DNA from: Desulfovibrionaceae bacterium
GTDB taxonomy: Bacteria; Desulfobacterota; Desulfovibrionia; Desulfovibrionales; Desulfovibrionaceae
Reading direction: 5' to 3'
DNA length: 58,581 nucleotides
Assembly: GCA_016932995.1 (NCBI GenBank)
Contig: JAFGBU010000044.1
Span: forward strand, 1-58,581
A model generated the notes under the pieces. That model saw nothing but the letters and a program-made list of their open reading frames with translations. It ran no database searches and had not been told where the DNA came from. This document shows positions 1-58,581 of the stretch, in pieces; positions within the stretch are counted from its first letter, which is position 1, and the number at the start of each line of letters is the position of its first letter. Both the position numbers and the translations under genes were made by a program.

Positions 1-36
1 AGGGACGCCCTGTAAGGGACGCCCTGTAAGGGACGC
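1..36. repeat. 14-bp tandem repeat at window edge
   Basis: Two full copies of AGGGACGCCCTGTA (1-14, 15-28) and a partial third (29-36) lie just past the stop codon of the TPR membrane protein. The array may continue left of the window. No function is evident. Confidence 0.8.
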
Positions 37-39
37 GGC

Positions 40-1887
40 TCAGGGGCAGCGGATCAGGTAGAGCATGCGTCCGGCCGGGGAGTAGTCCGGGTCGATCTTT
101 AGCGCCGCCTGAAGGGCCGCGCAGGCCTCGCCGGTCCGGCCGAGCCGGGCCAGGGCCGCGGCCAGGTTGGTCGTCCTGGCCGCGCTCTTGGGCTCCATGG
201 CCGAGGCCCGGGCAAAGAGCTCCAGGGCTTTTTCCGGCTCGTTCTCGTTCATGAACAGCAGCCCGTGGTTGTTGAACGCCTTGGGGTCCTTCGGGTTCAG
301 CGCTTGGGCCTTCAGGAAATGGGCCCGGGCGCGTTCGGTCTCGCCTTTTTGCATGAGCAGCACGCCCAGGTTGTTGTGGAGGTCCGAGTTGTCCGGCTGG
401 ATGTCCAGGGCCCGGCCGTAGGCCGCCTCGGCCTCCCCGGTCCGGCCCAGGTCCTGGAGGGCCAGGCCCAGGTTGTACAGGGCCAGGGCGTACCCGGGCC
501 GGTTGCGCGCCGCGGCCTCGAACATCTTGGCCGCCTCATTGGTCCTGCCCTGGGCGCGCAGGGCGTTTCCGTAGTTGTTGAGCGCGAAGGCGTCCTTGGG
601 GTGGATTTCAAGTATCCGGGCGTAGAGGGCCTCGGTGTCGCGCCAGGAATCGAGCTGGATGAAGGCGCGCAGGCCCAGAGCCAGGATCGCCCCGACGGCC
701 GCCGCGGCCAGGACGCGCCGGGAAAGCCTGGCTGCGAGCAGGTCCGCTGCGGCGAACGCGGCCGCGAGGTACAGCCCGATGTAGGGCAGGTACGCGAAGC
801 GGTCGGCCGTGGAGTACCAGAGCCCGAACTGGTTGAGCTTGAGCGTCGGGGTCAGGGCGATGACGAACCACAGCCAGCCGGTCAGGGCCCAGCCGCGCCT
901 GCGGCCGAGCCACGCGGCCCCGGCCGTTGCCGCGAGGAGCAGGGCCAGGGCGGCCGCGGCCTTCCAGGCCGCGATCGAGTCCGGGAACGGGTGGTGCGCG
1001 GCCAAGTTCGAGGGCCAGACGAGCTTTCCCATATATATGGGATAGGAGATCAGCGCGTTGGCCAGCCTGAGGGAGAGCGGGGCCGAGCCCGTGATCCCGG
1101 ACCCGGGGTGGGAGACGATGGTCATGATTATGGAGGCCGCGGACAGGGCGAGCAGGGGCAGCTTCTCCAGGATCAGCCTGGATGTGGGCGCGGCTAGGGG
1201 GGACGCGCCGGGTCCGCGCGTCGGGCCTGCGAACCGGAACCTGGCCAGGGGCCAGTAGTCCAGGAGCAGGAATATGCAGGGCAGGGTGGCCAGCATGGGC
1301 TTGGCCATCAGGCCCAGGATCATGGCCGCGAGCACCAGGCCGTATGCGGCCGGGCCCGGCCGCCTGGCGTATCCCAGGTAGGCGTGCAGCCCGAGCATCC
1401 AGAACAGGGCGCTCAACACGTCCTTGCGCTCGGTGATCCAGGCCACGGACTCCACGTGCATGGGGTGCGCGGCGAACAGGGCGGCGATGAACGCGCTCGG
1501 CCAGAGCCTGCGCGTGGCCCTGAAGAAGAACAGGAAAAGCAGGCCGGTGTTCAGGGCGTGCAGGACGAGGTTGGTGAGGTGGAAGCCCATTGGGTCGAGG
1601 GAGTGGAGCGTGCTGTCGAGCATGAGCGAGAGCCAGGTCAGGGGCTGCCAGTAGGCCTGCTGCCCGAGGTTCGAGAAGGCCCATTTGACGTTCGCCCAGC
1701 AAAGGCCCCGGCAGACGGCCGGGTTTTCGAACACGAACACGTTGTCGTCGAAGTACACGAAGCCGTGGCCCAGGGTCTTGAGGTACAGGAGCCCGGCCAG
1801 CCCGGCGAGACAGGCGCAGACCAGGGTCGGGGCCAGCCATGCGCCGGTGTCGGCGGGAGCGGGCGGTTTTTTCGCTTTCCTGGCCAT
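40..1887 (-). CDS. TPR-containing polytopic membrane protein, TMTC/PMT-like
   Basis: A 615-residue protein. The N-terminal two thirds is a multi-pass membrane region that opens with a hydrophobic segment near residues 17-36 and carries the phrase HPMHVESVAWITERKDVLS near residue 140, typical of bacterial homologues of TMTC and protein O-mannosyltransferase-like membrane proteins. From about residue 425 to the end there are about five TPR units (for example ALNNYGNALRAQGRTNEAAK and ALYNLGLALQDLGRTGEAEA). By family it would sit in the cytoplasmic membrane and act in sugar transfer or protein-protein contact, but the substrate cannot be deduced. The ATG at 1887 precedes a basic MARKAKK stretch. 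It appears monocistronic. Confidence 0.75.
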   Translation of the reverse strand: MARKAKKPPAPADTGAWLAPTLVCACLAGLAGLLYLKTLGHGFVYFDDNVFVFENPAVCRGLCWANVKWAFSNLGQQAYWQPLTWLSLMLDSTLHSLDPMGFHLTNLVLHALNTGLLFLFFFRATRRLWPSAFIAALFAAHPMHVESVAWITERKDVLSALFWMLGLHAYLGYARRPGPAAYGLVLAAMILGLMAKPMLATLPCIFLLLDYWPLARFRFAGPTRGPGASPLAAPTSRLILEKLPLLALSAASIIMTIVSHPGSGITGSAPLSLRLANALISYPIYMGKLVWPSNLAAHHPFPDSIAAWKAAAALALLLAATAGAAWLGRRRGWALTGWLWFVIALTPTLKLNQFGLWYSTADRFAYLPYIGLYLAAAFAAADLLAARLSRRVLAAAAVGAILALGLRAFIQLDSWRDTEALYARILEIHPKDAFALNNYGNALRAQGRTNEAAKMFEAAARNRPGYALALYNLGLALQDLGRTGEAEAAYGRALDIQPDNSDLHNNLGVLLMQKGETERARAHFLKAQALNPKDPKAFNNHGLLFMNENEPEKALELFARASAMEPKSAARTTNLAAALARLGRTGEACAALQAALKIDPDYSPAGRMLYLIRCP

Positions 1888-1907
1888 GGATTTTCGCCTT
1901 CAGGCCG

Positions 1908-1952
1908 GGTCCGGACCCCGGCGGTCCGGACCCCGGCGGTCCGGACCCCGGC
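1908..1952. repeat. Three perfect 15-bp tandem repeats
   Basis: GGTCCGGACCCCGGC is repeated three times without change (1908-1922, 1923-1937, 1938-1952), between the TPR protein start and the MBL hydrolase stop. Each unit contains the palindrome GGTCCGGACC. Confidence 0.9.
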
Positions 1953-1970
1953 GCGCAGGGCCCGGGGCGA

Positions 1971-2651
1971 TCACTTGAGCTTCACGCTCCGGCCCGGCTC
2001 CAGGGTCACCAGCCGGGTGTCCGGGGCCAGGTTCTCCAGAAAGTCCCGGAACGAGTCCGTGTTCTGCTCCAGGATCGGGAAGGTGCCCCAGTGCATGGCC
2101 GCGACCATGCGGCAGCCCAGGAGCTTGCAGGCGTAGGCCGCCTGCTTGGGGTCCATGGTGAACCAGCCGCCGATGGGCAGAAGGGCCAGGTCGATGTCGT
2201 GGAACTTTCCGAACAGCTCCATGCTCGAAAAAAGCCCGGTGTCCCCGGCGTGGTAGGCGCAGAACCCGTCCGGAAAGGTCAGGATGTAGCCCGTGGCCAC
2301 GCCCGAGGCCGTGGAGTGCATGGCCTGGACCATCTTGACCTTGAGCCCGTCGATCTCGATCGTCCCGCCCACGTTCATGCCCAGGCCGAGCTTCTGGGGC
2401 AGGCCCTTGGACATCAGCTGGTTCACGGTGTCGAACACGCCGACCAGCTTGGCGCCCTGGGCCTTGCATATCTCCACGGCCTGGCCCACGTGGTCGGCGT
2501 GGTCGTGGGTCACGCAGACCGCGTCCACCTGGCCGACCTGGGAGGCCTTTATCGGGGCCGTGGGATTGCCCTCGAAGAACGGGTCGACGAGCACGGTCTT
2601 TCCGCCGGCCGCCAGCTTGAAGTTGGAGTGGCCGTACCAGGTGAGCTCCAT
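1971..2651 (-). CDS. Metallo-beta-lactamase-fold hydrolase, UPF0173 type
   Basis: A 226-residue metal-dependent hydrolase. The zinc-binding signature THDHADHVG lies near residues 48-56, followed by further histidines (MHS near 115, YHAGDTG near 135, HWGT near 190) in the order expected for the MBL fold. The length fits the UPF0173 (UlaG-like) family, whose physiological substrates are mostly unknown. The ATG at 2651 is preceded by AGGAGG lying inside the end of ubiX, and only one base separates the ubiX stop from this ATG, so the two are likely cotranscribed and translationally coupled. Confidence 0.85.
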   Translation of the reverse strand: MELTWYGHSNFKLAAGGKTVLVDPFFEGNPTAPIKASQVGQVDAVCVTHDHADHVGQAVEICKAQGAKLVGVFDTVNQLMSKGLPQKLGLGMNVGGTIEIDGLKVKMVQAMHSTASGVATGYILTFPDGFCAYHAGDTGLFSSMELFGKFHDIDLALLPIGGWFTMDPKQAAYACKLLGCRMVAAMHWGTFPILEQNTDSFRDFLENLAPDTRLVTLEPGRSVKLK

Positions 2652-2652
2652 G

Positions 2653-3231
2653 TCAAACCTCCTGCGGCTCGCCCCAGCGCGGGAAGAGCGCGTGGGGGAT
2701 GTCCAGTTGGTCCAGTATCCTGCCGGTCAGGTGCGCGGCCAGGTCGTCGAGGTTCGCTGGCCGGTGGTAGAACCCGGGGCAGGCGGGCAGGATCACCGCG
2801 CCGGCCCTGTGGGCCGCGAGCATGTTCTCCAGGTGCACGGCGCTGAGCGGGGTCTCCCTGGGCACGAGCACCAGCCTGCGGCGCTCCTTGAGGCAGACGT
2901 CCGCGGCGCGGTGGATGAGGTTGGCGCCCAGGCCCCGGGCTATGGCCGCCAGGCTGGCCATGGTGCACGGGCAGACGACCATGGCCTGAAGCGGCCAGGA
3001 GCCGCTGGCCGGGGGCGCGGCCAGGTCGTCCTCGGCGTAGGTGGAGCGGGCCAGGCGGGCCAAATCCTCGGGCCCGAGTCCGGTCTCTATGGCCAGGACC
3101 TGCTCGGCCGCCCTGGACACGATCAGGTGCAGGTCCACGTCCTCGCGCCTGCCCAGGTTTTCGGCCAGGGCCAGGGCGTAGGCCATGCCGCTGGCCCCGG
3201 TCACGGCCAGGAGTATTCGTTTGCGGCTCAT
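2653..3231 (-). CDS. ubiX: UbiX-type flavin prenyltransferase
   Basis: A 192-residue protein that starts MSRKRILLAVTGASGMAYAL, the flavin-binding N-terminus of the UbiX/Pad1 family. VVCPCTMASLAAIARGLGANLI near residues 84-105 matches the usual CPCSM...GN.LI segment. UbiX prenylates FMN to make prFMN, the cofactor of UbiD decarboxylases; a UbiD homologue is encoded at 14949-16790. The start was chosen by family alignment: an upstream in-frame start at 3267 would add 12 non-conserved residues, and neither start has a clear ribosome binding site. Upstream gene of the MBL hydrolase. Confidence 0.9.
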   Translation of the reverse strand: MSRKRILLAVTGASGMAYALALAENLGRREDVDLHLIVSRAAEQVLAIETGLGPEDLARLARSTYAEDDLAAPPASGSWPLQAMVVCPCTMASLAAIARGLGANLIHRAADVCLKERRRLVLVPRETPLSAVHLENMLAAHRAGAVILPACPGFYHRPANLDDLAAHLTGRILDQLDIPHALFPRWGEPQEV

Positions 3232-3260
3232 GTTGTAAACATACACCAGGGCCGCGAGCA

Positions 3261-3336
3261 TTGACAAGCCGGGAGGAGTTCTGGTCTAAGCCGGTCAGGG
3301 GCGCGGGCCTTGACAGGGCGGGGTTCGGCGTATACC
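3261..3336 (+). promoter_or_regulatory. Candidate tandem promoters for tRNA-Arg
   Basis: Two perfect TTGACA boxes lie upstream of the tRNA. The first, at 3261-3266, is followed after 18 bases by TCTAAG. The second, at 3310-3315, is followed after 15 bases by TATACC (3331-3336), which would start transcription a few bases before the tRNA. The 15-base spacer is short. Sequence match only. Confidence 0.45.
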
Positions 3337-3350
3337 TGAGTTCACCTTGC

Positions 3351-3427
<77 letters not shown>

Positions 3428-3438
3428 AGAATATCAAC

Positions 3439-3475
3439 GGGGCCGGGACTTTTGTCCCGGCCCCGGTCGTTTTTT
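3439..3475 (+). terminator. Intrinsic terminator after tRNA-Arg
   Basis: GGGGCCGGGAC and GTCCCGGCCCC form an 11-bp stem with a short loop, followed by GGTCG and a run of six T. It ends the tRNA transcript and lies between it and the convergent glnD end. Confidence 0.9.
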
Positions 3476-3487
3476 CAGGCCCCGTCC

Positions 3488-6091
3488 TCAGGACCTTGAG
3501 GCCAGGGCGTGGGTCAGGGCGGCCTTGAGCTCGCGGATCTGCTCCCGGTCGGTCACCTTCTCCCCCAGGTCGGTGCGGACGTGGAAGGTGTCCTCGATGC
3601 GGTCCAGGTGCGTGCCGATCTTGGCCAGGTGGACCTGCACGAACATCGTGGCCAGGGTGTGGGCGATGTCGTAGAGCAGGCCGATTCGGTCGTCCGCCCG
3701 AACGGTCAGGATCGTGTGGAAGTCGCTGCCCGTGTTGTCGATCTCCACCTCCGGCGGAGGCCCGGGGGACTTGCGGCGGCGCACCAGCGGGGAGGAGCGC
3801 AGTTTTTCTAGGCGGTATCCCAGGGCCAGCTTGCCGTTCAAGGCGTAGTGCACGCTGCGTCCGACCCGGGCGAAGGTCTCCTCGGAGTAAAGGATGTCGG
3901 GCGGGGCGGAGACCGTGAAGATGTCGAGCACCGTGTCGTCGGTGAAGGTGAACAGCTCGGCGGCGTGCACGTCCATGCCCTGCAGGCTGAGCGCCCCGGC
4001 CGCGGCCGCGAACAGGCCAGGCTGGTTCGGCGCGGCCAGCGTGACCTGCCTGCAGCCCATGGTCTCCAGCAGTCGCATTTCAATGGCCGTGAGACCCTGT
4101 CCGCCCCGCTTGCCCGGACGGCGGACGCGCTCCTTTTCCAGGGCCTGCTCCATGCGTTTGATGAGCGCCAGGTCCTTGACCACGTCCACGGCCGGCCGCG
4201 AGAGCAGGTAGCGCTGGGGCATGGTGTCCAGACGCCTCTCGACGAACGCGCTGTCCAGGACCCCCCGGGCCTTGGCCCGGACCCGGTCCCTGGCCGTGAG
4301 CAGCTGGTGCGCGGCGTGGGGCTGGGCCAGCGGCCCCTCGGTCAGCAGCTTGCGCAGCTTGGCGCACAGCTCGCGGATCAGCCCCCTGGTCCAGGAGTTC
4401 CAGGCCTTGGGTCCGGTGGCCCGCGCGTCGGCCACGCTCAGGAGCTCGAGCATGTCCAGGCGCTGGGCCGTGGCAATGGTCTCGGCCAGGCGGCTGACCT
4501 CGGTTTCGCTCCCCAGGTCGATGCGTGACGCGCTGGCCGGAATGAGCAGGTGACGCTCGATGAGCAGGCTCGTCTCCGCGACCGCCGCCTCGTCCATGCC
4601 GAAGCGGCGCAGGACGCCGCCGGCCAGCTCCGCGCCCTTTCGGGCGTGGTCCGGGCCGTGCTTGGCGATGTCATGGAACAGGACGGCCCAGAACAGGACC
4701 TGGAAACGGCCGGCCTGCTTCACGCGGCCGAGGATGTCGTGGAACTCGGAGGCGGGGTCCGCGAACCCGACCAGGCCGCGCACGGCCTCGATGGTGTGCC
4801 GGCCGAGGGGGTGGAGGTGGTAGGCGTCGAACTGGACCAGGTCTTGGACCGCCCCGAACTCCGGGAACACGGCCCCGATGAGCCCGGTCTCCAGCATGGC
4901 CGCGGCCGCGGCGCGGCCCTGGGGCGCGGTCAGCACGGTCTCGAAGAGATCAAGGGTCTGTCTGCTCGCGGGAAAATCGGTTCCTTCCGCGGCAAAGGCC
5001 TCCACGGCCTTGCGCGCCTCCCAGGCCAGGGGAAGGCCGGTCTCGACCAGGGCCCTGAACATGTCCGCGGCCACGGCCTGGTCCAGGGGCCGGTCGTCGG
5101 CAAAGCGCAAGCCCTGCGGGCCGAAGGCAATGGAGGCCGGAAGGTTGAGGCCGTCAGGGAGGCTCAGGGGCCGGACGCTGTGCAGGGCCGCCCTGCGCAT
5201 GGCCCTGATGCGGGTCATGGCCCGGTGCAGGTCGGACAGGAAGCGCTCGGCGGCCAGGGCCCTGTCGTTCTCCCGGTAGCCCAGGGAGCGGGCGATGTCC
5301 GGCTGGAGGTCGAGATGCAGCCGGTCCTGCCTGCGCCGGGTGATGAGCTGCAATCCGGTTCTGGCCCTGAGCAGAAGGCGCCTGGCCGCTTCCAGGTCCT
5401 CCAGGTCCTGGTCCGAAAAGGCCGGGTCGCGGTCCTGGCCGGGCTGCCAGGGCCGCAGGAGCCAGCGGATGCGCTGGCAGTCCCTGAGCCCGCCGGAGTC
5501 GTTCTTGAGGTCCGGTTCGAGCAGCGCCGCGTCGTGGTTCGGGGTTTGGTCCTGCTCGGCCGTGTCCGCGGCGATCCGGCGGATGAACTCCGGCCCGCAG
5601 TCCGGGGCCAGGACCGCGAACCGCTCGGAAAAGCCGTTGAAGACCGAGCGCTCCCCGGCCAGGAAGCGGGCCTCGAGCAGGGAGGCGAAGACCTGGTGGT
5701 CCTCCTTGGCCAGGCCCAGGCACTGCGTTTGGTCCCGCACGCCGTGGCCGAGGTCCAGGCCCAGGTCCCAGAGGGGATGGAACAGCTCGCGGGCGAGCTC
5801 GCCGGCCTGCTTTGGGACGCTTGAGGCGAACAGGACGAGCACGTCCAGGTCCGAGGCCGGGCTCAGCTCCCCGCGGCCGTAGCCGCCCAGGGCCATGACG
5901 CAGAAGGGGAGCGCCCGGAGCGGGGAGCCGGGCGGCGCGACCTCCTCCAGCCGGGCGGCGAAGTAGGCGTCGGCAATGGCCGCGTTGCGCCCGGGGAGTG
6001 ACTCCAGGACCTGAACGTCCTTGGCCGCGGCCGCGAAGAGTCCGTCCCTGTCCCGCTTCAGCCGCGCCGCCGAGCCGGGCTGCGGGTCCAT
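3488..6091 (-). CDS. glnD: [Protein-PII] uridylyltransferase / uridylyl-removing enzyme
   Basis: An 867-residue GlnD. The nucleotidyltransferase motif GGYGRGELSPASDLDVL is at residues 69-85 with both catalytic Asp in the S-D-L-D phrase. The HD domain phrase LFHDIAKHGPDHARKGAELA lies near residues 470-490. Two C-terminal ACT-like regions follow (GLFAAAAGALSLQGMDVHAA and DRIGLLYDIAHTLATMFVQV). The enzyme uridylylates and deuridylylates PII in response to glutamine. Its ATG is three bases after the glnB stop, so amtB-glnB-glnD looks like one nitrogen-control unit. Length is normal for the family. Confidence 0.95.
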   Translation of the reverse strand: MDPQPGSAARLKRDRDGLFAAAAKDVQVLESLPGRNAAIADAYFAARLEEVAPPGSPLRALPFCVMALGGYGRGELSPASDLDVLVLFASSVPKQAGELARELFHPLWDLGLDLGHGVRDQTQCLGLAKEDHQVFASLLEARFLAGERSVFNGFSERFAVLAPDCGPEFIRRIAADTAEQDQTPNHDAALLEPDLKNDSGGLRDCQRIRWLLRPWQPGQDRDPAFSDQDLEDLEAARRLLLRARTGLQLITRRRQDRLHLDLQPDIARSLGYRENDRALAAERFLSDLHRAMTRIRAMRRAALHSVRPLSLPDGLNLPASIAFGPQGLRFADDRPLDQAVAADMFRALVETGLPLAWEARKAVEAFAAEGTDFPASRQTLDLFETVLTAPQGRAAAAAMLETGLIGAVFPEFGAVQDLVQFDAYHLHPLGRHTIEAVRGLVGFADPASEFHDILGRVKQAGRFQVLFWAVLFHDIAKHGPDHARKGAELAGGVLRRFGMDEAAVAETSLLIERHLLIPASASRIDLGSETEVSRLAETIATAQRLDMLELLSVADARATGPKAWNSWTRGLIRELCAKLRKLLTEGPLAQPHAAHQLLTARDRVRAKARGVLDSAFVERRLDTMPQRYLLSRPAVDVVKDLALIKRMEQALEKERVRRPGKRGGQGLTAIEMRLLETMGCRQVTLAAPNQPGLFAAAAGALSLQGMDVHAAELFTFTDDTVLDIFTVSAPPDILYSEETFARVGRSVHYALNGKLALGYRLEKLRSSPLVRRRKSPGPPPEVEIDNTGSDFHTILTVRADDRIGLLYDIAHTLATMFVQVHLAKIGTHLDRIEDTFHVRTDLGEKVTDREQIRELKAALTHALASRS

Positions 6092-6094
6092 GGT

Positions 6095-6457
<363 letters not shown>

Positions 6458-7663
6458 TTACCACTGGTAACCGGTTTCGCTGTGCTGTGAGAGGTCGAGG
6501 CCCCTGGTCTCGTCCTCTTGGGAGACGCGCAGCCCGACCACGTTGTCGACGATCTTAAACAAGACGTAGCTGGCGATAAAGCAGAAGGCCCAGGTGGCGA
6601 TGACGGAGACGAACTGGATCCAGACCTGGCCGGGATTCCCGGTGAACAGGCCCTTGGCGCCCAGGCTGGCGAATATGCCGGTGGCCAGCGCGCCCCAGGT
6701 CCCGCCCAGTCCGTGAATGCCGACCACGTCCAGGGAGTCGTCGTAGCCCAGCTTTCCCTTGAGCAGCACGCCGCCGTAGCAGATCATGCCGCCCAGCAGA
6801 CCGATGGCCATGGCCGCCATGGGGGTGACGAAACCGGCGGCCGGGGTGATGGCCACCAGGCCGGCCACGGCGCCCGAGGCCGCGCCCAGGGTGGTGGGCC
6901 TGCCGGCGTGCATCTTCTCGACCAGCAGCCAGCCCAGCACCGCGGCCGCCGTGGCCATGTGGGTGGTCACGAAGGCGTTGGCGGCCAGGCCATTGGCGGC
7001 CAGGGCGCTGCCCGCGTTGAAGCCGAACCAGCCGAACCAGAGTATGGCCGCGCCCAGGATGCACATGGGCAGGTTGTGGGGGATGAACGGGTCCTTGCCG
7101 TAGCCCCTGCGCTTGCCCAGGGCCAAGCAGGCGGCCAGGGCCGCGGCGCCGGAGCTCATGTGGACCACCGCGCCGCCCGCGAAGTCGAGCGCGCCCATCT
7201 TGGCCATCCAGCCGCCGCCCCAGACCCAGTGGCACATGGGGGCGTAGACCACAATGATCCAGAGACAGGAGAAGAGCAGAAAGGCGCTGAACTTCATGCG
7301 TTCGGCGAACGCGCCGGTGATCAGGGCCGGGGTGATCACCGCGAACATGCACTGGAAGATCATGAACAGCAGGTGGGGCAGGTTGCCGGCCGGGCTGTTG
7401 ACGGTGTCCATGCCCACGCCCTTGAGAAAGGCGAAGTCCAGCCCGCCGATGAGGCCTGCGATGTCCGGGCCGAAGGACAGGCTGTAGCCGATCACGGCCC
7501 AGGTGATGCTGGCCACGCCGAGCATGACGAAGCTCTGCATCATGGTCCCGAGCACGTTTTTACTGCGCACGAGACCGGCATAGAACAGGGCGAGGCCCGG
7601 CGCGGTCATGAACATGACCAGGGCCGCGCACAGGAGAATAAAAGCGGTGTCAGCGGCGTTCAT
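6458..7663 (-). CDS. amtB: Ammonium transporter (Amt/MEP family)
   Basis: A 401-residue polytopic membrane protein beginning MNAADTAFILLCAALVMFMT. It has the Amt landmarks GLALFYAGLVRSKNVLGTMMQ near residues 28-48, the central DFAGGAVVHMSSGAAALAA with a conserved pore histidine, and GLGGTWGALATGIFAS near residue 305. It conducts ammonia/ammonium across the cytoplasmic membrane and is gated by PII. The ATG at 7663 was chosen because GGAGG lies seven bases upstream; an in-frame start 14 codons earlier has no such support. First gene of amtB-glnB-glnD. No GG-N10-GC sigma-54 box was found upstream. Confidence 0.95.
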   Translation of the reverse strand: MNAADTAFILLCAALVMFMTAPGLALFYAGLVRSKNVLGTMMQSFVMLGVASITWAVIGYSLSFGPDIAGLIGGLDFAFLKGVGMDTVNSPAGNLPHLLFMIFQCMFAVITPALITGAFAERMKFSAFLLFSCLWIIVVYAPMCHWVWGGGWMAKMGALDFAGGAVVHMSSGAAALAACLALGKRRGYGKDPFIPHNLPMCILGAAILWFGWFGFNAGSALAANGLAANAFVTTHMATAAAVLGWLLVEKMHAGRPTTLGAASGAVAGLVAITPAAGFVTPMAAMAIGLLGGMICYGGVLLKGKLGYDDSLDVVGIHGLGGTWGALATGIFASLGAKGLFTGNPGQVWIQFVSVIATWAFCFIASYVLFKIVDNVVGLRVSQEDETRGLDLSQHSETGYQW

Positions 7664-8057
7664 GAAAAGACCTCCGAATTTCCAAAAAACGGGTTTAGTT
7701 GCCACCGCCCTAGCACGATGTAAAGCGTTTGGCTACAAAAATGTAATAAGAGAATAAGAAAATATTTTTACCAGTATCAATTTTAACAATAAAGTAAAAA
7801 GGTGCCAAAAATGTCAAAGCGGCGCGGGCCAGGGCAATGGGCGCAGCCGGGCCGGGTCATGCGCAAAGATGTCAAAAACAGGCCGCGGGAGGCCCTCAGA
7901 GGTGGCGCGCCGACAAAAGCGGCAAGGCCTCAATATCGCAACGCTTCTCCTGGTGGCAGTCCGGCGTGGATTTTTGGTCTTTTAAGACCTTGGCAACGTA
8001 TTTTTATTGCGCATCGGTGGTGAATGGATTATATTGCTGCTCAAGTTTAATAATGTG
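7664..8057. other. Divergent intergenic region amtB / radical SAM
   Basis: 394 bases without a gene. About 7724-7800 is strikingly AT-rich against a GC-rich background and probably holds promoter elements for the divergent genes. On the minus strand one weak candidate is TTGTTA, a 17-base spacer and AATATT. The rest (7800-8000) is GC-rich with no reading frame I can support. Confidence 0.5.
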
Positions 8058-9539
8058 ATGAACACGCTTCTCGTCTATCCCGCATATCCGGATACGTTCT
8101 GGAGCTTCAAGCACGTCCTGCCCTTTATTTCCAAAAAGGCGGCCTTCCCGCCGCTCGGCCTGCTCACCGTGGCGGCCATGCTGCCCGCGGACTGGAACAA
8201 GCGGCTCGTGGACGTCAACGTCTCGGACTTGCTCGACGCGGACCTCGCCTGGGCGGACCTGGTCCTGATCAGCGCCATGCTCGTGCAGGAGAAGAGCGCC
8301 CGGGAGGTCATCCAACGGGCCAAGGCCCTGGGCAAACGCGTCGTGGCCGGCGGCCCGGCCTTCAGCGCCCAGCACGAGCGGTTCGAGGGCGTGGATCATT
8401 TCGTGCTCAACGAGGCCGAAAGCACGCTGCCCATCTTCATCGAGGACCTGCGCCGGGGCGACCCCAAGCCCGTTTACTCCTCGGCGGAACGGCCGGACAT
8501 CACCGCCACCCCGCTGCCGCTCTGGGGCCTGATCGACTTCAAGGACTACGTGTCCATGTCCGTGCAATATTCACGGGGCTGCCCCTATGACTGCGAATTC
8601 TGCGACATCGTGGTCATGAACGGCAGGATCCCCCGGGTCAAGACGCCCGAACAGATGATCCGCGAGTTCCAGCACCTCTACGACGCCGGCTGGCGGGGCG
8701 CGGTCTTTGTAGTCGACGACAATTTCATCGGCAACAAGGCCCAGGTGAAGAAGCTCTTGCCCCTGCTCATCGCCTGGCAAGCGGAGCACGGCTTCCCCTA
8801 CAAGCTCATGACCGAGGCGAGCATCAATTTGGCCCTGGACAACGAGCTCATGAGCATGATGAGCGCGGCCAACTTCCACAAGGTGTTCATCGGCATCGAG
8901 ACCCCTTCGCTGGACAGCCTCAAGGAGTGCGGCAAGGTCCAAAACGTGACCGTGGATTTCGCCAAGGCCGTGCAGGTCATCCACCAGAACGGCATGCAGG
9001 TCATGGGCGGGTTCATCGTGGGCTTCGACTCGGACACCGAGACCATCTTCGAGCGCCAGATCCGGTTCATCCAGGAGATCGGGGTGGTCTCCGCCATGGT
9101 CGGGGTCCTGAACGCCGTTCCCAAGACCAGGCTCTGGCACCGGCTCCAGGCCGAGAACCGCCTCCTGGGCGAGTCCAGCGGGGACAACACCGACGGCAGC
9201 ACGAACTTCGTCCCGGTCATGGGCCGGGACATGCTCCGCGAGGGCTACAAGCACATCCTGGCCACGATCTACTCGCCGAAGCACTACTACAAGCGGATCA
9301 ACACCCTGCTCGCCAGCTACAACCCCACGGCCAGGGGCAGGGTCCTCAAGGGCGAGGTCAAGGTCTTTTTGAAGAGCCTGTGGGGCATCGGGGTGCTGTC
9401 CGGGGCCCGTTTCGCCTACTGGAAGCTCATGCTCAAGACCGCGATGACCAAGCGCAAGGCCTTTGCCGTGGCCGTGGAGCTGGCGATCTGCGGCCGGCAC
9501 TACGAGCGCGTGGCCAAGCGGGTGCTGGAGGCCGAGTGA
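8058..9539 (+). CDS. B12-binding-domain radical SAM protein, DUF4070 type
   Basis: A 493-residue protein. The N-terminal 140 residues look like a cobalamin-binding-type domain (MNTLLVYPAYPDTFWSFKHV, then VAGGPAFSAQHERFEGVDHF). The radical SAM motif CPYDCEFC is near residues 176-183. A C-terminal region of about 180 residues resembles DUF4070, found in the hopanoid C-2 methylase HpnP and relatives. The likely chemistry is radical methylation or a rearrangement of a lipid or other hydrophobic substrate, but no hopanoid genes are nearby and the substrate is unknown. The ATG at 8058 was chosen by alignment to the MN-L-VYP start; the ribosome binding site is poor. Confidence 0.8.
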   Translation: MNTLLVYPAYPDTFWSFKHVLPFISKKAAFPPLGLLTVAAMLPADWNKRLVDVNVSDLLDADLAWADLVLISAMLVQEKSAREVIQRAKALGKRVVAGGPAFSAQHERFEGVDHFVLNEAESTLPIFIEDLRRGDPKPVYSSAERPDITATPLPLWGLIDFKDYVSMSVQYSRGCPYDCEFCDIVVMNGRIPRVKTPEQMIREFQHLYDAGWRGAVFVVDDNFIGNKAQVKKLLPLLIAWQAEHGFPYKLMTEASINLALDNELMSMMSAANFHKVFIGIETPSLDSLKECGKVQNVTVDFAKAVQVIHQNGMQVMGGFIVGFDSDTETIFERQIRFIQEIGVVSAMVGVLNAVPKTRLWHRLQAENRLLGESSGDNTDGSTNFVPVMGRDMLREGYKHILATIYSPKHYYKRINTLLASYNPTARGRVLKGEVKVFLKSLWGIGVLSGARFAYWKLMLKTAMTKRKAFAVAVELAICGRHYERVAKRVLEAE

Positions 9540-9568
9540 GCCGGCCTTCGGCCTTGAATGCCGATCCC

Positions 9569-10558
9569 TCAGAGGCTGGTGATGTCCAGGCCCATCCAGG
9601 CGCAGAGCTCGTTGACCGGCAGCAGGGCGTAGGCCTGATGCTCCTTGACTGCCTCCTGGAACCGGAACCAGTGCGTGTCCTGCGGATTTGATCCCTCCTT
9701 CCAGCTGAACTTGTCCTCGAACAGGGTGAGCCCGCCCTGGGTGTCCTTCCCGCCCCGGACCTCCCAGTCCATGGCCTGGTTTATCCACTCCTCCTCGTCG
9801 TACTCGGGCAGCCAGGGGGCCAGCTCGGCGTACCTGCGCATCCGCTCGTCTTGGCCCTGGTTGAAGGCCCCCCGCTTGGCGCGGCCCATGACCGAGATCA
9901 TGTCCTCTTCCAGGTCCTCCCAGCGGGCCTTGGAGTTCAGGTGCCCGGCAAAGTGTTCAAAGAGGGCCTTGGCCGCCTGGATGAACCGGGTGTTGTTGTT
10001 GATGTCGCTTTCCACGAGCCGGTCGTCCTCCCAGCGGTGGCCGATCCAGTCGGGGTGCTGCAGGTCCTCGGCGTGGCCCACGTTGGGGATGGGGTTCAGG
10101 ATGTCGCCGTTGAAGCTGTCGTCGATGCCCACGTAGTTCTGGTGCGCCCAGGTGTCGGCGTAGGCGTGGCTGGCGATCCCGATCCGATACGGCCTTATGT
10201 CCTGTGGGGCCTTGAAGGCCTGGCCGAGCAGCTCGTTGGCCAGGTCGCTGTTCGGGGTCGTGTTCAGGATGTGCATCTTGCCGTCGCGGCGTCTGGCCGA
10301 GTCCGCCCTGGGCTCGCCGGGAACGAAGTGGAATATGGGATAGATGCGCATCAGCTTTTTCTTGGGCTTGGTGATGTCCATGGTTTGGCTTATGTAGTTT
10401 TTGTATATCTCCCCGCTTGATCTGTCTTTGACCTCCAAGATGAAGTTGTTGTCGTCCACATGTTGGGAGGCGTAGGCGATGGTCCTGGCGCCTTCCTCGT
10501 CAAAGCCCGCTGCCCGGGCCAAAATCCCCACGATGTAATAATGAAACTCGCTGTCCAT
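9569..10558 (-). CDS. DUF6765 family protein, zinc phospholipase C-like fold
   Basis: A 329-residue protein starting MDSEFHYYIVGILARAAGF. The phrase IGIASHAYADTWAHQNYVG near residues 145-163 has the HxxxDxxxH spacing seen in zinc-dependent phospholipase C-like proteins; further His and Asp residues (QHVDDNN near 30, HADEDLQ-like and GHRWEDD near 195) could complete a metal site. No signal peptide is visible, so it is probably cytoplasmic. Function unknown. The ATG at 10558 has a strong AAGGAGG four bases upstream, which decides the start over a longer frame. Family assignment is from recall of the sequence pattern. Confidence 0.65.
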   Translation of the reverse strand: MDSEFHYYIVGILARAAGFDEEGARTIAYASQHVDDNNFILEVKDRSSGEIYKNYISQTMDITKPKKKLMRIYPIFHFVPGEPRADSARRRDGKMHILNTTPNSDLANELLGQAFKAPQDIRPYRIGIASHAYADTWAHQNYVGIDDSFNGDILNPIPNVGHAEDLQHPDWIGHRWEDDRLVESDINNNTRFIQAAKALFEHFAGHLNSKARWEDLEEDMISVMGRAKRGAFNQGQDERMRRYAELAPWLPEYDEEEWINQAMDWEVRGGKDTQGGLTLFEDKFSWKEGSNPQDTHWFRFQEAVKEHQAYALLPVNELCAWMGLDITSL

Positions 10559-10675
10559 GCGGCCTCCTTGGTTCTTGACCTTCAGTCCGCGCCTGGGCCG
10601 GCCGGGTCTTTTCCTGTTTTCCTTATATAGGTGAATGCCTAAATCAGGCAACCGTATCCGCATCGCTGAGGAATG

Positions 10676-10712
10676 AATAAAAAAGGGCCCGCCCGGCGTT
10701 TGGGGCGGGCCC
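10676..10712 (-). terminator. Intrinsic terminator downstream of rhlE
   Basis: GGGCCCGCC (10685-10693) pairs with GGCGGGCCC (10704-10712). On the minus strand the stem is followed by a run of six T, so it most likely ends the rhlE transcript about 150 bases after its stop. Confidence 0.8.
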
Positions 10713-10864
10713 TTTCAGGCAGGGGCTGTCCGGCCGGGGAAGGACGGCCCGGCCTTTTTTCATTCATGTTCTATTTATCGATGTTCACTTCCGGGGCGCT
10801 CGGCACGGGGACAGTCGAGCCGCCGGCCCAAGGAGATCAGGGAAGTGAAAATGTTCATCCGAAC

Positions 10865-12076
10865 CTAGAAGCGCCCGCGACCCGGACGAGCGCTTTTCCT
10901 GCGCCCTTGGGCCCGGACCCTGTTTTCTGCGGGCTGCTGCTTGAAGGGTTGGTTATAGTCAAATCCTTCCACTTTGCAATGGTCGATGCGTTTGTGCACG
11001 ATGCGTTCGATATCGCGCATCAGGCCCTGGTCGTCCTGGGTGACCAGGCTCAGGGCCCTGCCGCTGCGGCCGGCCCGGCCCGTGCGGCCGATGCGGTGGG
11101 TATAGGTCTCGGCGCTGTCGGGCGCGTCGAAGTTGATCACGTGCGAGATTCGGTCGCAGTCAATGCCGCGCGCGGCGATGTCCGTGGCCACCATGATGTT
11201 GAACGCGCCGCGCCGGAAGCCGTCCAGGGCCCGCTGGCGCTGGTTCTGGGTCATGTTGCCCTGCAGGAAGGTGGCGTTGAGCCTGTTGCGGCTCAGCTTT
11301 TGGGCCAGGCTCTTGGCCCGGTGCTTGGTGCGGGTGAAGATGAGCACGCTCTCGTACCGGGTGCTGTCGAGCAGGGCCTCGAGCAGACCGGTCTTGAGGT
11401 GCTGGCGCACCGGATAGAACACGTGGCTCACGCTCTCGGGCGGGGCGGTGTTCGCCACCTGGACCGTTTCCGGGTCAACAAGGATGTTGTCCGCCAGCCT
11501 GCGGATGTCCGGGGGCATGGTGGCCGAGAAGAGCAGGTTTTGGCGTCTGGCCGGCAGGCGGGACATGATCCGCTTGAGGTCCGGCAAAAAGCCCATGTCC
11601 ATCATGCGGTCGGCCTCGTCCAGGACCAGGGTCTCGACATGGCCGAGCTCGATCACGCCCTGGTTGAGCAGGTCGATGAGTCGGCCCGGGCAGGCCACGA
11701 TCACCGTGGACCGGCGCACGGCCTTGATCTGGGGGTTGAACCCGACCCCGCCGAACACGGCCGCGCTGCGGATTCCGGTCTCCCTTCCCAGGGAGATGAA
11801 GTTTTCATGGGTCTGCAAGGCCAGCTCGCGCGTGGGCGCCAGCACCAGGGCCCGGATGGGGCCCTGGCCCGGGGCCTTGGCGTTAAGCAGTCGTTGCAGG
11901 ATGGGCAGGACAAAGGCCGCGGTCTTGCCGGTGCCGGTTTGGGCCAGGCCCATGACGTCTCGACCTTGCAGGACCGCGGGGATGGCGCGGGATTGGATCG
12001 GGGTGGGGGTCGCATAGCCACAGGACTTGATTCCGGCGGCAATGCGCCGGTCAAACGAAAAAGACTCAAAGTTCAC
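10865..12076 (-). CDS. rhlE: DEAD-box ATP-dependent RNA helicase, RhlE type
   Basis: A 403-residue helicase. Q motif region FESFSFDRRIAAGIKSCGYATPTPIQ is at the N-terminus, followed by motif I AQTGTGKT, motif Ia APTRELA, motif II DEAD (VLDEADRMMDMGF), motif III SAT, motif IV VLIFTRTK, motif V ARGID and motif VI HRIGRTGRAG. A short basic, Arg-rich tail typical of RhlE follows. It unwinds structured RNA in ribosome assembly or mRNA turnover. The start is GTG at 12076 with AGGA seven bases upstream. Monocistronic. Confidence 0.93.
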   Translation of the reverse strand: MNFESFSFDRRIAAGIKSCGYATPTPIQSRAIPAVLQGRDVMGLAQTGTGKTAAFVLPILQRLLNAKAPGQGPIRALVLAPTRELALQTHENFISLGRETGIRSAAVFGGVGFNPQIKAVRRSTVIVACPGRLIDLLNQGVIELGHVETLVLDEADRMMDMGFLPDLKRIMSRLPARRQNLLFSATMPPDIRRLADNILVDPETVQVANTAPPESVSHVFYPVRQHLKTGLLEALLDSTRYESVLIFTRTKHRAKSLAQKLSRNRLNATFLQGNMTQNQRQRALDGFRRGAFNIMVATDIAARGIDCDRISHVINFDAPDSAETYTHRIGRTGRAGRSGRALSLVTQDDQGLMRDIERIVHKRIDHCKVEGFDYNQPFKQQPAENRVRAQGRRKSARPGRGRF

Positions 12077-12428
12077 AAAATAATCCTAGGGTGAAAGGAA
12101 GATGTCTAACGACGGCGCGTGACAGCGGTCGTATTCCGGCTCTGCCGGAAGGTCTTAGCCAGGACTCTGGAACGTGGATTTGATCTTGGTCCGGTAGGTG
12201 GGGAACAGATTCGTCCCACCAGGGGCAAAGGGGATTTCCGTGTGTCCAGTCACGCTGAGGTGGACTTTATCTACTCATTTTCCGTGAAATGTAAAGGGGT
12301 GGGGCTGATAATATTTTGAGTTCATGCGCTTAAAGTCTGTTTTTGATCCGCACATGACCGCCAAGGCAGGCCTGGATCGGATGGAGCGCAAAGGGACGGC
12401 CGAACAATGTCCGCTGCGGATATCTGTT
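12077..12428. other. Intergenic region upstream of rhlE
   Basis: 352 bases with no gene I can support. It contains the rhlE 5' region, a small perfect hairpin TTCCGG-CTCTG-CCGGAA near 12133-12149, and the 3' flank of the nitronate-monooxygenase-like gene, which has no obvious terminator. Confidence 0.5.
12266..12295 (-). promoter_or_regulatory. Candidate rhlE promoter
   Basis: On the minus strand TTTACA (12295-12290), 18 bases, then GATAAA (12271-12266). This would give a leader of roughly 180 bases before the rhlE GTG, reminiscent of long leaders on cold-inducible helicase mRNAs. Sequence match only. Confidence 0.3.
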
Positions 12429-13859
12429 TCAAATTTTCTCGGCAGAATAGCTGGTTGCCGATGCGTAGCGCTCGAACAAGCCTATAAGTCTTGCCTTTAA
12501 GATGTCGGCCTTTTCCATGGCCTTTAGACATTCTTCACGCAATATTGCGGCCCCTTTCTCGATATCCTTTTCGTATTCCTGTTTCAGGGAACCGAACGCG
12601 TTCTTCAGCGCGTTCAGATATTCATTCCTAAGGGAGGCAAGCCGGTTAAGGGTTTTTTCGTATTCGATCCTGAGGCCGCCGGCCTCGTTCTTCTCAGCGC
12701 GCAGATATTGCTTTTTCAGCTCCTGCAACAAGTCCTTTACCGAGATTATCTTGTCGATCCTGAAGGCGTTGCTTCCGGCAAAGGCAAAACCCTTGTCAAG
12801 TTCTCCCCTTCTGGCATTGTCAAGGGCCAATGAAATGCAATAGCGCGCGGTCTTGATGTCGCAGCTCGCGAGGCACTTCCAGGCGCATTTGATCTTCATG
12901 TCCTTGCCATTCGAGATGTCCGCCAGGAACTTGTTTCCGATTGCCCGTCCGGGCATGCCCACAGGGCTCTTGATGATCTGTATGTCTTCTTTTTTGCAGG
13001 CGATATAGGCCTGCTTGAATCTGATGTCCGCGTCGCATTCATGAGTGGCCACGAACCGTGTCCCCATTTGGACCCCGCTCGCTCCGAGCTTGAAGAGGCT
13101 GTGGATGTCAGCGCCGGTAAAAACGCCGCCCGCCGCGATTACCGGGATGGTCTTCCGGAACGCCTTTTCATAGGGCTTGAGCGCGGCCACGACGCCGGGC
13201 AGGATGCGTTCGAGCGCAAATTCAGGATCATCGATCTGCTCCGCCTTGAAGCCCAGGTGCCCGCCCGCCTTGGGTCCCTCCACAACCACGGCGTCGGGGA
13301 CATCGTCATATCTTTTGGCCCAGGACTTGAAGATGAGTTCAGCCGCCCTTGCAGAGCTCACGATCGGAACGACCTTGACTCCGGCCGTCCTGAAGCCCTC
13401 GACCGGGATGTTCTTGATCGGCAGTCCGGCTCCGAGAAAGACCAGGTCGACCTTTTCTTCGATTGCGACCATGAGAAGGGCATGGAAGTCATGCACCGCA
13501 ACCATGATATTGACGCCGATGACGCCCGAGGTCTTTTCTTTTGCCTTTCTTATCTCTCTTCTCAGGGCAATGGCGTTGGCGTCTTTGTGCGTGGCGTAAT
13601 AATCAGGGTCGAGCATCCCTATGGAGTTCGCGGCGATCACCCCTATGCCGCCTTCGTTGGCCACGGCGGAGGCCAGCCCTGAAAGGGATATGCCGACACC
13701 CATTCCGCCCTGAACAATGGGCAGCTCGGCAACCGAGTCGCCGATTCTCAACTTGGGCATCTTGGACCATTGAATCTGGGAGATGTCGAACCTTGGCCAT
13801 TCCATATTTCCGAGGTCGAATTTCGGGGTCTGCGACTTTGAATTCAGATTAAGATCCAC
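12429..13859 (-). CDS. Nitronate monooxygenase / FabK-like FMN enzyme with coiled-coil tail
   Basis: About 476 residues. The TIM-barrel core carries IVQGGMGVGISLSGLASAVAN, GVNIMVA, PKAGGHLGF (the H-G substrate region), PVIAAGGVF and ASGVQMGTRFVATHEC, all typical of 2-nitropropane dioxygenase/NMO-like FMN oxidoreductases. After about residue 360 an extra tail of 110 residues is rich in Lys, Glu and Leu with repeated EYEK/NEYLNALK phrases and looks helical or coiled-coil. Codon use is clearly lower in GC than neighbours, suggesting transfer. The GTG at 13859 has AAGGAG nine bases upstream; a TTG at 13895 is possible. Substrate unknown. Confidence 0.8.
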   Translation of the reverse strand: MDLNLNSKSQTPKFDLGNMEWPRFDISQIQWSKMPKLRIGDSVAELPIVQGGMGVGISLSGLASAVANEGGIGVIAANSIGMLDPDYYATHKDANAIALRREIRKAKEKTSGVIGVNIMVAVHDFHALLMVAIEEKVDLVFLGAGLPIKNIPVEGFRTAGVKVVPIVSSARAAELIFKSWAKRYDDVPDAVVVEGPKAGGHLGFKAEQIDDPEFALERILPGVVAALKPYEKAFRKTIPVIAAGGVFTGADIHSLFKLGASGVQMGTRFVATHECDADIRFKQAYIACKKEDIQIIKSPVGMPGRAIGNKFLADISNGKDMKIKCAWKCLASCDIKTARYCISLALDNARRGELDKGFAFAGSNAFRIDKIISVKDLLQELKKQYLRAEKNEAGGLRIEYEKTLNRLASLRNEYLNALKNAFGSLKQEYEKDIEKGAAILREECLKAMEKADILKARLIGLFERYASATSYSAEKI

Positions 13860-14198
13860 TGGCTGCTTCTCCTTACTTCCCCAAAAAAGCGGCAAATGCC
13901 TGCCCCCTTGGCGGCGGTTTTCAGGCTATGGTCATTGGGCTCCTGTGTCAAGGCCAGGCCTTGACACAATCTTTAATTATTTCAAGGTAATTTTAGCGGC
14001 GGGTCGACTCAGGCAAGGCCCTTGCGCTCCGCCGGAGGCGCTGTTTTCGTCTCGAGCCGTCAATATCCGGCCCGGACAATAAACACATCCTGCGCAAAAA
14101 GGGAAGCCGAGCTTTGGTCGTGCCTTGTTCCGGCCGTCGGACCGCCTGAATCAGGGCCGCCCCGGACAACAGGATTCGTTTTGAAGATCAGGGCAGGG
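13860..14198. other. Intergenic region upstream of the NMO-like gene
   Basis: About 340 bases with no supported gene. It holds the 25-bp palindrome at 13944-13968 and an AT-richer stretch (13965-14000) that may carry the minus-strand promoter. The remainder to 14198 shows no recognisable feature. Confidence 0.45.
13944..13968. promoter_or_regulatory. Perfect 25-bp palindrome, operator candidate
   Basis: TGTGTCAAGGCC, one central A, then GGCCTTGACACA: twelve perfect pairs around a single base. Each arm contains TTGACA reading outward. It lies about 85 bases upstream of the NMO-like start and has no T run on the minus strand, so an operator or promoter element is more likely than a terminator. 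Confidence 0.5.
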
Positions 14199-14235
14199 AA
14201 AACAAAATGGCCCGCCCGGGACACCGGACAGGCCC
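14199..14235 (-). terminator. Intrinsic terminator after the EF-hand gene
   Basis: On the minus strand GCCTGTCCGG and CCGGGCGGGC (14233-14210) form a 10-bp stem with two G-T pairs, followed by ATTTTGTTTT. It ends the transcript of the EF-hand protein gene. Confidence 0.75.
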
Positions 14236-14258
14236 TTTTGTTTCAAAACGAAGCGGGC

Positions 14259-14621
14259 TCAGTTCTTGGGACACTCGCCGGTCTTGGCTCTGGGCCCGGT
14301 CCCGTCCTTGGGGCCAAGGCCCGGTCCGGCGCCTTGGCCCTGGCCGGACTTGTAGCCGCTGCCGTCGTGCTTGCCCCCGGGCCTGCCGTGGGTGTCCATG
14401 AAGGCCTTCCACTCGTCGTGGCTCAGCTTTGCGTCCTTGTCCGTGTCCACGTCGTCAAAGGCCGCCTGGTCCGTGTCGGGGAACACGACGATGAACTCCT
14501 CGTAGACCACTGCGCCGTCGTTGTTTTTGTCCATGTCCGCGTACCTTCCCTGTCCCTGGGCCAGGGCCGGGCCGGCCAGGGCCAGGACCATGAACGCTGA
14601 AAGGGCCAGAATTTTTTTCAT
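14259..14621 (-). CDS. Secreted EF-hand calcium-binding protein
   Basis: A 120-residue protein with a clear signal peptide, MKKILALSAFMVLALAGPALA, and probable cleavage before QGQG. Two EF-hand loops follow: DMDKNNDGAVVYEE and DVDTDKDAKLSHDE, each with Asp/Asn at the calcium positions and a terminal Glu. The rest is a Gly/Lys-rich tail ending in TGECPKN with a lone Cys. It is likely a small periplasmic calcium-binding protein; the partner is unknown. The ATG at 14621 has AAGGAG eight bases upstream. Confidence 0.8.
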   Translation of the reverse strand: MKKILALSAFMVLALAGPALAQGQGRYADMDKNNDGAVVYEEFIVVFPDTDQAAFDDVDTDKDAKLSHDEWKAFMDTHGRPGGKHDGSGYKSGQGQGAGPGLGPKDGTGPRAKTGECPKN

Positions 14622-14754
14622 CTTGACCGCTCCTTCTGAAGACCTTCTGGTTGATGGGACCGAGTTTTTAATAATATCCTGTTTGGAAAAAGTAAAGTTT
14701 TTTTGGTCCGCTGGGGACAAAAATCCCGGGTTGCGGCCCGGCGCTTAACAGAAT

Positions 14755-14889
14755 GTTGAAAAAGTCCGTCCTGGATTTTTTCAACTCGAGTCGGCGAAAG
14801 CGCGGTTTCGCCGACTCTCCGGAATCATTGGAAGCCAATGCTTCCGGACGCGCCGTCCTGGCGCGCGGAGGTTGTGTATCAACAACCTC
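14755..14889. repeat. Five back-to-back hairpins upstream of ubiD
   Basis: Five inverted repeats follow each other almost without spacing. Stem 1 (14755-14785) has 13 pairs with one G-T. Stem 2 (14788-14817) has 12 perfect pairs. Stem 3 (14819-14847) has 12 of 13 pairs. Stem 4 (14849-14865) has 6 pairs. Stem 5 (14868-14889) has 8 pairs. Stems 1 and 4 share the loop GTCCT. It lies in the spacer between the divergent EF-hand and ubiD genes and ends 60 bases before the ubiD start. Confidence 0.85.
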
Positions 14890-14948
14890 TTAACAACCGG
14901 GACGGTTGCGTATACTGTCGGTCATCCGCGAACGAGGGGAGGGCGGTT

Positions 14949-16790
14949 GTGGGCTATAAGAACCTGCGCGAGTGCCTTGAGGACCTCGAAAAAACCGGCC
15001 GGCTCAGGCGGGTGGAGGTCGAGGTCGACGCGGACCTGGAGGCCGGGGCCATCCAGCGCCGGGTGTTCAGGGCCGGGGGTCCGGCGCTTTTGTTCACCCG
15101 GGTCAAGGGCTGCGCCTTTCCCCTGGCCGCGAACATCTTCGGCGCGCCGGAACGCATCCGCTTCATCTTCCGGGACGCCCTGCGCGCGGTGGACAGCCTG
15201 CTCAGGCTCAAGGCCGATCCCGCGGCCTTTTTCAAGAGCCCCCGGACCGTTGTGAGCGCGCTTCCGGCCCTGATGCACGCAAGGCCGCGAATGGTCGACA
15301 GCGGCCCGGTCCTGGCCCACGAGATCGCCATCTCGGACCTGCCCAGGCTCAGGTCCTGGCCCCTGGACGGCGGCCCCTACGCGACCCTGCCCCAGGTCTA
15401 CTCCGAGAGCCCGTCCAGGCCCGGGTTCGGCGGCTCGAACCTGGGCATGTACCGCATCCAGCTCTTGGGCAACGATTACGCCCCGGATCAGGAGGTCGGG
15501 CTGCACTACCAGATACACCGGGGCATCGGCCCGCACCACGCCGAGGCCATCGCCCGGGGCCTGGCCCTGCGGGTCAACGTCTTTGTGGGCGGCCCCCCGG
15601 CCATGACCCTGGCCGCGGTCATGCCCCTTCCCGAGGGCGTGGCCGAGATATTCTTCGCCGGGGCCATGGCCGGCCGCAGGCTGGACATGATCCGCAGGCC
15701 GGGCCGGCTGCCCGTCCCGGCCGAGGCGGATTTCGTCATCAGCGGCCATGTCGAGCCGGGCCGGGTCCTGCCCGAGGGGCCGTTCGGCGACCATCTGGGC
15801 TACTACAGCCTGGCCCACGACTTCCCGGTGCTCAGGGTCGAGTCGGTCAGCCACAGGCCGGACGCGATCTGGCCGTTCACCACCGTGGGCCGCCCGCCCC
15901 AGGAGGACACGGTCTTCGGCGAGTTCATCCACGAGCTCACGGCCGCGCTGGTGCCCAGGGTCTTCAGCGGGGTGCGCGAGGTCCACGCCGTGGACGCGGC
16001 CGGGGTCCATCCCCTGCTTCTGGCCGTGGGCAGCGAGCGCTACACGCCCTTTGCCAAGGAGCGCCGGCCCCAGGAGCTTCTGACCGAGGCCTTCTGCCTG
16101 CTCGGCTCGACCCAGACCTCGCTCTCCAAGTACCTGCTCATTGCCGCGGCCGAGGACGCGCCGGGCCTTTCCTGCCGCAGGGTCCCGGGGTTTCTGGATC
16201 ATGTGCTCAGGCGCTTCGACCCGGCCCGGGACCTGCACTTCGTGACCCGCACGACCATGGACACCCTGGACTACTCGGGCATCAGCCTGAACCAGGGCTC
16301 CAAGCTGGTTTGGGCCGCGGCCGGGCCGCCCAGGCGCGAGCTGTCCGCGACCCTGCCTCCTGGGCTCGGCCTGCCCCCGGGCTTTGCCGACCCCAGGTTG
16401 TTCGCGCCCGGGATCTGGCTGGTCCGGGGCCCGGCCCACGTCCTTGGCCGGGACGAGCAGGACCAGGCCCTGATCGGTCTGGGCCAAGCCCTTGAGGCCC
16501 AAAAGGGCCTGGAGGGCCTGCCCCTTCTGGCCGTGGTCGACGATCCGGGCTTTTGCGCCGCGTCCTGGGACAACTTCCTGTGGGTCGTGTTCACCCGCTC
16601 GGACCCGGCCACGGACATCTACGGGGCCGGGGCCTTCACCCGCTGCAAGCACTGGGGCTGCTCGGGTCCGCTGATCATCGACGCCAGGCTCAAGTCCTAT
16701 CACGCCCCGGCCCTGGAGCCGGACCCGGACATCGAGCGCCGCGTGGACGCCCTGGCCGCGCCGGGCGGCCCCCTGCACGGTATCGCCTGA
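14949..16790 (+). CDS. ubiD: UbiD-family prFMN-dependent decarboxylase
   Basis: A 613-residue UbiD homologue, nearer the long form seen in epsilon- and deltaproteobacteria than the 490-residue E. coli enzyme. Landmarks are GSNLGMYRIQLLG, HYQIHRGIGPHH, and the catalytic PEGPFGDHLGYYS with the conserved Glu of the E-R-E network. It needs the prenylated FMN made by UbiX (2653-3231). In menaquinone-using deltaproteobacteria such enzymes are often assigned to the futalosine pathway decarboxylation step; no other menaquinone gene is visible here. The GTG at 14949 is preceded by GGGGAGGG and begins the conserved GYKNLRECLEDLE; a longer in-frame start lies inside the hairpin array and is unlikely. 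Confidence 0.88.
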   Translation: MGYKNLRECLEDLEKTGRLRRVEVEVDADLEAGAIQRRVFRAGGPALLFTRVKGCAFPLAANIFGAPERIRFIFRDALRAVDSLLRLKADPAAFFKSPRTVVSALPALMHARPRMVDSGPVLAHEIAISDLPRLRSWPLDGGPYATLPQVYSESPSRPGFGGSNLGMYRIQLLGNDYAPDQEVGLHYQIHRGIGPHHAEAIARGLALRVNVFVGGPPAMTLAAVMPLPEGVAEIFFAGAMAGRRLDMIRRPGRLPVPAEADFVISGHVEPGRVLPEGPFGDHLGYYSLAHDFPVLRVESVSHRPDAIWPFTTVGRPPQEDTVFGEFIHELTAALVPRVFSGVREVHAVDAAGVHPLLLAVGSERYTPFAKERRPQELLTEAFCLLGSTQTSLSKYLLIAAAEDAPGLSCRRVPGFLDHVLRRFDPARDLHFVTRTTMDTLDYSGISLNQGSKLVWAAAGPPRRELSATLPPGLGLPPGFADPRLFAPGIWLVRGPAHVLGRDEQDQALIGLGQALEAQKGLEGLPLLAVVDDPGFCAASWDNFLWVVFTRSDPATDIYGAGAFTRCKHWGCSGPLIIDARLKSYHAPALEPDPDIERRVDALAAPGGPLHGIA

Positions 16791-16877
16791 CCCCGCGATT
16801 GCTTTGCCTTGATCCCCGGGCTTGCGGCCGGACCTCTTCCCGGGGTAGACATAATATTAAGCCTGTGGAGGGGGTGT

Positions 16878-17851
<974 letters not shown>

Positions 17852-17855
<4 letters not shown>

Positions 17856-18280
17856 TCCAGCTGACCGGCCGCTGCCGCCTTGACCCCCGCTTCCCCCTGG
17901 CCAAGAGGGAGCTTCTGGGCCTGTTGGAGCGCATCCTGCCGGTCCTGGGCCTTAAGGGCGCCTGCCTGGGCCTGAGGCTGGTGGGCGACAGGGAGATGGC
18001 CGGGCTCAACGAGCGCTTCCTGGGCTGCGCCGGGCCGACCAACGTGCTCAGCTTTCCGGCCGGGTCCGAGCGCTCCGGCCGGGCCCGGGATTTGGGGGAG
18101 CTGGCCCTCAACGTGGACGCCCTGGGCCGCGAGGCCCGGCTCTACGGCCAGCCGCCCGTGGAGCACCTGGCCAGGCTCCTGGCCCACGGCCTGCTGCACT
18201 TGGCCGGCCTGTCCCACGGCCCGATCATGGACGCCCTTGCGCAGCGCGCCGTGGACGCCGTCAGGGCTTGGCCCGCCTAG
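17852..18280 (+). CDS. ybeY: Endoribonuclease YbeY (rRNA maturation factor)
   Basis: A 142-residue protein with the UPF0054 metal site AHGLLHLAGLSH (H-x3-H-x5-H) near residues 113-123, and TNVLSFPA near residue 65, a phrase nearly invariant in YbeY. It is involved in 16S rRNA 3'-end maturation and ribosome quality control. ATGA overlap with phoH implies translational coupling. The usual YDH after the histidine motif reads LSH here, but the third His is kept. Confidence 0.92.
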
Positions 18281-18376
18281 GCGCGCGGCCAGGTACGCCT
18301 TTACATTCCCGTCCTTGTCGGGCAATGTCTGTCTTTTCCTGTTCCGATGACCAGGGCCCTGGATACGGAGAAGACG

Positions 18377-19279
18377 GTGACCAAGCATTTGTTGACCATC
18401 CTGGACCTCCCCGGCCAGGAGGCCGGACGCCTGCTGGCCAGGGCCGCGCAGTTCAAGGCCGGCCCGGACTCCTCCGGGCTTTTGTCCGGCAAGACCGTGG
18501 TCCTGGTGTTCGAGAAGTCCTCGACCCGGACCAGGGTGTCCTTTGAGGTCGCCGTGCGCCAGATGGGCGGGCAGAGCCTCTTGCTGACCCCGGTCGAGTC
18601 CCAGCTCGGCCGCAACGAGCCGCTCAAGGACACGGCCCGGGTGCTCTCGCGCTATTGCGACTGTCTGGTGGTGCGCACCTTCGGCCAGGAAAAGCTCAAT
18701 ATCCTGGCCGAGTACGGCTCAGTGCCGGTGATCAACGCCCTGACCGACGACTTCCACCCCTGCCAGGTCTTGAGCGACGTGTTCACCATGTACGAGCGCA
18801 CGCCCGGGCTCGAGGACCTGCGGGTGGCCTGGATAGGCGACGGCAACAACATGGCCCATTCCTGGATCAACGCCGCCGCGGTCTTTCCCTTCAGCCTGCA
18901 TCTGGCCTGCCCGGACGGCTACCGGCCCAGGCCCGCGATCCTGGAGCGGGCCCTGGACATGGGCGCCAGGATATGTCTGGGCTCGGACCCGGCCCAGGCG
19001 GCCCGGGGGGCCCACTACCTGAACACCGACGTCTGGGCCTCCATGGGCCAGGAGGGCGAGCAGTCCGAAAGGGAGGAGGCCTTCAGGGGCTTCCAGGTCA
19101 ACGAGGCCCTTTTGTCCCTGGCCGCTCCCGGCTGCGGGGTCATGCACTGCCTGCCCGCCCACAGGGGCGAGGAGATCACGGACCAGGTCCTGGAGGGCCC
19201 GGCCTCGTTGATATTTGACCAGGCCGAGAACCGCCTGCACATGCAGAAGGCGATCCTGGAGTGGATTTTCAGGGCCTAA
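18377..19279 (+). CDS. argF: Ornithine carbamoyltransferase
   Basis: A 300-residue ArgF. The carbamoyl-phosphate motif is [10 protein letters not shown] near residue 46, HPCQVLSD binds carbamoyl phosphate, and [11 protein letters not shown] near residue 258 holds the ornithine-site Cys. It makes citrulline from ornithine in arginine synthesis. The start is GTG at 18377, with GGAG six bases upstream; an ATG ten codons earlier lacks a binding site. First gene of argF-argG-argH. Confidence 0.95.
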
Positions 19280-19296
19280 GGCAGGGAGCTACCGAC

Positions 19297-20493
19297 ATGA
19301 GCGACGTGAAAAAGGTCGTGTTGGCCTATTCCGGGGGGCTGGACACCTCGGTCATTCTCAACTGGCTGAGAAAGCGCTACGACTGCGAGGTCGTCACCCT
19401 GACCGCGGACCTGGGCCAGGGCGAGGAGCTGGACGGCCTGGAGCGCAAGGCCATCGACACCGGCGCGTCCAAGGCCTATGTCGAGGACCTGCGCGAGGAG
19501 TTCGCCAGGGAGTTCATCTTTCCGATGTTCAGGGCCAACGCCCTGTACGAGGGCCGCTACCTCCTGGGCACCGCCATCGCCCGGCCGCTCATCGCCAAGC
19601 GCCTGGTCGAGATCGCCGAGGCCGAGGGGGCCCAGGCCGTGGCCCACGGCGCCACGGGCAAGGGCAACGACCAGGTCCGCTTCGAGCTCACGGCCATGGC
19701 CCTGAATCCCGGGCTCAGGACCATCGCCCCCTGGCGGGAGTGGGACTTGAAGTCCAGGAGCGACCTGCTCCGGTTCGCCGAGGCCGCGGGCATTCCGGTC
19801 CAGGCCAGCCGGGAGAAGCCCTACAGCATGGACGCCAACCTGTTGCACGTCAGCTTCGAGGGCGCGGAGCTGGAGGACCCCTGGTCCGAGCCCGGCCCGG
19901 GCTGTTATCGCCTCTGCCGTCCCCTGGACCAGGCCCCGGACCGGGCCGAGACCGTGGAGATCGAGTTCGAGGCCGGCGACCCGGTGGCGGTCAACGGCCG
20001 GGTTTTGTCCCCGGCGGCCCTGATCCAGACCTTGAACGAGATCGGCGGCCGCCACGGCGTGGGCCGGGTGGACATGGTCGAGAACCGCTTCGTGGGCATG
20101 AAGTCCAGGGGGGTCTACGAGACCCCGGGCGGGACCATCATCCACGTCGCCCACCGGGACCTGGAGGGCCTGTGCCTGGACCGCGAGGTCATGCACCTGC
20201 GCGACGGATTGATCCCCAGGTACGCGGAGATGGTCTACTACGGCTTCTGGTTCGCCCCGGAGCGCGAGGCGCTCCAGGCCATGATCGACAAGACCCAGGA
20301 GCGGGTCTCGGGCACGGTCAGGCTCAGGCTGTACAAGGGCAATGCAACGCCCCTGGGCCGCAGGTCCCCGCACTCCATGTACCGGGCCGACCTGGCCACC
20401 TTTGAGAAGGACGAGGTCTACAACCAGGCGGACGCCGAGGGCTTCATCAGGCTCGTTGGCCTGCGGCTCGCAGGGCGCATGTCCGGAAAATAG
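19297..20493 (+). CDS. argG: Argininosuccinate synthase
   Basis: A 398-residue ArgG. The ATP pyrophosphatase loop [12 protein letters not shown] is at residues 10-21, [14 protein letters not shown] near residue 115, and [13 protein letters not shown] near residue 173. It condenses citrulline and aspartate. It starts 17 bases after argF and is followed ten bases later by argH, consistent with an operon. Start ATG at 19297 behind GGGAG. Confidence 0.96.
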
Positions 20494-20503
20494 GACCGAT
20501 CTT

Positions 20504-21892
20504 ATGGCTCAAAAAAAGATGTGGGGCGGCCGGTTCGCCCAAGACACGGCCAAGAGCGTGGAGGACTACACCCGGTCCGTGGACTTTGATCGCCGGCTCT
20601 ACGCCGAGGACATCCTGGGCTCCAAGGCCCACGCGCGCATGCTCGCCAGGCAGGGGATCATCGCCGGACACGAGGCCGAGGCCCTGGTCAGGGGCCTGGA
20701 CCAGGTCCGGGCCGAGATCGAGTCCGGCGCGTTTAAGTGGCGGCCGGAGCTCGAGGACGTGCACATGAACATCGAGGCCCGGCTGACCGAGATAGTCGGG
20801 CCCGTGGGCGGCAAGCTGCACACGGCCCGGAGCCGCAACGACCAGGTCGCCCTGGACATGAGGCTGCACGTGGCCGCGCGGCTCGATGACTGGGCCCGGG
20901 GGCTCAAGGCCCTGGTCGCGGTCCTGGTCGAGCTGTCCAAGGGCCGCGAGGAAACGGTCATGCCCGGCCTGACCCATCTCCAGCCGGCCCAGCCCGTGAG
21001 CCTGGCCCATCACCTCCTGGCCTACGCCTGGATGCTCAAGCGCGACTGCGAGCGCGTCGGCCAGGCCCTTGTGAGGGTCCGGGTCTCGCCCCTGGGCGCG
21101 GCCGCCCTGGCCGGGACGACCTTTGACCTGGACCCGGAGTCCGCGGCCCGGGAGCTGGGCTTTGCCGGGGTCTTCAAGAACAGCCTGGACGCGGTCTCGG
21201 ACCGGGACTTCGTCATCGAGGCCGTGTTCTGCGCCTGCCTGGCCATGAGCCACCTGAGCAGGCTGTGCGAGGAGATCGTGCTCTGGGCCAACCCGTGCTT
21301 CGGGTTCGTGCGCCTGCCCGACGCCTTTGCCACCGGCTCGTCCATAATGCCCCAGAAGCGCAACCCGGACGTCTGCGAGCTCATGCGCGGCAGGACGGCC
21401 AGGGTCTACGGCGGGCTCATGGCCCTGCTGGCCCTGGTCAAGGGCCTGCCCCTGGCCTACAACCGCGACCTCCAGGAGGACAAGGAGCCGTTCTTTGCGA
21501 CCGACGACATCCTGGCCCCGTCCCTGGCGATCATGGTCGAGATGCTGCCCGGGCTGGAGTTCTTTCCCCGGGCCATGGCCCGGGCCGCTGAGCAGGGATA
21601 TCTGAACGCCACCGAGCTGGCCGACTACCTGGCGGCCAGGGGCCTGCCCTTTCGGGAGGCCCATCACGCCGCGGGCCGGGCCGTGGCCCTGGCCGAGGGG
21701 CGCGGGCAGGGCCTGGCCGATCTGGGCCTGGACGAGCTCAAGGCGATCTGCCCGCTCGTGGAGGGAGACGTCTTCGAGGTCCTTTCGCTTTCTGCGGCGC
21801 TCAGGCGCAGGACATCGCCCGGCGGGACCGGCCCGGATTCCGCGGCCCGGCAGGCGCGGGAACTCCTTGACTGGCTCGGCCGGGACGGCTAG
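20504..21892 (+). CDS. argH: Argininosuccinate lyase
   Basis: A 462-residue ArgH starting [20 protein letters not shown]. The fumarase/aspartase superfamily signature [12 protein letters not shown] is near residue 280, and [19 protein letters not shown] near residue 105. It cleaves argininosuccinate to arginine and fumarate. Last gene of argF-argG-argH. An upstream in-frame extension overlaps argG and was rejected. Confidence 0.96.
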
Positions 21893-21982
21893 GCCCTTTG
21901 TCCGGCCCTTGGTTGAAGGTCGAGGCCGGCTTTGTTAGGCTCAATCCTTAAGTGCGGCGCGATTTTTACCAGGCAGTCGAGT

Positions 21983-22076
21983 TGGCGGAAGCGTATAGGA
22001 GTCGAACCTACCGGAGACCTCTCGGCCTCCCACTGGATTTGAAGTCCAGGCGCCACACCGGTGACGATACGCTTCC
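21983..22076 (-). tRNA. selC: tRNA-Sec (selenocysteine, anticodon UCA)
   Basis: On the minus strand the 94-nt RNA starts GGAAGCGT (22076) and has an 8-bp acceptor stem with ACGCTTCC, discriminator G and encoded CCA. The anticodon stem CTGGA/TCCAG encloses loop CTTCAAA, so the anticodon is TCA (22042-22040). A long extra arm (GGAGGCC...GGTCTCC) follows. These are hallmarks of bacterial tRNA-Sec. A TACAAT box at 22098-22093 could be its -10 element. It lies between argH and ftsH; no selA, selB or selD is visible. Confidence 0.96.
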
Positions 22077-22286
22077 GTTGTCCGACAAGGGGATTGTACA
22101 GCTATCAAGTATGGCCCCGCGGCGCAAGGCCCGTCAGGACAAAAAAGGCCACGCGGACCTTGATTTTCTTTTTTTACGGCTTAGGTTAACAATCGACGGC
22201 GACGCGGCGGCCGCGTCCTGCGGCCGGGGCGTTTCCAGAGGCCGGCTCCGCGGCCAGTGAGCGTTCGTCCAGCGGAGGAACATCTT

Positions 22287-24275
<1,989 letters not shown>

Positions 24276-24298
24276 CGGCCGGGCGCCGGGGGCTGGTT

Positions 24299-25162
24299 TT
24301 GGCGATCAGGGACGTGTCTTGGGAGATCATGGGGGGCGGGGTCTTGGGCCCGGCCCCTTTTTTTGTGGCCGGGATAGTCAACGTCACCCCGGACTCGTTC
24401 TGTGAGCGGGGCAGGCATCCGGACCCGGAGCGGGCCGTGGCCCACGCCCTGGAGCTCGCCGCCCAGGGCGCGGACATCCTGGATGTGGGCGGGGAGAGCA
24501 CCAGGCCCTTTGCCCGGGCGGTGGACGCCGCCCAGGAGGCCGGCCGGGTGGTCCCGGTCATCATTGCCCTGGCCGAAAGACTCGGCCCCGGCCGGGGTCC
24601 GGTCCTGTCCGTGGACACCTACAAGGCCCGGGTCGCGGCCCAGGCCCTTGAGGCCGGCGCGCGGATCGTGAACGACGTCTCGGCCTGCGCCTTCGACCCG
24701 GGCCTGATCGAGGTCCTGGCCCAGTACCGGCCCGGATACGTGCTCATGCACAGCCAGGGCAGGCCCGGCGAGATGCAGAAGGACCCGCGCTACCGCGACG
24801 TGGTCTCCGAGGTCTTGTCTTTTTTCGAGGACCGGCTGGCGGCCCTGGTCCGGGCCGGGCTTCCGGAGGCCAGGATAGTCCTTGACCCGGGCATCGGTTT
24901 CGGGAAACTTCTGGAGCACAACCTGGAGCTGCTCAAAAACGTGGAGCGGTTCATGGCCCTGGGTCGGCCCGTGTATCTCGGGCTGTCGAACAAGTCCCTG
25001 TGGGGCGGGCTCCTGGGCCTGGTGGTCCACGAGCGCAGCGGCGTCACCCAGGCGGCCACGGCCCTGATGGCCGCCAGGGGCGTGGCCGTGCACCGGGTCC
25101 ACGACGTGGAGGCCGCCCGCCAGGCCCTGACCGTCGTCCAAAACCTGAGCCCCGGCCGCTGA
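24299..25162 (+). CDS. folP: Dihydropteroate synthase
   Basis: A 287-residue FolP. AGIVNVTPDSFCERGRHPD near residue 24 is the pterin-binding signature I, ADILDVGGESTRPFA near residue 58 is signature II, and DPGIGFGKLLEHNLELLKN near residue 198 contributes to the pterin site. It makes dihydropteroate in folate synthesis. The start is TTG at 24299. It sits between ftsH and cdaA. Confidence 0.94.
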   Translation: MAIRDVSWEIMGGGVLGPAPFFVAGIVNVTPDSFCERGRHPDPERAVAHALELAAQGADILDVGGESTRPFARAVDAAQEAGRVVPVIIALAERLGPGRGPVLSVDTYKARVAAQALEAGARIVNDVSACAFDPGLIEVLAQYRPGYVLMHSQGRPGEMQKDPRYRDVVSEVLSFFEDRLAALVRAGLPEARIVLDPGIGFGKLLEHNLELLKNVERFMALGRPVYLGLSNKSLWGGLLGLVVHERSGVTQAATALMAARGVAVHRVHDVEAARQALTVVQNLSPGR

Positions 25163-25163
25163 A

Positions 25164-25919
25164 GTGAACACCGTGTTGGACATACAGAACTTCTGGCGCG
25201 AGATACTGGACATAGGGCTGGTGGCCCTGATCTACTACTACCTGATCCTGTTGATCCGGGGGACCAGGGCGGTGGCCGTGATCTACGGGCTGGTGTTCCT
25301 GCTTCTGGTCTACTACGCCTCGGCCCAGCTCGGCCTGTTGACCCTCAACTGGCTGCTGACCAAGTTTCTGGACTACATCTTTCTGGTGGTCATCATCCTG
25401 TTCCAGGGAGACATCCGCAAGGCCCTGGCCCAGGTCGGGACCGGCAGGTTCTGGCGTCGCTCCAAGGAGGGCGAGGAGACCTTCGAGCAGCTCATCGACG
25501 CGGTCATGGCCATGACCGCGTCCAGGACCGGGGCGATCATCGTCATCGAGAAGAACGTGCCCCTGGGCGACGTCATAGAGCGCGGGGTGTCCATTGACGC
25601 CAAGCTCAGCAAGGAGCTGCTCATGACCATCTTCCACCCGGACACCCCGCTCCACGACGGCGCGGTCGTGGTCAGGCAGGGCAAGGTCGCCGCGGCCTCC
25701 TGCATCCTGCCCCTGTCCGCGAAGTTCAAGGGCCAGACCGTGTTCGGGACCCGCCACAGGGCGGCCCTGGGCATCAGCGAGGAGACCGACGCCGTGGCCA
25801 TCGTGGTCTCCGAGGAGCGCGGCGAGGTCTCGGTGGCCGTCAACGGCAGGCTGACCTCGCGGCTGAGCGAGACCGGGTTCAGGAAGGTGGTCAGGGCGGC
25901 CCTGGAGAAGCCGTCGTGA
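25164..25919 (+). CDS. cdaA: Diadenylate cyclase CdaA
   Basis: A 251-residue membrane DAC-domain protein. Three N-terminal hydrophobic segments occupy residues about 15-75. The catalytic motifs LHDGAVVV (DGA) near residue 170 and GTRHRAALG (RHR) near residue 200 are intact. It synthesises c-di-AMP from two ATP. The GTG start at 25164 follows the folP stop by one base. The order cdaA-ybbR-glmM matches the widespread arrangement in which CdaR and GlmM modulate CdaA. Confidence 0.94.
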   Translation: MNTVLDIQNFWREILDIGLVALIYYYLILLIRGTRAVAVIYGLVFLLLVYYASAQLGLLTLNWLLTKFLDYIFLVVIILFQGDIRKALAQVGTGRFWRRSKEGEETFEQLIDAVMAMTASRTGAIIVIEKNVPLGDVIERGVSIDAKLSKELLMTIFHPDTPLHDGAVVVRQGKVAAASCILPLSAKFKGQTVFGTRHRAALGISEETDAVAIVVSEERGEVSVAVNGRLTSRLSETGFRKVVRAALEKPS

Positions 25920-26818
25920 AAAAGCAGTGGCAATACGTTTTGTTGGCCGTCATCCTGGCGGTGTTTTCCTGGTATCTGGTCTCGGGCCGGGAAAAGGTCG
26001 AGGCCTGGGTGCCCATGTCCGTGGAGATGACCAGCCCCCGGGAAGGCCTGATCGTGCGCGACGGCATGCTGACCAAGATCGAGGTCCGGGTGCGCGGCCC
26101 CAAGGGCCTGGTCCGGGACCTGGACAAGAAGAAGCTGACCTATCCGCTGGACGTGAGCGAGATCCAGGTCGGGGAGAACGTCCTGGAGATACAGAGGGGC
26201 AGGATGCCCATCTCCATGGCCTTCGAGGTCATGGAGATAAAGCCCAACCGGGTGGTCCTGAACGTGGACCAGTTGATAATCAAGAAGGTCCCGGTGGAGG
26301 CCTCGTTCAAGGGGCGGGTGGACCCGGACTTCGATCTCGTGGAGACGCGGGTCTCGCCCGGCGAGGTGGAGCTCAAGGGCCCGAAGACCGCGTTCAAGGG
26401 CCTGGACCGGCTCAAGGTCCAGGTCCAGGCCGATTTCCCGGACAAGCCCCAGGCCCACAGCGCCGAGGTCTCCCTGGACGTGCCCGACGGGGTCGAGTGC
26501 ATCCCCCCGCAGGTCAAGGTCGAGCTCGTGTTCGCGCCCAAGACCAAGGAGGTCTGGCTCAAGGTGCCCCTGAAGCTCAAGATCGACGGCGGGTGGAAGG
26601 CCGGCCTGGGCCAGGACAGCGTCCGGCTCCTGGTCAAGGGCCCCCTGGCCCTGTTCAGGGATTCGGAGTTCAGGAAGGATATCTATGCGCTCGTCCGGGT
26701 CGAGGCCGACGACGAGCCGGGCAAGTTCGAGATGGAGTACGAGGTCGAGCTTCCCGAGGGCTGCGTCGTGGTCAGGCGCAACCCGGTGACCGTCGAGGTG
26801 AGCATACGAGCAAAATGA
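25916..26818 (+). CDS. cdaR: YbbR-domain protein, CdaR-like
   Basis: A 300-residue protein with one N-terminal membrane anchor (residues about 6-24, [21 protein letters not shown]) followed by repeated YbbR domains, seen as recurring [15 protein letters not shown] and [10 protein letters not shown] phrases. It is expected to be anchored in the membrane with the repeats outside and to modulate the neighbouring CdaA. The GTG start overlaps the cdaA stop, GTGA, indicating coupling. Confidence 0.88.
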
Positions 26819-26846
26819 GTCCTTCCAGAGCGGGGGGGCTTGGGGG

Positions 26847-28205
26847 TTGAAAGTGACGGACAGATTGTTCGGGACCGACGGCCTGCGCGGCCAGGTCAAC
26901 ATCTTTCCCATGACGCCGGAGATAAGCCTCAGGCTCGGCCTGGCTGCCGGCCAGTATTTCCGCAACGGGTCCAAGAGGCACCGGGTGGTCATCGGCAAGG
27001 ACACCCGGCTCTCGGGCTACGTGTTCGAGACCGCCCTGACCTCGGGTCTGTGCGCCACGGGCATGGACGTGTTTCTGGTCGGGCCCCTGCCCACCCCGGC
27101 CATCTCCTTTTTGACCCGGAACATGCGCGCCGACCTCGGGGTGGTCATCTCCGCATCGCACAACCCGTTCATGGACAACGGCATCAAGTTCTTCGACCGC
27201 GAGGGCTTCAAGCTCGCGGACGATGTCGAGGACGAGATATCGCGCCTGGTCATGGCCGAGGACCCGAAGTGGAGCTTCCCCCCTCCGGAGCAGGTGGGCA
27301 GGGCCTACAAGATCGAGGACAGCCGCGGCCGGTACATCGTCTATCTCAAGTACAGCTTTCCCCAGCACCTGACCCTGGACGGGGTCAAGGTGGTCCTGGA
27401 CTGCGCGAACGGCGCGGCCTACGGCGTGGCCCCGTACGTGTTCGAGGAGCTCGGGGCCAAGGTCGTCAGCCTGGGCGTCAAGCCCAACGGCCTGAACATC
27501 AACGACAAGTGCGGCTCGCTCTACCCCGAGGTGGTCGCGAACATGGTTCGGGAGGAGGGCGCGGACATCGGCCTGGCCCTGGACGGCGACGCGGACCGGC
27601 TCATCGTGGTCGACGAGAAGGGCGACATCATGGACGGCGACCAGATGATGGCCGTCTGCGCCCAGGACCTGATGAACCGGGGCCGGCTGGCCGGCAACAC
27701 CCTGGTGACCACGGTCATGAGCAACATGGCCCTGGAGGTGTTCATGCGCGACCGGGGGGGCAGGCTTTTGCGCACCCAGGTCGGGGACCGCTACGTGGTC
27801 GAGGCCATGCGCCGCGAGGGCGCGGTGCTCGGCGGCGAGCAGTCCGGGCACCTGATATTCATGGACTACAGCACCACCGGCGACGGCCTGCTTGCCGGGC
27901 TGCAATTGTTGCGTATAATGCGGGAAAGGGAGACGCCCCTGTCCGAGCTCTCGCACCTGATAGAGCCGTTTCCCCAGGTCCTGCGCAACGTCCACGTCCG
28001 GAGGAAGGTCCCCTTCGAGGAGGTCCCGGAGATACACCGGGCCGTGGAGGCGGTGGAAAGGGAACTCGGGGACAGGGGCCGGGTCCTGCTCCGCTACTCG
28101 GGCACCGAGTCCGTGGCCAGGGTCATGGTCGAGGGCCAGGACGAGGCCAGGGTCGCGCGGTTGGCGGCCGACCTGGCGCAGGTCCTGGAGCGGGGGCTCA
28201 GGTAG
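26847..28205 (+). CDS. glmM: Phosphoglucosamine mutase
   Basis: A 452-residue Glm[13 protein letters not shown] opens the protein, the phosphoserine loop is [17 protein letters not shown] near residue 100, the metal loop is ALDGDADRL near residue 242, and the sugar and phosphate loops are GGEQSGH and RYSGTE. It converts glucosamine-6-phosphate to glucosamine-1-phosphate for the envelope. Start is TTG at 26847; a GTG two codons on is also possible. Confidence 0.95.
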
Positions 28206-28252
28206 GCCGGGCCCGGTTTGGGCGAAACCAAGGAGCGCAAGGGAGGACGGAC

Positions 28253-29119
28253 ATGGACATACGCAAGGTGGTCATCCCGGTGGCCGGCTGGGGCACGCGT
28301 TCCCTCCCGGCGACCAAGAACATCCCCAAGGAGATGCTTCCGGTCTTCAGAAAGCCCGTGGTCCAGTACGTGGTCGAGGAGGCGATCGGGGCCGGACTAA
28401 ACGACGTGGTCCTGATCACCAACCAGAACAAGACGATCATCGAGGACCACTTCGACCACAACCTGCTCCTGGAGAACCTCCTGGAGCGTTCGGGCAAGAC
28501 CGAGCTGCTCAAGGAGGTCCGCCGGGTGGCCGAGATGGTCAACATCATCGCCGTGCGCCAGAAGCAGCAGCTCGGCCTGGGCCATGCCGTGCTCTGCGCC
28601 AAGGAGGTCTGCAAGGACGAGCCGTTCGCGGTCATGGTCGGGGACGACCTCATGTTCGGCCTGGGCTGCGGCATCGAGCAGCTCATCGAGGCCGCCGGCG
28701 CCGAGAACATGGCCGTTGTCGGGGTCATCGAGGTCCCGGAGGACAAGGTCAGCAAGTACGGCATCGTCCAGGGCGAGGAGTTCGCGCCCGGCATGTACCG
28801 GGTGCGCGACCTGGTCGAGAAGCCGGCCGTGGACAAGGCCCCGTCCAGGCTGGCCATAGTCGGCCGCTACGTGCTCCTGCCCGAGATATTCGATCACCTG
28901 GAGAGGCAGGAGCCCGGCGTGGGCGGCGAGATACAGCTCACCGACGCGCTCAAGGGCCTGGCCTCAAGCAACAAGCTTTTGGCCGTGAAGCTGCGCGGCC
29001 AGCGCTTCGACGCCGGGGACTGGGTCGAGTACCTGACCGCGAACATCTACTTTGCGCTCCAGGACGAGGAGCTGCGCTACGACCTGGTCAAGCGGCTGCG
29101 CGAGCTGGTTCCCTGCTGA
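28253..29119 (+). CDS. galU: UTP-glucose-1-phosphate uridylyltransferase
   Basis: A 288-residue GalU. The nucleotide motif VIPVAGWGTRSLPATKNIPKE sits at the N-terminus, with QKQQLGLGHAVLCAK, MVGDDLMF, GVIEVPEDKVSKYGIV and LVEKPAVDKAPS in family order. It makes UDP-glucose for polysaccharide synthesis. Usual GLGTRFLPATK reads GWGTRSLPATK here. ATG at 28253 is behind GGGAGG. Placed 47 bases after glmM. Confidence 0.94.
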   Translation: MDIRKVVIPVAGWGTRSLPATKNIPKEMLPVFRKPVVQYVVEEAIGAGLNDVVLITNQNKTIIEDHFDHNLLLENLLERSGKTELLKEVRRVAEMVNIIAVRQKQQLGLGHAVLCAKEVCKDEPFAVMVGDDLMFGLGCGIEQLIEAAGAENMAVVGVIEVPEDKVSKYGIVQGEEFAPGMYRVRDLVEKPAVDKAPSRLAIVGRYVLLPEIFDHLERQEPGVGGEIQLTDALKGLASSNKLLAVKLRGQRFDAGDWVEYLTANIYFALQDEELRYDLVKRLRELVPC

Positions 29120-29123
29120 TGCC

Positions 29124-29152
29124 CGGACGCGCCGCGCTCGGCGTCGCGTCCG
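29124..29152 (+). terminator. Hairpin after galU, weak terminator candidate
   Basis: CGGACGCG and CGCGTCCG form an 8-bp stem five bases after the galU stop, with a smaller CCG/CGG stem inside the loop. There is no long T run after it, so termination would be weak. Confidence 0.35.
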
Positions 29153-29188
29153 TGTTGCCGAGGGCCCTGTTGCCAACGGTCTTGACCC

Positions 29189-31540
29189 ATGAGTGAACAT
29201 TGGCTGGCGGCCCTGCCCAGCCCCCCATACCATGAGCTGACCTACCGCGCGCCCGGGCATCTCCCGGCCCTGGCCAGGGGGATGCGGGTCCTCGCGCCCT
29301 TGGGCCGGGGCCTGCGGGTGGCCGTCCTGACCGGCCCGTGTCCCGACCCCGATCCGAACCTGACGCTCAAGGACCTGATCTGGCCCCTGGACAGGGCCCC
29401 GCTTCTGGACGAGGCCTATCTGGATCTGGCCCGGGACCTGGCCGCCAGGCAGATGGTTTCGCTGGGGCGCATCCTGGAGCTTGCCCTGCCCAGGGGCCTG
29501 CGCACGGTCCGACTGAGCTTTGCCCTGGAGAACGGCCCGCTCCCGGCCAGGCTCGGGCCCAGGGACCTGGCCGGGCTCGGGGCCGGGGACCTCTCATCGC
29601 TCACCGAGGCCTGGAATAAGGGCCGGATGTACGTCAGGCGGGAGTCGGCGGTCAGGCCGGGCCAGAGGGTCGTGTCCCTGGCCTCGGACCCGCCCTGGGC
29701 GGTCAGGCCCAACGCCCGCAGGCGCATAGAGCTTTTGGAGCGCCTCTACGACCACGGCCCGGCCAGCCTGGACTCGCTCAGGCGCGCCCTGGGGCCGTGG
29801 TCCGCGCGGGTCGCCTCGGACCTGGCCAGGGCCGGGCTCGCGGCCATCAGGGGCCCGGCCCTGGAGGACGCCGAGGACCCGCCCGAGGGCCTGCCCCCTG
29901 ACGAGCCGGACGAGGACCTGGTCCTGAGCCCTGACCAGGCCCGGGCCCTGGAGGGTCTTTTTCGGGCCCTGGACGAGTGGTCCGGCCGCATCGGCCTGGT
30001 CCACGGGGTGACCGGCAGCGGCAAGACCCACATCTATCTGGAGCTGGCCGCGAGGTGTCTGGCCGCGGGCCGCTCGACGCTTCTGCTCGCCCCGGAGGTG
30101 GCCCTGGCCTGGCAGCTCTTCAGGCAGGCCCGAAAGAGGTTCCCCGGGGCCGCGGTGAGCCTGTACCACGGCTACCAGTCCCCAAAGGCCAGGGAGAGGG
30201 CCTTTCTGGCCTCGCCGGGCACGGGTCCGGCCGTGGTGGTCGGGACCCGTTCGGCCCTTTTCCTGCCCCTGCCGGACCTGGGCCTGGTGGTCGTGGACGA
30301 GGAGCACGACGAGAGCTTCAAGCAGGAGGAGCGCCTGTCCTACCAGGCCAAGGAGGTCGCCTTCAGCCGCGTGAAGCGCGTCCGGGGCATGCTGGTCCTG
30401 GGCTCGGCCACCCCGGACCTGAAGACCTTTCACGCCGCCGAATCCGGTCTGGTGCCCAAGGTCAGCCTGACCCACAGGGTCGGGGACAGCGCCGGGCTGC
30501 CCGAGGTCGAGCTGGTGGACATAAGCGGGCTGCGCGATCCGGAGAAGCCCTTTGCCGAGGCGACGCTCGCGGCCCTGGCCGAGACCGTGGACTCGGGCGG
30601 CCAGGCCATGGTCATGCTCAACCGCCGGGGGTACGCGCCGCTCATGTACTGCCTGGACTGCGGCCAGGCGATCCGCTGCCCGGACTGCCGGGTGGGCATG
30701 ACCTTCCACAAGCGCCGCGAGCGCCTGGTCTGCCACTACTGCGGCCTGACCTACCCCTATCCGCTTCTGTGCCCGGGCTGCGGCGGGAGCCAGTTTCTGC
30801 CCATGGGCGAGGGCACCGAGCGGCTGGAGGAGACGCTCAAAAAGACGCTTCCGCCGAGCGCCCGGGTCCTGCGCATGGACCGGGACAGCGCCAGGCGCCA
30901 GGAGCGCCTGGAGGAGATACTCGGGGCCTTTGGCCGGGGCGAGGCCCAGGTCCTGGTGGGCACCCAGATGCTTTCCAAGGGCCACCATTTTCCCGGGGTG
31001 ACCCTGGTCGTGGCGGCCGACGCGGACCTGGGCCTGAACCTGCCGGACTACCGGGCCTCGGAGCGCGCCTTCCAGCTCCTGGTCCAGGTCTCGGGCCGGG
31101 CGGGCAGGGGAGGCGCGCCCGGCCGGGTCCTGATCCAGACCAGGAACCCGGGCCTTGAGTTCTGGAGGTTCGTGCTGGCCGGGGATTACCTCGGATTCTA
31201 CGGCCGGGAGATCGCGTTAAGGCAAAAGTACCGCTACCCGCCGTTCGTCAAGCTCGGCCTGATCAGGATCGATTTCCCGGTCGATTGGGAGCCGGGGCCC
31301 GGACGCCTGGCCGAGATCGGGGCCGCGGCCAGGCGCCTGGCCGCGAATCTCGGGGTCCAGGTCCTCGGCCCGGCCCCGGCCCCGCTCGGTCTTTTGCGGG
31401 GCAGGAGGCGCTACCACTGCCTGGTCAAGTCCGGGGACTGGCCCGGGATCAGGGCCCTGTTCCACGGCCTGGCCGGCGGCGGCGGGGACTTGTCCGGGCT
31501 GCGGCTCAACCTGGACCTGGACCCGGTGAGCATGCTCTAG
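29189..31540 (+). CDS. priA: Primosomal protein N' (PriA replication-restart helicase)
   Basis: A 783-residue PriA. Helicase motif I is GVTGSGKTHIY near residue 275, motif II is DEEHDESFKQEE near residue 370, and the zinc-binding array CLDCGQAIRCPDC...CHYCGLTYPYPLLCPGC lies near residues 487-535 with eight cysteines. C-terminal motifs include VLVGTQMLSKGHHFPGV and QVSGRAGRGGAPG. It reloads the replisome at stalled forks. The start is ATG at 29189, with little upstream signal. Confidence 0.95.
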   Translation: MSEHWLAALPSPPYHELTYRAPGHLPALARGMRVLAPLGRGLRVAVLTGPCPDPDPNLTLKDLIWPLDRAPLLDEAYLDLARDLAARQMVSLGRILELALPRGLRTVRLSFALENGPLPARLGPRDLAGLGAGDLSSLTEAWNKGRMYVRRESAVRPGQRVVSLASDPPWAVRPNARRRIELLERLYDHGPASLDSLRRALGPWSARVASDLARAGLAAIRGPALEDAEDPPEGLPPDEPDEDLVLSPDQARALEGLFRALDEWSGRIGLVHGVTGSGKTHIYLELAARCLAAGRSTLLLAPEVALAWQLFRQARKRFPGAAVSLYHGYQSPKARERAFLASPGTGPAVVVGTRSALFLPLPDLGLVVVDEEHDESFKQEERLSYQAKEVAFSRVKRVRGMLVLGSATPDLKTFHAAESGLVPKVSLTHRVGDSAGLPEVELVDISGLRDPEKPFAEATLAALAETVDSGGQAMVMLNRRGYAPLMYCLDCGQAIRCPDCRVGMTFHKRRERLVCHYCGLTYPYPLLCPGCGGSQFLPMGEGTERLEETLKKTLPPSARVLRMDRDSARRQERLEEILGAFGRGEAQVLVGTQMLSKGHHFPGVTLVVAADADLGLNLPDYRASERAFQLLVQVSGRAGRGGAPGRVLIQTRNPGLEFWRFVLAGDYLGFYGREIALRQKYRYPPFVKLGLIRIDFPVDWEPGPGRLAEIGAAARRLAANLGVQVLGPAPAPLGLLRGRRRYHCLVKSGDWPGIRALFHGLAGGGGDLSGLRLNLDLDPVSML

Positions 31541-31588
31541 CCCCCGGCCTCGACAGCCGGCCTGGATGCGGATATACATTCTTGCGAC

Positions 31589-32158
31589 ATGAACACCCGC
31601 CCCTGTGAATGCCCGTGTTCCCTGCGGGGGGGGCCGAGGGCCGTTGCCCTGGGCCTTTTCCTGGGCCTTTTCCTGGGCCTTTTTTGCCTCCCCGCGGCCG
31701 CGGCCGAAAGGGTCGGGTTCGTGAATCCCCAGCGGGTCATAAACGAGTCCAAGGTCGGCCGGGCGGCCCAGGACGACCTGGCCCGCCTGGGCCGGGAAAA
31801 GGACCGCCGGATCAGGGAGGGCGCGGCCAGGATCAACGCCATGAAGGCCCAGCTGGCGGACAGCACCCTGAGCCCGGCCGAGCAGGGCGTGAAGGAAGAC
31901 ACCCTGCAGGCCTCCCTGGCCAGGCACGAGAGGCTGGTGGCCCTGTGCAACGACGATCTGCGCCGCCAGGAGGCCCTGCTCATCCAGTTCATCATGAAAA
32001 AGGCCGACGGGATCCTGCGCGCCCTGGCCAGGCAGGGCGGCTTCAGCCTGATCGTCACCGACCCGGACGTGGTCGGCTACGTGGACCCGGCCTCGGACCT
32101 GACCGACGCGGTCATTGCCGGGCTCGATGGGGCCGGACCCGAGGGGGCGGACCGATGA
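31589..32158 (+). CDS. OmpH/Skp-like periplasmic chaperone
   Basis: A 189-residue protein with a long signal peptide ending PAAAAERVGFVNPQRV. The VGFVNPQRVINESKVGRAAQ start of the mature part and a central helical stretch rich in Lys, Arg and Glu (residues about 60-140) fit the OmpH/Skp family, trimeric chaperones for outer membrane proteins. The signal core is built from GLFLGLFLGLF, encoded by 12-bp DNA repeats. Its stop overlaps the next gene's ATG in ATGA. Confidence 0.75.
   Translation: MNTRPCECPCSLRGGPRAVALGLFLGLFLGLFCLPAAAAERVGFVNPQRVINESKVGRAAQDDLARLGREKDRRIREGAARINAMKAQLADSTLSPAEQGVKEDTLQASLARHERLVALCNDDLRRQEALLIQFIMKKADGILRALARQGGFSLIVTDPDVVGYVDPASDLTDAVIAGLDGAGPEGADR
31649..31684 (+). 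repeat. 12-bp tandem repeat in a signal peptide
   Basis: Three copies of CTGGGCCTTTTC encode the Leu-Gly-Leu-Phe hydrophobic core of the OmpH-like signal peptide. Gain or loss of a unit would change the core length in frame. Confidence 0.85.
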
Positions 32159-33225
32159 TCGGGTTCCACGCCTTGGGCCCGCGGACCTTTGGGACCTCGC
32201 CCATGAGAAGGATATTGTTCGTCCTTTGCCTGGCCCTTGCCGTGCTCGGCGCGGCCGCCCAGGCCCGGGCCTGGGGCGAGCTGCGCTGCGCCGAAAGGCC
32301 GCTCAACGTGCGCAAGGAGCGCGACGCGGCGTCGGAGCATGTCAGGACCCTGTCCCCGGGCGAGCGGGTCAAGGTGGATTTTATCGAGGACGGCTGGGCG
32401 GCCGTGTTCGAGCCGGACGAGCAGACCCGCTCCCTGTCCAGGGCCATGGGCTACTGCAACGCCAGGTACCTGAAGCCCGCGGCCGCAAGCGCCGGGGCCT
32501 GGGGCCGGTTGAGCGAGGCTGCGGTCATGCTCAACGTGCGCCGAGAGCGTTCGCCCAATTCCGAGCACGTCAGGACCCTGACCCCGGGCGAGCGGGTCAA
32601 GGTGGATTTTTGGGAGGACGGCTGGGTGGCCGTGTTCGAGCCGGACGAGGAGGCCAGATCCCTGTCCACGGCCATCGGCTATGCCAATGCCAAGTATTTC
32701 AGGCCGCTGGCCGCTGTTGCCTTGCCGGTCGAGCAGGCCCCGGCCGAGGAGGTCCGCCAGGCCCCGGCGGCCGAACCCGGTCCCTCGGTCAGGGCCGAGG
32801 TCAAGAGGCCGTTCGCGGTCAGCAGGCCCCAGGCGGCCAAGACGGACAAGAAGGTCAGGCTCAGGGACGCGACCCTGGTCCCGGGCAGGCTGGCCACGCC
32901 GCCGAAGGCCGACCAGGTCAGGCACGGCTTCAAGTACCGGATATTGTCCAAGAACGAGGAGAGGCTGGCCGAGGGCAAGAGGCTCAGGTTCAGGGTCTTT
33001 CTGGAGGTCGAGGTGCTGCCCAAGGCCGACGCCCTGCGCGACTTCGCCACCACCCTGTGGCGGGAGAACAAGGTCAGCGGCCTGGAGCTGGTGGAGGAGA
33101 TATATTTGTCCGGCATGGACCTGGACGGCCTGTCCTATGCCGTGGTCCGGTTCGACGCCGAGGGCGTTGAGGAGTTCTGGGCGCGCAGGACCGCCCTGTT
33201 CGGGACCGGGTTCTTCGACCAGTAG
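32155..33225 (+). CDS. Secreted protein with two bacterial SH3 domains
   Basis: A 356-residue protein. A hydrophobic signal RILFVLCLALAVLGAAAQARA begins at about residue 18. Two bacterial SH3 repeats follow (residues about 45-110 and 120-185), with near-identical phrases ERVKVDFIEDGWAAVFEPDE and ERVKVDFWEDGWVAVFEPDE. A Pro/Ala linker and a C-terminal domain of about 100 residues, with no family I recognise, follow. It is probably periplasmic and may bind peptidoglycan. The ATG at 32155 has GAGGGGGCGG upstream and overlaps the OmpH-like stop; an ATG at 32203 directly before the signal is possible but has no binding site. Confidence 0.7.
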   Translation: MIGFHALGPRTFGTSPMRRILFVLCLALAVLGAAAQARAWGELRCAERPLNVRKERDAASEHVRTLSPGERVKVDFIEDGWAAVFEPDEQTRSLSRAMGYCNARYLKPAAASAGAWGRLSEAAVMLNVRRERSPNSEHVRTLTPGERVKVDFWEDGWVAVFEPDEEARSLSTAIGYANAKYFRPLAAVALPVEQAPAEEVRQAPAAEPGPSVRAEVKRPFAVSRPQAAKTDKKVRLRDATLVPGRLATPPKADQVRHGFKYRILSKNEERLAEGKRLRFRVFLEVEVLPKADALRDFATTLWRENKVSGLELVEEIYLSGMDLDGLSYAVVRFDAEGVEEFWARRTALFGTGFFDQ

Positions 33226-33231
33226 ACGGAT

Positions 33232-33272
33232 ACGGCGCGCCCCGGGTCCGGCGGGGCGCCGTAAGCTCTGCC
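33232..33272. terminator. Convergent-gene hairpin
   Basis: ACGGC-GC-GCCCC and GGGGC-GCCGT form an imperfect stem with a bulge between the convergent SH3 gene and zinc-ribbon gene. No T run follows on either strand, so it is a weak terminator candidate. Confidence 0.35.
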
Positions 33273-33276
33273 TTCT

Positions 33277-33702
33277 CTACTTCACGAACAACGGGATGGG
33301 GCCCTTGGCGACCTTGTTGGGGGCCTTGTTCCTTCCGGCCTCGTTGCGGCTGCGGGCGGACATGTACAGGCTCTTGCAGGCGCAGCATTCCCAGTGGTTC
33401 TTGTGCTCCTGGAGGTGGACCAGCAGGCCGTCCCGGTCGTAGCACAGCTGGCAGAAGGGCCCTTTTTTGGCCAGGCCGTCCTTGATCCAGTACTTCTGGC
33501 CGTCGAAGTCCATGTTCTCGGCCAGGTCCAGGACCTTGGCGACCTCGGCCAGCTGGTTCTTGAGGACCTCGTTCTCCTCGTACACGGCCAGAAACTCGTT
33601 CTGGAGGCCCCTGAGCAGGTTTTTGGCCTCCTCGATCCTGCCGGCCCGGGCCAGTTCAAAGACCCGCTTGAACCCTGTCGCGTTGATCACTGAGCGAACC
33701 AT
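33277..33702 (-). CDS. Small zinc-ribbon-like protein, unknown function
   Basis: A 141-residue protein. The first half is helical (RVFELARAGRIEEAKNLLRG, then LKNQLAEVAKVLDLAENMDF). The second half contains FCQLCYDRDG and HWECCACKSLY, two CxxC pairs spaced about 22 residues apart, a probable zinc ribbon, and a basic tail. No signal peptide. It could bind nucleic acid or a protein, but I do not recognise the family. ATG at 33702. It lies upstream of no obvious operon partner. Confidence 0.6.
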   Translation of the reverse strand: MVRSVINATGFKRVFELARAGRIEEAKNLLRGLQNEFLAVYEENEVLKNQLAEVAKVLDLAENMDFDGQKYWIKDGLAKKGPFCQLCYDRDGLLVHLQEHKNHWECCACKSLYMSARSRNEAGRNKAPNKVAKGPIPLFVK

Positions 33703-33795
33703 GCGCCTGTTCTCCGTTTGGGGGTATGTTTCGGCTTACCAGCAACTTTATCGGCAGGTATCGATAATTCTTTAGCGCCCCGCAGGATATTGAGG

Positions 33796-36027
33796 CTACT
33801 TGGTCTTGTGGGTGAAGACCCCGTCCCAGCCGCCCTGGGGCGGCTCGGCGATCAGGTGTTCGCAACGCTCCTGATAGAGCTTGTAGAGCGGATTTTCCGG
33901 ATTCTGGCCGCTCAGGCTTGAGAAGCCTTGGCCGGCCTGGTCGAAATTCCCGGCCTTGTACAGGCCAAGGGCCGCCTCGTAGGCCTTGATCTCGGCTTGG
34001 CGCTGCCCGGCCTGGTCCCTGGTCAGGACCGTGTATATGGTGATCGGCTTCTCCTTGCCCTTGACCTTGACCCGGTCCAGCTCGACGAAGCTGAAGGCCT
34101 CGCCGCAGGCCTGGGCGATGTCCGCGCTGACCACGATGCGCTGGCCGTAGAACTTGGTCAGGCCCTCGAGGCGTGAGGCCAGGTTCACGCTGTCGCCGAT
34201 CAGGGTGTAGTCGAACAGGTCGGCCGAGCCCATGTTGCCGACCCTGACCGTGCCGCAGTGTATGCCCAGGCCGATGTTGATGGTGAAGCCGAACTTTTCC
34301 AGGAACAGCTTGTTGAGCTCCTCGAGCTTGTCCAACTGCTCCAGGGCCGATTGCACGGCCTTTGCCTGGTGCCCGGGCACGTCCAGGGGCGCGTTCCAGA
34401 AGGCCATGACCGCGTCGCCGATGAACTTGTCCAGGGTCCCGGAGTTGTCGGTGATGACCGCGGTCATCGGGGTCAGGTAGTCGCGCAGCAGGTCGGTCAC
34501 CTGGGTCGGGGTCAGGCGTTCGGAAAGGGAGGTGAAGCTGCGGATGTCCGAGAACATGATGCTGACTTCCTTTTCCTGTCCGTCCAGGGTCAGGGCCCCG
34601 GGGTTGTCCAGTATCTGGGAGATGACCGCGGGCGCGAGGTAGTGGGAGAACGCGCCCTGGATGAACTTCTTCTGTTTTTCCTCACGCCAGAACTTGAGCA
34701 CGGTGATCAGGGAGAAGTTCAGGCCCAGGGCCAGGTAGGAGTACAGGGGCGAGACGTAGATCTTGAAGCTGCTGAACACGTAGCCGCAGCCCAGGTACAT
34801 GCCGTAGCTCAAGACCAGCAGGGGGGCCACGAGCCAGTGGGCCCGGGCCCAGGTCAGCAGCAGCGTGGTGAGCAGCCCGGCGGCCAGAAGGGCCATGAAC
34901 TCCACGCCCGGGGCCCAGTCCGGGATGGAGATGAAGTCGCGGGCGATGATGCTGTCTATGATGTTGGCGTGGGTCTCGACGCCCGGGTAGCTGGTCTCGA
35001 AGGGCGTTGTCCTCAGGTCCTTGAGCCCGGCCGCCGAGGTGCCGATGAACGCGATCCTGTCCTTGAGCTCTTTTGGTCCGGCCCGGCCCGCCAACACGTC
35101 CGACGCGCTTATGTACGGATAGCTGTGGTGGCCGCCGCGCCAGTTGACCAGTATCTGGCCCTTCTTGTCCAGGGGGATGACCGTCTTGCCCAGGCGCAGG
35201 GACTCCACCCCGGCCGGGGAGAGCTTGAGGAGCAGGTGCCGCTTGCCCGTGGCCTGGAGCAGGCCGGCCAGGGCCAGGCTGGGATACAATTTGCCCTGCC
35301 AGTGGATCAGCAGGGGCACGCGCCTGAGCACGCCGTCGAAGTCCGGGGCGGTGGTGAAGAAGCCGCACTGGGGCGCGGCCTCGGCCAGCACGGCCAGGGG
35401 GCAGACCGCGCCCAGGGCGCTGTACAGGGCCCGGTCAAGGGGCTTGGAGTCCGTGGAGCCGAGCACGGCCGCCTGGATCGGCCGGACGCTGCAGGTCCCG
35501 GCTTGGCTGATGGCTGCCAGGTCCTCCTCTTCCTTCTTGTCGAAGATGAAGTTGTAGCCCAGGACAAAGGGGCCTTTCTTGAGCACCTCGGCCAGGACCT
35601 GGTCGTTGTTTTCAAGCCCCTTTGGCAGGCCCTGGAAGGATATCTCGACCTTGAGCTCGTTCTTGAGCTGGTTTTTGAGCACCTCGGGCGAGGTGCGGTC
35701 TGGTTCGGCGAACAAAATGTCCAGGCCCACGGCCAGGACCCCGGCCTGGCGCAGCCTGGCCAGGAGCAGGGCGACCCTGTAGCGGGGCCAGGGCCACTGG
35801 CCGAGCTCGGCCAGGCTCTTCTCGTCGATGTCCACTATCACGGGCAGGCCCGTGGTCTTTGTGGTGTGGTATTTCTTGAGCAGGTGGTCGTATATCTTGT
35901 AGTCCAAAAAGCGCAGGATGGACGGCTGGACTATGTACAGCACGGCCAGAAGCATCGAGGCGAGCAGGCCCGCGACGATGAGGATGATCTGGTCCGATTT
36001 GAAGAATTTTCTCAGCTGCAGGGCCAT
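33796..36027 (-). CDS. CHASE2-domain adenylate/guanylate cyclase
   Basis: A 743-residue membrane signalling protein. One N-terminal membrane segment (residues about 15-35) is followed by a CHASE2 sensor domain (about 45-350, including LPVIVDIDEKSLAELGQWPW), two or three membrane helices (about 360-430), a class III cyclase domain with FSDIRSFTSLSERL and FIGDAVMAFWNAPL, both carrying metal-binding Asp, and a short TPR-like tail. It makes cAMP or cGMP in response to an extracytoplasmic signal. Divergent from the type I secretion operon. Substrate specificity cannot be assigned here. Confidence 0.9.
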   Translation of the reverse strand: MALQLRKFFKSDQIILIVAGLLASMLLAVLYIVQPSILRFLDYKIYDHLLKKYHTTKTTGLPVIVDIDEKSLAELGQWPWPRYRVALLLARLRQAGVLAVGLDILFAEPDRTSPEVLKNQLKNELKVEISFQGLPKGLENNDQVLAEVLKKGPFVLGYNFIFDKKEEEDLAAISQAGTCSVRPIQAAVLGSTDSKPLDRALYSALGAVCPLAVLAEAAPQCGFFTTAPDFDGVLRRVPLLIHWQGKLYPSLALAGLLQATGKRHLLLKLSPAGVESLRLGKTVIPLDKKGQILVNWRGGHHSYPYISASDVLAGRAGPKELKDRIAFIGTSAAGLKDLRTTPFETSYPGVETHANIIDSIIARDFISIPDWAPGVEFMALLAAGLLTTLLLTWARAHWLVAPLLVLSYGMYLGCGYVFSSFKIYVSPLYSYLALGLNFSLITVLKFWREEKQKKFIQGAFSHYLAPAVISQILDNPGALTLDGQEKEVSIMFSDIRSFTSLSERLTPTQVTDLLRDYLTPMTAVITDNSGTLDKFIGDAVMAFWNAPLDVPGHQAKAVQSALEQLDKLEELNKLFLEKFGFTINIGLGIHCGTVRVGNMGSADLFDYTLIGDSVNLASRLEGLTKFYGQRIVVSADIAQACGEAFSFVELDRVKVKGKEKPITIYTVLTRDQAGQRQAEIKAYEAALGLYKAGNFDQAGQGFSSLSGQNPENPLYKLYQERCEHLIAEPPQGGWDGVFTHKTK

Positions 36028-36124
36028 GAAAGCCTCTCACGGCCCAATGGGCCTTTGATTGTTCCTTCTATCGACTGTTTCTTCATGCATTCAGATCATC
36101 GGCCCGATTCACTGGATTTTTTTC

Positions 36125-36152
36125 TTGAAATTTATTACCAGACAAATATAAA
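36125..36152 (+). promoter_or_regulatory. Candidate promoter of the type I secretion operon
   Basis: TTGAAA (36125-36130), 16 bases, then TATAAA (36147-36152), in an AT-rich divergent spacer 79 bases before the TolC-like start. Good match to a sigma-70 promoter by sequence only. Confidence 0.5.
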
Positions 36153-36230
36153 CCGGGCCGCGGCTGGGGATATGGCCCGAAGACTTTTGATCAATCCTAT
36201 AGATTTTACTTCTATACCAGGAGTTGCGGT

Positions 36231-37583
36231 TTGAAAAGACGCGGCGCGTACTCCCTGGCGGCGATGGCCCTGCTGGTCTGTGTCTCGTGGCCCCAGGTCG
36301 TCTGGGCCCAGGCCGCGCCGGCCGAGGAGCAGGCCGCCGTCGTCAAGCCGCAGAACCTGGAGATCAAGCACCTGCTCAGGGACCTGCTCAAGACCCACGA
36401 CCGGGTCAAGGCCGCGGTGGCCACGCTCGAATCGGCCGATCACCTGCGCGAAAAGGCGTGGGGAGGCTGGTATCCCAGGCTCGACATGTCCGTCGAGGCC
36501 GGCCGGGAGGAAGTGGACAAGGCCATGCAGCCGGCGACCAGCAAGTGGCGCAACGTGGAGACCCTGACCGCCACCCAGCTGCTCTACGATTTCGGCGGGA
36601 CCAACGGCAACATCGGGATCTACGACGGCGGCTACAGCGAGGCCCTGTCCAGGCTGGAGCAGGCCAAGCAGGAGGTCATCTTCCAGGGCATCAACGCCTA
36701 TTTGCGGGTGGTGCGCTTCCGGGAGATGGTCAAGTACGCGATCAAGTCCGAGGAGAGCATCAAGGAGCTCTCCGGCATGCAGGAGGCCCTGGTCCTGCGC
36801 GGGGCGTGCCTGTCCTACGAGGACCTGCAGGTCAAGGCCCAGCTGGCCGGGGCCCAGGCGCACCGGGTCAATGTCGAGCGCGAGCTCAGGACCGCGGTGA
36901 ACAACTTCAAGGCCGTTTTCGGGTTTGAGATCACCGACGACGAGGTCAAGGGGCTCAAGACGCCCACCGTGCCCAGCGAGATACTCCCGGCCGGCCTGGA
37001 GGAGGCCATCCAGACGGCCATGAAGGACAACCCCTTTCTGACCGAGCTTGCGGGTTCCGTGGCCAGGCAGGAGTCGGACCTGGAGGCCAAGGAGTCGGCC
37101 TTTTATCCCAAGATGGAGCTGGTGGCCGAAGGCAAGCGCAAGGAGCAGGACGACGGGGCCGACGGCGTGCGCACCGAGGGCAGGGCGCACGTGCTCATGA
37201 CCTACAACCTGTTTTCCGGAATGAGCGATGTCGAGTCGGTGCGCGCGGTCAAGTCCGATCTCGTCTCCACGCGCAAGACCATACTCGACCGCCGCCGCAC
37301 GATCGAGGAAAACGTCCGCAACGCCTGGCTGAACCTCATGACCCTGCGCAAGAATGTCGAGCTCTACCAGAACCAGGCCAACATCACCTGGGAGTTTTTG
37401 GGGCTCATCAAGAAGAAGAAGGCCGTGGGCGCCGAGGTCAACCTGTTGGACATCCTGGTCGGCGAGCGGGACTACATCAACGCCACCAGCTCCAGGGTGA
37501 CCGCGGACGTGGACACCATCATCGCGGGCTACAATCTCCTTTACCAGATGGGCAAGATCGCCTTGGACATAGTGGCGCAGTAG
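36231..37583 (+). CDS. TolC-family outer membrane efflux/secretion protein
   Basis: A 450-residue protein with an N-terminal signal (SLAAMALLVCVSWPQVVWAQA). Long helical segments with the repeated organisation of the outer membrane efflux protein family follow, including LTATQLLYDFGGTNGNIG and HVLMTYNLFSGMSDVESVRA, the two usual Y-N-F/D-F-G positions at strand-helix joins. It would form the outer membrane channel of a type I secretion system with the ABC and HlyD-like proteins downstream. The start is TTG at 36231 behind AGGAG. Confidence 0.88.
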   Translation: MKRRGAYSLAAMALLVCVSWPQVVWAQAAPAEEQAAVVKPQNLEIKHLLRDLLKTHDRVKAAVATLESADHLREKAWGGWYPRLDMSVEAGREEVDKAMQPATSKWRNVETLTATQLLYDFGGTNGNIGIYDGGYSEALSRLEQAKQEVIFQGINAYLRVVRFREMVKYAIKSEESIKELSGMQEALVLRGACLSYEDLQVKAQLAGAQAHRVNVERELRTAVNNFKAVFGFEITDDEVKGLKTPTVPSEILPAGLEEAIQTAMKDNPFLTELAGSVARQESDLEAKESAFYPKMELVAEGKRKEQDDGADGVRTEGRAHVLMTYNLFSGMSDVESVRAVKSDLVSTRKTILDRRRTIEENVRNAWLNLMTLRKNVELYQNQANITWEFLGLIKKKKAVGAEVNLLDILVGERDYINATSSRVTADVDTIIAGYNLLYQMGKIALDIVAQ

Positions 37584-37654
37584 TCCTTGGCGGTCCGCGC
37601 CGGCCGGACCGGGGCGGGCAAGAGGACGATCCGGCGCGTGTTTCAGGGTGAGGC

Positions 37655-39361
37655 ATGAGAGAGCTTTTCCGCAGACTTTTTCTCGACCGCAGGATCGCCG
37701 CCGAAATCCTGGTCTCGTCCTTTTTCGTCAACCTCTTGTCCCTGGCCTCGCCCATCTTCGTCATCCAGATACTGAGCCGGTACATCGCCTACGGCTTTGA
37801 CGGCACCTTGATCACCCTGACCATGGGCATGGTCCTGGCGGTGATCTTTTCCTTCGGTTTTTCGATCATCCGCAACCGCCTGGCCGCGGCCGTGTCCGCG
37901 GGCCCGGACCAGGAGCTCTCGGTCCGGACCCTGGACATCCTGACCCGGGTCCGGGAGGGGGTCATCTCCCGCCTGCCCCAGGCCCGGATACAGGAGCTCA
38001 TGGCCGGGCCGCAGGTCATCCAGGCCGCCTACGAGCCGCAGAGGATCAACTCGGTCCTGGACATGCCCTTTTTCCTGCTCTTTTTGTGGGCCGTATACAT
38101 ATTGAACTTCTGGCTGGCCCTGATAACCCTGCTTGCCGTGGCCTGCACCCTGGCCTCGGGCTGGCTGTCCATGCGCCGCAACCTGAGCCAGGCCCAGGCC
38201 ATGCGCGACGAGTCCATCGCCCATCGCGGCCTGGTCAACTCGGCCATCCAGGGCTCGGAGACGGTCAGGGTGTTCATGGGCCGGTCGTTTCTGATGCGCA
38301 CCTGGGACCGCCAGATCAAGGGCCTGTTCGGGCTGCGCCAGGAGATGGGCGAGGCCAGGAGCCTCGCGCAGTCCATTTTGGGCGCGCTGGGGGCCATGCT
38401 CAGGGTCTCGGTCTACGCCGTGGGCGCCAAGGAGGTGGTCGCGGGGAACCTGACCGTGGGCGCGCTCATCGGCGCGAGCATCCTTTCGGCCAAGGCCCTG
38501 CAGATCGCCTCCTCGTTCATCCAGACCTATTTGGTCCTGGCCAAGGCCGGCGAGACCATGGGCATGCTCGGCGAGTTCCAGGCCATGCCCCTGGAACCGA
38601 CCGCGGGCTCGGCCCTCAAGGTCTACTCGGGCGGATTGGAGTTCAGGGACCTGGGCTTCGCCTATCCGGGCATGCCCGGGCCGCTGTTCGAGTCCCTGAA
38701 CCTGAAGCTGGAGCCCGGGGCCGTGCTGGCCATAGGCGGGCCCAACGGCTCCGGCAAGACCACCCTGGCCAGGATCGCGGTCGGGGTGATCGATCCCGGC
38801 CGGGGCCAGGTCCTGGCCGACGGCATGGAGCTCCGCCAGCTCTCGCCTGAATGGTGGCGCAGGCAGGTCATGTACCTGCCCCAGGAGCCGACCTTTCTGA
38901 ACGGGAGCATCCGGGACAACATCCTGTTGGCCAACCCGGGCCTGGACAACGAGGCATTGAACGAGATCATCCGGCTGACCGACCTGAGGAGTTTTCTGGA
39001 CACCAGCCGGGCCGGGCTGGAGACCGAGCTGGCCGAGGGCGGCCGGAACCTGCCCGTGGGCGTCAGGCGCAGGCTGGCCCTGGCCCGGGCCCTGGCCGTG
39101 CAGGGCCGCCTGGCGGTTTTGGACGAACCCACCGAGGGCCTGGATACGGATGGCTGCGCCGCGGTCTATGGGGTCATGAACCTGCTGGTCAAGAAGGGCG
39201 TGACCTTGATCGTGGTCAGCCGGGACCCCAGCATCCTCAAGGGCGCGGGCGTCATGGTCGATCTCGGGGCCAAGCCCGTGCCCAAGGTCCTGGCAATCAA
39301 GCGCGGCCGGCGCGGGCCTGTCCGGCAGCGGGCCGCAGGGGAGGGCGCGGCCAATGCCTGA
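37655..39361 (+). CDS. Type I secretion ABC transporter, ATPase/permease
   Basis: A 568-residue half transporter. Membrane domain residues about 15-290, then an ATPase with Walker A GPNGSGKTT near residue 362 and Walker B LAVLDEPTEGLD. The signature expected as LSGGQRQR reads LPVGVRRRLALARAL, so it has lost the usual Ser-Gly-Gly. No C39 peptidase or inactive C39-like domain is present, so it resembles PrtD/AprD-type exporters. It works with the TolC-like and HlyD-like neighbours; the latter's start overlaps its stop by eight bases. No secreted substrate gene is visible nearby. Confidence 0.88.
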   Translation: MRELFRRLFLDRRIAAEILVSSFFVNLLSLASPIFVIQILSRYIAYGFDGTLITLTMGMVLAVIFSFGFSIIRNRLAAAVSAGPDQELSVRTLDILTRVREGVISRLPQARIQELMAGPQVIQAAYEPQRINSVLDMPFFLLFLWAVYILNFWLALITLLAVACTLASGWLSMRRNLSQAQAMRDESIAHRGLVNSAIQGSETVRVFMGRSFLMRTWDRQIKGLFGLRQEMGEARSLAQSILGALGAMLRVSVYAVGAKEVVAGNLTVGALIGASILSAKALQIASSFIQTYLVLAKAGETMGMLGEFQAMPLEPTAGSALKVYSGGLEFRDLGFAYPGMPGPLFESLNLKLEPGAVLAIGGPNGSGKTTLARIAVGVIDPGRGQVLADGMELRQLSPEWWRRQVMYLPQEPTFLNGSIRDNILLANPGLDNEALNEIIRLTDLRSFLDTSRAGLETELAEGGRNLPVGVRRRLALARALAVQGRLAVLDEPTEGLDTDGCAAVYGVMNLLVKKGVTLIVVSRDPSILKGAGVMVDLGAKPVPKVLAIKRGRRGPVRQRAAGEGAANA

Positions 39362-40643
39362 GCAGGGCGCAAAGATATTCGAGGTCGGCCGGACCACGCA
39401 TTTGTTTTTCGGTCTTTTGACCGCGTTTTGCCTGGCCTTTCTGATCTGGGCCTGCGTGGCCGAGCTGGACATCGTCAGCGAGGCCGTGGGCGAGGTCATT
39501 CCCAAGACCCGGGTCAAGCGCGTCCAGCACCTGGAGGGCGGCATAGTGCGGGAGATCAAGGTCCGCGAGGGGGACACGGTCAAGGAGGGCCAGGCGCTCG
39601 TGGTCCTGGAGTCCACGGCCTCGGACTCCAGCGTGGAGGAGCTCGGGGTCCACGTCAACGCCCTGCGGGTCGAGATCGCCCGCCTGGAGGCCGAGGAAAA
39701 TGACCTCGATGCGCCCGATTTTCCGCAGGACCTCATGGAGCAGTCCCCGGACCTGATCAAGCAGGCCAGGGATCTGTTCGAGGCCAGCAGGCGGCGGTAC
39801 CAGAGCGACGTCTCCGGCTACGTCGAGAAGGTCAAGCAGAAGGAGCAGGACGTCAACGAGATAGCGGCGCGGCTGAAAAACGGGCGCAAGAGCCTGGGCC
39901 TTCTCCAGGAGCAGATAGCGATCAGCGCCTCGCTGCTCGAGGACAAGCTGACCACCAGGTACAAGCATTTGAGCTTTCTCCAGGAGGAGACCAACTTAAA
40001 GAGCCGCATCGAGGAGGACGGCGCGGCCCTGGAGCGCGCCAACTCGGTGCTCGCCGCGGCCGTGGAGCAGTTGAACCAGGTCCGCAACGTGTACCTGGAG
40101 GAGATCCAGAAGGGGCTGAAAAAATCCAGGGGTGAGCTGCTCGAGTACGAGCAGCGGCTGCGCAGATTCAGCGACGACCTGAGCCGGACGACCATCCGTT
40201 CTCCGGAAAACGGCGTGGTCAAGAGCATCTACATCGTCAACGTGGGCGAGGTGGTCAAGCCGGGCAAGACCATCGTGGACATAGTGCCTGCCGGAGACCC
40301 GCTGGTCATCGAGGCCAGATTGGCCATCGGCGACATCGGATACGTGGCCGTGGGCCAGGCCGCGGAGGTCAAGCTGGCGAGCATGGACGCGCGGCGGTTC
40401 GGGAATCTCGAAGGCAAGGTGGTCCAGATCAGCCCGGACGCGGTCAGCGAGCCCGAGGGCGGGACCTACTACCGGGTCCTGGTGGAGACGGACAAGGACC
40501 GCTTCGAGCGCAAGGGCCACACCTATCAGCTCTACCCGGGCATGCGGGTCATCGTGGGCATCCGCATCGGCCAGCGCACGGTCATGGAGTACCTGGCCTA
40601 TCCCTACTTCGACTCCCTGGCCGAGGGCCTGCGCGAGCACTAG
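39354..40643 (+). CDS. HlyD-family membrane fusion protein
   Basis: A 429-residue protein with one N-terminal membrane anchor (residues about 20-40), a first lipoyl-like half (VIPKTRVKRVQHLEGGIVREI), a long coiled-coil hairpin (residues about 90-270), a second half (SPENGVVKSIYIVNVGEVVKPGKT) and a beta-barrel C-terminus ending in GQRTVMEYLAYPYFDSLAEG, typical of type I secretion adaptors (HlyD/PrtE). It bridges the ABC transporter and the TolC-like channel. Confidence 0.92.
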   Translation: MPEQGAKIFEVGRTTHLFFGLLTAFCLAFLIWACVAELDIVSEAVGEVIPKTRVKRVQHLEGGIVREIKVREGDTVKEGQALVVLESTASDSSVEELGVHVNALRVEIARLEAEENDLDAPDFPQDLMEQSPDLIKQARDLFEASRRRYQSDVSGYVEKVKQKEQDVNEIAARLKNGRKSLGLLQEQIAISASLLEDKLTTRYKHLSFLQEETNLKSRIEEDGAALERANSVLAAAVEQLNQVRNVYLEEIQKGLKKSRGELLEYEQRLRRFSDDLSRTTIRSPENGVVKSIYIVNVGEVVKPGKTIVDIVPAGDPLVIEARLAIGDIGYVAVGQAAEVKLASMDARRFGNLEGKVVQISPDAVSEPEGGTYYRVLVETDKDRFERKGHTYQLYPGMRVIVGIRIGQRTVMEYLAYPYFDSLAEGLREH

Positions 40644-40741
40644 CCGCGCAACCCGGCCGCAAAGGGCTCGGGCACGCGCGGCGCGCATTCATCAACATAG
40701 CGCACTGTGGTGCGGCAGGCCGGCCAGGCTCAAGGGGGAAA

Positions 40742-40764
40742 CCGGCCGGGAGGCCGGCAGCCTT
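40742..40764 (+). terminator. Weak terminator candidate after the secretion operon
   Basis: CCGGCC-GGGA-GGCCGG stem followed by CAGCCTTTT about 100 bases after the HlyD-like stop and just before the convergent acyltransferase gene. Short T run, so low confidence. Confidence 0.3.
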
Positions 40765-40789
40765 TTGGCGGGTCAGGAAAACGACGCGC

Positions 40790-41935
40790 TCAGGACGTGA
40801 GCATGTCGCGCAGGACCGGCACGCGGCGCAGCCCGAAACCGGCCGCGAAAGAGACCGGAATCGCCGCCGCGCACAGGGCGAGGAATTTGGGCACGGCCGC
40901 GAGCGTCAAAGGGGCCAGGAGCAGCGACATGGACACCAGTATCGGCGGGTGGAAGACGTAGACCGCGAACGCCCCGTCGGATAGCGTCCGGGTGAGCGCG
41001 CCCTGGGCGTTCCACTTTTCGCGGCACAGCCACATGAGCCCGAGGGTCATGCACACCCCGATCGTCGCCTCCCAGAAGGCAAAGGCCAGGCTCTTCCAGT
41101 GGCCGCCGCCCAGGAACTCGGGGAGGTCCTTCCCGAGCCCCCCGCCCCAGTGGATGAACGCCGCCAGGACCGGCAGCCCGGCCAGACTCAGGGCCAGGCA
41201 CGGCCGGCCAAAGCGGGCCGGGAGGGTCCGCAGCCAGTCGTTGCCGTGCGCAGCCAGGCCGAAGAGGAACAGGACCACGTACTGCGTGAAGAAGCACAGC
41301 TGCATGTTGAGGAAGCTCGTGCCCACAGGCAGGACGATGCGGACCGCATAGGTCCCGACGGCGCAGACGAGGATCAGGCCGAGTGCGAACCGCCAGGACA
41401 AGGGTCGCTTGTCTTTTTCTCTTTCCGGGTCGCGCCTGAGGGCCCAGGCCGCCGCATAGGCCAGGCAGAAGATGAGCAGGGCCACGGCGAACCACATCGG
41501 CCCGCTGCCCCCGATGAACCGCCCGCTGGACAGATACCGGCCGAGGTACTCGAAAAATCCCTCGGCCGAGCGCTCGCCATGACCGGCCAGCCAGTAGATC
41601 ACGAAGGGGTTGATGGCCAGCATGTAGAGCAGCGAGGGAAGGCCCAGCCGAAAGGCGCGGCCCTGGACAAAGGCCCGGGGGCCCTTTTTCTTGAGGGATG
41701 CGGCCGCGAAGTATCCGGCCAGGGCGAACAGCGTTCCCATGAAAAAGGCCTGGGAGTAGCCCTGGAAGCAGATGAAAAACAGCCGCGAGGCCGTGTCCAG
41801 GGGCAGGCTTTCCTTGTGGTACCAGCTGCCGAGCCCGCTGTAGGTCACGGCCGCGTGCACGCACAGGACCAGGGTGATGATCGCCAGCCGCAGGTTGTCC
41901 ACAAAGAGCATGCGCGCGGGTCTCGGGGTGTCCAT
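40790..41935 (-). CDS. Acyltransferase-3 family membrane protein
   Basis: A 381-residue polytopic protein with about ten hydrophobic segments. It begins MDTPRPARMLFVDNLRLAIITLVLCVHAAV, with the conserved N-terminal D-x-x-R and a membrane-embedded H typical of acyltransferase-3 (MdoC/OafA-like) enzymes. GPMWFAVALLIFCLAY is near residue 160 and YVFHPPILVSMSLL near residue 330. It likely acylates a surface sugar or lipid. The ATG at 41935 has GGAGG upstream; longer in-frame starts were rejected. Monocistronic. Confidence 0.8.
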   Translation of the reverse strand: MDTPRPARMLFVDNLRLAIITLVLCVHAAVTYSGLGSWYHKESLPLDTASRLFFICFQGYSQAFFMGTLFALAGYFAAASLKKKGPRAFVQGRAFRLGLPSLLYMLAINPFVIYWLAGHGERSAEGFFEYLGRYLSSGRFIGGSGPMWFAVALLIFCLAYAAAWALRRDPEREKDKRPLSWRFALGLILVCAVGTYAVRIVLPVGTSFLNMQLCFFTQYVVLFLFGLAAHGNDWLRTLPARFGRPCLALSLAGLPVLAAFIHWGGGLGKDLPEFLGGGHWKSLAFAFWEATIGVCMTLGLMWLCREKWNAQGALTRTLSDGAFAVYVFHPPILVSMSLLLAPLTLAAVPKFLALCAAAIPVSFAAGFGLRRVPVLRDMLTS

Positions 41936-42059
41936 CAAGCGCCTCCAAAATGGGGTCTTCGACGTGTGGCGGATGGCAGGGCCCTTTTGGGGATGCCGTT
42001 CCAAGCCGGCGCAAATCCGCGACGCAAGATAGCCCGATCCGCATGGCCGGGCAAGGGGC

Positions 42060-42310
42060 GTCTGGCCGGGAGTAGAGCGCCTGGCCGCGCAGGCCCTCCG
42101 GGCAGCCTTTTCGAGCAGCTTCGACCCGGGCAGCCCCGCTGATCAGCCTTGGCTTGAAGGCCCGGCCCGAGCAGCTTCGGTTTGAGCAACCCGACGCGGC
42201 AGCCTCCCTGAGCAGCCTTGGCCGAGCAGGCCTCCTGGGCAGCCCTGGCCTGAGGAGGCCACCTGAGCCGCTTCGACTCGGGCAACTTCGGCCCGCGCAG
42301 CCCTCAAGAA
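42060..42310. repeat. Degenerate 13-16 bp GC-rich tandem repeat array
   Basis: About fifteen diverged units built around GCAGCCTTGGCCGA-like words, for example GGCAGCCTTTTCGA, GCAGCCTCCCTGA, GCAGCCTTGGCCGA and GGCAGCCCTGGCCTGA. Unit length varies from about 13 to 16 bases, so the array is not a simple coding repeat. Confidence 0.65.
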
Positions 42311-42420
42311 AGATTTTCAACACCCTGAAAACGATCCTTTTAAAGTTTAGAAAAAGTCTAGAGATTCTTTAACATGTTAATATTATAGTAGATAAAATCA
42401 CAAAAAATGACCGGGGGTTG

Positions 42421-42712
42421 GGGCGCAAGGGCGTTTTGGCCCTTGGGGTCGGGGAGCGCAAAGCGTCTGTTTTGGGACCGGAAAGCGCCTGTTTTGGGGC
42501 CAAAGAGACGCGTTTCTGGGCCTGCAAAGCGGTGTCTTGTGGGTCTTTGGGGCGATGTTTTTTGGCCCCTGGGAGCAGTGCTTTTTGGGTTTCGGGGGCG
42601 ATATTTTGAAGGCCTGGACCCGCTGTTATCTGGCCCCTGGACCACTGCTTTTGAGGTCTTGACCCGTTGTTTTTGGCCTGTCGGAGCGCTGTTTTTTGGC
42701 CTGCGGGCGTGG
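42421..42712. repeat. Degenerate 21-29 bp tandem repeat array
   Basis: About twelve diverged units resembling CGCTGTTTTTTGGCCTGCGGG. Examples are ATGTTTTTTGGCCCCTGGGAG, CGCTGTTATCTGGCCCCTGG and CGTTGTTTTTGGCCTGTCGGAG. Each unit is a T-rich core followed by a G/C half, with variable length. It lies directly downstream of the TauE/SafE gene. Confidence 0.65.
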
Positions 42713-42791
42713 GTGGGCAGTCGGGCCCGGCGTCCAAGGGCCGAAGCGGGCCGGGATCAGGGGCCCGGCCAGGGCCTTGGGCCGGCATTTG

Positions 42792-43520
42792 CTATCCGGC
42801 CAGGCCCTGCCTGAGCATGGCCAGGCCCAGGACCAGGATCAGGGCGGCAACCGCCTTGCGGTACCCGGTCTCGCTTATCCGGCCGTAGAGGAACGAGCCC
42901 AGGACAATGCCCGCGACAAGCGCTGGCAGGCCCGCGGCGAACAGGACAAGGACCCGGTGGGTGATGAACCCGGCCAGGGCGTGGGTCAGGGAGATGCCCA
43001 GCCCGGCGATGAGGAAGTAGCCGCAGAGTGTTGACTTGATTTCATTTTTCGACCAGGGCTGAAGCGCGGTGTAGATGATGATCGGCGGGCCGTTGGCCGC
43101 GATGCTCGCGCCCAGGCACCCGGAGAGCAGGCCCGCGAGCCAGGCCCAGACCCCGGCCGGGCCCTTTCGCGGCGGCGCGCTGGTCAGGGTGTACAGGCTG
43201 AACGCGATTATGGTCCCGCCCAGGCAGAGCTCCAGGGTCCTGGAGTCCACGGTCTTGAGGATGTAGATGCCGAGCAGAATCCCGGGCACGGTGGCCAGGA
43301 GCAGGGGGGCGAGCCTTTTTCTGCTCATGTGCGCGCGGAGCTGGGCGGTCAGGATCACGTTTATGACCAGGGCGAACAGGCTGACCAGGGGGATGATGAC
43401 CTTGATGTCTATGAACAGGGCCAGGAGCGGCAGGGACACGAGGATGGACCCGAACCCGGTGAGCCCCTGGATGAAGCCCGCCATGAGGATGATCAGGCAG
43501 AGCAGGAGGTATTCGTTCAT
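42792..43520 (-). CDS. TauE/SafE (TSUP) family permease
   Basis: A 242-residue protein with about eight hydrophobic segments. It begins MNEYLLLCLIILMAGFIQGLTGFG with the family GxxxGxxGFG motif. A second repeat (GVWAWLAGLLSGCLGASIAANGPPI) is near residue 125. TSUP members export sulfite, sulfoacetate or other organic sulfur anions; the substrate here is unknown. The ATG at 43520 was chosen because the membrane segment starts there; a longer in-frame start is less likely. Confidence 0.85.
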   Translation of the reverse strand: MNEYLLLCLIILMAGFIQGLTGFGSILVSLPLLALFIDIKVIIPLVSLFALVINVILTAQLRAHMSRKRLAPLLLATVPGILLGIYILKTVDSRTLELCLGGTIIAFSLYTLTSAPPRKGPAGVWAWLAGLLSGCLGASIAANGPPIIIYTALQPWSKNEIKSTLCGYFLIAGLGISLTHALAGFITHRVLVLFAAGLPALVAGIVLGSFLYGRISETGYRKAVAALILVLGLAMLRQGLAG

Positions 43521-43740
43521 CTGTTTTTCGGCTTTGGGCCCTTGAATTTCCAGCCTCTCTGGCCGGTCTCCCGGGGTCCGGCAGGCCACGGCCTCCGTTG
43601 TCGGCTATAATTGCCCCCTCATGCCGGGTCAAGGAGCGTCGAGTTGCCCGCTGCCGATGCTTTGGTTATACTTGAAAACTGGAAAAGGGCCATGGGGGGT
43701 TGCTGCTTCTGGGTTTGAAAACAGTCGCCAAGGAGGCTTC

Positions 43741-44034
43741 ATGTCCGGGTTCAAGTACGAGGTAAACGGGATTCCCCTGGAAAAGATCAGGAACAAGAAC
43801 GAGCGCCGGGTGATCAAGCTGATGCCCCAGGTCCTGGCCGAGCATCCGGAGTTCAAGCCCGGGTACATGGAGGTCCAGGACATATACGCCCTGACCCTGA
43901 ACACCATCCCGGCCCGCTACGTGCAGAGCGGCACGATCGTCATGGGCGAGCCCATCAAGGACGAGGACGTCCTGCGCACCCTGCGCCTGTCCGTGAACAA
44001 GGTCCTGGCCAATCCCAAGGGCGCCAAGAAATAG
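43741..44034 (+). CDS. comFB: ComFB-like protein
   Basis: A 97-residue protein with ERRVIKLMPQVLAEHPEFKPGYMEVQDIYALTLNTIPARYVQ, matching the late-competence ComFB family; recent work describes some family members as cyclic dinucleotide receptors. The ATG at 43741 has AAGGAGG upstream. The next gene, 72 bases downstream on the same strand, encodes a GGDEF diguanylate cyclase, which fits a signalling pair. Function is inferred by family and context only. Confidence 0.75.
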   Translation: MSGFKYEVNGIPLEKIRNKNERRVIKLMPQVLAEHPEFKPGYMEVQDIYALTLNTIPARYVQSGTIVMGEPIKDEDVLRTLRLSVNKVLANPKGAKK

Positions 44035-44106
44035 GCCGCCAACGACCCCGGCCCGGGCGCGTTTTTGCGCTGCGCAGGCCCTGATCCGTGCCCGGCCGGA
44101 GTTTGC

Positions 44107-45702
44107 ATGAGCATCCGCTTCGCCGCCCTGGGAACGATCTTTCTGGCCTTTGCCCTGATGATCGCGGCCGTGTACGCGGCCTCGCGCTATGTCCTTCTGC
44201 CCAGCTACCTGGAGATCGAGCGGACCGGGGCCGGGGACGACCTGGATCGGGCCCGGTTCGCCCTTCAGGGCGAGGTCCGGAACCTGGAGGTCTTCATCCG
44301 CGACTGGGCCTATTGGGACGAGACCTACGAGTTCGTGGCCTCGCGGGACGCGGCCTATCTGGCGGCCAACGCGCCCGCGAAGGTTTTTGTCGAGCAGGGC
44401 CTGGGGTTTCTCGGCTGCCTGGACCAGGCCGGGGCCCTTGTCTGGGGCCGGGCCCTTGATCCGGCCGCCAAGACCCTGGTCCCGTTGCCCGACGACCTTC
44501 GCGCCCGCCTGGCCCCGGGCTCGGACCTGGTGCCCGGCAGGTGGACCGAGCAGGTCTCGGGCCTGCTCAGGCTGTCCGGCGGGGACTTCATCTTCTCGGC
44601 CTGCAAGATACGCAGGACCGACTGCGACGGCCCGCCCAGGGGCTGCCTGGTCATGGCCCGGCCCCTGGACCGGGACCTGGTGCGGGAGATCGGCCGCCGG
44701 ACCCGTCTGGCCCTGATTTTGTACTCCAAGGACCGGGGCCCGATCCCGGCCTGGGTCCGGGCGGTCCTTGACGCCGAGCGGCCCGCGGCCCGCTTCGGGC
44801 TGCGCTGCTCGGCCGACGGCAGGTCCATGGTCGGGTACGCGGCCCTGGCGGACATCCACGGAGCGCCGGCCTTTGTCCTGGCCGCGGACCTGCCCCGGGG
44901 CGTCTTTGCCCTGGCCCTTACGGCCCTTGACGTCCATCTCTTGACCCTCGGCGTTCTGGGGCTTGTGTTCTGCGGCCTGGCCATGTTCCTGGTCGAGACC
45001 AGGGTCGTGGCCAGGATCAGGTCCCTGAGCGGCCAGGTCAGGCTGATCAAGGACCGGGCCCGGGGCGGGGCCGAGATCAGGGTCAGGGGCGCTGACGAGC
45101 TGGCCGGGCTGGCCACGGACATCGACCGCATGGTCCGCGACCTGGACGACAAGAACGCCGCGCTCGAACGCCTGACCGAGGACCTCTCCGAGGTCAACCG
45201 GAACCTCTATGAGCTGGCCAACACCGATGTCCTGACCGGGCTGACCAACCGCCGCCGGTTCTTCGAGGAGCTGGACGGCCGCATCGCCCACTTCAAACGC
45301 TACGGCCAGAGGTTCTGCCTGGCCATGTTCGACGTGGACCACTTCAAGAGGATCAACGACACCTTCGGCCACGCGGTCGGCGACGAGGTGCTCAAGGCCC
45401 TGTCGGCCGAGGCCAGGAGCGATCTGCGCGAGACGGACGTGGTGGGCCGCATCGGCGGGGAGGAGTTCGCCGTGCTTCTGCCCAACACCTCCCTGGACGC
45501 CGCGCGCGGCCTGTGCGAGCGGCTGCGCAAGGGGTTTGCGGCCTGCGTCGTGCGGACCGAGGCCGGCGAGGTCCGGTTCAGCGCCAGCTTCGGCCTGACC
45601 GAGTACCAGCCCGGCGAGGCCGCGGACGAGCTCATGAAGCGCGCGGACGAGCTGCTCTACCAGGCCAAGGACGCGGGCCGGAACTGCGTAAGGGCCGCGT
45701 AG
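44107..45702 (+). CDS. Membrane GGDEF diguanylate cyclase with CHASE4-like sensor
   Basis: A 531-residue protein. An N-terminal membrane segment (residues about 7-27) is followed by a periplasmic CHASE4-like domain containing EVFIRDWAYWDETYEFV, a second membrane helix near residue 285, a HAMP-like linker, and a C-terminal GGDEF domain with the active motif GGEEF. RETD lies five residues before GGEEF, the RxxD inhibitory site for product feedback. It makes c-di-GMP. The ATG at 44107 has GGAG upstream. Its last 104 bases recur in decayed form at 57887-57990. Confidence 0.9.
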   Translation: MSIRFAALGTIFLAFALMIAAVYAASRYVLLPSYLEIERTGAGDDLDRARFALQGEVRNLEVFIRDWAYWDETYEFVASRDAAYLAANAPAKVFVEQGLGFLGCLDQAGALVWGRALDPAAKTLVPLPDDLRARLAPGSDLVPGRWTEQVSGLLRLSGGDFIFSACKIRRTDCDGPPRGCLVMARPLDRDLVREIGRRTRLALILYSKDRGPIPAWVRAVLDAERPAARFGLRCSADGRSMVGYAALADIHGAPAFVLAADLPRGVFALALTALDVHLLTLGVLGLVFCGLAMFLVETRVVARIRSLSGQVRLIKDRARGGAEIRVRGADELAGLATDIDRMVRDLDDKNAALERLTEDLSEVNRNLYELANTDVLTGLTNRRRFFEELDGRIAHFKRYGQRFCLAMFDVDHFKRINDTFGHAVGDEVLKALSAEARSDLRETDVVGRIGGEEFAVLLPNTSLDAARGLCERLRKGFAACVVRTEAGEVRFSASFGLTEYQPGEAADELMKRADELLYQAKDAGRNCVRAA

Positions 45703-45706
45703 GGCC

Positions 45707-45722
45707 GGCGGGCTCGCCCGCC
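45707..45722. terminator. Short hairpin between convergent genes
   Basis: GGCGGGC-TC-GCCCGCC, seven pairs, just after the GGDEF stop and before the convergent hypE end. No T run follows, so any terminator role is weak. Confidence 0.3.
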
Positions 45723-45762
45723 CCGGGATTTGGCGACGCCTCCCCCTGGCGGCGATGTCTTT

Positions 45763-46770
45763 CTAGCAGATTCTTGGAAGCTGCTCGCCCTCGAGCATGT
45801 TGAGCAGCCGCCTTCCGCCGAGGCCGGTGACGAGCACGACCTTGCCCGGGTGGTGGTTGGTGACCGTGCCGATCTGGCCGGCCTCCCGGCCGAGGGCGTC
45901 CGCGCGCATGATCTCCAGGGCCTTTTGGGCCTGCTCCTGGGGCAGGATGCACAAAAACTTGCCTTCGTTGGCCAGGTACAGGGGGTCCAGGCCGAGCACC
46001 GCGCAGCCGCCGCGCACCTCGGGCCGCACCGGGATGTTGTTTTCCACCAGCTCGCAGCACACGCCCGAGGACTGGGCGATCTCGTTCAGGGTGCTGGCCA
46101 GCCCGCCCCGGGTCGGGTCGCGCAGCACGTGGATTTTCGGGACCCCGCGCACCAGCCTGACCAGCAGGTGGTTCAGGGCCGCGGAGTCGCTCTTGAGCTC
46201 CGAGGTGAAGTTCAGGCCTTCCCGCGTGCCCAGGATGGTCAGGCCGTGGTCGCCCATGGACCCGCTGACCAGGATGGCGTCGCCGGGCCTGGCCGACTCC
46301 CCGCTCGGAGCGGGGTCGGCGATGATCTCGCCCACGCCCGTGGTGTTGATGAACACCTTGTCCAGCGCGCCGCGCGGCACGACCTTGGTGTCTCCGGTCA
46401 CGATCTCCACGCCCGCGTGGCGCGCGGCCCGGCCCATGGACTCGGCGATGCGCTCCAGGTCGTCCCGGTCAAGGCCCTCCTCGATGATGAACCCGCAGGT
46501 CAGGTAGCGGGGAACGGCCCCGAGCATGGCCACGTCGTTCACCGTGCCGTGCACGGCCAGGGAGCCGATGTCCCCGCCGGGGAAGAAGATCGGGTCCACG
46601 GTGAAGCTGTCGGTGCTGATGGCCAGGGGGCCGTTGAGGTTGATCTGCGCGGCGTCGTTCAGCCGGTTCAGCTCAGGGTTGCCGAGGTGGCGCAGAAACA
46701 GTTCGGAGATGAGCCGCTGCGAGGCCCGGCCCCCGCTGCCCGAGTCAAGGAGTATCTTTTCGCCGTTCAT
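45763..46770 (-). CDS. hypE: [NiFe]-hydrogenase maturation protein HypE
   Basis: A 335-residue HypE. It begins MNGEKILLDSGSGGRASQRL, has the PurM-like ATP motifs (STDSFTVDPIFFPGGDIGSLAVHGTVNDVAMLGA) and ends PRIC, with the C-terminal Cys that carries thiocarbamoyl/thiocyanate in the family. With HypC and HypD it supplies CN to the Fe(CN)2CO unit. The ATG at 46770 starts two bases after the hypD stop. Last gene of a run behind the nitrogenase-like genes. HypF, which makes its substrate group, is not in the window. Confidence 0.94.
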   Translation of the reverse strand: MNGEKILLDSGSGGRASQRLISELFLRHLGNPELNRLNDAAQINLNGPLAISTDSFTVDPIFFPGGDIGSLAVHGTVNDVAMLGAVPRYLTCGFIIEEGLDRDDLERIAESMGRAARHAGVEIVTGDTKVVPRGALDKVFINTTGVGEIIADPAPSGESARPGDAILVSGSMGDHGLTILGTREGLNFTSELKSDSAALNHLLVRLVRGVPKIHVLRDPTRGGLASTLNEIAQSSGVCCELVENNIPVRPEVRGGCAVLGLDPLYLANEGKFLCILPQEQAQKALEIMRADALGREAGQIGTVTNHHPGKVVLVTGLGGRRLLNMLEGEQLPRIC

Positions 46771-46772
46771 GT

Positions 46773-47867
46773 CTAGCCGACCTGGTATTTGTAGTAGGCC
46801 GCGCAGCTGCCCTCTGTGGACACCATGCACGGACCCACGGGTTTGGCCGGGGTGCAGGCCTTTTCAAACAAGGGACACTGGTTGGGGTTGAGCTTGCCCT
46901 TCAAGACCTCGCCGCAGCGGCACCCCGGCAGGGGCGGGGTCTCCTGGACCTTGACCCCGAACTCGCGGCCGGCGTCGAATCTGGCGTATCTCTGCCTGAA
47001 CGCCAGGCCGCTGCCCGGGATCAGGCCCAGGCCGCGCCACAGGGCGTCGGCCGGCTCAAACACCTCGTACATGATCTCCAGGGCCCTGGGGTTGCCCTGG
47101 TCGGCCACCACCCGGCGGTAGAGGTTGGCGACCTCGGGCCGGCCCTGCCTGCGCCGCCGGGCGATGAACAGCAGGGCCCGGAGGATGTCCAGGGGCTCGA
47201 ACCCGGCCACCACTCCCTGCTTGCCGTACCTCTCGGCGATGAAGCCGTAGGGCGCGGTCCCGATGATCGTCGAGACGTGGCCGGGCAGGATGAAGGCGTC
47301 GATGTTGCAGCCCGGATCGTCCAGGAGCGCGCCGAGCGCGGGCGGCACGGTCTTGTGCAGGGCGAGCACGCGGAAGTTGTCCAGGTTCTGGTCCTCGGCC
47401 ATCTTGACCGTGGCCGCCACGGCCGGGGCCGTGGTCTCGAAGCCCACGCCGAGAAAGACCACCGTGTGGTTTGGGTTCTGCCGGGCCAGGGCCAGGGCCT
47501 CGAAGGGCGAGTAGAGCACCTTCACCCGGCCGCCCTCGGCCTGGGCCAGCTTGAGGCTGCGGCCCCTGTTTCCGGGCACGCGCATCAGGTCCCCGAACGT
47601 GGCAATGATGACCCTGTCGCGTCCGGCGAGCTCGATGAACGCGTTGACCTCGGATTCGTGGGTCACGCAGACCGGGCAGCCCGGTCCGCTCAGGTGCACG
47701 ATCCCTTCCGGCAACAGCGAGCGCAGGCCGCTTTGGAAGATGGACACGGTGTGCGTTCCGCAGACCTCCATGAAGCGCAGCTCGCCGTCCAACTCCTGCC
47801 TCAGCCTGTCCAGGACACCGCGGCACAGCTCGGCATCGTGGAACTGCTCCAGAATCTTCAGGCCCAT
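46773..47867 (-). CDS. hypD: [NiFe]-hydrogenase maturation protein HypD
   Basis: A 364-residue HypD. Conserved cysteine motifs are present: MEVCGTHT near residue 35, GPGCPVCVT near residue 65, and the C-terminal cluster CRCGEVLKGKLNPNQCPLF...CTPAKPVGPCMV with the FeS-binding cysteines. GVGFETTAP lies near residue 148. HypD holds the [4Fe-4S] cluster in the HypC-HypD complex where Fe(CN)2CO is built. The ATG at 47867 lies four bases after the hypC stop, behind GAGGGA. Confidence 0.95.
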   Translation of the reverse strand: MGLKILEQFHDAELCRGVLDRLRQELDGELRFMEVCGTHTVSIFQSGLRSLLPEGIVHLSGPGCPVCVTHESEVNAFIELAGRDRVIIATFGDLMRVPGNRGRSLKLAQAEGGRVKVLYSPFEALALARQNPNHTVVFLGVGFETTAPAVAATVKMAEDQNLDNFRVLALHKTVPPALGALLDDPGCNIDAFILPGHVSTIIGTAPYGFIAERYGKQGVVAGFEPLDILRALLFIARRRRQGRPEVANLYRRVVADQGNPRALEIMYEVFEPADALWRGLGLIPGSGLAFRQRYARFDAGREFGVKVQETPPLPGCRCGEVLKGKLNPNQCPLFEKACTPAKPVGPCMVSTEGSCAAYYKYQVG

Positions 47868-47871
47868 GGGT

Positions 47872-48120
47872 TCATCCCTCGGCCTGCGCGTCCGGGGCCG
47901 GGCAGGCGGTCCGGCGCATGAGCCGGATGCTCTCCTCGGCCTGGCCGCGGTCCAGGACGCGCAGGGCGAACCCGGCGTGCACAATGAGAAACTCGCCCGG
48001 GGCAGGGGTCTCGGGCAGCAGCATCAACGAGGCCCGGATCGTGGTTTGGCCCTGGTCCACCCGGCAGGTGGCGACTCCATCCTCAATGCTCATGACCTCA
48101 GCGGGAACAGCAAGACACAT
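47872..48120 (-). CDS. hypC: [NiFe]-hydrogenase maturation chaperone HypC
   Basis: An 82-residue HypC/HupF protein. Translation from the ATG at 48120 gives MCLAVPAEVMSI, placing the essential Cys at position 2. GGAGGAAGCC is the binding site. An in-frame start four codons upstream would bury that Cys and is rejected. It chaperones Fe(CN)2CO with HypD and normally delivers it to a hydrogenase large subunit; the only large-subunit homologue in the window is at 52587-54224. Confidence 0.95.
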   Translation of the reverse strand: MCLAVPAEVMSIEDGVATCRVDQGQTTIRASLMLLPETPAPGEFLIVHAGFALRVLDRGQAEESIRLMRRTACPAPDAQAEG

Positions 48121-48134
48121 GGCTTCCTCCATGC

Positions 48135-48156
48135 AACGCGGCGCAGGCGCCGCGTT
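48135..48156. promoter_or_regulatory. Perfect 10-bp stem hairpin before hypC
   Basis: AACGCGGCGC, AG, GCGCCGCGTT forms ten perfect pairs between the nitrogenase-K-like stop and the hypC binding site. There is no T run on the minus strand, so it is not a standard terminator. It could be an mRNA processing or stability element dividing the nif-like and hyp parts. Confidence 0.5.
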
Positions 48157-48186
48157 GGCTGGTTGTTGCAGGCGGATTGCCCCGGT

Positions 48187-49401
48187 TCAGCCCTGCCCGG
48201 GCCCGAAGAGCTGCGCGCCGAGATACTCGTGCCCCTTGTCCACGGCGTACTCATAGGGCAGGTCCCAATACATGCGCGCGCTCATGGCGATGTGCGGCAG
48301 CCGGATGAACTTGACCTCCCGGGTCAGCAGGGCCTGGTAGCAGGGGTCGGCCACGATGCAGTCCACGTCCGGATCGTTCATCAGGGCCGCGATGTCCTGC
48401 TCGGACTCGGTGTCCACGTCGGCCGGGCCGCGCTCGATCAGCGTGCCCGAGCAGGCCTCGGACCCCTTGAACAGCATTTCGCTGGGCACCACCGAGACCA
48501 CGTCCACCCGGGGGACGCCGAAGTCGTGGCGCAGGCAGCGCTGCACGCCGTAGCCGAGCACGGGCTCGCCGACGACCAGGGCGTGCCTGAAGGCCGCAGG
48601 CCGGGTCACGGCCGGCGCGGGCCCGGGCTGCTCGCCGCGCAAAAGGGCCAGGAAGTCGTCGCGGCCGCGCAGGCCCACGGGCAGGCCCAGGACATAGGGG
48701 ATGCCGTAGGCGGCGTACATGTGCTCGGCCAGGGCCAGGCCGCTCGTGGAGATAACTGCGTTGCGCTCCGCGGCCGGGGCCCTGCGCAGCCCTTCCAGGG
48801 GGTCGGCAACGCCTGGCCGGGGCGAGGAGAGCACGCCCAGCAAGGTGAACCCGGCCCGCTCGATGGCCGCGAGCAGGGGCTCGATGCGCTCCTCCCTGCC
48901 CGTGGACAGGTGGATGGCCCCGAGCACGTTGACCCCCTTGGGGTGTTTGGACGCGGCGGGGGCCATCAACTTGTCGGCCAGGGCCAGAAAGGCCTTGGAC
49001 GCGCCCTCGGGGTAGGGCTCGGAACCGGCCGTGGGGACCATGAACACCGGGATCGAGGCGCGGCCCTCCAGGGTCCGGGCAAAGCCCTTGAGGTCGGTGC
49101 CGATGATCTCGGAGATGGGCGTGCCCGCCAGGCACACGAAGTCCCGCTTCAGGCCGTTGGCCACCCGGGCGATGTTCTCGATGAACTTGTCGTCGTTGCC
49201 CAGGATGACGTCCATCTCCAGAAGGCCCGCGCCCACCACCGTGGCCGGGCCGCGGTACCAGCGGGGCTCGTCCTCGATGTTGATGTGCCACGCCCCGCCG
49301 GCCGGGCCGTAGACCACGACCAGTCCGCCGAAGGCGTAGAGCGCCGAGCTGACCCCGAAGTAGCCCGTGGCCAGGGGGAGTGTCTTGTGGTATTTCTTCA
49401 T
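48187..49401 (-). CDS. Nitrogenase-like component 1, K-type subunit
   Basis: A 404-residue oxidoreductase/nitrogenase component 1 homologue. The phrase DFVCLAGTPISEIIGTDLKGF (Cys90) matches the third P-cluster Cys region of NifK-type proteins (C-x-A/P-x-I-IG-D). The two earlier cysteines of NifK are missing: LPLATGYFGVSSALYAFGGL and YGPAGGAWH lie where Cys70 and Cys95 of NifK would fall. It would pair with the D-like protein encoded upstream. The ATG at 49401 has AAGGTG upstream; a GTG three codons earlier is possible. Substrate unknown. Confidence 0.8.
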   Translation of the reverse strand: MKKYHKTLPLATGYFGVSSALYAFGGLVVVYGPAGGAWHINIEDEPRWYRGPATVVGAGLLEMDVILGNDDKFIENIARVANGLKRDFVCLAGTPISEIIGTDLKGFARTLEGRASIPVFMVPTAGSEPYPEGASKAFLALADKLMAPAASKHPKGVNVLGAIHLSTGREERIEPLLAAIERAGFTLLGVLSSPRPGVADPLEGLRRAPAAERNAVISTSGLALAEHMYAAYGIPYVLGLPVGLRGRDDFLALLRGEQPGPAPAVTRPAAFRHALVVGEPVLGYGVQRCLRHDFGVPRVDVVSVVPSEMLFKGSEACSGTLIERGPADVDTESEQDIAALMNDPDVDCIVADPCYQALLTREVKFIRLPHIAMSARMYWDLPYEYAVDKGHEYLGAQLFGPGQG

Positions 49402-49443
49402 GCGTAACACCTTTGCATAGTTGCAGAACTGTCGGGCGCAGGC

Positions 49444-50742
49444 CTAGATGAGCAGGTTGTGTCTGTATATCCAGTCGTAGTTGCCGACCGGACGCCTCAG
49501 GGCCTCACTGGTCTGCTCCAGCATCCAGAGCGTGTTTTCGTAGCCGTACTTCTGCTCCTGATAGCGCGACAGGGGCACATTGACCGCGTTGACGCAGAAG
49601 GCGCCCGCGTCCACGCCGTAGGCGACGTCCAGGTGGTCAAAGGCCGCGGTCCGGCCGCACAGGGCCGGGTGGGATACGTTGTAGACCTGGATGTCGGGCT
49701 TCAGGCCGCGCAGGCGCTCGATGACCTCCCACTCGTAGGGCTTGATTGCGCCGCGGGCGAACACGGCCTCCACGTCCAGCCCGGACTCGACCAGGAACGC
49801 GGCCAGCTCGAACGGGCTGCCGTTGATGCTGCAGCCCACGGCCAAGGCCTTGCCGCGCAGCTCGGCCAGGAGGGGCTCCGCGGCCCGGCGCGCGGCCTGC
49901 TCAAGGCCGGAGGTGTCCAGGGTCCTGCCCACTGCGGCCGCGATCTTCTCATAGTGGTCCGCAATGGTTGAAAACCCGTAGGAGGTGGGCGCGAACACGG
50001 CCGGCATGCCCATGGCCTTGTGCATCTTGGCGCCCAGCCCGTTGGCCAGGGGGTGCAGGACCACCGAGGCCCGGGCATGGGCCATGCGGCCGAACTGGTC
50101 GAGCGAGGAGCAGAGCGGAATCTGCATCACGCTCTTAAGGCCTGCGGCGCGCAGGACCCGGTACAGCTCGCCGGACTCGGAAAGGGGCATGAACGTGCCC
50201 AGGACGTTCAGGGCGTTCGGGTCCGGCGCGCGGGTCTCGTGCTTCAGGAACTCGAAGAACGAGGTGTAGGCCGAGGTGAACGGCGAGTCCTTGAGCCCGA
50301 TGGTGATCGGGGCCATGGCCCCGAGGATGATCCTCTTGCCCGTGGCCTGCTCCAGCCGGTTGATGAGCGCGCTGAAGTCCGTGCCCAGGACGTAGTCCGG
50401 GCAGCCCACGATGAGGAAGACGACCTTTTCGGGCCGCTGGGAGGCGATGTCCATGACCCCTTTCTCGACCTTGGCCAGGTGCTTGCCCATGGTCATGTCC
50501 AGCTCGGACACGCAGAGCATGTAGAAGCGGTCGGTGAACCCCCGGGCATGGGCCATGAACGCCGAGTGGCGCAGGCAGGCGGACGGCCCGGCCATGACGC
50601 TTATGGACTCGGGCAGCAGCAGGCAGGTCTCGATGACCCCCCAGCCCGCGAGGTTGGGTCCCACGCCCTCCAGGGGGGCAAAGGGGAAGTCCGCCCTGTT
50701 GCGCAGCCTTTCAATACTGATTCGAGCCTGATCCAAAAGCAT
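49444..50742 (-). CDS. Nitrogenase-like component 1, D-type subunit
   Basis: A 432-residue component 1 homologue with the three cysteines expected at the D-subunit cluster site: C40 (ETCLLLPES), C56 (GPSACLRHS) and C114 (VGCPDYVLGTD). The position corresponding to the FeMo-cofactor Cys of NifD appears, by eye, to be His230 (VVLHPLANG), so a FeMo-type cofactor is not expected. It is shorter than NifD (about 480). Starts at ATG 50742 behind AAAGGA; 39 bases follow the NifH-like stop. It probably forms a heterotetramer with the next gene's K-like product and takes electrons from the NifH-like protein. Confidence 0.8.
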   Translation of the reverse strand: MLLDQARISIERLRNRADFPFAPLEGVGPNLAGWGVIETCLLLPESISVMAGPSACLRHSAFMAHARGFTDRFYMLCVSELDMTMGKHLAKVEKGVMDIASQRPEKVVFLIVGCPDYVLGTDFSALINRLEQATGKRIILGAMAPITIGLKDSPFTSAYTSFFEFLKHETRAPDPNALNVLGTFMPLSESGELYRVLRAAGLKSVMQIPLCSSLDQFGRMAHARASVVLHPLANGLGAKMHKAMGMPAVFAPTSYGFSTIADHYEKIAAAVGRTLDTSGLEQAARRAAEPLLAELRGKALAVGCSINGSPFELAAFLVESGLDVEAVFARGAIKPYEWEVIERLRGLKPDIQVYNVSHPALCGRTAAFDHLDVAYGVDAGAFCVNAVNVPLSRYQEQKYGYENTLWMLEQTSEALRRPVGNYDWIYRHNLLI

Positions 50743-50784
50743 GCGGGTGTCCTTTCAGCGGTCTTGCGGCGCGCGGCGGCCGGG

Positions 50785-51552
50785 TCAGGCGGCGTTGCGT
50801 TCGGCCCTGAGGTTTACGATGGTCCGGGCCAGCTCAAAGAAGCGCAGCGAGGTGGGCAGGGTGCGGTCGCCCTCCACGATGGTCTTGCCCTGCTCCTCAA
50901 AGGCGTGGATGGCCCGGTCGCGCGGGATCACGCCGATGATCGAGGTCTGCATGTGGCGGGCGAACTCCTCCACCCGCTCGACCTCGTCGACCATGTCCCG
51001 GCAGTTGAGGATCAGCCCGCCCAGCTCGGCGTAGTTGCGGTCGGCGAAGTTGCGCAGGGCCAGGATGATGTTCTTGGCCGCGAGCAGGGCCATCTTCTCG
51101 CCCGAGGTGACGATGACCACCTTGTCGGCCAGGCCTTCGCGCATGGGCACGGCGATGCCGCCGCACACGATGTCGGCCAGGATGTCGTAGAGCACGATGT
51201 CCGGCTTGAAGGCGGCGTAGGCCTCCATCTCGTCCAGGAGCTCAAAGGCGGTGAGCATGCCGCGGCCGAAGCAGCCGACCCCGGGGGTCGGCCCGCCCAC
51301 CTCCATGCAGACCACGCCGCCCACGCCCTTTTTGGCGATGGCCTCCAGGGTCTGCGGCCGGCCCTTTTCCTGGAGGTACTGCAGGATCGGCGGCGGGCTG
51401 GTCCCGCCCAGCAGGTTGATGGTCGAGTCGGTCTTGGGATCGCAGCCCAGCTGCATCACGTTGTAACCCTGGAGCCCGAGCGCGGCGGAAATGCCGGACG
51501 CCACCGTGGATTTGCCGATGCCGCCCTTGCCGTAGATGGCTACCTTGATCAA
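50785..51552 (-). CDS. Nitrogenase-like iron protein (NifH/BchL/CfbC family)
   Basis: A 255-residue ATPase reductase. The P-loop is GKGGIGKS at residues 8-15, GCDPKTDST follows at 36-44, and the bridging [4Fe-4S] cluster cysteines are C94 in GGPTPGVGCFGRG and C130 in DIVCGGIAVP. It is shorter than NifH (about 290). The start is TTG at 51552 with GGAGG six bases upstream, overlapping the HydE-like stop in TTGA. It should feed electrons, with ATP hydrolysis, to the D/K-like complex next to it. Confidence 0.9.
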   Translation of the reverse strand: MIKVAIYGKGGIGKSTVASGISAALGLQGYNVMQLGCDPKTDSTINLLGGTSPPPILQYLQEKGRPQTLEAIAKKGVGGVVCMEVGGPTPGVGCFGRGMLTAFELLDEMEAYAAFKPDIVLYDILADIVCGGIAVPMREGLADKVVIVTSGEKMALLAAKNIILALRNFADRNYAELGGLILNCRDMVDEVERVEEFARHMQTSIIGVIPRDRAIHAFEEQGKTIVEGDRTLPTSLRFFELARTIVNLRAERNAA

Positions 51553-52559
51553 GATCGTCCTCCTTGCATCTTCAATGAATCGCCCCGGCCCTGGTCCAGG
51601 GTCCTTTTGGCCCGCTTGAGCACCCGCTTGGCCTCCTCGATGGACACGTAGCGCTTCCTGGTGGTGATCTGGAACTCGTATTCGATCTTGTCGTTTCTGC
51701 TCTTCAGGAACGGGTTGCAGTTGGGCATGATCACGTTGGCCCCGCCGTGCACAAAGGCCTGGTACTGGCCCTGTTCGGGCGACAGGGTGGCCACGGTGTT
51801 GGCCGCGGCCAGGTGCGTGTTCCTGGTCACTATCCTGGTCAGGGCGAAGACCCGCAGCATCAGGTCCATGTCCCCGGGCCGCTCGTCGCGCAGCGGGGTC
51901 TGGTGGTGGGGGATGAACGGCCCGATGTTGATCATGTCCGGCTGGAAGGACTGGAAGAACGCGATGTCCTCGCACAGGTCCTCCAGGGTCTGGCCGGGCA
52001 GGCCCACGATGTTGCCCACCCCGACCTGGAAGCCGATCTCGCGCAGGTAGTCGATGGTTCCCAGCCGGTCCTCCAGGCGCAGGCCCGGGCGCATCCTGGA
52101 GTACAGCTCCGGGTTCATGGTCTCGTGCTTCATCAGGTACCGGCCGGCCCCTGCGTCCTTGAACGCGCGCAGCTCGTTTCGGGGCCGCTCGCCCAGGCTC
52201 AGGGTTATGGCCACCTCGGCCTGGGAGAGGATGCGCTCGATCACCGAGCAGAGCATGGCGCAGGTGTAGTGGTAGTCCTCGCCCGACTGGAGGACCACGG
52301 TCCTGAGCCCGGCCTGGGCAATGGACAGCGCGGTCTGGACGATCTGGTCCCCGGTCATCCGGAAGCGTTTGGCCTCGGCGTTGTCCTTGTACAGGCCGCA
52401 GTAGAGGTCGTTTCTGCAGCAGTGGTTGGAGAAATGGACCACCCCGCGCAGCTGCGCCTTGTCGCCGCAATGGGCCCTGCGCACCTGGTCGGCCTCGCGG
52501 AACAGGGCGGCCTGGTTGTCCGCGTCCCGCAGCGCGGCAAGGATTGCTTCTCGATTCAT
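51549..52559 (-). CDS. HydE-like radical SAM homologue with Asp in the cluster motif
   Basis: A 336-residue protein clearly homologous to HydE: FSNHCCRNDLYCGLYKDNAE, VVLQSGED near residue 90, TLSLGERPRNEL, HETMNPELYSRMRPG, GLPGQTLEDL, GPFIPHHQTPL and GGANVIMPN all follow HydE order. The CX3CX2C motif is changed: C47, then Asp51 where the second Cys should be, then C54; an extra Cys (C48) lies beside the first. The codons read TGC TGC AGA AAC GAC CTC TAC TGC, so more than one base change is involved. Whether it binds a [4Fe-4S] cluster or does radical chemistry is open. It sits in the place a hydE gene might hold after hydF, separated by the hydrogenase-like gene. Confidence 0.85.
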   Translation of the reverse strand: MNREAILAALRDADNQAALFREADQVRRAHCGDKAQLRGVVHFSNHCCRNDLYCGLYKDNAEAKRFRMTGDQIVQTALSIAQAGLRTVVLQSGEDYHYTCAMLCSVIERILSQAEVAITLSLGERPRNELRAFKDAGAGRYLMKHETMNPELYSRMRPGLRLEDRLGTIDYLREIGFQVGVGNIVGLPGQTLEDLCEDIAFFQSFQPDMINIGPFIPHHQTPLRDERPGDMDLMLRVFALTRIVTRNTHLAAANTVATLSPEQGQYQAFVHGGANVIMPNCNPFLKSRNDKIEYEFQITTRKRYVSIEEAKRVLKRAKRTLDQGRGDSLKMQGGRS

Positions 52560-52586
52560 GGTTTCACTCTATGGCTGGTTTGGCCG

Positions 52587-54224
52587 CTACCTGGCGTTCA
52601 CGGTGATCATTTGGCCGGAGTCGGCGTCCTGGACCAGGAGCACGCAGGCGTTGCAGGGGTCAAAGGCGTGCACCGTGCGCAGTATCTCCCGGGGCCGGAG
52701 CGCGTCGGCCACCGGGGTGTCCATGAGCGCCTGCTCCAGCGGGCCGCGCACTCCGTCGGCGCTGCGCGGGGAGAAGTTCCACAGCGAGGGGATCAGGTAG
52801 TCGTGGCGCGCGATCCTGTTCTTACGCACCGAGATGGTGTGGGTCAGCGCCCCCCGGGCGACCTCCACCCGGCCCGTGCCCAGGCCCGAGCAGGGTAGGG
52901 TCCAGGGCCGGCTCATGGTCCTGTCGCCGTGGGCAAGCGAGGCGTCCAGGCTGTCGAGCCAGCCCATGGCGGCCTGGGCAAGGACAGCGGACTCGATGCC
53001 CCGGGCCAGGAGCCGCCCCAGGGTGGAGTTCATGGCCCCCAGGCCCAGATTTGCCGGGCCCAGGGTCTTGTCCAGCATCTCCCGGACCGCGACTCGGCCT
53101 TGGGCGCAGGCCCCAAGCACCCGGGCCAGCGGCCCGACCTCGCAGGCCTGTTCGCCGTGGCGGGGCGCGGCCAGCCATTCAAAGGCCCCCTCGGGCCAGC
53201 GGCAGGACGGGCCGTTTGCGCCGAAGCGCAGTTGGTATCTGTCGGCGTGCTCCGGCGTCCAGGACTGGTCGCAGAGCTCCGTGACCTGATCGGGATGCGC
53301 CGGGTGGACCTGGAGGGTTGTTTCGCCCCCCGCGGTTTCAGCCATGGTGAACACCCCGCCCGGGAACAGCCTGCCGTCCCCGGAGGGCTGCGAGAAGTCG
53401 CCCCAGGCCAGGAAGGTCCCGGTGCGGCCGATGCCCGCCCATTCGGGATAGGCGCTGGCGATGCGCGCCAGGTCCGGGGCAAAGGTCCGGCAGACAAAGT
53501 CCCGGCAGTCCTGCATCAGGACCCGCAGGCGGTCTCGGACCAGGGGGCCGAGGTCCATGTCCTCGGACAGGCCGCCGACCTGATAGGCCGGATGTCGGCT
53601 GTCCGAGCAGCCCAGCGAATCAAGGATTTTGGCCAGCTTGGCGCGCGCCTCTAGCGAGGCCTGGCCATGGCCGTGGACCAGCAGATGGAGCTCGTCCGGG
53701 GCCTGGCGCGCGGGATGATCAGGGCTCGCGGCGCTGAACACGTCGGCCCCGCCCTGGGCCAGGGCCCGCAGGCGGGCCTGCGCGTTTTGAAAGAATCCGG
53801 CCCTGTTGCCCGAGGGCCCGGCCAGCCGCGCGGCCTTTGCCGGGTCGGCCCGCAGGGCGCGGTCCACGCCCAGCCAGTCCGAGAGGTAGAACTGATAGAC
53901 ATGGACCAGATGGTCCTGGATGCAGCGCACGGCCTGCACCAGGCTGCGCACCAGGCGCGCGTTGCGGGGCGGGACCACGCCCGCCAGGTCCTCGATGGCC
54001 CGCACCGCGGCCAGGGCGTGCGCGTCGTTGCAAAGGCAGTGCGCACGCTGGACGAAACGCGGCGCGCCGCCCTCGTCCAGACCCCCTTCAAGGAGCAGGT
54101 CCGGGTTGCGGACCATCTTGCCGGTGCTCCAGACCTCGTCCACGCGGCCGTTGCAAAGGCGCACGCAAAGGACGAAGGTGTTGCCCGCGCAGACGATGTC
54201 TTTGTCTGCCAGCTTGTTGCTCAT
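52587..54224 (-). CDS. [NiFe]-hydrogenase large-subunit homologue with altered metal site
   Basis: A 545-residue homologue of the [NiFe]-hydrogenase large subunit. The region FVQRAHCLCNDAHALAAVRA (residues 57-76) aligns with the L1 motif QRICGVC..HA, but the first Cys becomes His62, with Cys63 and Cys65 following. The proton-transfer Glu of the V-E-G-H motif is replaced (CAGNTF near residue 13). The active-site Arg region EVARGALTH and PSLWNFSPR are kept. DPCNAC (522-527) is kept and is followed by an 18-residue tail in which Leu stands where the cleavage His/Arg should be. No small subunit gene is nearby. Start ATG 54224. It may be a modified metalloprotein or a cofactor scaffold, not a standard hydrogenase. 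Confidence 0.85.
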   Translation of the reverse strand: MSNKLADKDIVCAGNTFVLCVRLCNGRVDEVWSTGKMVRNPDLLLEGGLDEGGAPRFVQRAHCLCNDAHALAAVRAIEDLAGVVPPRNARLVRSLVQAVRCIQDHLVHVYQFYLSDWLGVDRALRADPAKAARLAGPSGNRAGFFQNAQARLRALAQGGADVFSAASPDHPARQAPDELHLLVHGHGQASLEARAKLAKILDSLGCSDSRHPAYQVGGLSEDMDLGPLVRDRLRVLMQDCRDFVCRTFAPDLARIASAYPEWAGIGRTGTFLAWGDFSQPSGDGRLFPGGVFTMAETAGGETTLQVHPAHPDQVTELCDQSWTPEHADRYQLRFGANGPSCRWPEGAFEWLAAPRHGEQACEVGPLARVLGACAQGRVAVREMLDKTLGPANLGLGAMNSTLGRLLARGIESAVLAQAAMGWLDSLDASLAHGDRTMSRPWTLPCSGLGTGRVEVARGALTHTISVRKNRIARHDYLIPSLWNFSPRSADGVRGPLEQALMDTPVADALRPREILRTVHAFDPCNACVLLVQDADSGQMITVNAR

Positions 54225-54625
54225 GGCCTTGCCTGACGCGGCCTTGCGATCCGCCGGCACAGGGGTTGACCGGGTCGGCCGGTTTTTCCGGGACCCCGGG
54301 CCGCGGCCCGGGGTGACCCGCGGCCTCGCATCGGGAAGTCCCATCCGGACACGCCTTGGCTTTCAACGCGCCTGTGCGTCGCCGACCCGCAAAGGCCGCA
54401 CGCCTCCTCGTGAAAATAGCGAGGCTTTTTATCCGCTGAAAGAGTACGAAATTTTATTATGTCATTCTGTCGTGTTATCTTTCAAAAAATCTTGTTATCA
54501 TATTTATTTCTTTCTTGTAAAGGGCCGGGGTTTCGGAGCGCTTGACAGCCCGGGGAAAAAGGCTTCCTGCCCGAGGCCAACCCGGCGTCCGGGCCGCGGC
54601 CGTCATCGGGCCCGGCCCGGCGCGG
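54225..54625. other. Spacer between hydF and the hydrogenase-like gene
   Basis: 401 bases with no gene. The stretch 54410-54530 is AT-rich in contrast to its surroundings and holds the promoter candidate described separately. The GC-rich part next to the gene start (54225-54400) is probably leader. Confidence 0.55.
54456..54485 (-). promoter_or_regulatory. Candidate promoter of the hydrogenase/nitrogenase-like operon
   Basis: On the minus strand TTGAAA (54485-54480), 18 bases, then CATAAT (54461-54456), followed by AAAATTT. It would start a transcript about 225 bases before the large-subunit-like ATG. No sigma-54 GG-N10-GC box typical of nif promoters was found in this spacer. Confidence 0.45.
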
Positions 54626-55825
54626 TCAGAGCCCAAAGGGCCGCAGCACCCGGGGCAGCAGCCCCTGGACCTTGGAGATGGCCACCCCGTAGTTGGTGAT
54701 CGCCACCCCCCGGCGATGGCACTCCCTGATCCTCCTGAGCATCTCCATGCGGTTCAGCATGCACGCCCCGCAGTGGACCGCGAGCTTGTAGCGCTCCAGG
54801 TCGTCGGGAAAATCGTGGCCCGCGTAGAACTCGAAGCGCAGCTCCTTGCCCGTGTACTGGCTGAACCAGCGCGGAATCTTGACCCGGCCGATGTCGTCGG
54901 CCACGGGATGGTGGGAGCAGGCCTCGGCGATGAGCACCCGGTCCCCGTCCGCAAGGTCGTCGATGGCCGCGGCCCCGGCCGCGAGCTTGGGCAGGTCGCC
55001 CTTGTAGCGGGCAAAGAGGATGGAAAAGGTCGTCATCGGGACCGCGTCCGGCACGTCGCCGGCCACCTTGAGCACCACCTGGGAGTCCGTGACCACCAGG
55101 GCCGGGGGCCGCCGCAGACTGGCCAGGGCCTCCTCGATCTCGCGTTCCTTGACCACCACGCCCACGGCGTCGCAGTCGAGTATCTCCCGCAGCACCTGGA
55201 CCTGGGGCAGGATCAGGCGGCCCTTGGGCGCGGCCAGGTCGATGGGCACCACGCAGACCACCCAGTCCCCCTCGGTGACGCAGTCGCTGACCAGGGCGGG
55301 CTCCTGCTTGTACTCCAGGGGCGCCATGTCTATCAGGGCCTGCTTGAGCCCGTCCACGCCCTGCCCGGTCTTGGAGGACACCGGCATGAACCGGATATTT
55401 GTCTGTCGGCAGTAGGCGATCTCCTCCTCCAGGGGCGCGCGGAGGTCGCTCTTGTTGGCGGCCAGGATGACCGGGATTTCGAGCCCTTGGACCTCCTCCA
55501 AAAGCTCCTTTTCCGGCCCTCCCAGGCCCTGCTCCCCGCAGACCAGGATGCACAGGTCGGCGCGCATGAGAATCTTTCTGGTCGCCTTGACCCGCAGGGC
55601 CCCGAGCTCGCCGACATCGTCCAGCCCGGCCGTGTCAAAAAAGGTCACCGGGCCAAGGGGCAGGAGCTCATAGGGCTTGGCCACCGGATCGGTGGTCGTG
55701 CCGGGCGTGTCCGAGACTATGGCGATGTCCTGGCCGGTCACGGCGTTGATCAACGACGACTTGCCCGCATTCCTGCGGCCGACGATGGCGATTACCAGGC
55801 GGACGCCGCGTGGCGCTTGCTGCAT
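54626..55825 (-). CDS. hydF: [FeFe]-hydrogenase maturation GTPase HydF
   Basis: A 399-residue HydF. GTPase motifs are GRRNAGKSS (G1), TPGTTTDP, DTAGLDD (G3) and NKSD (G4). The C-terminal cluster site CSH (C303, H305) and HCGAC (C352, C355) fits the HydF pattern CxHx(44-53)HCxxC. HydF is the scaffold that loads the [2Fe] unit made by HydE and HydG onto HydA. ATG at 55825 behind GGAGAAG. hydG and hydA are not in the window. aspA upstream. Confidence 0.95.
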   Translation of the reverse strand: MQQAPRGVRLVIAIVGRRNAGKSSLINAVTGQDIAIVSDTPGTTTDPVAKPYELLPLGPVTFFDTAGLDDVGELGALRVKATRKILMRADLCILVCGEQGLGGPEKELLEEVQGLEIPVILAANKSDLRAPLEEEIAYCRQTNIRFMPVSSKTGQGVDGLKQALIDMAPLEYKQEPALVSDCVTEGDWVVCVVPIDLAAPKGRLILPQVQVLREILDCDAVGVVVKEREIEEALASLRRPPALVVTDSQVVLKVAGDVPDAVPMTTFSILFARYKGDLPKLAAGAAAIDDLADGDRVLIAEACSHHPVADDIGRVKIPRWFSQYTGKELRFEFYAGHDFPDDLERYKLAVHCGACMLNRMEMLRRIRECHRRGVAITNYGVAISKVQGLLPRVLRPFGL

Positions 55826-55862
55826 GTCTTCTCCTCGGCTTGAGGCCCTGCGCCGCGCAGGG

Positions 55863-55948
55863 CCGGGGCCCTTGTCTTTGATCCCTGATCGGCCCGACGG
55901 TCCGGGGCCCTTGTCTTTGATCCCTGATCGGCCCGACGGTCCGGGGCC
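55863..55948. repeat. 39-bp direct repeat between hydF and aspA
   Basis: Two identical 39-base copies (55863-55901 and 55902-55940) plus a partial third of about eight bases (55941-55948), in the short spacer before hydF. Each copy contains GGGGCCC and TGATCGGCC words. No function is evident. Confidence 0.9.
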
Positions 55949-55952
55949 GGGG

Positions 55953-57386
55953 TCATTTCCCGTCCCTTGGCGGTCTCAGGCCGTCATGCTCCCCGGGGCT
56001 TGAGCCGAGCTTGCGCATGCGCTTCGGGGAGAGCAGCTCGGCTATGGTCCGGGCGTCGGCAACGCCCAGGTCCATGACCACTTGGGCCACGGTCTTGTCC
56101 TCGGCCTCTGCCCGGCGCACGATGTCCTCCACCTGCTGATAGCCGAGCGCCGGGACGAGCACGGTGGCCAGGGCCTTGCTCTGGTCCACGAGCTCCCGGC
56201 AGCGCCCGGGCCTGGCCTTGAGGCCGCGCACGCATCTCTGGTCAAAGAGCCGGGTGGCGTTGCACAGCAGGACCAGGGAGTCGATGAACTCGTGGGTCAG
56301 CAGGGGCAGCAGATGGTTCAGGTCCAGCTGGCCCATGCCCACGCACAGGGTGACGCATTGGCCGGCGGCCATGACCTTGAGCGCGACCTGGGCCACGGCC
56401 TCGGGCATGACCGGGTTGATCTTCCCGGCCATGACGCTGGATCCGGCCTGCAAAGGAGGCAGGTCCAGCTCGCCGAGCCCGCAGTCCGGGCCGCTGGCCA
56501 GCAGCCTGAGGTCGTTCGCGATCTTGAGCAGGTTGGCCGCGCAGGCGCTGAGCATGCCCATGGCCTCGGCGAAGCAGTCCATGTTCTGGGTGGCGTCGAT
56601 CAGATTTTCGCTCCTGGATACGGGCAACCCGGTGATGCGCTTGAGGTTTTCCACCACGCGCAGGATGTACTCCCGGGGCGCGCCCAGGCCCGTGCCGACC
56701 GCAGTGCCGCCGAGGTTCACCTGCTTGATGCGCTCGCGGCACTTGAATATCCGCCAGCGGTCCCTGGCCAGGGCCTCGGCATAGGCCCCGAACTCCATGC
56801 CCAGGGTCATGGGCACGGCGTCGCGCAGCTGGGTGCGGGCGACCTTGAGGATGTCGGCGAACTCCTGCTCCTTGCGCTGCATGTTCTCCTGCAGCCGGGC
56901 CAGGTTGGCCTCCAGCTCCTTGAGCAGGTTGAGCCCGGCCACCTTGAGGGCGGTGGGAAAGACGTCGTTGGTGGACTGGTGCAGGTTGAGGTGCATGAAC
57001 GGGTGCACCGTGCCGTAGTCGCCCTTTTCCGCGCCCAGAAGCTCGTTGGCCCGGTTGGCCAGGATCTCGTTCATGTTCATGTTGGTCGAGGTGCCGGCGC
57101 CGCCCTGCAGGGGGTCCACCAGGACGTGCCCGTGCAGGCGGCCGGCCTCCATCTCCCGGCAGGCGGCCATGATGGCCTGGGCCTTGGCCTCCTCGATGTG
57201 CCCGAGCTCGGCGTTGGTCATGGCGCAGGCGCGTTTCACCTGGGCCAGGGCGATGATGAACTGTGGCCGCCAGCGCTGCCCGGAGAGGGGAAAGTTTTCC
57301 TGGGCGCGCAGGGTGTGGATGCCGTAATAGGCCTTGCGGGGCAGGGCGCGCTCGCCCAGGGCGTCGGACTCGATTCTCTTGGGCAT
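55953..57386 (-). CDS. aspA: Aspartate ammonia-lyase
   Basis: A 477-residue AspA. The superfamily signature GSSVMAGKINPV near residue 320 is the GSSxMPxKxNP motif with Pro-Ala changed to Ala-Gly. GGAGTSTNMNMNEILANRA near residue 95 and HPFMHLNLHQSTNDVFPTA near residue 128 match aspartase/fumarase active-site segments. It deaminates aspartate to fumarate. aspA next to hydF is an arrangement known in Desulfovibrio. ATG at 57386 behind AAGG. Class II fumarase is a less likely alternative. Confidence 0.9.
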   Translation of the reverse strand: MPKRIESDALGERALPRKAYYGIHTLRAQENFPLSGQRWRPQFIIALAQVKRACAMTNAELGHIEEAKAQAIMAACREMEAGRLHGHVLVDPLQGGAGTSTNMNMNEILANRANELLGAEKGDYGTVHPFMHLNLHQSTNDVFPTALKVAGLNLLKELEANLARLQENMQRKEQEFADILKVARTQLRDAVPMTLGMEFGAYAEALARDRWRIFKCRERIKQVNLGGTAVGTGLGAPREYILRVVENLKRITGLPVSRSENLIDATQNMDCFAEAMGMLSACAANLLKIANDLRLLASGPDCGLGELDLPPLQAGSSVMAGKINPVMPEAVAQVALKVMAAGQCVTLCVGMGQLDLNHLLPLLTHEFIDSLVLLCNATRLFDQRCVRGLKARPGRCRELVDQSKALATVLVPALGYQQVEDIVRRAEAEDKTVAQVVMDLGVADARTIAELLSPKRMRKLGSSPGEHDGLRPPRDGK

Positions 57387-57886
57387 GGCCTTTTTCCGGC
57401 GGCATTGCCGCGCCTCGGACCGATCCGTTGGCCGCCATACAAGCGGCGGCGTTCCTCGACCCTCGGACCGAGCGCACGCGCTCCACGGCCAGGGCCGGCC
57501 TTTCAGACAACCGCGGCCTTGTCCGTCGGCTCACCGGCGGTGACGGGTGTCGAAACGCCAAAGGGGCCGTTGTCTCAACCCGCCGCTCCCGTTCCGAAAT
57601 TCCCCAAAGGACCTTGGTCTAGGGAATGAAACGCTGAGGCCGGCCAGGGCCGCGCGGGCAGGTCCTGTTGTCCTTGCCCTGAGGTCCCAAGGCCCCTTTC
57701 CGCGGGCTGCCTGTCTTGAGGCGCGTTGTTTCGGGACAGTAAAAGGCCAAGTGTTATATGTCAAGATTTAGTAGCACGAATGGTTTATCTAATTTAAAAT
57801 CGTATTAACCTGCCCCGGCCGGGTCCCTGAGGTCGGGCCGGTGTTTTGGGGCCTTATTTGCATTTGGCGGGGGACGGCTTGCCTGG
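57387..57886. other. Intergenic region upstream of aspA
   Basis: About 500 bases without a supported gene. 57750-57810 is AT-rich and includes the aspA promoter candidate; the GC-rich rest has open frames without starts or family matches. Confidence 0.5.
57736..57764 (-). promoter_or_regulatory. Candidate aspA-hydF promoter
   Basis: On the minus strand a perfect TTGACA (57764-57759), 17 bases, then TACTGT (57741-57736). The -10 match is weak and the leader to aspA would be about 340 bases. Sequence match only. Confidence 0.35.
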
Positions 57887-57990
57887 CCGAGTACCAGCCC
57901 GGCGAGGCCGCGGACGGGCTCATGAAGCGCGCGGACAAGCTGCCCTGCCAGGCCGAGGCCGCGGGCCGGAACTGCGTAAGGGCCGCGTAG
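57887..57990 (+). pseudogene. Decayed duplicate of the GGDEF gene 3' end
   Basis: This 104-base stretch matches the last 104 bases of the diguanylate cyclase gene (45599-45702) with only about seven differences, including the stop codon and a few bases past it. It lies on the same strand as the original, with no matching upstream part, start or promoter, so it is a non-functional duplicate fragment. Confidence 0.85.
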
Positions 57991-58024
57991 GGCGGACCAG
58001 GGCCCAGGCCGTTGCCGGCCGTTT

Positions 58025-58267
58025 TTATCCGATGATCAGCAGGGCCAGAAAGGGCGCGAGATTGAAGATGATGAACAGTATCTTGAACGCCCCGAGGAAC
58101 GAGTAGATGACCAGGTCAAATGTCTCCCGCGGGATGGAGAACCATTTGCCGTGCGTGCGGTAGATCAGGTCCGGGGCCCACAGGCATATCGCGGCCCACA
58201 AGAGGAGCAGGCCGCCGTTCAGGATTGAACACCACATGAAAAATCTGGTCAGGGCCTGAATGTCCAT
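58025..58267 (-). CDS. Small DUF6868-like membrane protein
   Basis: An 80-residue protein with two hydrophobic segments (residues about 10-30 and 55-78) around the phrase IYRTHGKWFSIPRETFDLVIYSFLGAFK. The pattern matches small proteins annotated as DUF6868; function unknown. The ATG at 58267 is behind GGGAG and AAGG. Monocistronic in the window. Confidence 0.75.
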   Translation of the reverse strand: MDIQALTRFFMWCSILNGGLLLLWAAICLWAPDLIYRTHGKWFSIPRETFDLVIYSFLGAFKILFIIFNLAPFLALLIIG

Positions 58268-58581
58268 GGCCTTGCTCCCTTGTCCGCGTCTCGGCCCTGG
58301 TTCGGTCCGGGCCCGGAGCGCCGGACATTTTTATCTTATCCCGCCATCAGGCCCGGGTCCAGGGGGGTCGTTTTTTTCGGGCCCGAAGATGCCCGGCGCC
58401 GGGCCCGGTTAGGGCAGGGGGTTGATGGATTTCAGTGAGTTGGCTGAGAAAAAATGGCGGCCGTACTCGCCCTTGCGGGATGACTGGTCTGGGGAGTGAG
58501 CGACGCTACGGCCCCTGTGCCCGGATTCGTCGGGTCTCAGTTGTAGTGCGTGTTTTGCCCCACCGCGAATCCGACGACACG
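58268..58581. other. Right edge, unassigned
   Basis: 314 bases with no gene I can support. There is a T7 run near 58365 beside GC-rich dyads, and near the edge the partly related words GGATTCGTCGG and CGAATCCGACG (58524-58576). It may be the start of another element cut by the window, but nothing confirms that. Confidence 0.3.

Follow-up and report, generated by a model that had tools for sequence, protein, structure and literature searches.

What could a single block of genes do that unites a relative of the [NiFe]-hydrogenase large subunit, a homologue of the maturase HydE, a nitrogenase-like H-D-K set and HypC, HypD and HypE? The block lies in DNA of a Desulfovibrionaceae bacterium (assembly GCA_016932995.1, contig JAFGBU010000044.1), of which a stretch of 58,581 nucleotides, here called the window, was analysed. 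A sequence-only reading of this stretch had described eight co-directional genes at 45763-54224, and open reading frames and profile scans place all eight there on the minus strand; the TTGA in which the HydE stop overlaps the TTG start of the NifH-like gene is likewise present in the sequence. That gene set was right for the eight, but it overlooked two further minus-strand genes upstream, HydF and an aspartate ammonia-lyase, which extend the block to ten genes, and the [FeFe]-hydrogenase that the genome encodes outside the window. HydF, the ammonia-lyase and this hydrogenase indicate maturation of the H-cluster, and I consider it very probable that the block is an [FeFe]-hydrogenase maturation system in which a different route stands in for HydG and would supply the CO and cyanide part of the active site. 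The features are as follows.

57881..57993, plus strand: right copy of a 113-nt direct repeat
55953..57386, minus strand: aspartate ammonia-lyase (AspA); NF008909 609.9 bits, cut-off 510
54626..55825, minus strand: HydF, H-cluster maturation GTPase/scaffold; TIGR03918 547 bits, cut-off 325.55; HydF dimer and tetramer domains
54451..54485, minus strand: promoter-like site before the large-subunit-like gene; consensus match only
52587..54224, minus strand: [NiFe]-hydrogenase large-subunit-like protein; PF00374 333 bits
51549..52559, minus strand: HydE homologue (HydE*) with radical-SAM motif C-x3-D-x2-C; TIGR03956 265.5 bits, cut-off 254.6
50785..51552, minus strand: NifH-like ATPase (NflH), TTG start; PF00142 254 bits
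49444..50742, minus strand: NifD-like protein (NflD), conserved C56 and C114; PF00148 93 bits
48187..49410, minus strand: NifK-like protein (NflK), DEPRW signature; PF00148 83 bits
47872..48132, minus strand: HypC; PF01455 67.5 bits; TIGR00074 56.2 bits, cut-off 48
46773..47873, minus strand: HypD; TIGR00075 432 bits
45763..46773, minus strand: HypE; TIGR02124 443.5 bits
45593..45705, plus strand: left copy of the 113-nt direct repeat, the 3' end of a GGDEF gene at 44065-45702

The two repeat copies (94% identity, 12288 nt apart) bracket the ten-gene block. A promoter consensus scan gave 2 overlapping sites in 12.5 kb against 0.8 expected, and AspA and HydF may form a transcript of their own, apart from the downstream genes.

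A comparison of genome neighbourhoods, proposed earlier as a check, recovers the core of large-subunit-like gene, HydE*, H, D and K (type A) in 19 of the 348 class genomes, the window's included, with NflD identities of 67-76% in the 18 relatives; given this conservation, a degenerate or chance cluster was rejected. Ten other genomes, which bring the locus genomes to 29 of 348, carry a type B with the order HydA-HydB-TM1266-like-HydE-HydF-HDK-HDK-HypF-C-D-E; it has two HDK sets, its HydE is canonical and the large-subunit-like gene is missing. The NifD-like query had some match in 108 genomes of the class, the weaker of which (E 4e-11 and worse) were set aside. The second version of the locus (HydE, HydF, two HDK, HypFCDE and a TM1266-type regulator) is also found in gut Bacillota, Lentisphaeria and spirochaetes. 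A named set comprises the best 78 of 336 relatives; 12 of these 78 loci seemingly belong to genomes already present in the class set, and seven of the 12 are in the group of 50 that was searched for HydG.

Is the large-subunit-like protein the enzyme that the other genes serve? Its metal site is altered, as the sequence-only reading had seen: in an alignment of 18 proteins (the gene of G302, cut by a contig end, was left out) it departs from the [NiFe] large-subunit pattern of four metal cysteines in two CxxC motifs. The first N-terminal cysteine is replaced in 17 of the 18, by His in the window's protein, and retained in G234, and the usual histidine of the protease site is replaced in all 18 (Arg in seven). 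The second N-terminal and both C-terminal metal-site cysteines are invariant (18/18). An AlphaFold model (pLDDT 84), in which the metal site is not visible, has a normal fold, and its top PDB match is 1yq9, which I take to be the D. gigas hydrogenase. The likeness to 1yq9 thus lies in the fold and 34% identity, whereas the exchanged cysteine and cut-site histidine set the protein apart, as does the lack of a small-subunit gene; in profile scans none of the block's ten proteins matched a small-subunit family, in agreement with the earlier observation. A working [NiFe] hydrogenase was rejected on the altered metal site and the missing adjoining small subunit. The protein might instead be a carrier of Fe(CN)2CO, but this is a weak idea, because the encoded tail is normal for a precursor, Arg replaces the cut-site histidine in seven of the 18 and the first cysteine is retained in G234. 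That it is a new enzyme whose Fe-CN/CO centre is built by Hyp, HydE* and HDK would agree with the three invariant cysteines, the preserved fold and the presence of its gene in 19/19 type-A loci (one cut by a contig end); however, the gene occurs in 0/10 type-B and 4/78 named loci, and the pattern of HydA, HydF, AspA and HydG described below would be unaccounted for, so that I regard this reading as very improbable. The sequence-only reading had offered a new reductase or a system around an Fe-CN/CO-type centre. The building of such a centre holds up, but a reductase or hydrogenase-like end enzyme is unsupported, because the large-subunit-like gene is absent from the ten type-B loci, where HydE, HydF, Hyp, HDK and the [FeFe]-hydrogenase stay together.

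The H, D and K proteins stay below the cut-offs of the nitrogenase-like families against which they were scanned. For Nif, H scores 273 bits where 394 are required, and the best Nif models give 24.7 bits for D and 37.6 for K, with a cut-off of 505. For CfbCD, the CfbC model gives 265 against 402 and the CfbD model, on NflK, 24.6 against 268, with a K also present. For DPOR and COR (BchLNB/BchXYZ), the cut-offs are 345 for H, 420 for D and 490 for K, and the scores 164, 38 and 27 bits. A reductase for F430 or chlorophyll was rejected on the latter two sets of scores. With DPOR (BchLNB) the block shares the HDK layout and the paucity of cysteines, two of which are conserved in NflD (C56, C114) beside an invariant D47 in NflK; DPOR holds an Asp-ligated inter-subunit [4Fe-4S] cluster, an analogue for these residues. 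It differs from DPOR in the D and K scores and in having no tetrapyrrole genes. In a NifH tree built without CfbC and Isr, NflH falls outside NifH and the 9fmg chain, and 9fmg_D, presumably Mar, groups with NifH (97/85); a place of the set inside a known family, which was to count against novelty, was not found in this tree or in these scans. The D/K tree was read for statements within groups only, because its reference branches are very long. The DEPRW signature is present in 19/19 type-A NflK and in 140/144 NflK of the 78 named loci; the fused B2 open reading frame of G139 was left out of the NflD alignment of A and B2, as was the B2 NflK of G139. Nitrogen fixation was rejected on the trace of NifB in the window's genome (20 bits only, which bears out the reported lack of nifB) and its single strong NifH-family gene; the NifD-like query matches only NflD itself there. 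Plasmid searches with NflH, NflK, NflD2 and HydA gave no plasmid with the whole locus among the matches listed, and the inspected plasmid matches of NflH and NflK are other HDK families.

These data also bear on whether the set is a Group-IV reductase of the BHDK type (as Mar, Isr and Nfa) with a small-molecule substrate; HydE* would then take the role of the B partner, and Hyp and HydF would be accidental neighbours. The type-A radical-SAM gene indeed immediately precedes H-D-K, the best PDB match of NflD is 9fmg/9d9u (6.8e-7), and related HDK sets in Sporomusa and Treponema stand beside iron ABC transporters with no Hyd genes in the stretch. The accessible part of PMC11423573 describes such sets of a radical-SAM partner with HDK. 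A NifH-like ATPase with a NifD/NifK-like pair is common to the block and to CfbCD (without K), MarHDK and IsrBHDK, but the locus proteins form their own clades in the tree built here, NflK carries DEPRW, and the context is one of hydrogenase genes. Mar depends on NifB, whereas NifB is absent or a trace in nine of the 29 locus genomes, the window's (G000) and eight others, and over the cut-off in 12. Moreover, the radical-SAM gene exceeds the equivalog cut-off for HydE, while HydE, HydF, the TM1266 regulator and HypFCDE recur beside HDK across several phyla, and the pattern against HydG is left unexplained. Such a reductase seems very unlikely.

HydE* itself is peculiar. The altered cluster motif reported before extends to all aligned type-A proteins, C47, D51 and C54 being invariant (19/19), so that the radical-SAM motif CX3CX2C is broken though PF04055 matches; type-B and gut HydE retain CX3CX2C wherever the pattern could be read. 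HydE exceeds the TIGR03956 cut-off in all 29 locus genomes of the class. A point against the maturation reading is that in C. acetobutylicum HydE, according to the accessible text of PMC9431212, such changes of the radical-SAM cysteines abolished maturation.

Alternatively, the Hyp proteins could belong to a variant pathway of Fe(CN)2CO or [NiFe]-type maturation that serves a different hydrogenase, of the Ech type or of group 1, and the [FeFe] genes would be near by chance. HypC, HypD and HypE, and in type B also HypF, exceed curated cut-offs where scanned and are shared with the known HypCDEF synthesis of Fe(CN)2CO, and the window's genome does encode a normal full-length [NiFe] large subunit elsewhere. 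However, a curated profile scan found neither HypA nor HypB among the ten proteins, the linkage to HydE, HydF and TM1266 is constant, and the block's HypD is often a second copy: another lies at G000:C12 in the window's genome (two in total), and 8/10 type-B genomes have one elsewhere. A full-length [NiFe] large subunit was not found in 8/10 type-B genomes, of which several are incomplete. I hold this explanation to be extremely unlikely.

Evidence for an [FeFe]-hydrogenase maturation system comes from the genomes of the class. The window's genome encodes a HydA with TSCCPAW, MPCIAKKYE and EIMACPGGCVNGGGQP intact, followed by HydB, and no HydG over the cut-off of 312; the best score, 42 bits, is HydE* itself, so that the reported lack of hydG applies to the genome as a whole. 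HydA (PF02906) is present in 29/29 locus genomes against 179/319 others, and HydF in 29/29 (E 1e-100 or better; split over two open reading frames in G134) against 147/319. AspA, the source of ammonium for the dithiomethylamine bridge of the H-cluster (PMC11736057), adjoins HydF in 7/18 type-A relatives, and in L068 one strand reads AspA-HydF-LSU-HydE*-H-D-K-HypC-HydA; HypD and HypE are missing from many type-A loci. Among genomes with HydA and HydF, HydG over the cut-off is lacking in 21/29 with the locus against 8/140 without it (p 4e-14, uncorrected for kinship). Eight of the 29 do have such a HydG, namely five of the 19 type-A genomes and three of the ten type-B genomes, where the match is barely over the cut-off and one that was read is a 709-aa paralogue; with weak paralogues excluded, the HydG-less genomes rise to 24/29. 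In genera g33 and g37 (53 genomes), 45/45 genomes with HydA have HydG or the locus, and 8/8 without HydA have neither. The states of HydF and HydG were read from E-values, and the lists account for 208/208 HydA, 155/155 HydG and 176/178 HydF. HydA alone is no proof of a working route, because of the 169 genomes with HydA and HydF nine contain no strong HydG and no locus, and 29/208 with HydA lack HydF, HydG and the locus; G065, G276 and G222 have HydA without any known maturase.

The 78 named stretches contain HypF in 67, TM1266 in 55, HydE in 44, HydF in 32 and HydG in none, and HydG exceeds the cut-off in two of the 50 named locus genomes searched (48/50 without). Against the maturation reading, HydA matches in 13 of these stretches, in nine with H-cluster motifs, none of the nine in Bacillota. 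PMC9431212, in the part accessible, lists five acetogens that have HydE, HydF and HypCDEF while a typical HydG is missing, and puts forward atypical HydG-like genes as an explanation. Such an unrecognised or unrelated protein, or free CO and CN, could take the HydG step, and the locus would then serve the H-cluster in an accessory or repair role. Besides that proposal, the five type-A genomes with both HydG and locus, the 9/169 genomes with neither and the approximately 1% activation by HydE and HydF alone, cited in the same accessible part, fit this alternative, but in g33 and g37 HydA strictly accompanies either HydG or the locus, and the window's genome has no second match to the HydG model; I hold the alternative to be very unlikely. 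Comparative genomics thus supports that the locus accompanies HydA, HydF and HydE and largely replaces HydG. With known HydEFG maturation, including AspA and TM1266, it would share the HydE and HydF families, AspA, the HydA/HydB client and the inferred product, but it differs in that HydG is missing in most cases, HDK and Hyp are present and Asp replaces the middle radical-SAM cysteine of type-A HydE. Full-text literature searches found no description of this gene set, of its order in a characterised pathway or of a HydG-free route, consistent with the earlier statement that no such system was known.

The chemistry of a HydG-independent route can be inferred as follows. The H-cluster has three CO to two CN, and the Hyp unit one CO to two CN. 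HypE, with HypF (encoded in the type-B locus itself), would make cyanide from carbamoyl phosphate, and HypCD would put together Fe(CN)2CO in the way known from [NiFe] hydrogenases. In type A this unit may be received and held by the large-subunit-like protein, in which the Fe-bridging cysteines are retained but the first Ni cysteine is mostly lost. NflH would deliver electrons, driven by ATP, into NflDK, which probably carries a simple [4Fe-4S]-type centre and, as a guess, could reduce the Fe unit or CO2 and so provide the extra CO. HydE* or HydE would join the units, and HydF would add the amine bridge, for which AspA would supply ammonium, and then load HydA. I propose only tentatively, and think it somewhat less likely to be true than false, that the H-cluster has a second, tyrosine-independent origin, with Hyp cyanide from carbamoyl phosphate, extra CO from CO2 or remodelled Fe-bound ligands through an ATP-driven nitrogenase-like enzyme, and a nickel-free large-subunit carrier in one lineage.

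The accessible part of a review (PMC6212873) places HydE, HydF and HydG in all microbes with [FeFe]-hydrogenase, a universality that a widespread HydG-free route, if true, would overturn. Such a route could also serve as a new toolkit to produce [FeFe]-hydrogenases in other hosts. The locus would offer a testable case for a biological source of CO in anaerobic hydrogenase assembly, and nitrogenase-like enzymes would gain a new kind of job. If the second origin is real, a single Fe-CN-CO building block would serve both [NiFe] and [FeFe] hydrogenases and the route would be widespread among gut anaerobes, and a HydG-free maturation could explain the acetogens and gut bacteria that lack a typical HydG.

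The eight co-directional genes described in the sequence-only reading are all present where it placed them, on the minus strand, and encode a [NiFe]-hydrogenase large-subunit-like protein (LSU), a HydE homologue with the motif C-x3-D-x2-C (HydE*), NifH-, NifD- and NifK-like proteins (NflH, NflD and NflK, together HDK), HypC, HypD and HypE; the NifH-like gene begins with TTG, and this start codon does overlap the HydE stop. That gene set was nevertheless incomplete, with two upstream genes overlooked, and the observation stands, stronger than first stated. The features added here are:

54626-55825, minus strand, upstream of the eight genes: HydF (TIGR03918, 547 bits)
55953-57386, minus strand, upstream of the eight genes: aspartate ammonia-lyase (AspA, 610 bits)
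45593-45705 and 57881-57993: direct repeat of 113 nt, 94% identical, copies 12,288 nt apart, flanking the ten-gene block

HydF and AspA are part of H-cluster biology. PMC11736057 shows that in vitro the ammonium of the dithiomethylamine bridge can come from AspA, and that aspA is located near hyd genes. A promoter-like site precedes the LSU gene, and AspA-HydF may therefore be transcribed apart from the rest of the block. Between the AspA and HydF genes lie two tandem 39-nt copies (55851-55928, 87% identical). The 113-nt repeat corresponds to the 3' end of a GGDEF gene (44065-45702) and resembles an insertion trace, as if the ten genes had been acquired as one unit.

The window is one of the 49 contigs of its genome (2.48 Mb, 99.49% complete). 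In this genome no HydG is recognised: the sole and top match of the HydG model is the locus HydE, at 42 bits. The NifB model reaches 20 bits. The same genome carries a HydA with all three H-cluster motifs (contig C48); behind it come a small subunit with a Tat signal and, at a greater distance, a TM1266-regulator-like open reading frame (both judged by eye). The genome also has a normal [NiFe] large subunit (C21) and a second HypD (C12).

With the NifD-like protein as query against 348 genomes of the class, and with matches of E 4e-11 or worse left out as nitrogenase or other relatives, I found two kinds of locus. Type A, with 19 strong matches including the window's own genome (67-76% identity in the 18 relatives), has the core LSU, HydE*, H, D and K in all 18 fetched relatives, one LSU gene ending at a contig edge; in these stretches, which reach 20 kb at most and are cut short in some cases, HypC was seen in 12, HydF and AspA in seven each, HypD and HypE in five each and HydA in four. 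One of them (L068) reads AspA-HydF-LSU-HydE*-H-D-K-HypC-HydA on a single strand. Type B, found in ten genomes (NifD-like identity 25-29%), has two HDK sets, a canonical HydE and no LSU, in the order HydA, HydB, TM1266-like, HydE, HydF, HDK, HDK, HypF, HypC, HypD, HypE; HydE and HydF occur in all ten, and HydA, HypC and HypD in eight each. In one type-B locus (G134; L075:3973-4878 and 6773-7183) HydF appears as two open reading frames 1.9 kb apart, a broken or interrupted gene.

Beyond the class, an NflK alignment, used with one pattern around DEPRW to scan a collection of named genomes (84,980 species), yielded 337 stretches with 336 relatives, of which the best 80 were kept, giving 78 loci. 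Their titles include Lachnospiraceae (among them isolates G41, AC2031, NE2001 and LC2019), Ruminococcus FC2018, Selenomonas, Megamonas, Mogibacterium, Coriobacteriaceae, Lentisphaeria, a spirochaete, Desulfovibrio, Desulfofervidaceae and Thermodesulfatator. Among these 78 loci, the best of the 336 relatives, NflH2 was found in 71, NflD1 and NflK1 in 69 each, HypF in 67 (753 bits in a type-B Desulfovibrio, cut-off 466), HypC in 64, HypD in 61, TM1266 in 55 (104 bits in Ruminococcus FC2018, cut-off 61), HypE in 53, HydE in 44, HydF in 32, HydA in 13, LSU in four and HydG in none of the fetched stretches; all nine core type-B genes were present in 48, and HydE, HydF or TM1266 in 66. HydA with H-cluster motifs occurred in nine of the same 78 best stretches, all from Desulfovibrio and its kin or Desulfofervidaceae. 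A stretch from Candidatus Desulfofervidaceae (L133:211-3434) has two consecutive HydA-like genes, then HydB, TM1266, AspA, HydF, HydE*, HDK and HypF; it is of the type-A form, with no LSU gene in the fetched stretch.

A genome-wide search in 50 of the 78 named genomes found no HydG over the cut-off in 48; the exceptions are two Desulfovibrio (333 and 326 bits). Of these, one is apparently identical to the class genome G135, which has a 709-aa paralogue. Seven of the 50 apparently also belong to the class set, and the remaining 43 have none over the cut-off. Within the class itself, HydA is present in 208, HydF over the cut-off in 178 and HydG over the cut-off in 155 of the 348 genomes, and all 29 locus genomes have both HydA and HydF. 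Among genomes with HydA and HydF, HydG over the cut-off is missing in 21 of 29 with the locus, versus 8 of 140 without (p = 4e-14, uncorrected for kinship). Setting aside eight near-cut-off hits (E 2e-95 to 2e-99) as non-HydG gives 24 of 29 versus 9 of 140 (p = 4e-17, kinship likewise uncorrected); the one inspected, in G135, is the paralogue, with a membrane-like part. A 709-aa HydG-like protein of a type-B Desulfovibrio (L206:2787-4916, minus strand) has its membrane-like part N-terminally and contains HydG's CX3CX2C and CX2CX22C motifs, and hits of comparable strength occur in genomes of genus g18 without HydA (G120, G159, G170).

In two genera (g33 and g37, together 53 genomes) the presence of HydA coincides without exception with that of a strong HydG or the locus (45/45 with HydA, 8/8 without), and none of the nine locus-bearing genera contains a HydA-negative genome with HydG or the locus. 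Against a replacement of HydG by the locus stand five type-A genomes carrying both, 9 of 169 genomes with HydA and HydF that have neither, four HydA-positive genomes in genus g25 that likewise have neither, and 29 of the 208 HydA-positive genomes, some near-complete, in which these searches show no HydF, HydG or locus. Examples of the latter are L091, L092 and L093, and the H-cluster motifs are intact in G065 and G276.

The C-x3-D-x2-C motif of HydE* is found in 19 of 19 type-A loci and in three from Desulfofervidaceae/Desulfobacterales; in type-B and gut HydE the motif is CX3CX2C in every case where it is readable. In ten of the 19 type-A genomes, including a one-contig genome (G095), HydE* is the only HydE-like protein above 150 bits. 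The LSU is alike in predicted fold to the [NiFe] large subunit 1yq9. In 18 of 18 LSUs the second N-terminal and both C-terminal cysteines are invariant. Seventeen have His, Ala, Ser or Asn in place of the first N-terminal cysteine (G234 has Cys), and none of the 18 has the usual protease-site His, seven carrying Arg there instead. In the light of what is known of [NiFe] maturation, this pattern suggests that most LSUs have lost the nickel site and retain the Fe-bridging cysteines, so that the LSU could carry the Fe(CN)2CO unit.

C56 and C114 are kept in NflD of both types, as is D47 within DEPRW in NflK. NifB is over the cut-off in 12 of the 29 locus genomes, and a NifB-made cluster is dispensable in nine (the window's own G000, and G089, G314, G287, G129, G130, G135, G139 and G140), since these have only traces or nothing. 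A tree of the HDK set against known families had been proposed; its H part, a 44-protein NifH tree, does place the NflH sets outside a separate group of NifH and 9fmg_D (97/85). Support for uniting all Nfl sets is weak (93/67). Within them, type-A NflH pairs as sister with the second type-B set (100/99), and the first type-B set forms its own clade (100/100). All scanned HDK proteins are under the curated Nif, CfbC/CfbD and Bch cut-offs. Related HDK genes lie beside iron ABC transporters on plasmids of Sporomusa termitida (L125:11995-15267) and Treponema saccharophilum (L215:12003-15176), with no Hyd or Hyp genes in these stretches. As the Treponema K has DEPRW and clusters with the K of the second type-B set (96/94), the HDK family is wider than an H-cluster job.

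The claim that no system with this gene set had been described agrees with my search of open-licence full texts, a scope outside which most subscription papers fall; no description of such a locus was found there among the matches listed. PMC9431212 reports that five of eight Clostridium acetogens have HydE and HydF, with known motifs revealing no HydG in these five, that HypCDEF occur in all eight and that HypA/HypB are absent in five; atypical HydG-like genes, ligand capture by HydE and HydF, or unknown mechanisms are proposed, and the locus numbers suggest the hyp order F-C-D-E, as in type B. Elsewhere, passages state that the three maturases occur in all such hydrogenase-bearing organisms (PMC6212873) and that a few species have hydrogenase genes but no maturases (PMC3226654). 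The main text of a study of gut [FeFe]-hydrogenases (PMC12578642) leaves HydE, HydF and HydG unmentioned.

Genes, linkage, HydG absence and altered sites are observed here; every reaction step, and the order of steps, I infer. The two irons of the H-cluster carry three CO and two CN, compared with one CO and two CN in the Hyp unit, so some component must provide or make CO. Nitrogenase-like enzymes perform low-potential reduction and nitrogenase converts CO2 to CO, and the ATP-driven nitrogenase-like reductase would be a candidate source of the extra CO. HydG is described as using tyrosine to build an Fe(Cys)(CO)2(CN) unit (PMC11736057), and HypCDEF as building Fe(CN)2CO (PMC9431212). The locus occurs without HydG in most genomes and combines a retained HydF and HydE with Hyp proteins and an ATP-driven reductase; it is most probably a HydG-independent system of H-cluster maturation.
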